Assembly (NCBI GenBank): GCA_947650365.1
Contig: OX393551.1
Coordinates: forward strand, 63,601,644-63,665,643
Direction: 5' to 3'
Source: Chamaelirium japonicum
Lineage: Eukaryota > Streptophyta > Magnoliopsida > Liliales > Melanthiaceae
Length of the DNA: 64,000 nt
Shown: in pieces, positions 1-64,000 of the stretch
Layout: every line of letters begins with the position of its first letter
Numbering within the stretch: the first letter of the stretch is position 1
Program-made: the position numbers and the translations under genes
The notes under the pieces: generated by a model
The model's database searches: none
What the model was told of the DNA's origin: nothing
What the model saw: the letters and a program-made list of their open reading frames with translations, nothing else

Positions 1-870
1 TGGTGACTCATTTAGAGTTCCATCAAAGTTGATCGGACATTATTTGCTTACCATGGGCAAGTCAATATTTACATATTACAAAAAATTTTGATGGATTGAC
101 CATGTAGAAAAGAAATTTAGACACTTCGGAAGTGTCTGGCATAAGGAACAATTGCTCCTCTTAAACCTCATCCGAAAGATGGTAGTCATGTCAATGACAG
201 TTTCCAATGTAATTCAATGGATTGGCGTTCCAATTAACATAGAAACGAACGGAGTGAGAAATTATCGCTCCCAAGTCCTTCATTCTACCGAAACAAGTAG
301 TATATGTTGAGTTTGAAATATTGAACGATGCCAAACACTCCCTTAATTTCTTAAGACATCAGTCCTTGCCCATGAATGTCTCAAGCAAACAAATTTCCAA
401 TCCCATCTCACCAAAAGAATGGACCCTTGCTCTCACTCCTTATCTTCAATCAACCCTCGAACGACCCCCACCGCCATCCCTATCCCTCTCCAACTACATC
501 CCCTCCTCGCCACCCCGCCCCCCCCCCCCCCCCCCTACGAAAGCCGCAACCAACCACTCTGCCGCCCTCTCTCCTTTGTTTTTCTTTCTTCCTCTTCCTC
601 CTTCAATGATGAGGGTTGACATGTACCTCTTATACCCAAATATATTGTACAGCACCTGTGCCCCGAAACTGCACATTCGATTTGTGTAAGATTCAATAAA
701 CCCTAGTGCCAAAGAAGAGAGAGAGACCTTTTCTTCTAAGTGAAATTCTCTCTCTCTCTCTAGTTCATGAAGAGAGAAGATTATAAGAACGATACTTGGC
801 AGTTACCCCGCGTACTACTGTCTCCAGTACATAGGGCCGTATTGAGGGAAAAGGATGGGGCCAACTCATA
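1..870. other. AT-rich spacer, no gene recognised
   Basis: No convincing coding region or known repeat is visible. There is a C-rich, proline-coding stretch near 440-540 with a poly-C run at about 517-533, and a short (CT)n run near 748-762. Open frames here are low-complexity and look like chance. Confidence 0.5.
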
Positions 871-1740
871 AAAACAAAGTGGACTTTGTGAAAAGCCATT
901 TTCAAAAGATACTTTTAAGCTCTGTCCTGACAATGCTTTGATTTGAGCTCAAACCAATCACCAAAAGACACTTTTACATTAAACCGTGTTGACATATTCA
1001 ACCCTTATCAAACGACTAATATGCCCCTTCCATTACCCCTCTATAAATCAAATTTATAATCTGCTAACTCGAATTGATACTCCATAATCTACTACAGTGA
1101 TTCTAAAGTATCAATTCGGTTGATATTCCCAAATAATTGTAGTTGCACAGTAACTGCTACAGTAAAATCATTACAGCAACTATATTTATACTCTGCTAAC
1201 CCGAATTGATATCCATTCGAGACAATAGAGTATCGATTTGGTTGCTCCAGTGATTTCACTGAAGCTGCACTGTAGCTGGTACAATGTAGCAACCAAATTT
1301 ATACTCTGTTAACCCAAATCATTACTCCATTCAAGCTGCTACAGTGAAATCATTGTAGCGGCCGAATGAATACTCTGCTAACCTGAATTGATACTCCATT
1401 CAGGCAATGGAGTATCAATTCGGTTGCTACAATGAAATCATTGTATCAAACTGAATTGATACTCTATTGCCCCTAATTAGTACTCCAAAATAATTATAGC
1501 TACAGTGAACTCATTATAGCAGCTACAATATTTTGGACCTACTATTGGGATTTTACTGTAGAACGCATGTTGAAAAAAAAAACTATGCAGACGTTTGTTC
1601 TCACTGTATAGCTGCTATAGGGGCAAAATGACCATTTTAAAAAAAAGGGAGAAAACACTTAATGCTCTACGCAAAAGGTAGAGGGGTTTATCAAACTATA
1701 AGGGTAGTTGGAGGGGCCTTAGATCAATAACCCCTAAAAA
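870..1740 (+). repeat. Interspersed repeat family A, copy 1
   Basis: The block is built from alternating motifs such as AATTGATACTC and CTACAGTGAAATCATTGTAGC, the second being nearly palindromic. Its ends reappear inverted near 44050-44680: the segment around 900-1030 (TTTTAAGCTC, GTTGACATATTCAACCC) matches the reverse complement of 44510-44640, and 1670-1735 matches the reverse complement of 44055-44130. No transposase is present, so this looks like a non-autonomous DNA repeat. Exact termini and target duplication were not resolved. Confidence 0.55.
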
Positions 1741-2385
1741 CAATAATAACAACAGATAATGTGATACTTCATAGTTTTTTAAGTTATGGCTACAGAAGGC
1801 ACTATCAAAAGCCTGCCCAACAGCCTTCTTACCTCTTTGTTAGGGCCCAGTTGGACCCCGAGAATTATAATTCCTGGGAAAGGTAGAGAACATTATCAGA
1901 CAGTGGACGAAAGACATCGAATACACAACATACCAAGCATGTGAGATGGCAAAATGCCCCTCATCTCAACCATGGTTCAGTCCATTCACATGTAAATCAT
2001 GATCACACCACAACTTCCTCCCCCTCGATCATTCTCATCTGCAACCTGCAAACAGGATAGTGTTAACCACTCAGTGAAGACATCACAAATACAAAACATA
2101 TAAGGTATGCGGGGCGGGGGGGCAAAGATATATGTATGCCTTGTCATGGAGAGGACACAGGTATGGGCCCAATCCTGGGAGTTGCAAGTCCCAAGAAAAG
2201 AACATAACCTAATTGCAATCGCAAGTGAAAATATATTCTAAACTGCAACTTCCCCATCGAGTCATTCTCATCTGCAACCTCCAAAGTAACCTACATCTTA
2301 ACTTGATGATTCATACAAGCTGTGTATAAACAGCTATCCCAGTATATAACAAAGGTAAGAGATTGCTATCAGTTTTTTTCTTCCT
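1741..2385. other. Spacer with duplicated exon-like segments
   Basis: On the minus strand two short segments, about 2030-2056 and 2248-2276, both read GTTGCAGATGAGAATGA directly after an AG that resembles a splice acceptor. They could be alternative 3' exons of a minus-strand gene, perhaps 3' untranslated exons of the YOS1 gene to the right, or a small local duplication. No function can be given. Confidence 0.25.
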
Positions 2386-2386
2386 T

Positions 2387-3240
2387 TCCTTTTTTTTTTT
2401 CGGAACAAGAAGCTCAAATGACTTGTGCTCCGCAGTCGATCCCCTCTCTGATAAAACAAGCCTTGGTGGTTGTTACAATGTATTACATCCGAAACTCTTT
2501 AGCAAATTAGACATGGACTCGAGAGATAAGATTGCCCATTAACTCTTTCACGCAATGGTTGACTCCTGACCAGGCTGACCTATAAAAATCTAGCCCGACG
2601 TTCTTCACAGGTTATAGACTCTCTTCAGCAGGATACCCATCTGGCCTGAAACATTCACATCAGCCCATTCTGTAATGTTTACAAGATCTCCCTTGGAATC
2701 AAATACCAATTTTGCATGAGGTGCCCCAGGTTGCAAAGCGTGGTTCTTGAATTTGTTCGCCACCATATCAAGACCTTATCTCACCACGACATCCACCGAT
2801 ACAATTACTTGATAGGATTGCATGCCCTTTCAATAATCATACACTAAACTTTTTAAGTTCCAGTCGACTACCATTTCATCATGAACTTCTGCCTCCAATT
2901 AAAATCATGCCTAGCTAGCATGGTGTTGTGGAGATTTGCTATTTCGTGTAGTTGGCGATTAACAACTTCACATAATCTATCAATTTCCTTGAACCATGTG
3001 AGACCCCGATTCTAGCTTTAATTCTTTCGCTTGAAGAAAAATACTCCCCTTATCAACATGGTACTCCTCTCTACCCAGGCCATGCTAAAAAGTTCTTTTC
3101 TTACTTCCCTACTTTTCCAATCATTGACTCTACGAGACGACGGTTCCAAGACATACAAACCACCTACATGCGCAGGATAGAGTGTATGAAACCATGCACT
3201 CTCTTTTTGGTGGGGCAAGGGTTTCATTCCTCAAGGAAAA
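2387..3240 (-). pseudogene. Possible decayed LINE ORF2 end
   Basis: A T-run at about 2387-2400 would be the poly(A) tail of a minus-strand retroposon. Upstream on the minus strand, broken frames (for example 3018-3227 and around 2880-3000, reading EIDRLCEVVNRQLHEIANLH) have the character of the poorly conserved C-terminal part of plant L1 ORF2, after the reverse transcriptase. Several stops interrupt it. No RT motif is visible, so the assignment is weak. Confidence 0.3.
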
Positions 3241-3465
3241 ATAGGTGAACATTTTGCAAGTTTCCTATGTGTTTTGAAACTATCCTTTTCTCCCAAATTA
3301 TTCTTTTTGCATTGAAGGTAACTTGTATATAATATCTAGAGAGAGAAATGGGTTTGAATTTGCTCTAAAGACGAGAGAGAATCTCGTCAAACATTTGCAA
3401 TCCTTGGATGTGCGTTAAAGTTCATGACAAACCCCACCCGTCTTACCTTTTCTCAACCTTCGATC

Positions 3466-3502
3466 TCCCCCACCCCCCCCCCCCCCAAAAAAAAAAAAAA
3501 AA
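3466..3502. repeat. Poly-C / poly-A tract
   Basis: A run of C is followed directly by a run of about 17 A. It is low-complexity sequence, possibly the scar of a retroposon tail. Confidence 0.6.
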
Positions 3503-4467
3503 TGCAACATTACCAAATCGAGCATAAAGCCAAGAGAGACAATTTATACAAGCAGGGTGTGTATGACCCTACATAGTGAGCAGACCAAACAATGGAGGGA
3601 AAAGGGAAAAAAGCATATCCTCTGAAGGTCACCACTGACATCACATCCTGTCTAATGAGTAAGCCATTCTACATAGGCATCTTATCACCATATCAAAACC
3701 ATAAGCCCCCACAACTGCAACATTACTCTTATGATTTGGAGGTCACTTCACCATATTGTACAAAACTATCTGGAGATGTAAAGACACTTTATTGGTTTTA
3801 AACTTTTAGTCTATTCCAATGAAAGAAAGGGAGGACTAGGAAATGGAATAAAGAGGAAAGAAGAAAATAAAGTATTATTGTTTCTCCTATCATATTACTA
3901 AAGTTATGTGTCATGCTCTCATTTATGCGATTATTAAATGTTTCCTCAGCTTTTACCAATAGTTTAATTTTTTCTATAGTTTATAAGTAGGCCTATATAC
4001 ATAAAACCCTTTGCCGCCAAATCTGGAATTGAAGTATTTGGCATGTCAGACACCCATATTGATGTTACTTACTTACTTATGTGACTCATAAACCTACTTT
4101 CTCAAACCCTCTCTCCTCTAAGCCATCCTTAACCCCTATAAAGTAATAGTGATGTATATCCATAGTATCATCTCCAACTCCATATCCCCACTATGCCCCT
4201 GACTGATCCTTTTGCATGCTGGAACAACATGTAGCAATCCCATGGTTTTATAATTAAAGTAAAAGGCTTGATCAAGTTTTCATTTCTGCCAAAGGGGCGT
4301 AAATCGTAGTAGGAAAAAAAGATGATATTTTGTAGAAGTACCAGATCAACAAAATGATTGATTGACATTAAATTATTAAGTGTCTTCCAAGAGCAAAAAT
4401 TATTATGATAGAAGCGAGAAAAATAAAAAAAAGTCCCTCCTCTGTGAACATAAATGTTGGTGGTAGT
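3503..4467. other. AT-rich spacer
   Basis: No domain or known repeat was recognised. The open frames are short and AT-biased. Confidence 0.4.
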
Positions 4468-4470
4468 GAA

Positions 4471-4780
4471 TCCAAACATGGTTGTTCTTAGTGCTACAAA
4501 ACTTCGACCCCGAAAGAGAGAACTTCATAATTTCAAGGATTCTCGTATTTGATAAACTACAGCACAAAGGCTCCAAAAAATAAAAAAACAGAGAAGCATC
4601 ACAAAGGCAACAACAGAACTCTTGATAGTCATGACAAAATTGAGTAGATCCAAACATGCTTGTGCTTATGTGCTACAGAACTTAACCCCGGAAAGAGATA
4701 ACTTCCTAATTTAGAGGATCATCATATTTGATTTTAACTACAACACATTGAAGGGTCCAAACAGAAAATTTACCACAAAG
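4471..4780. repeat. Diverged tandem duplication, about 178 bp
   Basis: TCCAAACATG followed by GTGCTACA, an ACCCCG-AAAGAGA segment and a TATTTGAT segment begins at 4471 and again at 4649. The two units clearly share ancestry but have diverged. Confidence 0.6.
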
Positions 4781-4799
4781 GTTTTCCCAAATGGAGGGG

Positions 4800-5640
4800 G
4801 GGCATAGAAGTTTAGAGTGATTTTTGATAATTATGAATGTCTTTGTATTGAGAACCAAACTACCTATACGATTTTGTAAAGAGAGAAAAGCATATAGATT
4901 TTGTATGCATGAAACAAATCTGATAGATAAGGAAGGCTATAGGGAAAGATTATGTGAATTGTCATTTCCAGTGAGTATTGTAGATAATTATGTAAAGAAA
5001 GAATACAGCATTAAGAATTTGTATACACAAAAAAAATGGGGAAGTTTGACATAAGTCCTTTTTGAGAGAAGACTTTTAGTTGCAGGACACGTTAATTTCA
5101 AAATATAGCTCAAGTCCTTCCCAACGAATATATACTCTTTTTGAAACGAATGTGTACTCTTTCTGAAGACAAATATATACTCTTTTTGAAGACGAATGTA
5201 TACATGTAGGGACCTTAACTAATATAGCAAATTATGATGCCCTGCGGCTAATATTGCAAAATATTTAAGGACCTATGCCTAATTTGCCGGAAAAAAATTG
5301 GTAAATAAGGGAAGGCTAAGAATTTGTAGGCACGAAAAAAAACTGATAAATAAGGCAACAGGGAAAGGTTTTGTTGGTTTAGATATGATAGATATAAAGA
5401 TAATTCATGGGTTGCAATTATTTTTCTATAATATATTGTCATGTCAACATAACACCAATTGAGGATCAAAAATATGGAGCAGATTACAATGGTATGCGCA
5501 TGTACAACGGAGACCAAATGCAACCCAAGTAAGGAGAGGGACTTGTGTTATTATGAATGGATCCAGCAAAGGACTGAACGACCTAAAATAACATTGATGG
5601 AAATTGATATCAAAATATATGAAAAAACTTGCACTAACCC
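4800..5640. other. AT-rich spacer with short direct repeats
   Basis: Around 5120-5205 the motif TATACTCTTTTTGAA recurs three times at roughly 30-bp spacing. No gene was recognised. Confidence 0.4.
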
Positions 5641-5782
5641 GAGTTTAAAACTTTTCTCTTGGGTTGGGCTAGGGTTAAGTAACATGGGTTGAAGGCCGAG
5701 TTGGGTTGGGTTGTGGGTTGAAGGTTCTACAACTTAGGTTGGGCTTGGGTTGACCTCCAACCCGCCCAAGTTACAGCCCTAA
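5640..5782. repeat. Partial hAT-type MITE of GGGTTGGG repeats
   Basis: Degenerate GGGTTGGG and GGTTGAAGG repeats end in CAAGTTACAGCCCTAA, whose reverse complement TTAGGGCTGTAACTTG resembles hAT-type termini. The matching left terminus was not found, so it is probably truncated. Confidence 0.35.
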
Positions 5783-6117
5783 CACCGAAAGCGGGGTGTG
5801 GCCGCCGAAGACAGCCACTGCCATAATGTCAGAGGCGGCGAGGAGTGTCGTCAAAGGCGGTTGCTAACGAAATATTGTTGCCACACTCGAAATATTATCG
5901 CCGCCCTCGAAATATTTTGCATCATCTCGAAATCGTGTGTGCCCTCGGACACGGAGTTTTCGCTAGTTATCAATAAATAAACATCAAAATCAGCCAATAC
6001 TCATAGTCAATGGCTGCCAAACAAGAGTTTATCACACACTTCGACTCATATATCCCAATATACATATCATGACACAAAAGAGATGATCTGCGATCTACTT
6101 CGAGTTACCTCTTAAAA

Positions 6118-6354
6118 TCAGCCTGAAACCAACTTCACAAGAACCATGATGACATTGAGAACTATCAGAGGCACTCTTAGGTATTGGGTTGCATATATTA
6201 AACCTATGAACTGCCCCTTCAGTGACTTTGATCTGCTTTGTCCTGAGACTTCAGAGAAACTCCATCCTCTAGGAGCAAGAAATCTATCCTCATTCAATAT
6301 TGCCAATGCATTTGCAAGAAGCAGAAAACCCTCGAGCAATGTCCACAAGCCCAT
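6118..6354 (-). CDS. YOS1: YOS1/IER3IP1-like ER-Golgi transport protein
   Basis: The 78-residue protein starts MGLWTLLEGFLLLANALAIL and ends IVKLVSG-like with VLVKLVSG, matching the short, highly conserved Yos1/IER3IP1 family along its whole length. In yeast, Yos1 acts with the Yip1-Yif1 complex in budding of COPII vesicles from the ER. Two hydrophobic segments (about residues 2-20 and 55-74) flank a polar loop that contains the conserved NEDRFLAPRGW motif. The methionine at 6354 is chosen because homology begins there; the longer frame upstream starts in what looks like an intron. On the minus strand TTTTGTGCAG lies 3 bases before the ATG, a good splice acceptor, so a 5' untranslated intron is likely. 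AGAG/GTAACT lies 8 bases after the stop and looks like a donor for a 3' untranslated intron; at that distance it should not trigger nonsense-mediated decay. The reading frame is intact. Confidence 0.9.
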   Translation of the reverse strand: MGLWTLLEGFLLLANALAILNEDRFLAPRGWSFSEVSGQSRSKSLKGQFIGLIYATQYLRVPLIVLNVIMVLVKLVSG

Positions 6355-6439
6355 TCCTGCACAAAATGCTTCAAATGCTTCAATAGGAAAACAGCTTGCG
6401 CCTAATAAATGCACAGATAATCACATATATACAACATAA

Positions 6440-6525
6440 CCATCAAGCCATGTCCCATCTATTTGGGGTCGGCTTTATGAAACCATCTTCGCCATTCCTT
6501 TCTATTTAGGGCTATATCTAATCAC
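6440..6525 (-). repeat. RTE-type LINE/SINE 3' end fragment
   Basis: CATGTCCCATCTATTTGGGG followed by TCGGCTTTATGAAACCATCTTCGCC is a very widespread plant sequence from the 3' end of RTE-clade LINEs and their SINEs, here in reverse orientation. A second diverged copy lies at about 10695-10785. Confidence 0.6.
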
Positions 6526-7337
6526 ATATATACACCACAACCGGTTAAATGTGCAATGAATTTTCACATTATTGGGTTTTAGGGAACCAAAAGAATATTA
6601 ACCAAAGATATCTTAACAAAGTAGCTGGCCAACTGGCTATCCTGATTACATATACCATTACATGTCGAAGCTAAAAAGAGGAAACAAATACAAGAATAAT
6701 CCAATCAAGAAAACAATTAGATAAAAAAATCAGAGAACATAACTTTTTACAGGAAGAGAAATCATGAGTTACTATAAAGAAAAGATATACTGACTAGTGT
6801 ATGCTTTCAGCATTTTGAACTCCTTTAAGCAAATCTAGAGTGGAGTACTTAATTGAAAATTCAAGGGAAGGGCTAGGCATATGAAGTTTATGAATGAAGT
6901 TTTATGTCCTTATAAGTGCTGAGCCCCACATCACTTTAACATATAATTAGAAAGATTAGACTTTATCACAGCAAGTGCCAAAAACATGGCAGCAAATAGA
7001 GAAATTAGATACAACTCACCATGTGGAACCACTAGAAAGATATTGACACCTCAAATAAGTTGGACGATCTGGTAGGAATGCTAGAAATTTAGTGCAAGGA
7101 TCTTTCGCATCAGGCATCTAATGAAGATTTGAAAAAGGAAAATTGCACAATAGTGCATCCCATGATTCCCATCGTTGCAAGATTTGAAAACAAACTAATC
7201 ATGGGCAATCAAACCATAGAAGACCAAATATCATTCAAGGCTTCTTACCAATCTACAAGAGGCGTTCAATATAAGATCTAATAAGTTAACTGTAAAATAA
7301 TCATCATTTGAGTATAAGACCCTATCTGTTCAATAAA
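6526..7337. other. AT-rich spacer, no gene recognised
   Basis: There are no domains, tandem repeats or convincing termini. It could be the first intron or upstream region of the YOS1 gene on the minus strand. Confidence 0.35.
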
Positions 7338-7345
7338 GACAAAGG

Positions 7346-7999
7346 CTATACAGTCAAAGTCGGTAGTCGGCCCCTAGTCGACCAAGGGCCGACTAGGATT
7401 AGTCGGGACTAATTCGGGACTAGTCAACCAAAACTTATTCTAACCCCTCCCCCCTCCCTAAACATATATGATATATGAACTAGCATAAATGTCAATAAGT
7501 ATATAATATTAGTCGATCAATAACAATGCATGCCTTCACACTTCATAGCATGAGTAGAAATACATAAGTAACAAACACAGTTGTATTGGCTTCATGCCCA
7601 TGTCAGAAGACTCAAAACTAAGAATTCATCACAATATTTGTTTGTTGATGCTTAATCTGTGAACAACCCCAATTTTGATTATAGGGTTATATGGATATCA
7701 ACAAATAAGCAATAATTATTTGTCTATGTTTTTATCTCAGATTCTCAGGTCCTCAACAGATGATTATAGGGAAGAGTCATTGTTGCGACTCAAGACTTCG
7801 AAGCAATGCAAAAAAATTCAAACAAAATTACTTACAAAGACTTCTTGTAAAAAAAAAAAATTTACTTGCATAAAGCCGCTTGGAGACTAGTCGGGATTCC
7901 GCCCAGCTATAAAAGAATCGGAATTAGTCGGTCGACAAAATACCGATTGGGGACTAGTTGGAGACTAGCCGCTGACTAGTCCCAATTTTGATAACATAG
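7346..7999. mobile_element. Non-autonomous hAT-like element
   Basis: The 654-bp element is flanked by a perfect 8-bp direct repeat GACAAAGG (7338-7345 and 8000-8007), as expected for hAT insertion. Its ends, CTATACAGTCAAAGTCGG and the reverse complement CTATGTTATCAAAATTGG, match at about 13 of 18 positions. Both subterminal regions hold short degenerate repeats of the type GGGACTAGTCG. No transposase is encoded; the open frame at 7675-7890 has no recognisable domain. Confidence 0.7.
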
Positions 8000-8007
8000 G
8001 ACAAAGG

Positions 8008-9520
8008 ATCTCGTGGTACACCTATATTAACAATGTGGATCAAATGCCTTGTTATCAATGGCTAAAAAAAGTGGCATTGAAATATGACTATCGATCACAC
8101 TAAACGTGATGGTGGACTCCAAAAAGTGACATAAATAGGGATAGTCAATCACATACACGCAACGTGGGTGTCCACCATAAGATGTTGGAGACCCAACGAT
8201 GGCATGTGGAGATGTTCAAGTCAAGATATTAAGATTAGAGTTGCAGAAGAATTGAACTGATAAAATAATCTTAAAAAGGGGCTTATGATTAGGTCTACCA
8301 ATCACTGTAGGCTCTCTTTGGTTTCAAGTTGATGAAAATCAGATTTTATTTTTTTATTTATTTTTCCCTTTCAGCAAAATTATTGTTTTTGCTCCTATGT
8401 ATTTTTTACTATTTTGCCCCGGGTGGACTCAATTTTGTTTGCTTTCGATCAACTGTATCCAAGATTCGATAGGAGTCCTGTATTGATTTTTGTGCTAGCT
8501 CGGGTGAGGGGGATGTTCCACCAAACATGAACCATTGTGTGTGTATATACGTGTACCCAAGTGATTAGGATAGGTGCTCTTGATCCGACTTAAGTTGTGC
8601 TCAATCTATGACGGGCATTTTATTTTTGAGTCATCTTGGACCCATTATTGGACTCGGCTTAAAATCATTAAGTCATTATTGGACTTAAATCCGTTTAAGA
8701 CTATTGGACCTAATTTAAACCCCTTGGAGAGAAACCATATAAGTTATCCCCCTCCCCCTCTTTGGGAATTACACAAGACCCCTGCAGGATTCATTATCCC
8801 AAACATATCTCCCCTCCCCCTTTCTCCTCTCTCTATCTATATCTCAAGTTGTGACCCCTCTTCTCTCTCCCTTTTTCTCCTCTTCTCCATTTTTTCCCTC
8901 TTTCTCATCTTCATCTCCAAACTTTTTCTCTTCCCCATGGAATCCTTTCCTCTTCTAATGGACATCAATAACCACCCCCCACGCCCCTTTCTATCCCATG
9001 GTTATGCATTCATTGAGGAAGAAAGCAACTCTTGTAGTGTTGTCCATGCACTGATTATTCCTTTTCTCAGTTACTTTAGTCCTTCTTTCTTAACCACCAC
9101 TCGAATCACCTTCTACTCCACCCACATTTTATTTATTGCCATAGTTTTGTCCTTGCACTATTTATCTTTCTACCTCGAGGTATCTTCATCCGACTTCTAT
9201 CTTCGACTTTTTCTCAAACCACCTCCTACCCCATCCACCATCCTCTTGATACGAGATTGTTTGTGGACTAACACTTGCACAAAAGATGCTTCATAAAAGG
9301 CCCTACGTGATCCATCGTGACAACTTGACCATTCTTCTTAACATATTCGGCATTGGGTATACTCTTTCCTTGTACAAGATTTTTCATAAACTCCAAAAAG
9401 CCCTCTTACTCAACTCATTTCATATCTATCATTTGGTCTCATTTAGTGTGATAAAAGCCTAGAACCCATAGTTTGAGCCCCAAGTGCATCCTACTTAAAT
9501 CATTTTGGAATTCACCATTT
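8008..9520. other. Spacer with a C/T-rich block
   Basis: A long open frame (8574-9296) exists, but its composition is dominated by CT-rich DNA at 8740-8940 and it shows no recognisable domain. The order (a TATAAG-like box near 8738, then a pyrimidine leader) resembles an LTR or a 5' leader, but I could not find matching ends. Confidence 0.3.
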
Positions 9521-9524
9521 ATCG

Positions 9525-9715
9525 GTTCGGCTGACACTAGTTTCGGTATTTTTAAAAATAAATAAATAAATTTGTCGATACCGACCGATACGACTGTATA
9601 GGCCGATACAGGCCAAGTACCGGTATCTGTAAGGAATTAGTACCGATACAGGCCGATGGTAGAAAAACTGAGTCGAAACGGCCGATACGACTCGGCGTCA
9701 CCGAGTTTTGAAACC
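9525..9715. repeat. Degenerate GGCCGATAC repeat block
   Basis: Short units such as GGCCGATAC and its relatives recur on both strands, and the block ends in GAGTTTTGAAACCACG. This pattern is typical of subterminal repeats in plant hAT MITEs. Only one end could be guessed. Confidence 0.4.
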
Positions 9716-9827
9716 ACGAACTTGTTTGTTAACTTTCTTTCAAAAGGGCCTCTGGATTCGTACAAAGCCCGATCCGCCTCGAAAAAAAAACTTTCACACC
9801 AGAAATCCAGATCGGAATCGCTCCGAA

Positions 9828-10019
9828 ATGTCGGATCCCATAGATGCGAAGGGATTCAAGGAGGTGGATCGGCTGATTGAGCGGAACGCTACCAAAATCG
9901 AAACCCTAGCTCGTACAGGCGAGATGATTAAGCATGCATACCTTACAAAGATCGGACGAGGAGAAGCGAGAGGGAACGCTGCTGCAAATCCACCGAGACT
10001 CTTACCTGCTAAGCTTTAG
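9828..10019 (+). CDS. Short open frame, unknown; possible exon fragment
   Basis: The frame starts at a reasonable ATG (MSDPIDAKGFKEVDRLIERN) and encodes 63 charged, helix-prone residues with no domain I recognise. About 300 bases downstream a second exon-like stretch (10308-10398) reads TEELAEQLMLEWVPTGSWDV before a stop, and a piece of it (ACAATTGATGCTTGAGTGGG) is repeated at 10092. The two could be exons of one small gene, or gene fragments carried by a transposon. The poly-C run at 10121-10138 lies between them. Confidence 0.3.
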   Translation: MSDPIDAKGFKEVDRLIERNATKIETLARTGEMIKHAYLTKIGRGEARGNAAANPPRLLPAKL

Positions 10020-10449
10020 CCCCACTATGAATGTTATGGAGAAGTAAATGTTTCACCCACCCGGGCAGGGGGACAGGGTATGGGTGGCGAAACAATTGAT
10101 GCTTGAGTGGGGTCCGTCTATCCCCCCCCCCCCCCCCTCCAGTCGGTGGGCCCGGTCGGTGGGCCCAACATGAATCCCAAACACACGATGGCTGCCAACC
10201 CATCATGAATCGTACTCTAGCCAACCGCGTGCGGCCGTGATGCGTGATGTGGGTCGGGCCCACCAACCAGGGCCGACAGACTGTAGGAAATTTGAATCCC
10301 TAGGGACAGAGGAGTTGGCAGAACAATTGATGCTTGAGTGGGTTCCAACGGGCTCTTGGGATGTTTCACTGTTCTCGGAGCTTCTAGCTGCCATATAGGC
10401 TGGGGGATTGAAGATGATAATCACCGTACGGACAAATATTGTGCTATGT

Positions 10450-11590
10450 CGGTCCTCTTAGATACCTGGATCTCGTTAATTTGATTGATGATGTCGTGTC
10501 GAAAGCATCCAATTTAGGAGCAAACATGATTATGGATGGTTATCGTCCTCTACTCAATCTCTATCATTTTGTGTGTGTGTGTGTAACATTCAAGGGTATT
10601 GTTGTTTAGGATTTAAGATAGATAACATGGGATATTGTTGTTTAGGATTTAAGACAGGATAGAAAATCCCGATGTTTCCCATTTTTTAAAAATTACCGAC
10701 CATAACCATCAACCCATGTCCAATCTACTTGGGATTGACTTTATGAAATCATCATTCGTTTATGTTTATAGCTATATCTATCGTCAATGAAAGTTTTTGC
10801 ATATCTAAAGTTCGAATGAGAAAGGTTGATGGCTGATGTTAGGTTGAAAGCCACTTATAAAAAAACTTATTAAAAACAGTCGGTATACATACAAAATTCG
10901 AGCCGCCCCTATAAAAGGAAACATATTTAAGCCATTCAAAGTCATAATCAATGTAAGTTCCTAATTTGATTTGCTTCCAACTCTTTTGTCCAATCTATTT
11001 TATGTTTATGAATTGTGCATATATAATTCCCCAAGAAATTCTTTGATTTTTACTTCTATTGAAATCAATTTCTTTTATGGTGCGTACTTTAAGGGCCTTT
11101 TTTATGTGTTTGCAATCGGGGTGGCGGCGCAATTTTTTATTTATTTGGTTCGTTTGTTTCATAATATAATCTTTTTGAGGTGCAATTTTTTTGGACCAAA
11201 ATAGAGTGATTTAGAAAAGAAATGGTACTCATGTAATCCGATTACTATTATTATATTTTTTGCACCTTTTAATGTCTCCATCTGTGACTCTATTATTGTT
11301 TCCACCCACTATTCAAGGTTTTATAGTCTTTGAGGAGATCACTATATAAAAACAATCTTCTCGATAAAGACCTCAATGGCAACACAGTGGCAATAAACCT
11401 ATTTTCCCCCCTCTTTTCATATACTTTTTCCTTTCCTTTCCTTATCTGTATGCATACTAGTGCATGCCTATGCCTATGGGCACTCAAACGGCCGCCTTCG
11501 GTGGCAACACACCCCTAACCTGCAACGACGAAATCTCATATGGATTTTTCTAAAGAAATAATCGGGATTTTTTCTGAAAAACTTAACATG
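10450..11590. other. AT-rich spacer with an RTE-type fragment
   Basis: Apart from CCATGTCCAATCTACTTGGG and its neighbourhood at 10695-10785, a diverged relative of the repeat at 6440-6525, nothing was recognised. A (GT)n run lies at 10570-10584, and TTGTTGTTTAGGATTTAAGA is repeated at about 10601 and 10636. Confidence 0.4.
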
Positions 11591-11599
11591 GCCTGTAAG

Positions 11600-11835
11600 C
11601 ATGGAGGATAGCAAGGGGATCCATTTTTTTTTTTCTGAAAACGGGCGGCTGGAGCGACGGAATCAAGGAAGGGGGGAGAAGATCAGACCATGCCCAATTG
11701 ATTTGCTACACTTAACACGGTCTGGAAGGATGGAGGATCGCGAGGGAATCAAGATTTTTCCTGAAAATGGAGTTGCTGGAGCGACGAAATCGGAGAGGGG
11801 GGGGGGGGGGGGGGGGGGGATGACGCCTCGCGAGG
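11600..11835 (+). repeat. Tandem duplication, about 125 bp, with poly-G
   Basis: A unit made of ATGGAGGAT, a TTTTTCTGAAAA segment and CTGGAGCGACGAAATC-like sequence occurs twice (about 11600-11710 and 11728-11820). The second copy ends in a run of about 20 G. Confidence 0.6.
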
Positions 11836-11878
11836 GACGAGGAGCATTTTTGTCTGCCCAATTAATTTGTTGCACTTT

Positions 11879-12062
11879 CTTATTATGACCCAAACTTGGT
11901 GTGCCCATTATGTCCTATTATGGCCCAAAGCATTTTTGTCTGCCTGATTGGTTCAATGCACTTGGTTATTATGGCTCAAATGTTGTGTGCCCATTATAGC
12001 CTCTTGCTTATTATGGCCCAAACGTGGTGTGCCCATTATATCCACTTGCTTACAATGGCCCA
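11879..12062. repeat. Minisatellite, roughly 50-bp units
   Basis: TTATTATGGCCCAAA followed by GTGTGCCCATTAT recurs about four times with slight length variation. It is non-coding. Confidence 0.65.
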
Positions 12063-12069
12063 AAAAATA

Positions 12070-13059
12070 ATAATAATAGTAATACAAATAAGAAATATAA
12101 TAAAAATAAATAAATAAAAACATGCTCGCCCTTTTCCAATCTAAGACCCAGTTTCGACGACTCTCGTTAGCCATCATATAGATGATCACTCGAGTAAAAA
12201 AGAAATAAAAAAATACTACGCTATTAACCAACTACCCAACAAAAAAATCCATGGAAACTGGGAAAGAAAAAAAAAAAACAGGAGCCATCACGACTTTGGA
12301 TATCGAGCGACCTTACATTAGTCTATCATTGGATCTCTGTAGCTTCTATGGTTTTATTATCTATTTATACCGCAAAATTATGCGCTAACTTTTAACTAGT
12401 GATTATATTTGAAAATCATGGATTTAAAGAATAAAAATAGTTATATTGGTCGTTTTGCAAGTTTGTGTCGGTGCAAATTACCGAGCAAAATTAATTGAGA
12501 CAGTGGAACCGGCAACCGGTGAAGTGATGGCTATTGGGTGGTCATATCATAATGAATATCCTAGCATTAGAACCACGTTAGCAAGAGCTTTCCAACAAGG
12601 CCTCCTAAGTTGAAATCTGATTTACGGTTTGAAATTTTCATGTGATTCCATTTTTTGGACATAGTGCAATTTGGACCCTTGTTAGGTCTCCTTATGTTGC
12701 CATTAGTTTTTAGCAACTTAAACAATCCTACTTTACCGGTGTAGTGAGTAGCTGCAAGCTAAAGTCGGAAGGAAAGAGTTAGGTTTGGCTCTATTGCGAT
12801 AAAGATGTAATGTTGCAGTTAAATCTACTACTATCATCCTTTCCCACATGCTTAGGCATGAAAGGTACATATCTAAACTCTTTGGGATAAGACTTTTTGC
12901 TTTGGTGATTAGGGTTTGAGTGCATAACAACTAACACACACATCACTTAGTTCCATTCGATCTTTTTTATTGTTTTAGTACTTGCATACATGTTCATTTC
13001 GGTTTAAATATTAAAGATGTACGAGCATCTATTTTAGACAAGAAATGACCACATGTGCA
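12070..13059. other. AT-rich spacer, no gene recognised
   Basis: Low-complexity AAT and A-rich stretches occur at 12062-12120 and 12263-12279. No domain or paired termini were seen. Confidence 0.4.
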
Positions 13060-14600
13060 TGTTAGACTTCAACATTTTATCTCGCTCGAAACAATGATCG
13101 ATGCCCTACACTTAGTGTGTGCTTCTGTAGGCTAGTTGTGCACACAACTTTTAAAGTCTTGCGCACGACTGTGGATTAATCTAAAGGTGAGCATAAGGTC
13201 CTCTCTGTGAGACTAAAGTCGTGCGCACTACTTTGTCATAGTCTATTTTTGCTCAAATTAGTGTTCTGTCAGGCTAAAGTCATGCACACGATTTTCACAA
13301 GTCGTGCGCACGATCCTAGTCGACCACAGACCGTTTGATGTCCACCTTAGCCTCACATGGGACAGTCCTATGGCACGTCGACACGTGGTCGATCATGTGT
13401 ACGACTGAAGCACGACTTGACTTAGAATATTTTGGAAGACTTGAGTTGATTGGCTCAACCTACCATAATGTGTCACGTCTTGATCGTGCGCAAGATTGTA
13501 GAGTCGTGTGCACGACATGGCTGAGACAGACCCTTAAAGATAAGGATCTCTCTCTTAGTCTTAGTCATTCACCTAAGGGCTCCCTTGGGCTATAAATAGC
13601 CCACCTCTACACCCTTTTAACTACTAATGAGTCTTTTGGTTTAGGAGAAGAATTAGAAGAAGTTTTAAGGTTTTAGTGAATTCACCCTTGAACTACATCT
13701 CCTCTCTTCTTTCCCTTCTCCTCCTCTCTTCAACCTTCTATCCTAGTTCAAAACTATGAAGGTTGGACTCACTACTTGCATGATCACTTGAGAGTTTTCT
13801 AACTCCTTGTGATCATACAAGTAAGAGAAGTCAAAGTTTAGTGAATGATCTAAGGTGTCATCAAACACCTAGATCTTGATTTATTCTTTAGGGGGTTTTG
13901 TAGCTTGAATCTTTAAGATATATTAGGCTTAGAAGCATGCATCTAAAGTCTTAAAAGAGATCTATGCCACCTTCTACCTTAGTTACTTCTTAGGTCTAAG
14001 TTTTTCTTTTTATTTCCCCCCACTTCACTTTGCACACACCGAGTGTGTTTCCACCGCTGTGTGGAAGGCTCTTGTGAGAGTACTCCGTGACGCCGTTCAC
14101 GTCAAGCACCGAGACGCCGCTCACTTTGGAAGGCCTCTTTGGGGAGAAGGACAAGTGAAGAAGAGGAACGATGACGGAGGTGCAAGAGTTAGCTCAGTTT
14201 GGCACCTATGTAGTGAGAGCGTCGTCTCTACTACACCGAAGGCGCAGGTCTCGGACCTAGGGGCAAAAGGGTAATCTCTGTATAGTCACGTCGTAGTTTA
14301 GTTATAATGTTCTGATCTTATAAGGGAAGCTAGACCCCTCTGTGTGAAGGGTCTAGGTCCGCTTTCGACCGGAGGGTGGTTTTCATCCCTATTAAGGGTT
14401 TTTACCAATAAATAACTTGTGTGCTCTTTAGCGTTATATCTCATGATCATTGTTTGTTTAACTTTCGCTATTCTTTAGATTGAGCGATCTAACCCGTGCT
14501 TACATCTGCCCGTTATGGGGCACACCAACTAGCTTCGTCTAGTTGGTCTCTTAATGCACGGTATTTAGCTAGCCAACCTTAGCTAGCTTTTATTATTTTT
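13060..14600 (+). mobile_element. Probable solo LTR (gypsy-like), ends not resolved
   Basis: The block looks like a long plant LTR. Its left part has repeated GTCGTGCGCACGA-type motifs (13150-13520). A strong TATA box GGCTATAAATAGCC at 13589-13602 is followed by a CT-rich leader, a GC-richer central part, and a distal AATAAATAACTTGTG that could serve in poly(A) addition near 14405. There is no adjacent gag or pol and no second copy, so a solo LTR is the simplest reading. No 5-bp target duplication could be confirmed. Confidence 0.45.
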
Positions 14601-17405
14601 CAACCAAGATGACACCGAACTACACCCGGGTATATATCCAGACCCACTCTCCTGGATATGTTATCTACTTCAAATAGGGCGGCCTAATTCGTTGGCATAT
14701 TAGGATCAGATTTAATGGGATCCATCACATTTATATCGGATCTTGCCGTTGATTTTCTTTCCTCCAGCCATTTGATCTTGCAATCACCGTAACGCAACCT
14801 TATGCACTTACATCTTTTAGTTAGATACAAATACATGTTTAGCTTTTAGAACACCCCCTTTTTATGTATTCCACCCATTTATACATTACACACCCTTTAA
14901 TCGATACACACTCAGTTAATTTATATAGGCACCCTGCCCTCTTATTATTTGATATAAACTAACCCTTGGGCTAAATCTGACCCAACCTGGGTCAGATTTG
15001 GTCTAACATGTACTCTAACCAGAACCTAACATTGATCCTACCCAAACCCGATCTAGGTTAAACTAGACCCGGTTCAATCCAAGATTAAACCAAACCAATT
15101 CAACCATGCACTTGCTCCGGAAAAACGTGTTTTTGTGACATCAGGCATATTCATGCTCCAATTTGCGCAAGATCGCTAACAATGGTTGGCTACTCCTGAG
15201 ACCTTTCCAACCACCATAGTATTAGATAATAGATCTACCCTGAAATTCAAGGGAGTTCGTTCAAGATGATCGGCTATGTCGATCCTACTGTTGACCTTGA
15301 TCCTTACGCCCTAAAGGGTCAAATCACCGTCACTATCAAACCCAACATGTATCGTAGCAATAATTATACTTACATAGTCCATTGTATATAATTTCATATT
15401 GTACCCCGGTTTAGGAGCAGAGCGACACACAGTCGATAGTCATGCTCCAACAGGTTAGTCGTACTGCATGTAAATAATTTGGTTAAAAATTATGTATTTA
15501 TTTATAAAATATTGCATGCTTAGTTAGGAAACATGGTTGTGCACATATCGATGTGCCAGACATATGAAATATGAATTTTATCTTATTATTTGGATGTTGG
15601 TTTGTTAGAGACGGTGGTAAATACCCTGTCAGTCGTAGTAGCCATTTTTTTAGCGATGCCTAGGGTTCCTCGGTACCATTTGGACTGAGAATTATTCTAT
15701 TTAGTTGGGATCGTACCCCGATGTACCTTGATAGTGTTTTGCATTAACACTGAGTAGAGACTGGTCATTAGGAGAACACCATATTTTATAAGATTTTATG
15801 AGGTTTGTGTCATCATCCTTATTTGTATGGCCAGAGATGATTGTATATCAAAAGAAGAGGATAAAAAGCACCTTTCAAAAAAATAAAGAGGATAAAAAGC
15901 ATTATGAGTGCTATGATTTTATTCGATTATCGAAAGTCTTGTTTTTCTTTTTATGTTCTGTTCTGGTGTCGTGACAACCTAGCTAGTTGCCCAGCTGGCT
16001 TTCAACTTAAATCCACGTGCACAACGTAGATAAGTGCATAGACCAAAGTGAGTAGGAAGGATCATGAGTTTAGATCATGGGTTATTTTTCGTAGGAAAAT
16101 TAAGATGGATTGACCTAATCCGTGGGTTTAAACCACGTAGAAAGTTAGTTGGGTGAGAATGCCCCGTGGTGAAAGACCAAGCCCCATTTTCGACTATTAG
16201 GGTAGTATGTCTCGAGGCTGTATCTCGAGCATAAGGAACGAAATGATTTTCCTGTTAGAAAAAAGTAACCTAATAGTAACATCACCAAGTCAGGAGCCTA
16301 GCTCAAACTTGGGGTTCACACTTGTTCCCTCTACTTCTTCTCCTTTCTCTCATTCTATTCATCTAGGGCTTTGTACCACAATGCACTACCTAAGAACTGA
16401 GTTCTCTCATAAAGTGAAATGGGACACCTCATGAAAGAATTATTGGTTAAAGTACGTAACATATATATTATGGTTACTGGATACGTACAATAGAATATTT
16501 CACTTGGTATAATTTATGGTTGTGGTAGTACATCAATTGTTTGCATAGTACCTAATCAACTTCTCTTACTGTCTTGGTTTTTGTAGAAGTATATTTCAAC
16601 ATATATGTTCTCGTTTATTACTTCGATTTGCTTCTATAGGATCACTGAGTTTTTAATCTCAGAGGGAGTTTGCTTTGTTGTTTCCTTTTCATTCCCCCAT
16701 GTTCCTTCTCACAGGTGGAGCATTAATAGCTTTGTTGCAGTTTCTGCTTCGATCGGTGTAGCAGTTCGACACTTGATCCACGAGGGTAAGAGTGCCAGTT
16801 GGAGTTGTCTTTTTCTTATTCTAGTTTTTATTGTAATCAGATTGTAAGACGTATAAGTTTTTGGTGGACTTAGTGTTCATTTGTTAGTTTATTTCGCTTC
16901 TGCATTAGTTTTATCTCTGTGATTCTATTTCTCTCTATTTCTAAGCATCACCCTTGGGTTTTGGACCCTCTATCCTTAGTCCAGAATTTGCGGCGTGCCA
17001 ATATCTAGTGGTGAGCATCTGATGTATGTGACTCCAGAGTGGCATGGTAGGAATCCTTTACACCACACATGGTTATCAGACTATGAGATGCTAAAATGGA
17101 AGCCTTTGAGCCCTGTCATGGGTGAATCCACATGGGGAGCCCTTGAAATCTCAAAAACTGGTTGTTGTGTATTGTTTGTTAGTCAATTTTCGAGTCAAAA
17201 TCATATGTCCACCACACCGTCAGATTGTGCTTAGATAACCCCACTTCCCACCAAGTTTATGACGAGACATTCAATAGGGATTTTTTTTTACGAGTTATTG
17301 CTTCGATGTGCACTGCGTAACAACAACATCACAACCATTGGATGGCAGCCACACAATAGCTGAACCACACTTTTGTCCCAGTTGAACACTCCACCGGACA
17401 ACTGT
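14601..17405. other. Spacer, no gene recognised
   Basis: I found no conserved domain, RNA gene or repeat structure. An AAATAAAGAGGATAAAAAGC duplication at 15855-15901 and CCTGGATATG-type direct repeats are minor. The open frames at 16207-17234 show no motifs. Confidence 0.35.
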
Positions 17406-17409
17406 GATG

Positions 17410-19930
17410 TGACAGATCAATCATTTTTCCTTTTTTCCCCTTTTGGCTCTAATATAAACTCCAAGCGTGCAAGGATTTTTTCTCATCGAACTCTGAGATC
17501 ATAATCCTCAACCCCCAAGCTCCATATGTCATGACCCATCGCACCATGTCATTCTCAACAGTTAACTCCTTCATCAACATTCTAGCGGCCTCAGACCTTG
17601 CCGTAACCCTCCGATTTGTTGTACAAGGCTTTTCTCTCGCCCTCCTCATGCACGCCCTATCCCCTCCCGAGTGCAGGTTTGAAGGTTCTTTTTATGTAGC
17701 CTTGTTATTTGAGGCTTTCATTTTTTTGCTACAATTGAAAGTTAGATTTAATAGAAAAAATAGTTTTGTTTGTTAATCATGGACACATCAAAAACATGTT
17801 CAAACAATCAGACTGAACTTTGGGTTGGACTTTGAAAATCAAGAGTAAGGCTTGAATCTAATCGTAGCCCCGATCGAATGAATTGAAGTAATAAATATGA
17901 TCTTTTATAATATTTTGGAATTTGTATGAATATTCACACTGAGTATTATTATCTCAAAGTCTTCTATTAAGAAATACCATGTTATTTTAGATGTAATAAT
18001 GCTCACTAAACCCTAACTATATCAAATAAAGATTCAATATGACCATTTGGATCAAGTTGATTGTTCAGTTTTAGTAATGTTTTTGCAAGAGCAATTTTGA
18101 AGAAGAAGAATATTTCCAAATTAGGTTTTTGTTTTTAACTTTTTGACATTATCAATCGACCATCACGTGATAATTTTGATTTTTTACCCTGCCCCATCCC
18201 CCCCCCCCCCCCCCCCCAAAACAAAAAATCTTGGCTCCGCCCTTCTTGAGCTCTTTGATGTGATAAATCATTATTTTTTACTTTTTCCCCTTCTCCGCTC
18301 TGAGATAAACTCCATGCGTTTAGGGTTTTTTTCTCGCCGAACTCTAATATCGTAATCCTCAACCCCTAAGCTCCAGATGTCATGACCGTACCCATCGTCC
18401 AATGTCATTCTCGATAGTTGAATCCATCATCCACGCTTTAGCGGCATCAGACCTTGTCGTAACCCTCTGAGTCGTTGTACAAGATGCCTCTCTCTCCCTC
18501 CTCATGTACGATCGCCTGCCAACCCCCTCCCCCCTCCACACACACACACACCCGAGTGTAGCTCTGAACGTTTCTCTATGTAAATTTATTATTTAAGGCT
18601 TTCATTTTTGTGCTACATTTGAAAATAAGATTTAATATAAAAATTAGTTTTATTTGTCATGAGCGCTTCAAAAACATATTCAAGCAATCAGACTGAACTT
18701 TGGGTTGGATTTTGAAAATCAAGACAAAGATGTTAAAGGAATTGTAGCCCCGATCAGATAATTAAAGTAATAAATATTATCTTTTATAATGTTTTGGAAC
18801 TTGTATAGGTATTCACACTGAATTTTATTATCTATGAGTCTTGTGTTAAAAAATTTCATATAATTTTAGATGTAATAATGCTTATGAAACCCTAATCATG
18901 TCATATAAAGGTTCAGTATGACCTTTTGGATCAAGTTGATTGTTAAGTTTTAGTAATACTTTGCAAGAGCAATTTTGAAGAAGAATATCTCCTAATTAGA
19001 TTTTTGTCATTAACTTGTTGACATTATCAATCGACCATCACGTGATAATTTTGCTTTTTGACCCTGCCACATCCCCCCCCCCCCCTCAAAAAAAATATTG
19101 AATCCGCACTGAGCTCTTTGATGTGACAAACCATTCATGTTTCCTTTTTTCTCCTCTTGGCTCTGAGATAATCTCCAAGCATTTAGGGTTTTTTTCTCAT
19201 CGAACTCGAAGATCGTAATCATCCCCCAAGCTCCAGATGTCATGACCGTACCCATCGTCACATGTCATTCTTGACAGTTGGATACATCGTCCATGCTCTA
19301 GTGGCCTCAAACCTTGTCGGAACCCTCCAATTCGTTGTACAAGATGGCTTTCTCTCCCTCCTCATGCATGATCAACTGCTACCCCCTCCCCCCCAAGTGC
19401 AGCTTTGAACGTTTCTCTATGTAACCTTATTATTAAGGCTTTTATTTTTGTGCTAAATTTGAAAGTAAGATTTAATTTTAAAAATTAGTTTTGTTTGTTA
19501 ATCATGGGCGCTTCAAAAACATGTTCAAGCATTCAGATTGAACATTGGGTTGGATTTTGAAAATCAAGACTATGACGTTAAACGCTTGAATCTAATCGTA
19601 GCCCGATCAAATGAATTAAAGTAATAAATATAGCATTTTATAATATTTTGGAACTTGTATGAATATTCACAGTGAAATTTATTATCTCTGAGTCTACTCT
19701 TGTAAAATGCCATGTAATTTTAGTTGCAATAATGCTCATTAAACAATAACTATATCAAATAACGATTCAATATGATCTTATAGATCAAATTGATTAATAA
19801 GTTTTAGTAATACTTTGCAAGAACAATTTTGAAGAAGAAGATTATTTTCAAATTAGGTTTTTATTTTTAACTTCTTGACACAATCAATCGACCATGCATC
19901 TTGTGATAATTTTGATTTTTGACATTGCCA
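17410..19930. repeat. Three tandem units of about 0.86 kb
   Basis: A unit with landmarks AGCTCCAGATGTCATGACC, TTGTACAAG, GTAATAAATAT and AATTTTGATTTTTGAC occurs three times. AGCTCC falls at 17518, 18369 and 19229, giving periods of 851 and 860. Poly-C runs at about 18200, 19074 and 19386 sit at or near unit boundaries. The third unit ends in the long (CT)n run. No unit has an intact gene; open frames in them are low-complexity. Confidence 0.85.
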
Positions 19931-19933
19931 CAT

Positions 19934-20660
<727 letters not shown>

Positions 20661-20836
20661 GAGAAATGCTAAGCATACAAGTTGTGTATGCATAGTGTTG
20701 CATCCTCACTGCAAGGGCCGCGGGATGGAAGCGATGCATCAGGATTAGTGCATTGCTCAATCCTATCCCTTGGACTTTGTGGTGAGGATGCACCCTATGG
20801 TCCCTATCCATACACGGTACATATGCATAGTATCTC
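20661..20836. mobile_element. Foldback MITE, GAGAAATGCTA termini
   Basis: The left end (GAGAAATGCTAAGCATAC) and the reverse complement of the right end (GAGATACTATGCATATG) align for about 50 bases, both running to TGCATCCTCAC. The start GAGAAATGCTA is shared with the MITE at 45829-46009. These features fit a Mutator-type MITE. No clear target duplication was seen. Confidence 0.45.
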
Positions 20837-21880
20837 TCTTCATTTGGTCTCTTATATGTACGGCTATCATTGCAGTCGGTACCCCACTTGGGACACCTTA
20901 TGCACCCATAGTTTTAATGTCGATATCCAATTAGCTCTTGTCCTTATCCCTAACCTCCAGCCAATCAATCCTTCCCTTTCCTTTTCGCCACAGCCCCTCC
21001 CCCTTTCTCTCTGCCTCTGCCCCAGTTGACCCACCAAGCTATCCGTTTCTAACATCGACCCACCTGATCTGCCGCCCTCCTCCTCCTCTTTGTACCTCCT
21101 ACCACTTCCTCATTCCGCCTCCTCTTCTTCCACGTCTAAACGCTAATCTCTATCACAATCGACACTCACAGTCTAACTTTGGGAATGCAATGTCGGACTG
21201 TGCCTGCCACTCAGGATGGGTTACGGTCCAGACGGGGAATAAGAGTAGGAGGAAGGACGAGGGCAGTGGAATGGGTTAGGGTTCATGCAATATGAAGGAG
21301 GGAGGATGTGGTGGTGGCGTATGGAAATGGTTGGTTGGAGGATTAGGGGCGAGGGTATTTTGGGGTTAATAAGGATGCTGTTACAATCCCACATAAATGA
21401 TATGGGGGGCCAATCAAACATGGATGTCACTATGAAAAACATGGGTCCCCGTTTGGAAACCGCGTCCCAGTTTGTGGAGGAGATTTTTTTTTTTTTTTTG
21501 GGAAAGCCATTGAGAAAAATACTAGTGCAACAACGACTATGCCTCTCCTCGTGCCTAAGCTGACATGGCTACATCCCACCCGACGAACAGTGAAGATGCA
21601 TTCGGAGGCACCGGCGGAGGTATCCCTCCAACATTTTCGTCTCCATTATCCGTCTCTGCATTTCCCGCGTTCAAACCGCGTCCCGCTCGAATTCCCTATG
21701 CGTGATCCCGCACGATTTTTTCTCTCTCTGGAACGCGACGATTCGGTCGCACGCTCGCCCGCGACTTTCAAATCTCGACGTTGACCTTTTCGCGTTGCTT
21801 CTAAAAGGAAAGGAATCCCGCCTCCCATTTCAGCGGCGCACGCCACCGCGCTCAATAACTCGGGAGCGCCTCGCACGTCT
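20837..21880. other. Upstream region of the CML gene
   Basis: C-rich stretches (20960-21150) and a T-run (21486-21500) occur. GC content rises steadily from about 21580 toward the gene. No separate gene was recognised. Confidence 0.4.
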
Positions 21881-21894
21881 CCGCTCGTGCATCC

Positions 21895-21903
21895 TATAAA
21901 AAA
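21895..21903 (+). promoter_or_regulatory. TATA box of the CML gene
   Basis: TATAAAAAA lies 81 bases before the start codon, which would put transcription start near 21925-21930 and leave a short leader of about 55 bases. Confidence 0.65.
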
Positions 21904-21983
21904 CCGTCCCCCCATCGATCGGCTCACCTCGCTCCCTTCGCCTCCCCCGGGGAGTTCTCCCGATCAAATCGGCGGCGATACGA

Positions 21984-22547
21984 ATGGAGGCAGGGAGACT
22001 GGCGAACGGCGGGCCGCGCCTCGGCCGGCCCTCCCCCTCCTTCCGCCTGCGGAGCCCGAGCCTAAACACTCTCCGCCTCCGCCGCGTCTTCGACCTCTTC
22101 GACCGCAACGGCGACGGGGAGATCACCGTCGACGAGCTCTCCCTCGCCCTCGACCGCCTCGGCCTCGGCGCCGACCCCCTCGAGCTCGCCTCCGCCGTCG
22201 CCGCCTTCATCCGCCCCGGCCGCGCGGGGCTCGAGTTTGAGGACTTCGAGGGCTTCCACCGCGCCCTGGGGGACTCCCTCTTCGGGGCCGCCGCGGGGGA
22301 CGAGGCGCCGGACCGCGAGGAGGATTCGGACATGGAGGAGGCGTTCCGCGTGTTCGACGAGGACGGCGACGGGTACATCTCGGCGGCGGAGCTCCAGGTG
22401 GTGCTCGGGAAGCTGGGCCTGCCGGAGGGGAGGAACATCGACCGGGTGCACCAGATGATCTGCTCCGTCGATCGGAACCGCGACGGGCGGGTGGATTTCT
22501 GCGAGTTCAAGCACATGATGCAGGGGATCTCGGTGCGGGGCGCCTGA
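21984..22547 (+). CDS. Calmodulin-like protein, CML42/CML43 type
   Basis: The single-exon frame encodes 187 residues. The N-terminal [20 protein letters not shown] closely matches Arabidopsis CML42 and its relatives. Three canonical EF-hand loops are visible: residues 40-51 ([12 protein letters not shown]), 125-136 ([12 protein letters not shown]) and 163-174 ([12 protein letters not shown]). The second hand, near residues 77-90, is degenerate and probably does not bind calcium, as in this subfamily. The protein should be a cytosolic or nuclear calcium sensor that changes conformation on binding Ca2+; family members act in defence and development signalling. The coding DNA is extremely GC-rich, far above its surroundings, a pattern common for such genes in monocots. 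The start fits the family length and follows a TATA box and short leader. The frame looks intact and functional. Confidence 0.93.
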
Positions 22548-23530
22548 CGTACGTGTACGGTCTTTTTTATTTGGTTTTAGGATTGTGATAAACATACCCT
22601 CATTTTTATGGATACACTCTTCTTGTCGGTCTCATAGGCCTGGTTTGGGCCGTTTGGCCAAGATGAGTGCCCCTGCGAACGTCAAGGGTTTGTTTGGTTG
22701 TATAGTTATATAACATCCAAAGGGGTTTGTAATTGGTCTGGTTAGGGTTCGATTACAAGTGGATCTGCACTCAACTCCAAACTGATCATCTCATAAGATA
22801 TAAATTTAAAAATTTTAAAAATTTTAAATTTTGTTGTGAGATGGGAGAGAGAGAGAACCATCAAACGTGCTCCATCCTAAGGGGTCGTATATTATTTATA
22901 GGTAAGCTTACTTAGAGTCCAACCAATCTATAAGAAATCCTAATACATGAGAGAGATTCGACGGTAGACAGTTATCCTATCAAACGATCTCAAAACACTT
23001 CCTCTTGAATGTCCATCAATTATAATATCCTTCAGAAATAATGGTGAATGTGCATCATGCTGCATCGTTAAAACCTTTTGGTAAAAAAACCCTATGCATG
23101 GCTCCAAACTGTTCATCTCAATAGATATAAATTTAAATTTTTAAAAATTTAAAATATTTAAAATTTTGTGAAATTCGGCTAGTATTCTTTTTTTTAAAGA
23201 AAATTCGGCTAGTATTCAGAGACATTGGGTAAAAAATTTCAAAATATTTGGATTTTTTTTCATTCATTGTCCCAATTTAAAAGCTTAAGGTGGTAGCGAC
23301 TTTTATGGACCAGGTGGGTCTTCTCTTGTGGCAATGCAGTCATGCATCTGTGTGGTGACTCTTGGGCCCTAGGCCCCTAGCTAGGACCCCTCTATGTACC
23401 AAAAAGAAAAAAAGATTTGATAAACACTAGATTGACCAGTGTATAGAATGACTCGAATGACACCATGATAGTTGCAACAGATTATTGTGGATTGGATAAG
23501 GTTGGAGTTGTTGAACAAGACTGTGGGTGT
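22548..23530. other. CML downstream region and AT-rich spacer
   Basis: Two related palindromic AT blocks, AAATTTAAAAATTTTAAAAA-like at 22800-22832 and a relative at 23123-23165, are each preceded by CCAAACTGATCATCTCA-like sequence, so this looks like a diverged duplication. No second gene was found. Confidence 0.4.
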
Positions 23531-23534
23531 CTAA

Positions 23535-25030
23535 AAAATCTACCCCACTCGACAACCTACATATAAAAGAACATATTGGGAGACTACTCCTTAAAATCAA
23601 ACCAGAGCACATAGAGGCTAGAAACTCTATATTAGGGGTGTGCATCGGTTCAAAACCAACCTATTGAGGCAAAACCCAAACCGATCCAACCATGGTCGGT
23701 TTTGAGGATTTTCAATCCGATCCAAACCGAACTGAGATTTGAATATAATCCAATTAAAGTCGGTTTGGGCTTTGGACCATATTCTTATTGGGTTTTTTTC
23801 CCCTTCTATTTGGATCTATTTTCAACTTTAAAAATAATAATTGTTATCAAATTATTAGGCCTAAATAAGATTTTTAACTGATTTTGAGTCATTCTATAGT
23901 ATTGCAAAGGTTGTTGGTAGCAAGGGTATATGAGGACATATGGTATATTTAATAAAATATTACGTGCATATACATATGTCGGTTCAGCTCGGTTTAGGTC
24001 GGTTTTAAATTTACAAATCAGTCAACCGATCTAATCAAGTCGGTTTTTATAAAACCCAATCCAATCTGATCCATTGAGTGTGTTGAAACAGATCAAAATT
24101 GATCATTTGGCTTGGTTTGGTTGGTTTGGTTTGGATCCTGCACACCCCTACTGTACATCCCCACCAAGGGAAGAGCAAAGCAAAACTAAGCAGCATCCCC
24201 AACTAGCCTGTTCAAAGAAATGACACAACATATCCTAAATAGGTTGGAAAGATGTAGGGTTAACCCCTCCTTCTCTTCTGAACCCATTCACCCCTTCAAA
24301 GAAGGGGGCATGCCAAACCCTTCATGCTAAATAAAGAATCCGTCCAAGAGATACTAAGCAACCATCGCACCCTTATCAACATACCAATGCCAGCTGTCCA
24401 TATAAACGAGAGGCTATTCTTCATCCACCTTATGCAAGCATATTAACCTCACAGAAACGAACAGATCAGCTCACACCGACCAGAGTACAGGAGACAACTG
24501 TTTCTATGCAATACACCAACCAGAGTACAAGAGATAGATGTCTTTATGCAATTGGCAGAGAACGAATTGCCCGTGGGGTAACATGTGTCACAACCAGATT
24601 GAAAGGTCTCCACTGTCCCATATGGGGAAACGGGACACTCAGCAGAAGAACAGACACCCAGCTTCCTCAGGTATTTACTATAAAAGGGAGAGAAGTGGCA
24701 CAAAAGAAGGGACTAATAAAACCTTGTAATCTTGTACAAGTACTTATCACAAACATTGCAAATAAAAAGAGAATACTTTCTACTACTATTGTCTATTCTT
24801 TTTCTCCCTCTACCTCTTCCTCTACTTTCTCCTTTACATCTTGACTAAAGACTTGGGGCATCCATTCTAGGAGCCTCAATCCTTTCTAGATTTCGACTCA
24901 AAACAAAGCAACACGTACATCTTCAACACCGTCTTCAAGCATAAACAACCAACATCCACTAGCAGAGGGAAAAAAGAAAATAAGCCCATCCTCAAACAAT
25001 ACCACTACAACTATTCAAAGCAGAGTAACA
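23535..25030 (+). mobile_element. LTR-like unit, left inverted arm
   Basis: This segment, minus the MITE at 23633-24150, is an inverted copy of about 25810-26770. Shared landmarks are ACAACCTACATATAAAA, ACTAGCCTGTTC, CCCCTTCAAAGAAGGGGGCA, TATAAAAGGGAGAG and TTCTAGGAGC. A TATA box (24679-24686) precedes an AATAAAA signal (about 24716), as in an LTR. No coding part lies between the arms, so two oppositely oriented solo LTRs, or one rearranged element, is likely. Confidence 0.55.
23633..24150. mobile_element. hAT MITE in the left arm
   Basis: The termini are TAGGGGTGTGCA and its exact inverted match TGCACACCCCTA. The interior is dense in degenerate CGGTTTGG-type repeats. The flanking 8-mers CTCTATAT and CTGTACAT match at 6 of 8 positions. 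The right arm reads CTCTACCT at the corresponding place without the insertion, a natural empty site. No protein is encoded. Confidence 0.8.
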
Positions 25031-25639
25031 CACCATCAGTATCTCTGTCAAGTATCAACAACCAGCGTCCTCTTCCAGAAAGATAAAAGAAGGGAAGGAA
25101 TATTGGGTTTGTTTGCAAACCCATGTAGTAAATATTGCTAAGAGCCAAATTGGACATTATGACACAAACTAAACAGTACCCATTGATACCCTAACTTGAG
25201 TCAAAATCCAATAATCCAATAGTAAATGGGGCCATCTCTCTTGTGTTGTGACACGCGGACCTCTTTTTAAGAGCCAAAATCCGTCTCCCGTGTGTGAACA
25301 CAACTTTCTCTTAAATCCTATTAAAAACCTACCTATTCAATAGCATTGAAGGATCATTTGATGTTAATTAGAAAAATCATTACGAAAACCATTTGATATT
25401 AATATGGAGGAAAACCATTTGATGTTAATATGGAGTGAGTGAATTGCACTCACTCTGGATTGCACACTTCTTCGAACAACTGTGATGTTGTCTGTGCCAA
25501 GTAGCATGCATCAAGTTCATCCAGGCATTTGCCGGGTTTCTTACCAATACTATATAATTAGGCCTCTTTAGTCTTTTCAAGGGTATTGTTTAATTTTGAT
25601 AAAAAAAAATCATAATAGAAAGAAACAACCACACCCCGT

Positions 25640-25716
<77 letters not shown>
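25640..25716. repeat. (CT)n microsatellite
   Basis: A nearly perfect CT run of about 38 units lies between the two inverted LTR-like arms. Confidence 0.95.
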
Positions 25717-25719
<3 letters not shown>

Positions 25720-25809
25720 ACTCTCTCTCCACACACAAGAAAAGACATGATGATTAATGGACTCCGGTTTCCTTAAGCATTATATATGTGGGGACAGTTT
25801 TTTGGAGCA

Positions 25810-26770
25810 AACCCCTACCCGCAAGATCGTTGTAGTGGAACTGCTAGGGGAAGGATTCTTCTCTTCTTATCTCCTTCTGGTGGTAAATGCTTGTTGCTGG
25901 TGCCTGAAGATGGCGTTGAAGATATGTTACTCCATTTTCAGTTGGACTCCAAAAAGGATTGAAGCTCCTAGAATAGATGCCCCCAAGTCCTTAGCTAACG
26001 TGTTAAGGAAAAATCATAGGAAGAGGTGGAAGTAGGAAAGGAAAAGACTCAGTAGTAGTAGAAAGTGCTCTATTTTATTAGTAAATTTTTGTGCCATGTA
26101 CTTGCACAAGATTATAAGGATTTATTAGCCCTTTATTTTGTGTCATCCCTCTCCCTTTTATAGCCTAAAAAGGAGGAGAGTTTATCCTCTTACGAAGATA
26201 TCTGAGATTCCTGCTTTCCCACATGGGGTGGTGGAGACCTTCCAATCCGGCTGTGACATCTGTTATCCCACATGGGGTGGTGTGTATTCTGCTAATTGCA
26301 TCGAGACAATGGTTTCCTATACTTAGGTCAGTGTGAGCTGGCCTGCTCATCGCTGTGGGGTTAATCTTCTTGCGTGAGGTGGATGAAGGATAATCTCTCA
26401 TTTTTATGGACAACTAACGTTATGTTGGTAAAGGTATGCTAATATCTTAGTGTCTCTTGGATAGCTTCTTTGCTTTAGGAAGAAAGGCTTTGGCATGCCC
26501 CCTTCTTTGAAGGGGTGGATTGGTTCTGTTGTAGGAAGGGGGTGAGGGGTTTACCCTACCCTTCCCCTGCTAGTTTGTCGAAGTCCTCTATTTAAGAAAC
26601 GGTACACGTTATTCCTTCGAACAGGCTAGTGTATGGTGTTACTTATGTTCGTTTAGCTATTCTTTTGGTGAGGAGGTAGAGATTCTAATCCCTACCTGCC
26701 ATGGTTCGTTTTTGAGGTATAGTCTTCCTATAAACTTTTTATATATAGGTTGCCGAGTGAAGGGATGGAT
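25810..26770 (-). mobile_element. LTR-like unit, right inverted arm
   Basis: This is the reverse-complement partner of 23535-25030. Its TATA box reads on the minus strand at 26154-26162. The unit has no internal protein domains. The outer end lies close to the insertion site of the LINE that begins at 26815. Confidence 0.55.
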
Positions 26771-27046
26771 ATTTTATGTACTCATACACTACGTGCACAA
26801 TAAAGAGCATGAGACTATCCTTAAGAATGACATATGAATCATCAAAATGAGGGTGTATCCCTCTCCTCAACGGCGTTTCTTAACAAAGCACACCTAGAGA
26901 GAGAGAGAGAGAGAGAACCCAAAATCTTCATCTCCCCGCTTGGGGGCAATAGAGCACCCCAAGATCTGGTTCTTTCCCATGAGCTTGGAGAGAAGGACGG
27001 GAGAAGAGGTAGACTTCATATCCCCTCGGAGAAAGGGGTTTAAGAG

Positions 27047-29299
27047 ATGGCTGGTGCACAAATTCGGCCCATTCCTCCACTCTGTTCTTCTTCTCCTATT
27101 GGGGCGGAGAAGAGTGGATTTGGTGACACTCGTACCGATCAACTTGATGGGTCTAATGTTGCCCTCGAGTCCTTGGAGGATTTCTCCCAACCGGCTGCAC
27201 CTCTGTTGGATGGGTTCATTGCAGCTGTTGTTGCAAATCATGCAACAATTGGTGATGGGAGGGGAGCTTGGTTGCAAAGGGGGGATCATTATGATGTCTC
27301 GATTGCTGCACCTGTTGGAGATGCCATGGGGGTGGTGGCCAAGACTATGCTGGGATCGGAGAGCTTACAAGTGGAACTGGGAGATGAAGGGGATTTCCCG
27401 CCCCTGATGTATTCCAAGCACAGTCCGCGAGCCCAGGTTGTTGCAAGGAAGAAGACGGAATCTGAGGGAAACTTAACTTCTGATGTCAGTGCTTCTGATG
27501 GGGAATTGCATGAGAGTGCCCGGAAGGTGTTTGAAGGAAATACTGAGACTCCTAAGGGGCTGTGATCAAAACTGCAGTGAAGCAATTAAGTCCAACTTTG
27601 CAGCTGAATGCCCATCATTTGTTTTCTGGATTTTCCGCATGGAACCAGGCTCCTGGTTTTGCAGCCAAGCGTTCAAGAACCCATCAGGATGGGGTAGTGG
27701 GTGGGACATCTTCTCTTGCTCCAAGCAGTCGTGCTAGAGCTTGGGATCCCCCCCCCCCTCTCTCCACTTCCTCCGTTACTCCCCCCAGAGAAGTTACGTC
27801 TGCACTTTATTGAGCAAGGAATTTTTGAAGGGCACAAAGTTGCAATCTGTCCAAGTGTTGAATTAGAAGCACATGCCAAGCGATGGGAGCACACGCTATT
27901 GGGATTTGTTTTAGGGAGGAGGCCCTATTATTTACATCTCAAAAATTTCCTAATGTGATATTCTTTCAAGAGCGAATGGTCTTTTTTGGTTCAAGTTCGA
28001 GTTAGCATCTGATTTTAACTGAATTCTCGAAGGAAAAATGTGGCATTTCGAAAGTCGACCTTTGATCGTGAGGAAATGGGCCAGGGGTATGTGTAGTGAT
28101 AGGGAGTTGGTCTCAAAAATCCCAATTTGGACTAATTTTCCTATTCTAGAAAGGGACTTTATGGACTGAACCAATGCTTAGTCGGCTGGGGCATGTGTTT
28201 GGTACTCCCATTTATATGGATCAAGCAACAGCTGGAGGCACTAGAGCACAGTTTGCAAGGATTTGCGTGGAGATCAGTATAGAAGACTCACTTCCTAGCC
28301 GAGTCCAAGCGAGGAATGATAAGGGTGAGACTCTCTTGGCAACCGGTTATGTATGATTGGATCCCGACTCGATGTAAGCCGTGCAAAACATTCGATCATA
28401 GTAGAGATGTATGTACCAAACATCCTAAGGTGGTCCAAACTCGTGTTAGTCAACCTTGGCAGCCCAAAGTTTTTCCTGGAGCTCAAGTTGTGAGGAATTT
28501 CTCCCAAGGGAGGAAGCCCCCCTCATCCAAAGGCAAGGAGATCCTAGAAGATGGGTGGCAAACAATCGGAAGGGCACATCCTCCCCAGTTGATGGAGCCC
28601 TCCTCGAATTCGGTAAGGCAGTCCGGCTCTCGATTTGCTGTGCTGGGTGATGCATTGGACGAAGGGATCCGGGATGGGGATGTTTGTGATGCGGAGGGTG
28701 GCACATTTTTTGAATGCAGATACTACTGTTACGCAGGATGCTAATGTCGACACAGCCTTTAGGTTCTGGTGGTCTGATTTCTGAAGTGCAGATCATGAGC
28801 ACAGCAGCTGCTGCAGTTTTTGCTGCAATTTCTGATGTTACACAGGTTACCACAGGTGCAATTGCTTATGGTGCGAATGGAGCTGAGGGCTATGTTGAAA
28901 CTGGAAATGGTGATGTCAATACTGTCCTGGCTGGTGCTGATGGTGAGTCTTCTATTGTTGATTTCTCGGACTTAATCAATCAGGGTCTTATGCTACCTGA
29001 GTGGATTAAGAGTCTTAAATCGTTCGTGGAAAGACTTTATGTCCGGCATGGAAAAGTTATGGGGAAACTTGCTTTTGATCCTCAGGAAGAGAGACTTCAT
29101 TCCTTCTAATCCCGATGATCAACCTTTCCAATTTTTGATTGTTGATCAATTGCTTCTCAATTGTCTAGGTATTGTGGATGGACAATCCAATGGGGAGTCT
29201 GGGCTTGGGCAGGAGATTGCAGCCGAATCTGAGATCGGGTAGGAGGAGTTTGCTCTAGATCCTTGCACTATTGATCAAGAGACGAGAGGGGAAGGAGAT
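27047..29299 (+). pseudogene. LINE ORF1: DUF4283 plus CCHC knuckle (5' part)
   Basis: The first open frame (27047-27565) starts MAGAQIRPIPPLC and has a variable, acidic N-terminal region. A DUF4283-like RNA-binding domain follows at about 27780-28170 (LHFIEQGIFEGHK, then WARGMCSDRELVSKIP in another frame). A CX2CX4HX4C zinc knuckle lies at 28373-28414 (CKPCKTFDHSRDVC). An Ala/Gly-rich tail reads on through 28714-29109. The domains occur in the normal order for plant L1 ORF1, but the frame shifts several times (after 27565, near 27958, before 28316 and after 28744) and the copy cannot make a full protein. The gypsy insertion then splits it at 29299. Confidence 0.75.
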
Positions 29300-30326
29300 T
29301 GTGGGGGGTTTTTAGTCGAACCGGGCGGTTCGGGTGGCGAGCACAATCCAACAAGCCAAATGCAAAGAAGAGACGGTGGTTACGTGGAAAAACCCCTTCG
29401 CAACGTCGAAGGGGAAAAAACCACGGGTGGGGCGAGAATGCACTAAGACTAATCTTTCAGTTACAATCTCTCACCTTAACCCCAATTACATACTCTGAGG
29501 ACCGGTCTCCCAAAATACCGACCTCTGCGATTTCACTCTGACTGCCGACCGCTGCAGACAGCGTCTGTCTGCAGGTCGCTGCAAACAGTGTCTGGCTGCC
29601 GACCGACCGACCTCCGCAGACAGCTTCTGGGTGCTGACCGACCGACCTCCGCAGACAGCCTCTGGGTGCAGACCGACTGATCTCCGCAGCTCCGCAAATT
29701 CCGGGACGAAACGGGCAGCGTCTCCTCCAGAATTCTCCCTCCTCCTCGCTGAAGGGGTAGGTCCCCTTTTATAGTGGCGGGGTGACGGTTACACTCCGCA
29801 AAAATTGGGCGAGTGACATGTCCCCGCAATGAGCTCAACCGCCGCGGTGACGTGGCGCGCGGTTGACACCTGGTCACATTGGGCCGGAAATCGCGGAGCG
29901 TCGTCAGCACCGCGAGATCTCCGGGTTCGGCTGTTTCTTCACACTTCGGCTCGTTGCATGTCCCATCGAGAGAGAGAGGGGTTGTTGCCTGGCCGACCCC
30001 CTTTTTTTGGCTACATGCCAACCCAGAAGAGAGGGGGGGGGGGGGGGGGGGGGGGTGCCTTCTTGTGGACCAACCGACCAACCCCCCCTTTCTCTGGGTA
30101 CATGCCGACCCAAGGGGGGGGGGGGCTGCCTCCTTGTGGACCAACCGGCCGACCCCCCCCCCCCCCTTTTCTCTGAGTACATGCCGACCCAAAAAGGGGG
30201 GGGTGTCTCCTTGTGGACCAACCGGCCGACCCAGAGAGAGAGGGGGGGGTGCTTGTTGCATGGCCGATCTCCCTTCCTTCTCTCCGACGGTTACGGCGCC
30301 GGCTCCAAAAGAGAATGATACACACA
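29300..30326 (-). repeat. Outer 3' LTR copy (LTR1)
   Basis: On the plus strand it runs TGTGGGGGG to TACACACA, about 1027 bp. It holds three to four imperfect units built from CTTGTGGACCAACCGGCCGA and GTACATGCCGACCCA, separated by long G and C runs. The minus-strand promoter TATAAAAG lies at 29767-29774. It is separated from the next LTR by only four bases, ATAT (30327-30330). Confidence 0.95.
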
Positions 30327-30330
30327 ATAT

Positions 30331-31340
30331 TGTGGGGGGTTCTTAGTCGAACCGGGCGGTTCGGGTGGCGAGCACAATCCAACAAGCCAAATGCAAAGAA
30401 GAGACGGTGGTTACGTGGAAAAACCCCTTCGCAACGTCGAAGGGGAAAAAACCACGGGTGGGGCGAGAATGCACTAAGACTAATCTTTCAGTTACAATCT
30501 CTCACCTTAACCCCAATTACATACCCTGAGGACCGGTCTCCCAAAATACCGACCTCTGCGATTTCACTCTGACTGCCGACCGCTGCAGACAGCGTCTGTC
30601 TGCAGGTCGCTGCAAACAGTGTCTGGCTGCCGACCGACCGACCTCCGCAGACAGCTTCTGGGTGCTGACCGATCGACCTCCGCAGACAGCCTCTGGGTGC
30701 AGACCGACCGATCTCCGCAGCTCCGCAAATTCCGGGACGAAACGGGCAGCGTCTCCTCCAGAATTCTCCCTCCTCCTCGCTGAAGGGGTAGGTCCCCTTT
30801 TATAGTGACGGGGTGACGGTTACACTCCGCGAAAATTGGGCGAGTGATGTGTCCCCGCAATGAGCTCAACCGCCGCGGTGACGTGGCGCGCGGTTGACAC
30901 CTGGTCACATTGGGCCGGAAATCGCGGAGCGTCGTCAGCACCGCGAGATCTCCGGGTTCGGCTGTTGCTTCACACTTCGGCTCATTGCATGTCCCATCGA
31001 GAGAGAGAGGGGTTGTTGCCTGGCCGACCCCCTTTTTTTGGCTACATGCCAACCCAGGAGAGAGGGGGGGGTGCCTTCTTGTGGACCAACCGACCAACCC
31101 CCCCTTTCTCTGGGTACATGCCGACCCAAGGGGGGGGGGGGGGGCTGCCTCCTTGTGGACCAACCGGCCGACCCCCCCCTTTTCTCTGAGTACATGCCGA
31201 CCCAAAAAGGGGGGGGGGTGTCTCCTTGTGGACCAACTGGCCGACCCAGAGAGAGAGGGGGGGTGCTTGTTGCATGGCCGATCTCCCTTCCTTCTCTCCG
31301 ACGGTTACGGCGCCGGCTCCAAAAGAGAATGGTACACACA
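30331..31340 (-). repeat. Inner 3' LTR copy (LTR2)
   Basis: It is a nearly identical copy of LTR1 and LTR3, about 1010 bp, differing mainly in G/C run lengths. Its right edge joins the element's interior: the minus strand reads AGGAGGGGGTAT just before the LTR, a good polypurine tract (31341-31352). Confidence 0.95.
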
Positions 31341-31540
31341 ATACCCCCTCCTGACCGGACGGTCCTTGGTCCCGCCCGGTCAGGATTACTTTGCCTCGAT
31401 TTGCATGCCCGTCTCAGTTCGGGGCTGTTGCAACTCAAAAACAGCTGTCTGGGTTTTTTCTGATTTTTCGCCACATGGCGTCGCCGGGCGCCGCCAACTC
31501 GTCTCCTCGAAATTCGAACCCATCCAGCTCCGACTTCGTC

Positions 31541-31549
31541 TATAAATAG
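31541..31549 (+). promoter_or_regulatory. TATA box of the antisense gene
   Basis: TATAAATAG lies in the plus orientation between the 3' LTR and the antisense coding region, about 240 bases before the likely start codon. It is opposite to the direction of gag-pol transcription. Confidence 0.65.
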
Positions 31550-31650
31550 GAGCTAGATGGTTCATTTCTTTCCTCTGCTTCAGATCTTTCCTCTGCTTCA
31601 GATCTTTCCTCTACGGCTGAAGGTTCATTTGGGGAGAAGTTTCGCTTGAA

Positions 31651-31770
31651 TACACGTCGAGTACCTGCGTGTCGGCTCGTTTGGATACACGTCGAGTACC
31701 TGCGTGTCGGCTCGTTTGAATACACGTCGAGTACCTGCGTGTCGGCTCATTTGGATACACGTCGAGGGCT
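31651..31770 (+). repeat. 35-bp tandem repeat in the antisense leader
   Basis: TACACGTCGAGTACCTGCG starts at 31651, 31686 and 31721, with a partial fourth copy at 31756. The period is not a multiple of three, which argues that this stretch is leader rather than coding and supports the start at 31781. Confidence 0.9.
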
Positions 31771-31780
31771 TACGGCGAAG

Positions 31781-33175
31781 ATGTCTTTCACCTGGTTCAC
31801 AGTGCCGAACAAGTTCCCTCTGATGGAGGATGTCCGGGCAGCATACGGTATTCCAGACGTGATTTTACTTTCTTTCACTACCGATCCTCTGGATGCGTCA
31901 GACAACGACCGCACCGTCGTCACGCTCGGTCAGCTTCGCTGCGGCATGCGGCTTCCCCTGGCGAGCTTCTCTGGTCGTCTACTGGAGCGCATGAACGTGT
32001 CTCCTGGCCAGCTTGCTGGCAACGGCTGGAGGATCCTCCGCTGTATGGAGGAGTTAGAAGTGCGGGCGGGGCAACAGTTTTGCATTGCGTATCTGCTGAA
32101 GAAATATTTCATCAAAGACTACAAGGTAACGCCCGGCAGCGTCTTCTCGTACTTCAGCCTACAGGCGCGTGCAGGCAATAGCCCTCCTATTGGGGGTTTA
32201 GCTGATTCGGTGAGGACTTGGAAAGAATGCCCCATTGTGGTCGGGGGACCTTGGAGGGGTGGCTTCAACGTTCCCAGTCGCATCTCCCATCTCGCCGCAA
32301 CCATCGAGGAGTACTACCCCTCTAGGCAGCTTCAGTGCCCCGGAGCTGTTGAGGAGGAGTTGGACCAACTCATCAAGCAGGTGACAAACCACAACGACGA
32401 CTGGCGGCAGCTGTTTCCGAAGCTACCAGTCGTCAGGTCCTACGGCTCCGCTTCAAAGAAAGGCAAACAACATGCGGCGTCCGGTAGGGGAGAAGATCCC
32501 ATTTCTTACTCTTCTGGGCTTCCTGACAGGTACGTCAGCTCCGTCAGACGCTTCAACCCAAACACCGCTACATCTAAACTCTGCGTGGTCTTCAGGCGAC
32601 GTGCGAAGTCGACTAAAGCTGCAGACGAGAGCAGCCGACCGGCCGTGCGCAACATAGCTGCGCCGACGGGGAAATCAAGGAGGCGAGCTTTACTGAACGA
32701 GTCTTCCAGCGACGAAGAGGCTGGACGCGCTCTTCTCGCTCGCTCCATGCGACGGTCCGCTGCCGACGACCTTCGCTCCCTCCCCGACGACTGGGTAGAG
32801 GACGTGCCGTCGACAGGTAATCAGTATGTGGAGGTAGAGGAGTCGGAGAGCTCTGGTTATAGTCTCTCTCCTTCCCTCGAGCGAGGCGAGCGAGCCGTGC
32901 CGTCTGGCTCGGCTGGGTCACATGGGAGAGCTTCACCCCGCGGTCCTGCTACCGCACCTCCCATTGCATCACCTACTGCCCGTGCCGCTAGAAGGCTCGA
33001 TCGCGTGGAGGTCCGGGACTTCATGCCTTCGCCTTCCTCTTCTGTTTCTGGGGGCGCCGCCGGGCCACCTCCCCGTTCTCCCCTCGGGGCTACTGAAGCT
33101 TCATCTCACCGCCGCTCCCCCGGGCTCTCTGCTCGTCAGGAGGAGGAAGATGATGGTGTGGGTAGCCCCGGCTAG
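31781..33175 (+). CDS. Tat antisense accessory ORF (putative gypsy-type transposon domain)
   Basis: The frame starts MSFTWFTVPNKFPLMEDVRA and has a conserved-looking block of about 200 residues (GMRLPLASFSGRLLERMNVS, then PGSVFSYFSLQARAG) followed by a Ser/Pro/Arg-rich tail. It resembles the plant family called putative gypsy type transposon (Transposase_28), which occurs as an antisense accessory frame in Tat elements between pol and the 3' LTR. Its molecular role is unknown. A longer open frame starts at 31646 but would read through the 35-bp leader repeats, so I prefer 31781. A coiled-coil frame follows at 33364, with splice-like sequence (AGGTAAGT, then TTTGTCAGG) between them, consistent with the spliced accessory genes known in this lineage. 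Confidence 0.7.
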   Translation: MSFTWFTVPNKFPLMEDVRAAYGIPDVILLSFTTDPLDASDNDRTVVTLGQLRCGMRLPLASFSGRLLERMNVSPGQLAGNGWRILRCMEELEVRAGQQFCIAYLLKKYFIKDYKVTPGSVFSYFSLQARAGNSPPIGGLADSVRTWKECPIVVGGPWRGGFNVPSRISHLAATIEEYYPSRQLQCPGAVEEELDQLIKQVTNHNDDWRQLFPKLPVVRSYGSASKKGKQHAASGRGEDPISYSSGLPDRYVSSVRRFNPNTATSKLCVVFRRRAKSTKAADESSRPAVRNIAAPTGKSRRRALLNESSSDEEAGRALLARSMRRSAADDLRSLPDDWVEDVPSTGNQYVEVEESESSGYSLSPSLERGERAVPSGSAGSHGRASPRGPATAPPIASPTARAARRLDRVEVRDFMPSPSSSVSGGAAGPPPRSPLGATEASSHRRSPGLSARQEEEDDGVGSPG

Positions 33176-33363
33176 GAGCGTCAGCTCGACAACTTTCATG
33201 AGGTAAGTCTAAGTCGTTAACGAGTTGACTGCTCGTCGACGACGCGCGTGACTACACGCCGACGATATGTGTAACTTCACGTAGTAGTAACTTCTCCCAT
33301 TAACTTTGTGGTACATGTTGTTTCCTTCTTTGTCAGGCGGGCTGTCGACTTGTCGAGGGGGGC

Positions 33364-33849
33364 ATGCATAGGATGACGCGGCTTAAGAACTCCCTTCGGG
33401 CTGCTCGGCAGGAGTCGAGAGGGCTACGCGATCAGCTGGCGGAAGCTCGACGGATTCACGCCGAAGAGCTTGCTGCAGTCCAGGCTCAGCTCGAAGCCTC
33501 GCTGGAGAACGCTTCTGATTCCTTCGGGCTCCAAGAAGCGTTGGATTCTGCTAAGGTGGAAAATGACGAGCTGTGGGCGAAGTTCAGGAAGCAGGCGGCT
33601 ACGATCAGGGAGCAGCGCGCAGAGGCCGACGCCGCCCGAGCCGCTTACGAGGCCGAACTTGCTGCATTGAAGGCTTCCCTTGACCAGGCCAACACCTCAC
33701 TTGGCCAGGCCGAAACAGCGCATAAGGCTGCGCTTGACAGGCAGCATGCTGAATACACCGCGGACTGCAAGCCGCTTCTTGCGGAGCAGGCGACGGAATG
33801 GCGCAAGAAGGTCACGAAGCTGCGCGGCAAGCTCCCGTTGGGATCGTAG
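33364..33849 (+). CDS. Coiled-coil frame of the antisense unit
   Basis: The 161 residues are rich in Ala, Glu, Arg and Leu with heptad-like spacing (LRDQLAEARRIHAEELAAVQ, ELAALKASLDQANTSLGQAE), predicting a long coiled coil. It lies on the same strand and just downstream of the accessory frame, and a poly(A) signal AATAAA follows at 33908-33913. It is probably the C-terminal exon of that antisense gene; its start as a separate protein is doubtful. Confidence 0.6.
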   Translation: MHRMTRLKNSLRAARQESRGLRDQLAEARRIHAEELAAVQAQLEASLENASDSFGLQEALDSAKVENDELWAKFRKQAATIREQRAEADAARAAYEAELAALKASLDQANTSLGQAETAHKAALDRQHAEYTADCKPLLAEQATEWRKKVTKLRGKLPLGS

Positions 33850-33907
33850 AAAGCTGGGGGCGACGCTTGACCGATCTTACTTGCTGCCTTACTTTGTTTC
33901 GTGATGT

Positions 33908-33913
33908 AATAAA
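33908..33913 (+). terminator. Poly(A) signal of the antisense unit
   Basis: AATAAA lies 59 bases after the stop of the coiled-coil frame, in a drop to AT-rich sequence. Confidence 0.55.
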
Positions 33914-34190
33914 ACAAAACACTTTGTTTATGTTGGGATCTCTTGATATTTCATCTGAATGCTATGATCATTGTCTTTTTCATCAACTTTACATCTCAAG
34001 TTCATGTTGATGTCTCGCTATTAAAACTCAGATTTTGTGTCTTGACTATACGTCGACGACGCGCGCAACTACACGTCGACGACGTGTCATTAAAAATCTG
34101 GTTCTCATGTTTTGATTACACATCGACGACATGCGTAACCGCACGCCGACGACATGCGTAGCTACACGTCGCTCGGTCGTTGCCCCGCGG

Positions 34191-34892
34191 GTTTTGCCAA
34201 CCGATTTTTCCAAGTGTTCACCGGCCGGTCTCGCCCTTCGCAGGGACCTGTCGACCGGTCGGCCAAGTGGTAAAACTCATTCGGAGTATCGCGTACCACT
34301 TGACTTAGGCTGGTTGTCTGGTCGTACCCTAACGGAGTCTGTCGACCGATCTTTCCAGTTGTTCACCGGCCGGTCTCGCCCTTCGCAGGGACCTGTCGAC
34401 CGGTCGGTCAAGTGGTAGAACTCGCTCGGAGTGTTATGTACCACTTGGTTTAGACTGGTTGACCGGTCGTACCCTGACAGGGTCTGTCGATCGATCTTTC
34501 CAGTTATTCATCGGTCGGTCTCGCCCTTCACAGGGACCTGTCGACCGATCGGCCAAGTGGTAGAACTCGCTCGGAGTGTTATGTACCACTTGGTTTAGAC
34601 TGGTTGACCGGTCGTACCCTGACAGGGTCTGTCGACCGATCTTTCCAGTTGTTCACCGGCCGGTCTCGCCCTTCGCAGGGACCTGTCGATCGGTCGGCCA
34701 AGTGGTAGAACTCGCTCGGAGTGTTATGTACCGCTTGGTTTAGGCTGGTTGACCGGTCGTACCCCAACAGGGTCTGTCGACCGATCTTTCCAGTTGTTCA
34801 CCGGCCGGTCTCGCCCTTCGCAGGGACCTGTCGACCGGTCGGCCAAGTGGTAGAACTCGCTCGGAGTGTTATGTACCACTTGGTTTGGGTTG
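34191..34892. repeat. Five-unit 145-bp tandem array
   Basis: The landmark CCGGCCGGTCTCGCCCTTCG (or a close variant) occurs at 34221, 34366, 34511, 34656 and 34801, each exactly 145 bases apart. Units contain repeated CGACCGGTCGG-like palindromes. The array lies just past the end of pol on the element's own strand, in the 3' region known to breed satellites in Tat elements. No protein is coded with confidence. Confidence 0.97.
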
Positions 34893-34994
34893 CCTCGGTT
34901 AACCATTATTCACTCACATGAACAAAACGTTGAGCAAGTGCATTTTTATTGAATAGATTCAGAGTTACAAAGCGGTTACATGCATCTTGCCCAT

Positions 34995-37900
34995 TTAACT
35001 ACCCTGATAGAACTTGCGCAGATTGGCTGCATTCCATGGTCTTGCCAGCGCGTCACCGTCTTGAGTCTTCAGGCGGTAGGCTCCGTTTTTCCCCATACCA
35101 TCGATGATGTATGGTCCTTCCCAAGTAGCTCCCAGCTTGCCACTTCCCAGCTCCTTGGTATTGTCAAAGACCTTCCGCATAACTAGGTCCCCTTGTTTGA
35201 ATACCCGCCTTCTGACTTTGCGATCATATGCCCTCTTGATGGCCTGATGGTGGTTAGCTAGGCGCGCCCTCGCTCTCTCCCTCTTCTCTTCCAGCAAGTC
35301 CAGGCCATCAAGCAGGAGTTCGTCATTCAGCTTCGGGTCGGCAGCTACGATCGTTCTCTGTGTCGGGACCAGGGTTTCCTTTGGCAAGACTGCTTCAGAG
35401 CCGTAGGTAAGACTGAACGGGGACTCTCCCGTTGGTCGCTTCGGTGTCGTCCGATATGCCCATAGAACTCCGGGTAGTGCTTCTTCCCACAATCCCTTCT
35501 TCTGCTCCAGCTTCTTCTTCAGTATGTCGAGAATGGCCTGATTCGTCGACTCTGCCTGCCCATTGCTCTCGGGGTACCGCGGTGTAGAGAAGAATAACTT
35601 GATGTTGTTATTGGCGCAGAACTTCTTGATTGACTCCGCGTCGAACTGTCGCCCGTTGTCTGCAACAAAAGCCCGCGGTAGTCCGAATCGGCAGATGATG
35701 CTGCTCCATAGGAACTTTCCTACTTGAACTTCCCCGATCTTCAGCAACGGGATTGCCTCCACCCACTTGGTGAAGTAGTCGGTGGCGACAAGGAGGAACT
35801 TCCTCCGGTTGGGCGACGTCGGGAAGGGGCCCAAAATATCCAACCCCCACTGTTGGAAGGGCCAAGGGCTGGATACTGGGTGCAGCTCTTCTGCTGGTTG
35901 ATGTATGGAGGGGGCATGCTTTTGACATTGCAAGCATCTTTTCGCATATCCCCCCGCATCTGCTTCCATGGTGGGCCAGTAGTAGCCCTGCAGCTTTATC
36001 TTCCGCGCCAGGGATCTTCCTCCGGAATGGTTTCCGCACCCCCCTTCATGAACCTCCTTCATGATTTCTGCCGCTTGTTCCTTCGTGAGGCACTTGAGGT
36101 ACGGTCCGCCAAATGAATGCTTGTAAAGCTCGTCGTCGATGAGGGTGTATCTTGGAGCGTGCGCCTTGGTTCTTCGGGCCTCATCGACGTCCTCCGGTAG
36201 TATCCCATCAAGCAAGTACTTCTTCATGTTGCATATCCAATCCGCTCCGACCGCAATAGTATGGGCCGTCTCCATGGCTTCTGTCCTCCTCGTCAGGCAA
36301 CTATCTTCTGCGGGGCCGACTGTTCGTGGGTCAGCTTGCACCTCGATGAAGACCCGCTTCTCTCTGTCTTCTCCGAGTACCGATGCTAGATTAGCAAGGG
36401 CATCCGCCTGCTTGTTTTCCGCTCTGGGGAACTGGTGGAAGCTTATGTCTTCGAACTTGGCGATCAACTCCCGGGCTAGCTTCAGGTAAGCTTGCATCCT
36501 TGCGTCACGGGCTTCATACCTACCGGTAATCTGGTTGATTACCAGTTGGGAGTCGCCGTAGACCCGTAGGCTGGTCACCCCCAGTGCTGTCGCCATCTCC
36601 AGTCCTGTCAGCATCGCCTCGTACTCCGCTTCGTTATTCGTCGTCGGGAAAAGTAGCTGCACTGATTTTTCGAGCTTCGTGTGGTCGGGGGTTACTAGGA
36701 CTACCCCCACACCACTTCCGACTGTGCATGACGAGCCATTCACGAACAATCTCCAGCCCTGTTCTTCGTCTTCCTGTCCTGCTACCGCACTGACTCCCAC
36801 GGGTCGACCGGCCGCTACCGACAGGTCTTCTAATGTCTCTGGCACTGGTGCAGTGTCTTCCGCCGGGAAATCGCTGAGGAAGTCCGCAAGTGCTTGGCCC
36901 TTGACTGCTTTCCGAGGCACGTACCGAGGGCCAAACTCTTGCAGCTCTGCAGCCCACTTGCTCAGCCGACCTGCCCGAGTAGAGTTATCTAGTACTTCCT
37001 TCAGAGGGTGCTCGGTGATGACCTCGATGGGATGAGCGACGAAGTACGGGCGCAGTCTCCTTGACACGTACACTAGAGCTAGAGGCACTTGTTCGATCCT
37101 CGCATACCTCGTCTCAGCTGACGTCATGATGCGACTGACGTAGTAGACAGGCCTCTCTGCTCCTTCACATTCGCATATCAGTACAGCGCTGATTGCTGCC
37201 TCCGATACCGAAAGATACACCCCCAGCGTTGCACCTGGCCGGGGGGCTGTCAAGATAGGGGGTCGGCCAAGATACGTCTTCAGCTCTTGAAATGCCTCTT
37301 CACAGCGTTGGTCCCAGTCGAAAGGTGCGAGCTTACTCAGCCTCTCGAACAGGGGCCGACACCGGTCTGAGGACTTGGAAATGAAGCAATTGAGGGCGTT
37401 GATCCGTCCGGTAAGCTTCTGGACTTCCTTTCGTGACTTGGGCGACGGCATCTCCTCCAAAGCACGGATCTGTTCCGGGTTGGCTTCGATTCCCCGTCGG
37501 GTGACCAAGTATCCCAGAAATTTTCCCGACGTCACGCCGAAGGCGCACTTGGCCGGGTTCAACTTCATACTGTACCTCCGCAAGGTCGCGAAGGTTTCCT
37601 CCAGGTCTTGCATATGCGTATCCTCAGCCTGACTCTTCACAAGCAAGTCGTCGACGTAGACCTCCACGTTCCTTCCGATTTGGTCGACGAACATCTTGTT
37701 CACCAGCCTCTGATACGTTGCTCCCTCGTTCTTCAGCCCGAAAGGCATCATCTTGTAGCAGAAGAGCCCTCGACCCGTGACGAAGGTCGTGTGCTCCTGG
37801 TCTTCCGGATTCATGGGGATCTGGTGATAGCCCGAGTAGCCGTCCATGAACGAGAGCCTCTCGTGTCCCGCCGTGGAATCCACCAGGGTATCGATGCGTG

Positions 37901-38906
37901 GTAGCGGGTAGCTGTCCTTTGGGCATGCCTGGTTGAGATTTGTGAAGTCGATGCAGACCCGAATGGCTCCTGACTTCTTGGGGACGGCGACCACGTTAGC
38001 GATCCACTTCGGGTACCGAGCCTCTCTGATGATGCCCGCTCGTAGCAGCTTCTCCACCTCCACGTTGACAGCTGCTGCTTTTTCCGGTGCTAGCGACCGA
38101 GGCTTCTGACGTACAGGTGCAGTTCCTTCTCGAATATTAAGGTGATGACAGGCTACCTCGGGGTGGATGCCTGGCATATCCTCAACTGACCATACGAACA
38201 CGTCCAGGTTTGCCTTGAGAAATGCCGTCATAGCTTCAGCATGATGCTTCGGCAGCTGCGACCCGTGAAAGGTTATCCTTGGATGGCCTGCTTCTCCTAA
38301 GTCCACGGGCAGGATTGGCTCGACGGCAGGCGACTCCTCCCACTCCGTGTTCGGGCTCTCCGACTCGCCCGGTTCTTTAGGTTCAACCGGTCTGTCGGTC
38401 TTCTGAGGGTGCGTCCTCCTGCTCAGTTCTTTACCTTCAGCTGGTAGGTCAGTCTCCATCGGGTCGCTCGGACCAGTTAGCTCTTTAAGTTCAGCTATCT
38501 GACCGGCCTTCTTCAAGCTCCTCGACGCATTCAGTTCTTTACGTTCAACTGAATGGTCGGTCTTCTGTAGGTCCCCCGACACTGTCAGCTCTTTACGTTC
38601 AGCTGACATGTCAGTCTTTAGCAAGTCCCCCGACACTGTCAGCTCTTTACGTTCAGCTGACTGGTCGGTCTTCAGCAGGTCCCCCGACACTGTCAGCCCT
38701 TTACGTTCAACTGACAGGTCAGTCTTCTCAGGTGCTTGGCCTCCTCGCGCTCCTGCGCTTGATAGGGCGTGATGCTGGAGCGTTGGTGCTTCTCGACTCT
38801 GCTTCGCAGTCCAGAGGTTGAGGATGCCCAACTCAGTGCTGCCTCCACCTGGTTCTCCCCCTTCAATTTGGCATGTCGTCGTCGATGGATGGCACTGAGC
38901 TCGCAC
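34995..38906 (-). CDS. pol: Tat-lineage pol: RT, RNase H, aRNH, integrase
   Basis: The 1303-residue frame has a repeat-rich linker (about 61-186), reverse transcriptase (about 245-470; YVDD at 417-420), an RNase H/connection region (about 520-650), a second archaeal-type RNase H (about 715-845; FVNGSS, NNEAEYEA, GDSQLV, NKQADALAN), and integrase with its HHCC zinc finger (about 953-996) and catalytic core (about 1014-1120; LDILGPFP, VADNGRQF, ESNGQAES). The C-terminal part (about 1200-1300) resembles the usual gypsy integrase tail without a chromodomain. The products copy and insert the element. The frame overlaps the end of the gag-pro frame. Confidence 0.95.
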   Translation of the reverse strand: MRAQCHPSTTTCQIEGGEPGGGSTELGILNLWTAKQSREAPTLQHHALSSAGARGGQAPEKTDLSVERKGLTVSGDLLKTDQSAERKELTVSGDLLKTDMSAERKELTVSGDLQKTDHSVERKELNASRSLKKAGQIAELKELTGPSDPMETDLPAEGKELSRRTHPQKTDRPVEPKEPGESESPNTEWEESPAVEPILPVDLGEAGHPRITFHGSQLPKHHAEAMTAFLKANLDVFVWSVEDMPGIHPEVACHHLNIREGTAPVRQKPRSLAPEKAAAVNVEVEKLLRAGIIREARYPKWIANVVAVPKKSGAIRVCIDFTNLNQACPKDSYPLPRIDTLVDSTAGHERLSFMDGYSGYHQIPMNPEDQEHTTFVTGRGLFCYKMMPFGLKNEGATYQRLVNKMFVDQIGRNVEVYVDDLLVKSQAEDTHMQDLEETFATLRRYSMKLNPAKCAFGVTSGKFLGYLVTRRGIEANPEQIRALEEMPSPKSRKEVQKLTGRINALNCFISKSSDRCRPLFERLSKLAPFDWDQRCEEAFQELKTYLGRPPILTAPRPGATLGVYLSVSEAAISAVLICECEGAERPVYYVSRIMTSAETRYARIEQVPLALVYVSRRLRPYFVAHPIEVITEHPLKEVLDNSTRAGRLSKWAAELQEFGPRYVPRKAVKGQALADFLSDFPAEDTAPVPETLEDLSVAAGRPVGVSAVAGQEDEEQGWRLFVNGSSCTVGSGVGVVLVTPDHTKLEKSVQLLFPTTNNEAEYEAMLTGLEMATALGVTSLRVYGDSQLVINQITGRYEARDARMQAYLKLARELIAKFEDISFHQFPRAENKQADALANLASVLGEDREKRVFIEVQADPRTVGPAEDSCLTRRTEAMETAHTIAVGADWICNMKKYLLDGILPEDVDEARRTKAHAPRYTLIDDELYKHSFGGPYLKCLTKEQAAEIMKEVHEGGCGNHSGGRSLARKIKLQGYYWPTMEADAGGYAKRCLQCQKHAPSIHQPAEELHPVSSPWPFQQWGLDILGPFPTSPNRRKFLLVATDYFTKWVEAIPLLKIGEVQVGKFLWSSIICRFGLPRAFVADNGRQFDAESIKKFCANNNIKLFFSTPRYPESNGQAESTNQAILDILKKKLEQKKGLWEEALPGVLWAYRTTPKRPTGESPFSLTYGSEAVLPKETLVPTQRTIVAADPKLNDELLLDGLDLLEEKRERARARLANHHQAIKRAYDRKVRRRVFKQGDLVMRKVFDNTKELGSGKLGATWEGPYIIDGMGKNGAYRLKTQDGDALARPWNAANLRKFYQGS
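38349..38726 (-). repeat. 54-bp in-frame repeat in the pol linker
   Basis: Seven 18-residue units of the type KTDQSAERKELTVSGDLL run from about residue 61 to 186 of pol, between the protease and RT regions. The central units are nearly identical and the outer ones are diverged. The repeat keeps frame, which suggests expansion that the element tolerates as a flexible, charged linker. Confidence 0.9.
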
Positions 38907-40543
38907 TTGGCTGCCGAGGACTGGTCACCTCGAATACTCATCACGCCCTTGTCGGTCCAAAACTTCACTACCTGGTGGGCCGACGAGGGGACCGCATCCA
39001 AGTGGTGGAGCCACGGCCTTCCAAGGATGATGTTGTACGCCGAGTGAGCTTCAATCACAATGAACCGGGTAAAGTTAGTGAGATGCACTGTTGTGATCGG
39101 GAGGGTGATCTCACCAACCACCCTTGCAGCCTCCCCCGTGAAGCCCGTTATCGTCGACGACGATTCGGTCATCTGTCCGCGATCTAGCTGCATGGCGTCG
39201 AAGGCGCTGAGGAAGAGCACATCAACTGAACTTCCGGCGTCGACCAGAATTCTCTTCACTAGGCAATTGGCTATCTGGAGCCGTATGACCAGGGGGTGGT
39301 TGTGAGGCCTCTCTATTCCGACCAGATCAGCCGCCGAGAACTGTACTGCAGCTTCCACTTTTGGCTCGGGACGGATGACGGGGTCGAGTACCACATGGTG
39401 GACTTGCCTTGTTTGTTCAATACGTCGCACCTGTCGGTCGACGGCATTTGCTGATGGTACCGGGCCATGGTACCCGTAGACTGCATCTACCTCTCGAAGT
39501 TGACGCCTTTCTGGCGGAGGGCCCGGTAAGCGCTGTGTCGTTGCCCCTCGCTGGACTTCCCCTACAGCCTTAGTCTCCTTACGTTGAGGGAGGTCAATGA
39601 AGCAGCCAATATGGCCGGCTTCAATGAGATCCTCGATATGATGTTTGAGCGCCCGACACTGCAGGGTAGTGTGGCCTTGGCTCTGGTGGTACTCGCAGTA
39701 CCTCGATACATCTCTGGCTCCCCTCTCTCCGGGTTCCAGCGGTTGCGCCCACTTGAAGTATGGTTCGCCCTTGATGGCTTCCAGGATCTGGTCTATGGGG
39801 GCGTTCAGTACTGTGAACTCCCTGTTCCACTGTGGCCTCGCGGGCCTGTCTTGCCTCTGCCGCTTCGCGTCATGCCGCGTCGCCTCCCCCTGCTGCTTGT
39901 TGACGTTCTTCACGGCAGCTGGCTTGGGGTAGCCCTGGTGCGGGGCTCTGGTTTCCACCGCCTTCCTCTTGCGGTCTGCGTCTTCGATCTTGATGTACTT
40001 CTCGACACGCCGCGATAGCTCGTCGATCGTCTCCGGGGTTCGCTTGATGAGCGACGCGTTGACGAGCTGGGCAGGCTGAATGGCGTTCTTGAAGGCCGCG
40101 ATCACCATGCGATCCTGCCCGTCTGCGTCCGCCAAGCTCAGGTACTCGGACCTGAACCTATGGTAGAATTGTCGGAGCATCTCCTTCTGGGTCATACTCA
40201 TCCCGAAGAGTGACTCCAGAGTCTTCAGCTCCCGGCGGTTACATCGGTACTGGTCGATGAACCGCGTGCTCAGCTCCGAGAAAGAGGAGATGGACGAGGG
40301 CCTAAGCTTGTGGAACCATTCAAGGGGGGTTCCCGACAAGCTGTTGGCGAAGGTCCGACAGAGGATATGATCATCCTCGTGCGGGACCAGAGCATCCCGG
40401 AAAGCCAGTACATGCTCCACCGGGTCTTTCGATCCGTCAAACTTGGGAAGGCGTGGAGGATTCCATCCGCGTGGGAATGGCTCCCGGAGTAGCTTCTCGA
40501 CAAGCGGCGACCGTGCGGCTCCTCGGATGGCGACTTCCTTCAA
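38693..40543 (-). CDS. gag: Tat-lineage gag and protease region
   Basis: The 616-residue frame contains a gypsy gag core (about residues 25-160; DPVEHVLAFRDALV, FSELSTRFIDQYRC, LRQFYHRFRSEYLSL). A zinc-binding motif CEYHQSQGHTTLQC follows, with LKHHIEDLIEAGH behind it. The retropepsin segment (KRILVDAGSSVDVLF) lies near residue 430, with GRPWLHHLDAVPS downstream. Gag forms the particle and the protease processes the polyprotein. The frame ends about 210 bases inside the start of the pol frame, in a different register. Confidence 0.9.
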   Translation of the reverse strand: MKEVAIRGAARSPLVEKLLREPFPRGWNPPRLPKFDGSKDPVEHVLAFRDALVPHEDDHILCRTFANSLSGTPLEWFHKLRPSSISSFSELSTRFIDQYRCNRRELKTLESLFGMSMTQKEMLRQFYHRFRSEYLSLADADGQDRMVIAAFKNAIQPAQLVNASLIKRTPETIDELSRRVEKYIKIEDADRKRKAVETRAPHQGYPKPAAVKNVNKQQGEATRHDAKRQRQDRPARPQWNREFTVLNAPIDQILEAIKGEPYFKWAQPLEPGERGARDVSRYCEYHQSQGHTTLQCRALKHHIEDLIEAGHIGCFIDLPQRKETKAVGEVQRGATTQRLPGPPPERRQLREVDAVYGYHGPVPSANAVDRQVRRIEQTRQVHHVVLDPVIRPEPKVEAAVQFSAADLVGIERPHNHPLVIRLQIANCLVKRILVDAGSSVDVLFLSAFDAMQLDRGQMTESSSTITGFTGEAARVVGEITLPITTVHLTNFTRFIVIEAHSAYNIILGRPWLHHLDAVPSSAHQVVKFWTDKGVMSIRGDQSSAAKCELSAIHRRRHAKLKGENQVEAALSWASSTSGLRSRVEKHQRSSITPYQAQEREEAKHLRRLTCQLNVKG

Positions 40544-40600
40544 CCGATCGGGAGCTCGAATCCCCGGTCGGTCTCGCTGGATCTCCTCTCGATCCCCGAG

Positions 40601-41363
40601 TCACTGTGACGCATGTACCCGAATGCATTCGCGTACGCTCCTCCGGTCAGTAGTATGAGCCGGCTGCCGACTGGCTGGCGTCATCCGAGTATGATGACTA
40701 TCACTCGGCTGACGATGATGTTCTTCGTCTCGCTTCGGGCGATGCACTTGTGCCGAGTCCGTCTTCGAGTGATGCTTAGAGGCATGCGGCTGTCGGGGGT
40801 GTGCCCCGAGCCGGGACCAGACATCCGAGCGTGCCGACGTCGCTCGTGCATGCTTGTTTCTCTCTGCAGGCTCCGGGCTACTCGAGTCTCGCCCGTCGGG
40901 ATTTGCACTCTGGACCTCCACCGAGCGATTAACCCTAACCTCCACCTGAGGCACTGGTTGCGGCTGCATTTGCACTGGTGGGGCAGCTTGAGTGGGGAGA
41001 CTCTGTCCCGCTTGGGCCAACATGCCCTGATTGAGTAGACCACCCGTCGGTGCGGCCCGCACGAAGTCACGCAACTCCTCGTAGTTGCGCTGCATCGTTT
41101 GGAGCTGGGTGGTGAGAGCTTGCTGGGTCATCATCATTGTGGCCAGAAAAGCTTCCGATAGACCCCCCTGTCAGAGGAGCCAGGGTTGCTACCGGAGCTT
41201 GACTGGACTCCCCGACCCCCAGTACAGGATTTGCCAACGGGACTACGCGCTCCGTGTCCGTTGGCTGTTGAACAAGACGTCCGACATCATTGGCATCTCC
41301 GAGTGGCGCAGTTTCGGACGGGAGCTGCGACGTCGATCGGGTACGATACGGTCCACCGGCCAT
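40601..41363 (-). CDS. N-terminal gag region, partial frames
   Basis: Two overlapping minus-strand frames (40601-41137 and 41067-41363) lie between the primer site and the main gag frame. They contain QQALTTQLQTMQRNYEELRD, a short coiled coil, and a Pro/Gln and charged region typical of the start of Tat gag. This part looks broken. Confidence 0.55.
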
Positions 41364-41471
41364 CGTTCTTCAACCGCGTGGTCGTGGACTGCTGGTTGCA
41401 GGTAGCCTCGGACTGGTCGACACCCACGGGTCAACAGTCGAAAGCTCTAGTAGGAAGTCTCGAAGACTATC

Positions 41472-41490
41472 CCACAGACGACGCCAAGAT
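41472..41490 (-). other. Primer-binding site region
   Basis: Directly inside the 5' LTR the minus strand reads ATCTTGGCGTCGTCTGTGGG, the region found after the LTR in many Tat/Athila-type elements. The second gypsy element in this window has the nearly identical ATCTTTGGCGTCGTCTGTGG. Its position sets the element's orientation as minus. Confidence 0.8.
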
Positions 41491-42325
41491 TGTGGGGGGT
41501 TTTTAGTCGAACCGGGCGGTTCGGGTGGCGAACACAATCCAACAAGCCAAATGCAAAGAAGAGACGGTGGTTACGTGGAAAAACCCCTTCGCAACGTCGA
41601 AGGGGAAAAAACCACGGGTGGGGCGAGAATGCACTAAGACTAATCTTTCAGTTACAATCTCTCACCTTAACCCCAATTACATACCCTGAGGACCGGTCTC
41701 CCAAAATACCGACCTCTGCGATTTCACTCTGACTGCCGACCGCTGCAGACAGCGTCTGTCTGCAGGTCGCTGCAAACAGTGTCTGGCTGCCGACCGACCG
41801 ACCTCCGCAGACAGCTTCTGGGTGCTGACCGACCGACCTCCGCAGACAGCCTCTGGGTGCAGACCGACCGATCTCCGCAGCTCCGCAAATTCCGGGACGA
41901 AACGGGCAGCGTCTCCTCCAGAATTCTCCCTCCTCCTCGCTGAAGGGGTAGGTCCCCTTTTATAGTGGCGGGGTGACGGTTACACTCCGCGAAAATTGGG
42001 CGAGTGACGTGTCCCCGCAATGAGCTCAACCGCCGCGGTGACGTGGCGCGCGGTTGACACCTGGTCACATTAGGCCGGAAATCGCGGAGCGTCGTCAGCA
42101 CCGCGAGATCTCCGGGTTCGGCTGTTGCTTCACGCTTTCGGCTCGTTGCATGTTCCATCGAGAGAGAGAGGGGTTGTTGCCTGGCCGACCCCCTTTTTTT
42201 GGCTACATGCCAACCCAGGAGAGAGGGGGGGGTGCCTTCTTGTGGACCAACCGACCAACCCCCCCTTTCTCTGGGTACATGCCGACCCAAGGGGGGGGGC
42301 TGCCTCCTTGTGGACCAACCGGCCG

Positions 42326-42360
<35 letters not shown>

Positions 42361-42526
42361 TTTTCTCTGAGTACATGCCGACCCAAAAAGGGGGGGGGGG
42401 GGGTGTCTCCTTGTGGACCAACCGGCCGACCCAGAGAGAGAGGGGGGGGTGCTTGTTGCATGGCCGATCTCCCTTCCTTCTCTCCGACGGTTACGGCGCC
42501 GGCTCCAAAAGAGAATGGTACACACA
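41491..42526 (-). repeat. 5' LTR (LTR3)
   Basis: This copy of about 1036 bp is bounded by TGTGGGGGG and TACACACA and followed by the target duplication GAGAT. The promoter TATAAAAG is on the minus strand at 41957-41964. It has the longest poly-C tract of the three copies (about 42330-42360). Confidence 0.95.
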
Positions 42527-42531
42527 GAGAT

Positions 42532-43145
42532 GATGCCTTGACATCCCGTGTTGATGAGGGGCACGTTTTACGCTCCATGGTTGTGAGTGCTGCAGTTGCT
42601 GTTGGGGCTGCAAACTAATGCTACGCTAGATGGTAATGCTGCAATTGATGCTGTTACGCGAGCCGATGGAGTTGCTGCGATCGACCGTGTTACGCAAGCT
42701 GTTGGTGCTAGAAATGCTGCTGTAACAATGGCTGATGGTGGTGCTGCGAGGTCCTCAGCTCGGCGAAAACAGAGATCGTATGGTTGTCCTAGCATTCGGA
42801 TTCCAGCCCTTCAACGAGCTTGCTCTTCTCATAAGATGGAAGCTTTGGATGGTTGACTTGCCTCCCTCTGAGTTAGAGGGGGTTGTTGGAGCAGAGGGGG
42901 ATCCAGGGGTGAGGAGTACTATTCCTCCGCCTGCTTCTATCCCTAATCCATTTGCGGCTGTGAGCTACGGGGGCAAATTACCTCCGTATCTTACCAATTG
43001 CCCCTTTACTCGCACTGTGCTGAATACTGTTTATGAGGATTCTATACGAACAGTGGAGAAGCCTTCTTAAGCCACTTCTCGTGCTAAGGAGTCTTGGCCT
43101 AAGGCTTCGTCTGACCGAGTGACCAGGAGCAAAGGTGCGAGTTGA
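42532..43145 (+). pseudogene. LINE ORF1, 3' part
   Basis: The Ala-rich tail of ORF1 resumes after the gypsy insertion (AAIDAVTRADGVAAIDRVTQ), then a C-terminal segment (LPPYLTNCPFTRTVLNTVYE), ending with TRSKGAS-like codons and a stop near 43145. At least one frame change occurs near 42850. Only about 250 bases of 3' UTR follow before the A-run; there is no ORF2. Confidence 0.6.
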
Positions 43146-43424
43146 GTCTTATTATTTGCCTCCTTGAGTTAGTGTTTGGAGTTGTTCGGTACCCTCAAGC
43201 TTGACTTCTGTTGTTGAGATGTGGGACATGATGACTGTGATGAGGCCACTTGTGGACTTGTCTTTGCTGCCCAAATGTTTAGGCCGTTATGTTGCCATTT
43301 TTGGTCTCGTGTCCTGCTTACTCGCCCAGAGTTAAGCTGTATACTGTAATCGCTCTTGGTTTATTTAATAATTTTTTTTTTTTACCGCCCAAAAAAAAAA
43401 AAGAGCATGAGAGACTAATGTGGG

Positions 43425-43590
43425 AAAGTTATCACTAGTAGGAGGCCGACCATGGAGAACTTTCCACATATGGAGTTTAAGATGTTGCCCAACCTCACAT
43501 TGCCATAGCTTATGCCACACCCTTGTAGTCGGCGTATCAGATGTCCTGTCCTTCATCACAATCATCCCATAAGTTTGTTTAACCAAGTAA
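43425..43590 (-). pseudogene. LINE ORF2 fragment, zf-RVT region
   Basis: Minus-strand translation gives TRVWHKLWQCEVGQHLKLHM followed by WKVLHGRPPTSDNF, the zinc-binding region found after the reverse transcriptase in plant L1 ORF2. It lies just outside the ORF1-only LINE and on the opposite strand, so it is a separate, older fragment. Nothing else of that LINE is visible. Confidence 0.6.
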
Positions 43591-43599
43591 GAGAATGAA

Positions 43600-44045
43600 A
43601 AAGACGCCTACCCATAGAATGCGGGTGCACGGTGTGTGGCGAAGGATAGGGAAAGATGTAATATACGTCAAAACTTTTTCAAGGGGGCAACCCTCAAGTC
43701 ATACATTCAATATACCTAAAATAACCTTGTATAGGGACGATCCATTAAACCCATACTATACTTAAGCAGCCCTGAGATTGATGGAAACTTTTAGTAAACC
43801 CTAATTTTACTCTTCTCTTCCTCCTCCTATTCTGCCACCATTACCGACTCGTGCATGCCACTGCTACCTACCTTCCTTCTCCTCCTTCCTTCCTCCTCCT
43901 CTTCTTCCTCCTCCATGTGAGTCTCTTTACATCTCATTTAGTTGTTAGAGGCAGAGTGATCGATGGTAGCCCAGTGCACAATATTCGGCCATCATAGTAT
44001 AGCAGGGCCACCTTTCAAATATGCATTTTTGGTTTTACCAAAAAA
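43600..44045. other. Spacer, no gene recognised
   Basis: A CT-rich stretch lies at 43810-43920. No domain or paired termini were seen. Confidence 0.4.
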
Positions 44046-44049
44046 AAAA

Positions 44050-44685
44050 GGGGATAATTAGTCTAAGGCCTCTTTAACTAATCCCGTAGTTTGATAAACC
44101 CCTCTACTTTTTGTGTAGACCATTAAGTCCTCCCTCACTCCTTTTTTTTTTTAAATGACCATTTTGTCCCTATAGAATTTGTACAGTGAGAACAAATTGA
44201 TGTACAGTTTTTTTTCCAACATGTGTTGTACAGTAAAATCCCAATAGTAGATCCAAAACAGTGTAGTCACTACAATGATTTCATTATAGCAGTAACTATT
44301 CCAGAGTGATTTCACTAGAATATCTCGTATGGAATATAAATTCGAGACAACTGAGTCGTTGCTACAGTAATTTATGCAAGTACAGTGATTTGATAGTAGC
44401 AATCGAATTGATGCTCTATTGTCTAAATTGATACTCTAAAGTCACTATAGCAGATTCTGAAGGTATCAATTCGGGTTAGCAGAGTATAAATTCGGTTGCT
44501 ACAGAGGGGTAATGAAATGGACATTTTAGTCATTTGATAGGGGTTGAATAGGTCAACAAGGGTTTAGTGTAAGTGTCTTTTCGGGATGGATTTGAGCTAA
44601 AAATAAAACATTGTCGGGACCGGAGCTTAAAAACATCTTTTGAACAGAGCTCTTCACCAAATCACCCCCCAAAAAAATTGCATTT
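44050..44685 (-). repeat. Interspersed repeat family A, copy 2 (inverted)
   Basis: This is the reverse complement of the copy at 870-1740. Shared landmarks are GGGGTTTATCAAACTA-like ends, AATTGATACTC units, the CTACAGTGATTTCA-type near-palindrome, and a TTTTAAGCTC-like end. Confidence 0.55.
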
Positions 44686-44731
44686 TGAGGGGATCCTTTT
44701 CATCTATCTATAACAAATAATTATAAAGCTG

Positions 44732-44732
<1 letters not shown>

Positions 44733-44776
<44 letters not shown>
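44733..44776. repeat. (CT)n microsatellite
   Basis: A CT run of about 22 units. Confidence 0.9.
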
Positions 44777-44778
<2 letters not shown>

Positions 44779-45091
44779 AACGAGGAGCAGGATTCAGTGC
44801 TGGATTCTGATCGCACATTTGGTGCTGGATGTGCGATCAGATCGAGCTGAACTGCAACATTTGCTGGTGGTGATAGCAGTTACATCAACTCAATTCTATG
44901 TAGGCTATGCTTCTCATCTGCAGTTGATGGCCGTGGGTTTTGGCGCCTCCCGACGGATCTAAGTTTTCCAGCCGTACTAAAATTCTATGCATGTTGATCG
45001 TAGAAGAAATTGTGGTGAGTTTAAATCCATTTCAAACATCTGGAAGAACTAGTATTAATAGTAGAATTACGGTTTGATATGGTGTGGATGG

Positions 45092-45391
45092 AGGGATGGC
45101 AACGGTGCGGTTTAAAATCGAAAACCGCAGTAAATCACACCCCCTAGCGCAATTTTGGTTTGCCAAAATATAAAACCGTCGCAGTGCGGTGCAATTTTGA
45201 TTTTTTATTTCGTCGTAGCGGTGCGGTTTTGGTTTTGACCAAAACCGTATAAAACCGCACCGTTTAAGGCCATTCTAGTGATAAACCGCGGTACGTGCAC
45301 CGCATGGTGCGGTTTCAGTTTTACATAATGGTACACCGTCCCGATACGGTACGGTTTCGGTTTTGCCCAAAACCGCACCGTTGTCATCCCT
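45092..45391. mobile_element. hAT-like MITE of GTGCGGTTTT repeats
   Basis: The left end AGGGATGGCAACGGTGCGG and the reverse complement of the right end AGGGATGACAACGGTGCGG differ at one position. Inside are many GTGCGGTTT / AAACCGCAC units on both strands. The 300-bp length and termini fit the hAT MITEs elsewhere in the window. No good target duplication was found. Confidence 0.65.
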
Positions 45392-45429
45392 AGAATGGTG
45401 CCATAATTGTAACGAACTCTTTATTTTTG

Positions 45430-46245
45430 AAAGATTTAACCTTAAATCCTTTTAGCATATGCTATATTAGCTAAAGGATATGCAATGTTTCAATATTGCA
45501 CCAAATCCCTCCCGAACAATACCTGCTACAGTAAGTACCACACCCTTCTTTTACCCCTACAAATGACAAAAGTGCCCCTCCAATTCGTCTCCGGCAAGAG
45601 TATCCATTCATCTCCAGCAACAGTATCAATTCGTTCCCGGCAAGAATATCAATTCGTCGGCTGACAATGTGCATGTAGCGGTTGCTACAATGATTTCATT
45701 GTAGCTGTTGTAGTGCAATCACTGTAGCAAGAGTATCAATTCGGCTTAGTCGCACTCTTACCAAACCGAATTAATATTGTTGCTACAGTTAACCCATAGT
45801 AGCAGCTACAGTGAAATCACTATAGCAAGAGAAATGCTATTCAGCCCGAAGGTTTCCCGATTTTGGTGGCCCAATTGACATGGCAGTGTGCAACTGGTGG
45901 ATGAAACCCACGAGCGACATTTAAGTCTATTATTCCACCAGTTGCACGCTGCCACGTCAATCGGGCTGAGCGGAATAGGAAAAACCTTCGTGCTGAATAG
46001 CATTGCTCCTATAGCAACTATTTCATTCCGGCTTATTGAATTGGTATTCTTACCAAACCGAATTGATACTCTTGCTGGAGATGAATTGATACTCTTGCTA
46101 GAGACGAATAGATACTTTTGTTGGAGGGGTAATGGAGGAGCAGTGTCATTTAAATGGTTGAAAAAGTCAACATTTTATTGGGCTTTCTATACAAACTTGT
46201 CTTTGGAAGGGCCTTTACAATACGCCTAAATGTTGTCTGTCTTTT
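45430..46245. repeat. Interspersed repeat family A, diverged copy 3
   Basis: It shares AATTGATACTCTTGC, GAGTATCAATTCGG and GTGATTTCATTGTAGC-type units with the copies at 870 and 44050, but its ends (TTTAGCATATGCTATATTAG and CTTTTAGCCTTTTAGCAAA) differ. It is interrupted by the MITE at 45829-46009. Confidence 0.45.
45829..46009. mobile_element. Foldback MITE, 181 bp
   Basis: The left end GAGAAATGCTATTCAGCCCG and the reverse complement of the right end (GGAGCAATGCTATTCAGCAC) pair, and the arms continue through GACATGGCAGTGTGCAACTG versus GACGTGGCAGCGTGCAACTG to a short loop. A palindromic element of this sort is a Mutator-like or similar MITE. Confidence 0.7.
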
Positions 46246-46297
46246 AGCCTTTTAGCAAATATACCATCTCCTATCGGGACTAAACACATATTATCCA

Positions 46298-46495
46298 TTT
46301 TTTTTCTTGGTGGGATATCATGGTCAATACCTTGCCTCACAAGCTAAAGCAACCTTTGAATCTTGCCTCTAACTCTGTCACATATGAGCACAAATAAATC
46401 CACCCCAAGATGGGAGGGAGCCCATGAGATTCGATTACACGACCTGCTTAACGGGAGCAAGGTGATTTACCACTAGGATACGATCTCAGCCACGG
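46298..46495 (-). mobile_element. tRNA-type SINE
   Basis: On the minus strand the head reads GATCGTATCCTAGTGGTAAA, a pol III A-box, with GTAATCGAATCTC about 40 bases on as a B-box. The body ends in an A-run (T-run at 46298-46305 on the plus strand). This order is that of plant tRNA-derived SINEs. Target duplications were not clear. Confidence 0.5.
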
Positions 46496-46892
46496 CAAGG
46501 AAAGTTTGAAAATAAAAAAATTATTATATTATATGATCATTTCTAGATATTAAATTGTATTTTTATAATCAAAATAAGTATCATATAAAAAAAATGTGAT
46601 TCATGGATTATTCAAAAAAACTCGTGAATAATTCATGAAACAATTCGGTAGTTGTACAGCCATGTCCCAAGCCGCCGATTAATTCGGAGACCAACCCATT
46701 TGTTTTAAGTTTGCATGTTATTCATAATTTTTTCAACAATTCAGATAATATTGTTTCCATGGATGCCCACAGATTTGATGTGTTGATGCAACCATTTATA
46801 ATAAAAATTTGGAGGTAGAATCTAATTCTTTTTTATCTGTCAAAAGTTCAATACTATGATTAAAAAAAAAAAGGCAGTAATCTGTCTGCAAC

Positions 46893-47520
46893 TGATAGCT
46901 CAGTTGGTAAGACATATGCAACCCGTGGCCTTGGTTAAGGATTTGAATAAGTGCTACGGTTAGGGGTGGAAATAGGTCGGGTGGTCAGGTTCGGGTCGGG
47001 TTGAGACATAGGTATAAGGGCAAAACACCCAACCCGAACCTGACCCGTTTAATAAACGGGTCAAAAACATAAACCCAAACCCGACCCGCCTAATAAACGG
47101 GTTGACCCGACCCGACCCGACCCGTTAAACCCGTTTACTAAATAGGTCGGGTCCTGTTGGGTCAGGTTGGCTCGGGTTGGGTCAACATAACCCATGAAAA
47201 CCTGTCGGGTTGGGTCAAGATGGGTCGGATTGGGCCAGGTTGGGTCGGGTTGGGCCAAGTTGGTTTGGGTCGGGTTGACAAACCCGTTTGGTAAACGGAT
47301 CAAGTCGGGTCAACCGGGTTATAAGTACAAACCCGAACCCGACCCATTAAACAAACGGGTCAATCTGGTCAACCCGTTTATGACCCGAACCTGTTTAGGC
47401 CAAACCCAAACCCGCTAACTTCGGGTTGGGTTGGTGGGTCGGGTCAAGGATTACCACCCCCAGCTACGGTATATTTCCTCTTGCTGTGTAGTGGTGGGCT
47501 TCGCTCTTATCATAGCGGCA
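46893..47520 (+). mobile_element. SINE-like piece split by a hAT MITE
   Basis: AACTGATAGCTCAGTTGGTA at about 46893-46912 is a strong tRNA-like A-box, followed by a weaker B-box-like AGGATTTGAATAAG. The sequence resumes after the MITE at 47463 with GGTATATTTCCTCTTGCTGT. It is too short and diverged to be a tRNA gene. Confidence 0.4.
46961..47462. mobile_element. hAT MITE with perfect 8-bp duplication
   Basis: The 502-bp element is flanked by GCTACGGT on both sides (46953-46960 and 47463-47470). Its ends are TAGGGGTGGAAAT and, inverted, TGGGGGTGGTAAT. Nearly the whole interior is degenerate GGGTCGGGTTGGGT repeats, in one orientation in one half and the other in the rest, so it can fold on itself. 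No protein is encoded; open frames here are shadows. Confidence 0.85.
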
Positions 47521-47904
47521 AGCTTTTCTATCTCTGGGATATTAAAAACTAGGGCATTTCTCTTGAGGTTTTAACCAAAATGACCCTCCACTAACCTGTA
47601 TTGACCTAACTGACCCTATGTTTCACCTCTTTACTTTTGTGACCTTTTTTTTTTTTTGGACGACTTTGCCCCGACGAATGTCATCCACAGCTTTTTTTTT
47701 TTGAAGCAGGTAGAGAGGGAGGAGGCAAAGATGGAGTTCGTGGAGGCGGCGGCGCTGAAGAACGGGTGCCGGCGGGAGGTGCCTCTTCCACCCCCACGCC
47801 TCCCCTTCAAAACCCCCCTTCACCTCCGGAGTCAGGACCCTCACCTCCGAACCCTAGCCCCCTCCCGTCGCGCCTGTCGTCCCTATCCCGGCACCGCCGC
47901 TCCG

Positions 47905-48258
47905 ATGGCGTCCGATCTCCCCTGCGACACCGACGGCACCAGCATGATGTGCCAGAGCACCCCGCCGGAAGCCAATGTGGTGTTGTGCCGCACCTACGCC
48001 ACGTCGTGGCACGTCCAGTGCCTCTCCAAGCCGCCGGAGAAGCACGCGTCCGTCGCCGAATGGGAGTACTGCCCGGACTGCTCCCCGACGGAGGACCTCT
48101 CGGTGGCGGCCATCGCTCCCGGCGGCGGATCCTCCGTCCCATCCGGCGCCTCCGCGGACCTGATCGCGTCCATCCGGGTGATCGAGGCGGACGGGTCACT
48201 GACGGTGCAGGAGAAGGCGAAGCGGCGGCAGGAGCTGGTGAACGGCGGCGCGGCGTAG
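47905..48258 (+). pseudogene. Captured ORTHRUS/VIM exon 1, left copy
   Basis: MASDLPCDTDGTSMMCQSTP followed by LCRTYATSWHVQCLSKPPEK and WEYCPDC matches the N-terminal PHD finger of the plant ORTHRUS/VIM E3 ubiquitin ligases, which bind methylated DNA and histones and help keep CpG methylation. The full proteins have PHD, RING, SRA and RING domains, over 600 residues; this frame stops after 117. Two zinc ligands seem lost (TSMMC where the family has VCMxC, and CRTY for CxxC), while the last CPDC pair is kept. GC-rich codon use differs sharply from the surrounding AT-rich DNA, a sign of capture. It might still be transcribed from the arm but cannot make a ligase. Confidence 0.8.
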
Positions 48259-48320
48259 GATGTGGAGGAGGATGGGGACAAGAAGAGGAAGGGGAAGGCC
48301 GAGAGTGATGATGTCCTGGG

Positions 48321-48405
48321 TCAAGAAACTGTTATCGGAGAAACTATATTTTTTTTTCATTTTCTTTTTAAAGCGCACCCAGATCAAGAAACTGTTATCG
48401 GAGAA
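48321..48405 (+). repeat. 21-base templated duplication
   Basis: TCAAGAAACTGTTATCGGAG plus AA occurs at 48321-48342 and again at 48384-48405. The right arm has only the second, diverged copy, and at the first position it has RING coding sequence instead. This looks like filler DNA from break repair. Confidence 0.8.
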
Positions 48406-49149
48406 CGGATAGACATTGCGACAATCGAGGTTATATTAAGATAAATGCATGAGTTTTTTTTTCTTTTTTAGATCCTCTGTTTTCCGTTAGTAGAAATGGT
48501 TTTGGATTAAAGAATGCGTTCGATGTTCATTGTCCGATCCATGCGTTCTTACTCTGAGATTTCTATTGTCAGAAAAGATTTCGATTCGGGAGACGAGCAC
48601 CCCCTTTTTATTTTTCTTTTCTTCTAGGTTTGTAGGCTTTGTCTTATTCTTGACATGATAATCAAAGAAAGGAGATTAAAAGACAGGGTGATTGAGGAGA
48701 AAAAGATGGTTTGGTGTTCTCTGTGCTTACCATCTCTGCTCTGGATCCTTTTGGTTGATGCTTACAAAGTTTTGTTCATTTGTTGATCTATTTGTTTTCA
48801 TTTTGTGGATGATCATCTCACAAATAATACCCCATTTACTTCCAGTATGCGTTTGTTTGCATCTATCTCTCTCTCTCTCTCAACTAATTATCATATTCAT
48901 CATTCATTCTATTCTTGAATCACGATTTTTTGGGGTACCCTTTATAAATCTTATCCCCCCTTTTTTTGATGGACAACTTAGTTATATGTTGAATGTTATT
49001 GTTTCTTCTTTTTCTTTTAGTTAGCTTTGTTTTCCTTCTTGAAAAGTTCGCAAATCTGGAAGCACATTAAAATTTTTCTTCTGTGTGTTAAAGGCCATCA
49101 ATATATAAACATGAAATGAATACATTGAGCACAAATGCTGTTCACTTAG

Positions 49150-49500
49150 AGCATCTCCAACCAACTCGCTACAGTAGGTCATTCGCTACTGTATTGAAGT
49201 TATGGAGGAGGAATCTTCGGGTGATTATGCATTAATGGAGAGATTCCGTGTTTATGGCAAATCTATATGATTATGGTAAATGTATATTTTGGAGGAAACT
49301 TCCATGTAATTATAATTCCATCTCTGGGTTTTGGGTGACTAATTCCCTATTTATCGAGGGGATCCTAATGTAAGGAGTATGAATAAGAAATCTCCTCCTC
49401 ATTCTCCTGTGGAGTAGGCTTACGAGCCGAACCACCTCCATCATGGAAGATGGTTTTTGAATGCTCAAACTGACTACCAGGGCATATACTATTTTGACAA
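49150..49500. other. MULE interior, possible LTR/TRIM fragment
   Basis: AGAGCATCTCCAACCAACTC at 49149 begins a stretch with short tandem motifs; the part ending near 49440 (GTAAGGAGTATGAATAAGAA) has the look of an LTR poly(A) region. No paired copy exists here, so the call is weak. 48746-49150 shows no gene. Confidence 0.25.
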
Positions 49501-49517
49501 TTCACTACTCTGTTTAA

Positions 49518-49635
49518 CCAAAATGACCCTCAACTAACCTATATTGATCTAACTAACCCTAGGTTTCAAATATTTACTTTTGTGACCTTAATTTTTTTTT
49601 TTTTGGATGACTTTGCCCCCACGAATTTCATCCCT
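49518..49635 (+). repeat. Internal third copy of the MULE terminus
   Basis: TTTAACCAAAATGACCCTCA through TTTTGTGACC, a T-run, and GACTTTGCCCCCACGAAT matches the first 120 bases of both arms. It is followed not by the ORTHRUS/VIM exon but by a different GC-rich leader that ends in CACTGCAG/GTAATC (about 49917), a splice-donor-like site. It may be the original terminus or promoter of an inner gene. Confidence 0.75.
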
Positions 49636-51334
49636 TTGAAGAGGCGACGCTCAGGCGCCGCTCGAGGGTTTTCGGTTTTCCTCTCAGGCACTGCTCGAGG
49701 GTTCTCCATCCGCAACAAAGAAAAGAGAGAGAGAGAGAGAGGGGGGGGGGGGGGGAAGGGAGATTTCCTTGAGCGCCGGCCATTCTGTCTCTTGAGTGTG
49801 AGCGTCATCCCTTGAGCTTGAGCACCGGCTGTTTCATCCCCTAAGTGTGAGCGGCGGTCGCTCTATCCCCTGAGTGCATCTACAGCGGAGAGAGAGAGGG
49901 AGATCTCCACTGCAGGTAATCTTCACATCCAAATTCTTTTTGTTATTCTTTGTATATTACATTGTTTATTTTTTCCATTCCTAAAAGTTTTGAATGCAAA
50001 ATTAAGGGTTTTGATTGGTTTGATAATCTAGGGTAAGGAGGCTGTAGATGCCTTTTGAATATAATCTTAGTCTTTTTGAATACTCCAATTTCTGGATGGG
50101 TTTGAAGTATATGCTCTATTCAGTTGGAGCATATACTTACTGAGAAAAAAAAAATAGCCCATCCTTTCCCATTCCATACTCCGAAAGTCCATACCCCTGC
50201 TCTGAATTCGGTATGGTAATGTTTCCTTTTGTTTTTGTTGTTTATAAATGAATTGAGTCATAGTGAGAGCTTTCAATTTTGCTAGGACAATCACCTCGAT
50301 AAATTGTTCCAGATTTATATTTTTATTATATTGTTGTAATAATGCAAAAGTTTGAGGTGTTTAGTACACGTATTTTACATAGAGATGCATAAATTAGACC
50401 GTCACGGATAAAGATAATGAAAGGATAGGATGTCAAAATTTTGTAGGCTTTGCACAGATATATTTATTTCTGAAGTATTGAGTTCTTTTTTATTTTTTGA
50501 AATTGGCGGCAGGTGTCCTAAAACCTTTTGAATTGAACCAATGAATACATACCCTTCATTCACCAGCACAACCCATCCAACTTCTATACTATGGGAGGAT
50601 ATACCTCACAATTTATACAGATTAACAATTCATCATTATGCATACACAAAAGGTTAACACTCCAGTGCATACTTCCCTCATAAAAAAATACTCCAATGTA
50701 TACAACTCTACACCATGAGAGGAGATGACATTCTCTACTAAGGAGAAGCTTCAAAAGTTTACACTCACAAATAAGACAAACTCTAACTTCTGGAGCTTCA
50801 ATGGGATTGAACAATTCTACTAATTATATTGAACATTGCTGCAAAAAAGGCACTATGAGATCAAAATAAAACCATCTTTATTCGAATCCTCAACAATGTG
50901 AATATCTTAATGCGAGACAGATTGTTCTATATAAAACTCTTGTACTGAATCTTCTAATTGGGATGGTTTCACTAAAGCTCAATGTCTTGCCATGTAGGAG
51001 ACAAGAATATTCTTTTGAGGCTTAATATCATTAGGTTATTCCTTTGCGACTTTTACTGTAATGTTAGGCTTAGCTTGTAGCTTAGGCGTACTTGCAGTTC
51101 TTCTGATTTTTTTGGCTCAAACTTTGCTCATGTTTTGTGTTGTCACATATCTTAATATGGGACTCTTGTATTTTTATCTTTTTCGTTTGTCAAATACTAT
51201 CTAATTGATTTATTATGTATTCGCCCCTCTATGTGGTTGGGTGTAAAGAACATTGACATCACTTTAGATACATCTAAGCGCTCATTCCTTTAATTCATAA
51301 AAAATATTGATGTTATTATCCAGAGAGAAAATGT

Positions 51335-51765
51335 GGCTAACCAACGGGAGCATCTTGGTGGACTCATTGGTATTTGGGGGTGGTATACATGAAGGAAAGA
51401 TTGATCATGTTGATGGACTCATTGGACAAAAACCCCGAGAATATTTATCGAGCGAATGTAAGTAGTTTTCTTTATATCTTTCCTATTATATTGTATAGCC
51501 TAGGTGATGAAAAGGCTTTGATTGGAAAGAAGTGGGAGATGCGGAATTGTAGCGAGAAAATAAGGCTACAAGAGAATAGGTAAGATTAACTTATACAAAC
51601 TATATTAATTTTAATTCAATAAACTATACTATTTATTATTTGATTACCTTGTATGTTGTAATATTTCAGGATTGATTATGGAGTATTTATACTGGCATAT
51701 GCACACTATTTGATAGCAGGACGAAAGATTGATTTCACACAGACCGACATGACTGCTATCTGAAA
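51335..51765 (+). pseudogene. ULP1-type (C48) protease relic
   Basis: The frame around 51365 reads HWYLGVVYMKERLIMLMDSL and, after an intron-like gap (GAATAGGTAAG at about 51576, TTTCAGGATTG at about 51662), continues IDYGVFILAYAHYLIAGRKI. This order is the catalytic end of ULP1/SENP SUMO proteases: His (HW), Asp (MDS), and the Cys-containing DCGVF box. The Cys position is Tyr (DYGVF), so this copy cannot be an active cysteine protease. The upstream N-terminal part is not recognisable. ULP-like genes are known cargo of plant MULEs. Confidence 0.7.
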
Positions 51766-52129
51766 AAGAATTATTTTTTAAATCTTGATGAACAAATTAT
51801 GATTGTTATTTGTTTTAATATAATTGGAAACAAACTCTGTATGATCATAATATGGTGTAATTATGCTTCTTGTTGGATGTTATGAGTTACATTGTAATTG
51901 GTTGTGTTGGTTGTAACTGGACATGTTTGAGTTCAAATGATATTAGATGTAATTGGTTGTGTAGAATGTTATAGGTTACATAATATTTGGTTGTGTTGGA
52001 TGTAATTAGAATCTAAATGATATTGGTTATGTTGATTGTAATTGGACATACAAGTATTGGATGCGATGCTATATGTAATGTAATGGGTTATGTTGATTGT
52101 AATTGAAAATATATCGTTGTGTAGACGAT

Positions 52130-52770
52130 ATATGGAGCATGTGATTACTAGAGTGGAGCATATATGGACACAGGCTCCGAAGAATGTGATATGCTCCACA
52201 CCAGTAATATCTCAGCTGTTTATTAGTGGGGTGGAGTTATGGAGCATATAACATGCTCCATTTATGCTCCACTACAGTGACATTATTGAGGTTGAGTTAT
52301 GGAGCATTTACATACATTGGAGCATATCACTTCAATAACTCTATTTTAATGTTACTGTTGTGGAACATGTATGGAGCATATGATATGCTCTATTTATCTC
52401 AGCTGGCAATAATTACTGGTGTGGAGCATATATGGAGCATATAATATGCTCTATATATCTCAGCTGGCTATTACTGGTGTGGAGCATAAAATATGCTCCA
52501 TATATCTCAGCTGGCTATTACTGGTGTGGAGCATATATGGAGCATATAATATGCTCCATATATCTCAGCTGGTTATTACTGGTGTGGAGCATATATGGAG
52601 CATATAATATGCTCCATATATCTCAGCTGGCTATTACTAGTGTGGAGCATATTGGAGCATATCATATGCTCCTGGAGCATGTGATATGCTCCATTTATGC
52701 TCCACAACAGTGACATTATGTTATGAGTAGTCTGTCTTCTGTATTTCTGGAGCATATCACATGCTCCACA
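52130..52770. repeat. Palindromic minisatellite (GGAGCATAT units)
   Basis: The box CTCAGCTGG recurs at 52398, 52459, 52506, 52564 and 52622 (spacings 61, 47, 58 and 58). Between boxes are GTGGAGCATATATGGAGCAT and its inverted partner ATATGCTCCATATA, so each unit can form a hairpin. Looser copies extend on both sides to about 52880. It is probably non-coding. Confidence 0.9.
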
Positions 52771-52909
52771 ACAGTTGATCATACTCAACTGTATATTCTT
52801 CTTTGTCCTTTGAATGTTTTGCAGGTTTTAAATTATTTCTTCTCTTTCTGGCCTTAGGTAATTGCATTGCTTTATATGGAGCATATCATATGCTTTCTCT
52901 TATATGATT

Positions 52910-54154
52910 GGGATCCAGAGCAGAGATGGTAAGCACAGAGAACACCAAACCATCTTTTTCTCCTCAATCACCCTGTCTTTTAATCTCCCTTCTTTGATTA
53001 TCATGTCAAGAATAAGACAAAGCCTACAGACCTAGAAGAAAAGAAAAATAAAAAGGGGGTGCTCATCTCCCGAATCGAAATCTTTTCTGACAATAGAAAT
53101 CTCAGAGTAAGAACGCATGGATCGGACAATGAGCATCGAACGCATTCTTTAATCCAAAACCATTTCTACCAACGGAAAACAGAGGATCTGAAAAAGAAAA
53201 AAAAAACTCATGCATTTATCTTAATATAACCTCAATTGTCGCAACGTCTATCCGTTCTCCGATAACAATTCTTGATCTGGACGCACTTTAAAAAGAAAAT
53301 GAAAAAAAATACAATAAATAAGGGAAATGTTACTCACGGTGACCGGTCTGTCCGACAGCTGCATGCAGAAGGAGCAGTTGAACTTCTCGTTGAGCAGACC
53401 CAGGACATCATCACTCTCGGCCTTCCCCTTCCTCTTCTTGTCTCCATCCTCCTCCGCATCCTACGACGCGCCGCCGCTCACCAGCTCCTATCGCCGCTTC
53501 GCCTTCTCCTGCATCGTCAGCGACCCGTCCGCCTCGATCACCCGAATGGACGCGATCAGGTCCGCGGAGGCGCCGGATGGGACGGAGGATCCGCCGCCGG
53601 GAGCGACGGCCGCCACCGAGAGGTCCTCCGTCGGGGAGTAGTCCCAGTAGTACTCCCATTCGGCGACGGACGCGTGCTTCTCTGGTGGCTTGGAGAGGCA
53701 CTGGACGTGCCACGACGTGGCGCAGGTGCGGCACAGCACCACCTTGGCTTCCGGCGGGGCGCTCTGGCACATCATGCAGGCGTCGTCGGCGTCACAGGGG
53801 AGATCGGACGCCATCGGAGCGGCGGTGCCAGGATAGGGACGGCAGGCGCGACGGGAGGGGGCTAGGGTTCGGAGGTGAGGGTCCTGACTCCGGAGGTGAA
53901 GGGGGGTTTTGAAGGGGAGGCGTGAAGGTGGAAGAGGCACCTCCCTCCGGCACCCGTTCTTCAGCGCCGCCGCCTCCACGGACTCCATCTTTGCCTCCTC
54001 CCTCTCTACCTGCTTCAAAAAAAAAAAAGTTGTGGATGACATTCGCCGGGGCAAAGTCGTCCAAAAAAAAAAAAGGTCACAAAAGTAAAGAGTTGAAACA
54101 TAGGGTCAGTTAGGTCAATGCAGGTTAGTGGAGGGTCATTTTGGTTAAAACCTC
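52910..54154 (-). repeat. Right long terminal inverted repeat of the MULE
   Basis: It is the reverse complement of the left arm, starting at GGATCCAGAGCAGAGATGG and ending at GGTTAAAACCTC next to the target duplication. It keeps a longer piece of the captured gene than the left arm. Confidence 0.9.
53338..53814 (-). pseudogene. Captured ORTHRUS/VIM exon 1, right copy with RING start
   Basis: MASDLPCDADDACMMCQSAP followed by LCRTCATSWHVQCLSKPPEK is the same PHD finger. Here the early ligands CMMC and CRTC are kept, but the last pair is WEYYWDY where CxxC is expected, so a different part is damaged from the left copy. The first frame ends at 53488. Beyond it, in another register, comes KFNCSFCMQLSDRPVT, the start of the first RING domain, ending exactly at a splice donor GTGAGT (53332-53337). 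That is the expected exon 1 boundary, so genomic DNA, not a spliced transcript, was captured. Confidence 0.8.
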
Positions 54155-54164
54155 CATTTCTCTT

Positions 54165-54700
54165 GCATCTGTGACGGTTTCGATACTTGGGCTATCCTAT
54201 GTCGATGCACTAACATGTGATGTAATTCCTTTAAATAAAAAAAAAAACCATTAACGCCGTTGAGTAATGAGAGGGGGAAGTCTTTCAACAAATCTTTTCT
54301 GACACCCGTTGAGATCTTGTTTGATCAGCACGACAACTGCCCCGAAAGCACTTTACAAAGATTTAAAACGTTTCAATATCGTTTACAAGAGACAATAGAC
54401 ACCGGCAATAACACTTTATAGACTATCATTTGTTTTGGCAGACAGACAAAATGTTTTATTCTTTTAATTTTATTTTACTCAATTGATCAGGTTGTCAAAG
54501 GACAGGGTGCTAGAGCAAGGGCTCAAAGAGATCCGAAGATCGAACCATGGAAAGGCAGCATAGTTGCTATTTATTAAATTTTATAATCCCCTGGGCTTGA
54601 CATCATCGGCAAGGATTTGCATGCGCAAACGAGGCACAACAGCCTTGAGGGAAAGTTTGCTCCGAGGTGTCCATACCGGGAGTAGCTACCATGTATAATG
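54165..54700. other. Spacer, no gene recognised
   Basis: Nothing beyond A-rich tracts is visible. Confidence 0.4.
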
Positions 54701-54701
54701 G

Positions 54702-54893
54702 GAGAGTAATTTCGTTGACCCACCTAACTAGTGGGTGAACATTACCCTCTAATGTGAACTCTTGGATGCACTTCCGCAGACATCAAAACACGTGCATCGT
54801 ACTCAGGTTTATGTCCGCCAAAAGTGCATCCAAGGGTTCACATTAGAGGATAATGTTCACCCATCTATCAGGAGGGTCAACAAAATTGCTCTA
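54702..54893. mobile_element. MITE with about 80-bp inverted ends
   Basis: GAGAGTAATTTCGTTGACCC and the reverse complement of the right end (TAGAGCAATTTTGTTGACCC) begin arms that pair through GTGGGTGAACATTA, CTCTAATGTGAACTCTTGG and GATGCACTT. The loop is about 30 bases. Flanking duplications are not clear (GTATA on both sides at most). Confidence 0.7.
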
Positions 54894-55177
54894 GTATACT
54901 TCAAGTGTTTGGTTCAGCGGTCCGCCTGCATTATAGCGGGCCATAGAATCCGTATTACACTTTAAAAGCATGGTTTCCGAGAGTCGCAATGATACACCGT
55001 GCAAGAAAGCCATTTTTGTTGATGATGTTCGAAATCTAAGCCAAACAGGGCCTAAAAGCTACAACCCAGCCAGTGATGGATCTAGGAGGAGCGTGTGAGG
55101 GCGATCCCCTTCAAGGTTCGATTCCTGCATCCGTCCCTAAGCGCAACCAAACGCACCATGAGAATAATTGATCTTCA

Positions 55178-55913
55178 TTTTTTTTTTTTTTTTTGGTATT
55201 TCAGCAGGTGGGAGTCACAAACGGACCCCCCAGGAGGCGCCACATGCCGGCGCAACAAAAGGAAGACCGCCATCTCCGGCGGGAACAAGGCTAACCAGGC
55301 AAGGGATTGCGCCAAACTGGTGCACAAACTAGCCGCCAGTCCAGCAAACACCAGATGCTAGATCGCATCCAAAAAGCCTAAAAAAAGGAGAAAATAAAAA
55401 CACAGCCATATAGTCGAACACCAGATTACACCGGCAAGCAACCACCAAGAAAAAAAAAATAAAAAGTCAAACCATCACCAACGCCACCGGTAACACTACC
55501 ACTCGTCGCCGTCGATCCTCCGCTGCCACCATAGCTCTCGATACTCGTGCTGTCAACCAGTGGAGGCCAATCCGAAAACACCTTCGCTGTCAACAGGGGA
55601 TCGCGCGGGGACCGATCTACTACTCGAACTGCCGCCGGCAAGAACCACATCCCCGACGCCAAGAGGAGGCCGACAATCAACGCGGAGGGTCACCGCTCGT
55701 CTCTGACATGCCGATCACAAAAAATCATTCGCCGGAGAAGCCTTATCTACATAAGGGGTTGAATGGGACCCGATCCCGCCCCGAAAAACACTCGAACCAA
55801 GGTTCCGGCCTCTCCTGAGCCGTCGCCAGCATCCAAGGAGGCCATGAGGAGGGGCACCATCGGGGAAAAATAAGGGAGAGAGGGCGCTCTGAGCCCGCTA
55901 ACCTTGACAAATT
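55178..55913 (-). mobile_element. Short LINE copy, minus strand
   Basis: The T-run at 55178-55194 is a poly(A) tail on the minus strand. The element is flanked by TTGATCTTCA (55168-55177 and 55914-55923). The 3' part (minus strand GGCGCCTCCTG, ending ATACCAAAA) matches the other short LINE at 57343. It has no intact coding region and is likely 5'-truncated or internally deleted. Confidence 0.75.
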
Positions 55914-55923
55914 TTGATCTTCA

Positions 55924-57330
55924 ATTCTTACAACTCGACCTGAAGTTTTTATTTTTCAATCAATTAATGCGTTTATTTTTTATTTTTTTTCTTCCTTTCC
56001 GTGTGTTTCATTTGCACAACAAAGACAAAAACTTGAACCCCCACAAGTAAGGAGTTTGATCCGTCTCCACTAAGTGGAGGTTCGCTATTTGTGAGGAGCC
56101 ATCCGTCCGATGCACTCATAGGAAAAAAGTTGAACAACATCCAGACCGGACCCTTTCGTGGGGGTGAGAGATCGGACGGCTCCCCACCACACAACTAGCG
56201 AACCTTGAGAGGAGTCGGATCTCCTAAGGCCTAATCAAGGAAGAACATAGTTGCAAAGGATCACATGCGGCAATTGTCTTAATCTAAAAACACACCCAAA
56301 TTTCCAATTATCCCCCTTTTTTGAGAGAGGAAGAAAAGAGATAAAGTGAGTAAAAAATTGTTATACAAAAGATGGTGGAGAGGGTGGATGTGGAGACAGT
56401 GATCTTGCCAAATACCAAAGCCAATGAGGATGTACACCATAATCATGAAGCTCTCTGAATTTTTGAAAAAAAAAAACTCTAAATATTCGCACATTAAGGA
56501 TCTACTAAATAAATCACTGATTAATCTTCTGTTAGTTCTCCGAATAATCATGAAAATTATCGAATAAGCTCGAAAACTTGCAAATTTTTCTTCTAAAGCA
56601 CATGAAAAATGCTAAAACCTTGAAAAAATCCCAAAATCCTGAAAATTCTAAGCAATACTGAAAGCTACCAAATTTTCTCGATTTTCTCTCGGATCTTCCC
56701 CGAATTTGTCCAAGCTGAACCGATTTGACCCACCACCGAATTAGCACCAAATCCGAACTTTGTTACTATGAGGACCACCTCTCGCAAATCCTGTAGTACA
56801 GGGTTGACATGTGGGTTGACCCACGATCAAAAGATATAGGAGGCCTTAGAGCTTGTGTGAATGTTTGCTAGTGGTTGATGAAGTTTAGCCTAAAATCACT
56901 TAACCCCTCTATAGTTAACAAACTACACTTTGCCCCCTTCAATTCAATTTCGATTAGATAGAAATTACCAAAAGAGGAAATTTAGTAGTTGACAAAACGG
57001 GGTATTGTGCTAACATTTAAAACTATAGGAACCAATTTGGAACAAAAAAAAACCGACAAGAGAGTTAAGTGATTTTGGTCTAAACTTCAAGGGGGTAAAG
57101 TGTAATTTACCCTAAATTTTATGGAAATAATTATTGTAGGACACACTTCTCCAGTTCTCAATAATAGATAGGGATGAATATGCTTCGTTCAAAAGAACAT
57201 CCCCCCCTCTTATCAGAATAGTTCAGCAAGACAGTCGATATAAAAGAAGCCTCTCCAAATTCGTGACTTGATGACTTTCTACTTTATTTTGTTTTGTTTG
57301 AGGTGCAATTGTGTTTAGCTTTCAACGTCC
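55924..57330. other. AT-rich spacer with an inverted pair
   Basis: An inverted pair around 56040-56230 (AAGTGGAGGTTCGCTA and CTAGCGAACCTTGAGAGGAG, with ATCCGTCCGATGC and GATCGGACGGCTCC) suggests a small foldback MITE at roughly 56040-56225. No gene was recognised. Confidence 0.35.
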
Positions 57331-57342
57331 GTCTCGGGTCGT

Positions 57343-58105
57343 GTTTTTTTTTTTTTTGGTATGTAGAAGGGGAGATCTCAATAGATCTCAGGAGGCACCA
57401 CAGTCTGATGCAAGCAGGAGGCGCCACATACCGGCTCAACCACAAACCGCCAAGCGGCTAGACAAGAAACCACCACCACCAACCCCATAAGGGGGGACAA
57501 GCACGCCGCCCGCCCATCTGCGGATCCAACAGAAAAAGAGGCAAATGCCACCAAACCAACTACCCCGCCGACCGTCGGCGGCGATAGGAACCCTAGACTA
57601 AGACTAAGAAAATGAATGTTATAAGCCAACAATAACTTACAAAAAAACCAACCATCACAAAAACCAAATCCATAGCCGGATCCGTCTCCCTCTATGCCGG
57701 CGACGATGCAGGGCTACTCCATGTCCCCAACCGCCGCGATCCACCACCGCCAACTCGAACCGCAAGGATCCACCACCGCACAAAGGAGGGGGCTGGAAAG
57801 CCCACGGCATACACCGACCGGGGTCCATACCCACCTTCTCCTCCATGAACCGGCCAGAAACCCCCGATCCGTCGGCGAGGACACGATCCGAGGAGGGGCC
57901 GCCACTTGACTCTGATACTGGCGAACACAAAACCTGGGCCGAGAGGGGAACGCACCTATTTACAGTGGGGAAGGGGGCCCGGAGGCCGCCATCCAAGAGC
58001 ACCTGGCATCCACGGAGCCGGCGGCGGCAGCCGGGGAGGCCAAGAAGGGCGAAACCCTAATCCTAGCTCGAGCGGAGAAAAGAGGGTTGAAGCGCCGCCA
58101 CTCAA
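57343..58105 (-). mobile_element. Short L1-like LINE, internally deleted
   Basis: A poly(A) tail (T-run 57343-57356) lies at the left end. The flanks GTCTCGGGTCGT (57331-57342) and GTCTGGGGTCGT (58106-58117) differ at one base, a likely target duplication. Read on the minus strand it starts like an L1 5' leader (GAGCTAGGATTAGGGTTTCG) and ends with an L1-like 3' UTR, with no ORFs between. At 763 bp it is non-autonomous. Confidence 0.7.
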
Positions 58106-58369
58106 GTCTGGGGTCGTTAATCGAACTGTCAGATCATGTTTCCCACCATTTGTGTTGTCGGTTAGGTGCGAGGGTGGTTCTTATCCTATACTTGTTTCTT
58201 CTTATCCTACATATGCGTGTTGAGGTTGATGGAGTTATCCCTCTTCATGTACCCGCCCCATCCTCTGATCGAATTTCCTTATGGAGGTGATCCTTGATAT
58301 CTTTGTGATTTTGGTAGGGAGTTATGAGGAAATCCCGTTGGTTGTGAAGGATGAAGAGCTGGCCTTAAT

Positions 58370-58932
58370 TGTTGGTTAGTTAAGGAAAAAAATCAGCAAT
58401 ATTAATTGGGGGGACAACCATGCATGCAAAGATGGAAGGTAGATCTTGGTTGGCACCCATGATTTCAGCAGCTCATAATGGGCGCTTGCAAAAATGGAAG
58501 GTGGACCTTGGATGGCACCCATGATTTCAGCAACTCATAATGGGCGCTTGCAAAAATGGAAGGTAGACCTTGGATGACACCCAAGATTTCAGTTGCTCAT
58601 TATGTGTGCACTTGAGTTTTCTTTTTTGTAAGAGAGGCTTGGTGCTTAAATAGGGGATGGGTGATGAGAGTTTTAAAAAGTGTACCTCGAATCGTTGTAA
58701 CTTCATCTTGGTTATAGTGGATTTGTGCGGCGGTCGTGGACGTAGCCCTTATTCCCGGGGTGAATCACGTTAAATCCATGTTGTTTCTTGTGGCTTATGT
58801 TGTGCTTGTGAATTTTTGTTTCTTGTTCTCAGGTTGCAATCCCAAGATCGTGGGTAGAAGGATTGCGGAGGCTATTCCCGTGATCGCGACCCCTATCGAC
58901 GAGCGTCCGTGTGTCGCTCGCTCGTCGTTACA
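58370..58932 (+). repeat. Copia 5' LTR with 62-bp repeats
   Basis: The right edge is set by the primer site; the left edge is estimated. Inside, ATGGAAGGT begins three 62-base units at 58432, 58494 and 58556, each with CACCCATGATTTCAG-like sequence. A TTAAATAGGGG box near 58645 could be the promoter. Confidence 0.6.
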
Positions 58933-58988
58933 GTGGTATCAGAGCAAGGTTCCTCGCCAAAGATCCGTTCCTTTGTCGAGTGGGAGTA

Positions 58989-60214
58989 ATGGGAGACAAG
59001 ATAAAGCTCAGCATGGATAAGTTTGATGGCAAAAACTTCAACCTTTGGAAGATGCAGATGGAAGACTACCTCTACCAAAAGGATCTGTTCCACCCGCTAG
59101 AGGAGAAGAAGCCTGCAAATATGGAGGAGCCCGACTGGAAGGTGCTCGATCGAAAGGCGTTAGGCGCTATCCGATTGTCCCTTGCACAGTTGGTCCTCTT
59201 CAATGTTTCCAAAGCGAAGACCACGTACGAGATGATGAAGACCCTCAATGATATGTACGAGAAGCTATCCGCATCGAACAAGGTGCTTCTGATGAAGCAA
59301 TTGTTTAGCCTGAAGATGAAGGAAGGGGGAAATGCAATCGAGCATGTCAACTCCTTCAACAACATCAAGACACAGCTGGAGTCCCTGACCATCACGTTTG
59401 TCGATGAAATCCAAGCCCTTCTCCTACTATCTAGTCTGCCTGATAGTTGGGAAGGCTTCGTGATGACGGTCAGCAATTCCTCCTCCAATGGCGTGCTGAA
59501 GTTCGATAATGTTGTTAGCGTCATCATCAATGAAGAATCACGGAGAAAGTACTCCGGATCTACTGAGGCATCTGGCAGTGTTCTCAATGTAGAGAACCGT
59601 GGGAGATCCCAAGGCCGGAACAACCGAAATCTGCATAGATCCAAATCAAAAAGGGGCAAGTCACAGCAACCCGGCGATGCTAGCAAGGCCACCTACAAGT
59701 GCTACAACTGTGGCAAGCGAGGACACTTTGCAAAGGACTGTCGGGGGCCAAAACGACCTCAATTCGATGGCTACCGGCAAGACCAGGTGTGTGTCGCCGC
59801 ATCCAATAGTGATGATGATCTGTTGCTTCTGTCAGTCGACAACAAGATCGACACTTGGATTGTTAACTCTGAGGCATCGTTCCATGCCACCGGAGAGAAG
59901 GCCAAGATCCCCAGATATGAAAAGAAAAATCTAAAGAATGTCTACCTTGGTAATGATGAGAAGTGTAGCATCACCGGAAAGGGGAGCGGTAGTCTCAAGC
60001 TTAGTGCAGGGGCTTCTCTTCCACTGAAGGACATTCATCACGTCCCTAGCTTAAAAAAGAATCTCATATCCGTTAGTCAGCTAACGGATCTAAACTACGA
60101 CGTGCTCTTTACCAAAGACAACTGGAGAGTTAGCAAAGGTGCCATGACAGTGACTCGTGGCAAACGTGAAGGCTCCCTCTACATTGCAAATGGTGAGATC
60201 TTGGACCTAGTAAA
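58989..60214 (+). CDS. gag: Copia gag and start of protease
   Basis: MGDKIKLSMDKFDGKNFNLW opens a copia gag; the core includes YLYQKDLFHPLEEKKP and LFSLKMKEGGNAIEHVNSFN. A zinc knuckle CYNCGKRGHFAKDC follows near 59700-59741. The protease region begins with DTWIVNSEASFHATG and continues to LHHVPSLKKNLISVSQ-like sequence. I take 58989 rather than an upstream ATG because homology starts there. The frame runs into the Cassandra insertion. Confidence 0.85.
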
Positions 60215-60420
60215 TGTGACGACCAAGATCCAATAGAACAATAGCCAAGAGCCAAGACTCCTGAGGCGGGAATGCCAAGATGGATGAGGTGAGGTGAGGT
60301 GAGGTGTACAAGGCCATGAGTTAGCCCCACATCGCCTGGAGAGAAGGAGATCCTGAGCTACTTATATAATTTCCCCTCCCAAACATAGAAGACGCGTTTT
60401 AAAACCGTACGCCGCTACGG

Positions 60421-60510
60421 AATTCGTAAGAACTCCGTAGTTAAGCTTGCTCGGGCGAGAGTAGTACTAGGATGGATGACCACCCTGGGAAGTTCTCGTG
60501 CGGGCACGGG
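60421..60510 (+). promoter_or_regulatory. 5S-like pol III promoter in Cassandra LTR 1
   Basis: GAACTCCGTAGTTAAGC, CTCGGGCGAGAGTAGTACTA and GATGACC resemble the 3' three-quarters of plant 5S rRNA, including the internal control region. This is not a 5S gene: it lacks the normal 5' part and terminator and sits within an LTR. Confidence 0.85.
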
Positions 60511-60837
60511 CAAAGCGGACAATATCTTGTGTGTTTGGGGCGGATGTTACAAAATGGTATCAGAGCCGGTTCTCCTCGGGATGGGGGGGTCTAATCCTAC
60601 ACGAGGACGTGTAGCCCTAAGGGGGATGGATTGTGACGACCAAGATCCAATAGGACAATAGCCAAGAGCCAAGACTCCTGAGGCGGGAATGCCAAGATGG
60701 ATGAGGTGAGGTGAGGTGAGGTGTACAAGGCCATGAGTTAGCCCCACATCGCCTGGAGAGAAGGAGATCTTGAGCTACTTATATAATTTCCCCTCCCAAA
60801 CATAGAAGACGCGTTTTAAAACCGTGCGCCGTTACGG

Positions 60838-60927
60838 AATTCGTAAGAACTCCGTAGTTAAGCGTGCTCGGGCGAGAGTAGTACTAAAATGGGTGACCAC
60901 CCTGGGAAGTTCTCGTGCGGGCACGGG
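60838..60927 (+). promoter_or_regulatory. 5S-like pol III promoter in Cassandra LTR 2
   Basis: It is the second copy of the 5S-like segment (AGTTAAGCGTGCTCGGGCGA, then GGGTGACC). It differs from the first copy at a few positions, so the two LTRs have diverged slightly since insertion. Confidence 0.85.
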
Positions 60928-60973
60928 CAAAGCGGACAATATCTTGTGTGTTTGGGGCGGATGTTACAGTAAA

Positions 60974-61609
60974 TTCGGTTTCAGCTAACAATGTGTTTGT
61001 TGCTGCCTCACAGACAACTAGTGATGTCTGGCATCGTCGTCTAGGCCATATCAGTGAAAGAGGCCTACAGGCGGTGGCAAAGATGGGTAAACTGTCTGGC
61101 TTAAATGAGGTTGAGCTAGACTTCTGCGAGAGCTGTGTGCTCGGAAAGCAGAAGAGAGCCATGTTCAAGAAGCAAGGGAACACACCGATGGCAGAGCGGT
61201 TGGAACTGGTCCATACAGATGTATGGGGACCAGCCTCTACTCCATCCCTTGGTAACTCCATCTACTTCCTCACGTTCATCGATGATGCTACCAGAAAGGT
61301 GTGGGTCTATTTCTTGAAAAAGAAATCAGACGTATTTGATGTGTTCAAGATCTGGAGAGCCTGTGCTAAGAAAAAGTCAGGGTGCCAGTTGAAGACTCTT
61401 CGCTCAGACAACGGAGGGGAGTTTTGTAGTGCAGAGTTCGAGGCCTACTGCAAGGAGCAAGGGATAAAGCGACAGAAGACCATCCCTGGAACGTCTCAGC
61501 AGAATGGCGTTGCCGAGAGGATGAACCGGTCGCTGCTAGAGAGAGCTCGGAGTATGCGATTGCACTCAGGTTTGCCCAAGTCGTTCTGGGCGGATGCAGT
61601 TAGCACTGC
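60974..61609 (+). CDS. Copia pre-integrase and integrase region
   Basis: After the Cassandra insertion the copia frame resumes: DVWHRRLGHISERGLQAVAK (GAG-pre-integrase with its His/Cys zinc site, CESCVLGKQKR), then the integrase core with LVHTDVWGP, YFLTFIDDATRKVWVYF, LRSDNGGEF and QQNGVAERMNRSLLERARSM, holding the D, D and E positions. It ends in SFWADAVSTA where the second gypsy element enters. Confidence 0.85.
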
Positions 61610-64000
61610 TGTAGGTGCAAAAATTGTACTGTACCGGATCAGAGCGACATGGGCCCGCGCAACGGCCCAAGTGGGTAAGCCCGCCCGGGTTCATGGACCC
61701 ACTCTATGAGGCTCGCAGATCAAGCCCTCCCCCTTATTGGGCCCGAACAACGGCCCAATAAGGGCCCAGCAAGGAGGCCCAGAACCAGTGCCACGTCATC
61801 ATCGCCACGTCATCACTGCCAAATCGGGCACGTGCCTACGCTATAAAAGGACCCCCAAGGCATCCAGGAAGGGGGTTGGTCATTCGATCAGAGGAAGAGG
61901 GATTCCAGCTCCAGAGCAAGTGCAAGAGCTTACTTCTCTCCTCCTAGTTTCTTTTCTTGTTGCTCTGTGCAACCCCCACTGTAAAAAAGCTTCTCTCGGC
62001 CTGTCGAGAGAACGCTCAACCCTTTATATTCATATTATAGTGAAGATCAGGTGGCACCTCTCGCCCGGAGACGTAGGTCGTAAGACCGAACTTCGACAAC
62101 AACTCCATGTGTCATCTCTCTCCTTCTCAACTTTCTAATCTTTAACTCTACAAACAATCCAATTCAATCAAGGCTGTGGGGTGGGATTCTCGATCAAGGC
62201 GGCTCAGAAATTTCCCCCACAATCTTTGGCGTCGTCTGTGGGATATCGATAGAGGTCTTACCCACACCTCTACCGACTCCTATTAAACTTGCGGTGACGA
62301 GCCACAAGTCCTCATCCAAATCAACATCAACGCCTTCATCACGCCGATATCAACTCGCTCAATGGTGAAGGCCAGCACCAACCCACCAAAGGCGGGTGCT
62401 GACCGGACAATCGACGTGCTAATCGAAGAAGAACAAGAAGTCTCGGTTACAACCAACCGAAGAAATGTTCATAAGCGACTGGGGCCATAAGGAAGTCATC
62501 CAGGAAGCCGTAGCAATCGGCATGACCCACCATTCCCGATGCAACGATCTGGCAAAGAGCACGCCACCCAAGGAGACAACGGTTCAGCTACATACCAAAT
62601 TTCGGCTGCTGATTTCCAGCTACTAAATCTCCTCAAGAAGAATACGGCCCCCGAGCAAGAGAGGGATTCCCTAAAGAAGGCGGCTGAAAGAGCGGGGGTT
62701 ATGGCCCACAATTCTCTAGCTACTGATGAAGACCAACCAAGGACTCACCCAGCCGTGAGTCATCATCTTGAAGAACCACACGTGCCGCGTATCGAGAGGC
62801 GTCAGGTATCCACACAAGCACCAAGGCAAACGGTGTGGGATCGCCTCGACGTCAACGGTGCGCCCAGCTATCGCGGAGAAGGATCACCTCAGTCAACAGG
62901 GTCTACTAGACATTCTATCCCTTCTCACACGAAAGCAAGAGATGCCCGTGAGCTGCTCAACCGACTAAGGCATACTGCGGACGTGGGACGCCGCCATCAA
63001 GACCGTAGGCAGCTAATCACCTCGGTGGGGCCACTGCATCCCAAGGTTCTTGCAACACCATTTCCTATGGGTTGGCGAACACCGAGCCTGCCAAAGTTCA
63101 GCTGCATCCAGGGAGACCCTGCTCTCCATATCCTAGCCTACAAGCAGGCCCTGACGCCCTATGAGTATGAGAACCATGTTCTCTGCCGTATGTTTGCGGG
63201 AAGCCTCGAGGGACCTGCCCTCGACTGGTACTATACACTGCCTACTGGTACAGTGACCACATTCAAAGAATTGGCTGGACTCTTCATGGACCATTATCGG
63301 CTAACCTTAAAGCCGGAAAAGAAGCTGGATACACTCTACCGGCTAAAGATGGGCTCCGATGAGTCTCTAAGGAGCTTCACGATGAGGTTTCGTAATGAGC
63401 ACTCTGAGCTCACCGGTCGGTCCCATAATGAGGAGGCCATCATGCTGGCATTCCAGAATGCTATCCGGCCAGAGCTTCATGTCTACACTGACTTCATCCG
63501 GTATCCCCCCAGTACCTTGGAGGCAATGTTCAAGCGCGTACAGCGAGAGATAGAGGTGGAAGACAATCAGCAGGCCAGAAGACTACTCGAGCCTCGCGAG
63601 TCTCGTGACTCCCGACATAAGAAAGATGATGAAGCTTCGAATGAAACACGCTACATGAAGTCTGCCCATGCTGCGTCCGACCAAAAGGCCCAGGCCAAAA
63701 GGTATAATGAAGATCCGAAAGCCCCTCCAGCAGAAAAGAGGCGAACTCCAAGGGAGCAAAGGGTGTTCACTGAACTGAACACCTCCATTGAAGACATCTT
63801 CGCCTACTTGCAGAACGAGCCCTTTTGCAAGTGGCCACAGCCTCTCCCTCCAAATTCCGACCAGGCGGGAGATACGATATCCTACTGTGAGTTTCATCGC
63901 AGCCATGGCCACCCAATCTCTACATGTCGGAAGCTAAAGCATCACATCGAAGACCTGATCCAAGAAGGGCGGCTCGATGGCTACCTCGCTAATAAGGAAC
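61610..64000 (+). mobile_element. Second Tat-type gypsy element, runs off window
   Basis: A 5' LTR of about 612 bp (about 61610-62221; TATA box CTATAAAAGG at 61841-61850; right end TTTCCCCCACA) is followed by the primer-site region TTTGGCGTCGTCTGTGGG (62225-62242) and gag, which continues to the window end. Orientation is plus, inside the copia integrase. The left edge is estimated because the 3' end and target duplication are not in view. Confidence 0.85.
63067..64000 (+). CDS. gag: Gypsy gag, second Tat-type element (partial)
   Basis: The open frame runs past the window edge. It contains MGWRTPSLPKFSCIQGDPAL, LEGPALDWYYTLPTGTVTTF, MDHYRLTLKPEKKLDTLYRL and, near the end, YCEFHRSHGHPISTCRKLKH, the gag zinc-binding motif seen also in the first gypsy element (YCEYHQSQGHTTLQC). 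The region upstream to about 62363 is also gag-like (PLHPKVLATPFP directly precedes), so the true start is probably further left; 63067 is only the first ATG in this open stretch. Confidence 0.8.
   Translation, partial: MGWRTPSLPKFSCIQGDPALHILAYKQALTPYEYENHVLCRMFAGSLEGPALDWYYTLPTGTVTTFKELAGLFMDHYRLTLKPEKKLDTLYRLKMGSDESLRSFTMRFRNEHSELTGRSHNEEAIMLAFQNAIRPELHVYTDFIRYPPSTLEAMFKRVQREIEVEDNQQARRLLEPRESRDSRHKKDDEASNETRYMKSAHAASDQKAQAKRYNEDPKAPPAEKRRTPREQRVFTELNTSIEDIFAYLQNEPFCKWPQPLPPNSDQAGDTISYCEFHRSHGHPISTCRKLKHHIEDLIQEGRLDGYLANKE

Follow-up and report, generated by a model that had tools for sequence, protein, structure and literature searches.

Can a transposon that has captured part of a host gene interfere with the machinery responsible for its silencing, or are inverted gene fragments of this kind inert pairs left by end repair? 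Gene-capture conflict has reportedly been studied in maize by Muyle et al. in 2021. The question becomes testable for a Mutator-like element (MULE) of Chamaelirium japonicum whose two long arms each carry an exon of an ORTHRUS/VIM gene, of a kind on which the plant depends to maintain its DNA methylation. Its donor, its relatives and an ordered history can be traced in one genome, which permits a direct test of interference against an inert by-product. The element lies in a 64-kb stretch of DNA, here called the window (GCA_947650365.1, contig OX393551.1:63,601,644-63,665,643), to which coordinates refer; relatives and donor were sought in the same plant's genome assembly (1.52 Gb).

Anatomy of the element

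The following features define the element and its body.

47565-54154: whole MULE, 6,590 bp
47555-47564: left target-site duplication (TSD), CATTTCTCTT, exact 10-bp match to the right copy
54155-54164: right TSD, CATTTCTCTT, exact 10-bp match to the left copy
47565-48748 and 52911-54154: inverted arms, about 1.2 kb each
47565-47780, + strand: left outer terminus, about 215 bp, common to sibling MULEs without VIM
53939-54154, - strand: right outer terminus
49513-49633, + strand: inner (solo) terminus copy, at the captured segment's inner edge
51341-51763, + strand: damaged Ulp1-like (Peptidase_C48) fragment, in pieces 51341-51583 and 51670-51763 with an apparent intron between
52352-52672, + strand: tandem array of GGAGCATAT-type units, present in relatives too
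52905-52918: junction from the relatives' shared body to the inverted VIM-bearing arm, with similar letters (GG.TCCA) on either side

A preliminary description had delimited the element by a 10-bp duplication, shared termini and arms of about 1.2 kb. These boundaries hold: the duplication is exact, and the arms are 95.1% (759 aligned positions) and 96.5% (400 aligned positions) identical. They pair over about 1.15 kb with a duplex energy of -2353 kcal/mol, against -539 to -567 kcal/mol for three shuffles of one arm; the longest perfect run between them is 82 bp, and 445 of 1164 21-mers are perfect. Arm alignment, exact TSD and duplex energy together rule out a chance inverted repeat. Chimeric reads can yield false inverted repeats, and the assembly might in principle contain a false palindrome of this origin; we find this hardly credible given an arm difference of about 5% with private indels, an exact TSD outside the arms, and a right arm that joins body sequence common to the relatives.

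No MuDR/MULE transposase was recognised in the element's scanned frames, and no neighbouring gene among the frames examined around it. The related element C42:1626724-1636149, which shares the terminus (88-89%) and has a 9-bp TSD, holds a DBD_Tnp_Mut domain (PF03108, 3.4e-15) and two halves of a MULE domain (PF10551, 0.0025 and 0.00099, each under the Pfam cut-off). Together with the TSD and the arms, these domains bear out the earlier assignment to a MULE carrying an inverted pair. The outer terminus may hold a GATA-factor N-terminus. In a spliced reading, the Ulp1-like fragment matches PF02902 (4.5e-6, 27.1 bits, cut-off 20.7); its longer piece alone stays under that cut-off (0.049). The fragment reads DYG, presumably in place of an expected DCG with the catalytic Cys.

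The captured VIM exon and its donor

Both arms retain the start of VIM exon 1, with its ATG at 47905 (+) and 53814 (-).

47781-49515, + strand: left captured VIM segment (5' flank, exon 1, part of intron 1), from donor C11:53980995-53982823
52911-53938, - strand: right-arm captured VIM segment, a shorter copy of the same segment
47905-48322, + strand: left VIM exon 1; PHD Cys ligands lost, in-frame TAG, 3' end lost
53338-53814, - strand: right VIM exon 1; other PHD Cys ligands lost, two stops, 3' end complete
53337-53330, - strand: exon 1 splice donor, GTGAGTAA, found only in the right arm and matched by the exon end of the C11 gene
48321-48342, + strand: 22 bases replacing the left-arm exon end, identical to 48384-48405, opposite a gap in the arm alignment

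The right-arm PHD finger matches ORTHRUS 2 (7duf) with E=1.3e-13, the best UHRF1 chain reaching 0.06, and this match and the alignment to the C11 donor confirm that an ORTHRUS/VIM exon lies in both arms, as had been proposed. The right-arm RING fragment gave nothing significant against solved structures (best E 1.2) and no family in Pfam. The splice donor claimed for one arm proves genuine, since exon 1 ends identically in the C11 gene, whose following exon completes the RING.

Contig C11 holds the donor, an open VIM gene. A search for the parent gene and a measurement of its identity to each arm had been suggested; in one alignment, the C11 gene is 92.5% identical to the left segment (1717 positions) and 93.8% to the right (1024 positions). 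Because identity to this open gene is high, low identity to every VIM gene, an outcome that would have told against the original reading, does not apply. The captured piece comprises 1.83 kb of 5' flank, exon 1 and the start of intron 1. The gene's first two exons encode PHD, RING and the start of SRA, with exon 2 beginning after CAG, 13.7 kb downstream of exon 1, and under strong constraint in comparison with C8 (dN 0.025, dS 0.57).

No intact VIM coding exon remains in the window element, as stops and lost Cys ligands occur in both arms. There is no sign of coding constraint in any of the eight element segments: nonsynonymous changes fall below expectation in 0/8, the lowest values being those of C6c (11/18, expected 11.5) and C6d (12/19, expected 12.1). 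Stops, lost zinc ligands and absent constraint rule out a functional VIM peptide from the arms.

Origin of the inverted pair

A census of the genome by the VIM exon alone gave 11 candidates, all of them scored: the two window arms, six further segments in elements, C11, C8, and a locus at C3:80656008 that matches at 66%. Counted from this exon-1 DNA, the VIM genes are C11, C8 and perhaps the C3 locus. Among these 11 candidates, an opposed VIM pair occurs in the window only. Having spread, the captured piece is present in at least five elements (seven copies), and the six copies other than the window element have one VIM segment each. TSDs, found for four of the seven (window, C2a, C2b and C6a), differ between copies, and the inner terminus is present in five of the seven. 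The outer capture boundary is the same in 7/8 segments, C6b being truncated there, and the inner boundary falls on the same donor base in 5/8. In C2a, C2b and C6a, the three copies read at both ends, the outermost arms measure 122-127 bp, compared with about 1.2 kb in the window.

The window arms are sister sequences in the arm tree (support 100/98; C8 occupies just 33% of the columns) and share private changes, including a 3-base insertion and the TAG. The right end common to C2a, C2b and C6a is missing from the window element except for the terminus and a 327-bp remnant, which sits inside the element. The sister relationship thus places the origin of the pair in the window lineage, by inverted duplication, with most of the opposite end lost. 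Separate capture events for the two arms are ruled out by the sister arms and their identical outer boundary, and borrowing of the right arm from another copy found is ruled out by the tree.

We consider it probable, from the sequence comparisons, that the window element is a non-autonomous Pack-MULE turned fold-back element by capture, spread, arm swap and decay, and that it is now mostly silenced. The comparisons show that a single piece of 1.83 kb from the 5' part of the C11 VIM gene was captured beside a MULE terminus, with the inner terminus at the other edge, and that the VIM-bearing element spread to at least five places. In the window lineage, most of the far end was lost and the VIM-bearing end stands there again in inverted orientation, so that both ends derive from one end, an arrangement seen in no other VIM-bearing copy found. 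The window element lies within the exact 10-bp duplication, and both arms have since decayed. Capture and arm swap may both reflect template switching in gap repair, a suggestion drawn solely from the similar letters at the junctions.

How unusual is such a pair? The inverted VIM pair is present at one place, but two sibling MULEs of the same genome likewise bear a host-like frame in each arm, CtBP-like in their case, and their inverted arms measure about 2.3 and 5.6 kb. Such pairs therefore form repeatedly, which in any case makes this genome useful for work on transposon-derived small-RNA loci. The siblings also favor an ordinary long-TIR MULE that has no role through RNA, its inverted pair being only a by-product of end repair, and acquired sequence in extended TIRs has been described (PMC3310237). 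We give this reading roughly an even chance; it accounts for origin only, and departs from the fold-back explanation preferred here in denying any transcript.

Decay of the arms

C-to-T type changes were polarised by a majority sequence that includes two duplicate pairs and cannot polarise changes between the donor and all element copies. Their counts at CG, CHG, CHH and A/T sites are 15/194, 13/147, 13/496 and 5/889 in the left arm, 12/180, 11/128, 7/275 and 3/441 in the right arm, and 8/201, 3/150, 7/509 and 17/916 in the donor gene. CHG exceeds CHH in the left (p=0.0028) and right (0.0092) arms, compared with 0.7 in the donor. For CG against CHH, the right arm gives 0.052 and the donor 0.041; the donor therefore has a CG excess too, without a CHG excess. 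Among the relatives, in tests that left out C6b and C6d, C2a gave 0.13 for CG and 0.24 for CHG (neither significant), C6a 0.065 for CHG and C6c 0.087 for CG. The excess of the window arms over four relatives is marginal (CHG p=0.051, CG 0.29, CHH 0.08). Stops, lack of coding constraint and CG/CHG deamination suggest that the window element is silenced, methylated and decaying DNA, as read from old mutations.

Might the element itself be the silencer? Its hairpin small RNAs could act mainly against the shared termini and keep the MULE family off, with VIM as a passenger. The anatomy is that described for maize Mu killer (PMC3440606), the arm termini are common in the genome (36/47 among the matches listed for the left arm start at or before query base 16), and the deamination signature is found, unevenly, in VIM-bearing copies. 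Against this, copies without the inverted pair bear the signature too, so that the window locus is not needed for it, and the window's excess over four relatives is only marginal. The same Mu killer paper finds that plants which silence make short antisense transcripts, and that those which fail to silence show sense read-through, so that the hairpin model is contested even for Mu killer (PMC3440606). We regard such a self-silencing role as unlikely.

Could the pair act on VIM?

If transcribed across, the preferred fold-back element would produce a hairpin whose small RNAs would be directed chiefly at the termini of its own family and, more weakly, at VIM exon 1. Because the window arms still pair well, a working hairpin may still form, and VIM silencing by small RNAs from the pair is possible: arm 21-mers match C11 exon 1 perfectly at 126/454 positions and within two mismatches at 420/454. 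A stronger reading holds that the transcripts fold and are diced into 21-22-nt RNAs that cleave VIM mRNA in exon 1 and lower CG methylation, to the transposon's benefit as well. The roughly 1.15 kb of pairing and the exon-1 matches agree with it, and a precedent is given by the VIM4-VIM2 inverted repeat of Arabidopsis Cvi, for which siRNAs, a cleavage tag in VIM1 exon 1 and low CG methylation are described (PMC13213937).

Several observations nonetheless make an active anti-VIM hairpin improbable. The match to the donor exon is not special to the pair, as single-arm relatives (111-192/454 perfect 21-mers) exceed either window arm alone (86 and 72 of 454). C8, with 22/430 perfect 21-mers, could through its redundancy buffer the plant. 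The arms are about 5% diverged with methylation-type decay; donor exon 2 is strongly constrained relative to C8, and the donor has no CHG excess. For rice MULE TIRs, 24-nt small RNAs drop with age (PMC4858842). A lasting effect on VIM is likewise disfavored by the arm divergence, stops and CG/CHG deamination, by the donor's exon 2 constraint and lack of CHG above CHH, and by the absence of a recognised neighbouring gene.

We also entertain, as a speculation with very little chance of being correct, an RNAi device made by the transposon and directed at the host's maintenance of CG methylation, in which 21-22-nt RNAs from the arms would cut VIM mRNA in exon 1, in some tissue or at some time in the element's history. 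If true, the MULE family would gain a spell of low CG methylation, and the Mu killer anatomy would have been turned on the host's methylation reader. The active hairpin, the self-silencer and the ordinary long-TIR MULE all share the anatomy of the fold-back explanation and part ways only over the element's activity; our estimates for them are therefore not exclusive.

Comparison with known systems

Long TIRs, a 10-bp TSD (8-11 bp expected) and transposase in the same-terminus relative C42 place the window element among Mutator-like elements. It carries a host C11 VIM fragment and is multi-copy by transposition, with different TSDs for the window, C2a, C2b and C6a; it resembles Pack-MULEs in its MULE termini, 9-10-bp TSDs, host gene 5' end with part of an intron, and several copies, but differs in that the captured piece adjoins the terminus, in both arms. 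Multiple-TIR MULEs, as described by Ferguson and Jiang in 2012 (PMC3310237), similarly have external and internal terminus copies, some with gene fragments, whereas in the window the captured gene piece lies between two left termini. A C48 domain within the MULE, on the spliced reading, recalls the known Ulp1-carrying MULEs (Kaonashi/KIU of Arabidopsis and MULEs of grapevine, melon and rice; PMC13317346), the window element having a damaged C-terminal fragment. The captured gene is of the ORTHRUS/VIM type, a PHD-RING-SRA gene with the PHD in exon 1, and none of the titles and abstract starts listed from open-licence literature reports a MULE with VIM/ORTHRUS.

Loss of most of the relatives' shared right end, sister arms and arm lengths show both ends to come from the same end, with internal deletion, the organisation described for maize Mu killer, an internally deleted inverted duplication (PMC3440606). 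Unlike Mu killer, whose arms contain the transposase mudrA, the window arms contain a host VIM exon; they lie more than 4 kb apart, and any silencing action of theirs is putative. The Cvi-0 VIM4-VIM2 repeat also presents VIM exon 1 as an inverted pair, but there two VIM genes stand head to head, their stem-loops are near-perfect and siRNAs have been measured (PMC13213937), whereas the window pair is a transposon-borne fragment, 5% diverged and likewise a sequence-level observation. The window element thus joins two things that have been described apart, an inverted MULE derivative of the Mu killer type and an inverted VIM repeat tied to low CG methylation.

Anatomy and identity of the element

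The main features of the element are as follows.

Features of the inverted VIM-bearing element
47565-54154, flanks: target duplication CATTTCTCTT, 10 bp, exact on both sides
47565-48748 (+): left arm, with ORTHRUS/VIM exon 1
49513-49633: inner copy of the terminus, inside the element
51341-51763: Ulp1-like fragment, damaged; PF02902 at E=4.5e-6 when read as spliced
52911-54154 (-): right arm, with ORTHRUS/VIM exon 1

The two arms are 95.1% identical over 759 aligned positions and 96.5% over a further 400, and both run, from outside inwards, through a terminus of ~215 bp, VIM 5' flank, exon 1 and part of intron 1. The right arm retains the end of exon 1 with its splice donor, GTGAGT; in the left arm this end is gone, replaced by 22 bases identical to a stretch 63 bases downstream. 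Similar letters (GG.TCCA) lie on either side of the junction near 52911, and the element contains a tandem array. In the outer terminus (window 47732-47780), a frame that begins MEFVEAAALKNG may resemble the start of plant GATA factors. The Ulp1-like fragment has Tyr in the place expected for the catalytic Cys; MULEs with Ulp1 are known from other plants (PMC13317346).

By its sequence, the element is a MULE. A genome search with the left arm, in which 40 of 148 candidates were scored, gave at least 47 matches; of the 47 listed, 36 start within the first 16 bases of the query, in the terminus. One relative (C42:1626724-1636149) shares this terminus at 88-89% and has a 9-bp duplication, tagtatata; among its frames, the MuDR DNA-binding family is hit at 3.4e-15, and the two halves of the MULE domain at 0.0025 and 0.00099 (both halves below the Pfam cut-off).

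In two sibling MULEs, each of the arms likewise carries an open frame, and the frames are similar.

Sibling MULEs
C5:34694057-34708164: target duplication tataaaacta (10 bp), inverted arms ~2.3 kb
C6:79655965-79667648: 11.7 kb, nearly all palindrome, arms ~5.6 kb, ~94%

No target duplication was found for the second when looked for. Its arm frame is CtBP-like (best E 0.00093; Pfam 2-hydroxyacid dehydrogenase 0.24) and presumably ANGUSTIFOLIA; the first holds a nested element that, from its frames, we take to be a Copia-like retrotransposon. Host-like cargo in both arms thus recurs within this MULE group, which makes the VIM pair less surprising.

Elsewhere in the window, three ~1 kb repeat units, 94.7-98% alike and two in tandem (29298-31343 and 41487-42526), flank a long retrotransposon-like frame (34998-38924). 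Copia-type retrotransposon frames occupy 58884-61703, with an internal 337-bp duplication (60215-60551 and 60632-60968).

The donor gene

The PHD finger in the right arm matches ORTHRUS 2 at 1.3e-13, with UHRF1 far behind (0.06). An exon-only genome search (11 candidates, all 11 scored) returned both window arms, six further segments carried by elements, VIM genes on contigs C11 and C8, and one match of 66% on C3. The parent gene implied by the preliminary description, which placed an ORTHRUS/VIM exon in both arms, was sought and located: the C11 gene is the donor, as it is colinear with the captured piece throughout, intron included, at 92.5% identity to the left segment and 93.8% to the right. 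Its exon 1 is an open frame; exon 2, 13.7 kb downstream after CAG, completes the RING and the start of the SRA domain when the two exons are read together. Exon 2 differs from that of C8 with dN 0.025 and dS 0.57, which shows the C11 gene to be under constraint.

Relatives and origin of the pair

Other VIM-bearing copies
C2:56269900-56290512 (C2a): target duplication tcaagagaa
C2:77470477-77478048 (C2b): target duplication tttaactaa
C6:33669589-33687457 (C6a): target duplication aaaagaata
C6, 33.709 Mb (C6b): in a stretch that duplicates C6a in tandem, offset 22,481
C6, 52.092 and 52.119 Mb (C6c, C6d): further duplicate pair, offset 27,075; left ends truncated

Since four insertions (window, C2a, C2b, C6a) have target duplications of their own, C6b duplicates C6a, and C6c and C6d form a pair (target duplications were looked for in both and not found), we count at least five VIM-bearing elements in seven copies. 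The outer capture boundary is identical in seven of the eight segments, C6b being truncated at that point. The inner boundary falls at the same donor base in five (window left, C2b, C6a, C6b, C6c), the same five in which an inner terminus copy adjoins the captured piece; such a copy was looked for in C2a and C6d and not found. Similar letters at the boundaries suggest that capture may have proceeded by template switching.

Each of the six other copies has one VIM segment. Three relatives (C2a, C2b, C6a) were read at both ends. Their outermost arms measure 122-127 bp, C6a in addition matching, over 223 bp, a second right terminus further in, and ~1.7 kb is common to the right ends of all three. 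The window element lacks this ~1.7 kb, except for the terminus and a 327-bp piece located internally. Its arms are sisters in the tree (support 100/98) and have private changes in common. Because the arms are sisters, the relatives carry single segments and most of the right end is missing, the inverted pair must have formed within the window lineage, by an inverted duplication in which the opposite end was largely lost. Another open frame, membrane-protein-like by eye, stands at the right end of C2a, in DNA common to C2b; it matched no Pfam family.

Decay and methylation-type changes

The exon has one stop in the left arm, two in the right and one each in four of the six other segments (none in C6a and C6b), and in none of the eight segments were nonsynonymous changes fewer than expected. 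C-to-T type changes were counted against the majority sequence of nine rows, which leaves polarity ambiguous for changes between the donor and all element copies; on this count the left arm has 15/194 in CG, 13/147 in CHG and 13/496 in CHH, and the right arm 12/180, 11/128 and 7/275. CHG exceeds CHH in both arms (p=0.0028 left, 0.0092 right); for CG the values are 0.0043 and 0.052. The donor gene has no CHG excess over CHH (3/150 vs 7/509, p=0.7), and its CG count is above CHH (8/201, p=0.041). Long CG and CHG methylation of the transposon, and methylation of the donor in CG at most, would leave such a trace. Among the four relatives included (C2a, C2b, C6a, C6c; C6b and C6d were left out), results were mixed: C2b was significant for CG and CHG, C6a for CG only (CHG 0.065), C6c for CHG only (CG 0.087) and C2a for neither. 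Against four relatives, the window arms showed no clear excess (CHG p=0.051, CG 0.29, CHH 0.08).

Possible action on VIM

Of 1164 left-arm 21-mers, 445 have a perfect partner in the right arm, with perfect runs of up to 82, and of 454 donor exon-1 21-mers, 126 are matched perfectly in the arms, 330 with at most one mismatch and 420 with at most two; for C8 the corresponding numbers are 22, 53 and 120 of 430. Because the arms pair and match the donor exon, the element could, judged by its letters, act on VIM. Single-arm relatives match 111-192 of the 454, and the window arms, taken one at a time, 86 and 72, so that the match to VIM is not peculiar to the pair; only its double-stranded layout is. 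The one non-transposon gene recognised among six frames scanned in the window, an EF-hand (calmodulin-like) open frame at 21900-22541, lies ~25 kb away, and hence no read-through promoter is apparent.

Comparison with published systems

In anatomy the element matches Mu killer, which is described as a MuDR with an internal deletion and an inverted duplication, its two ends both stemming from one (PMC3440606). For plants that silence, the same source describes short antisense transcripts, and for those in which silencing failed, sense read-through alone; the mode of action of Mu killer is therefore disputed. MULEs with inner termini, and with acquired sequence in extended TIRs, are on record (PMC3310237), and the 24-nt small RNAs found on rice MULE TIRs fall with age (PMC4858842). 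In Arabidopsis Cvi, a VIM inverted repeat can produce siRNAs, a cleavage tag lies in VIM1 exon 1, and CG methylation is low (PMC13213937); from maize, siRNA conflict is known between gene-carrying transposons and the genes that served as donors (review, PMC13317346). The separate parts are thus already known, and the novelty of the window element lies in their combination.
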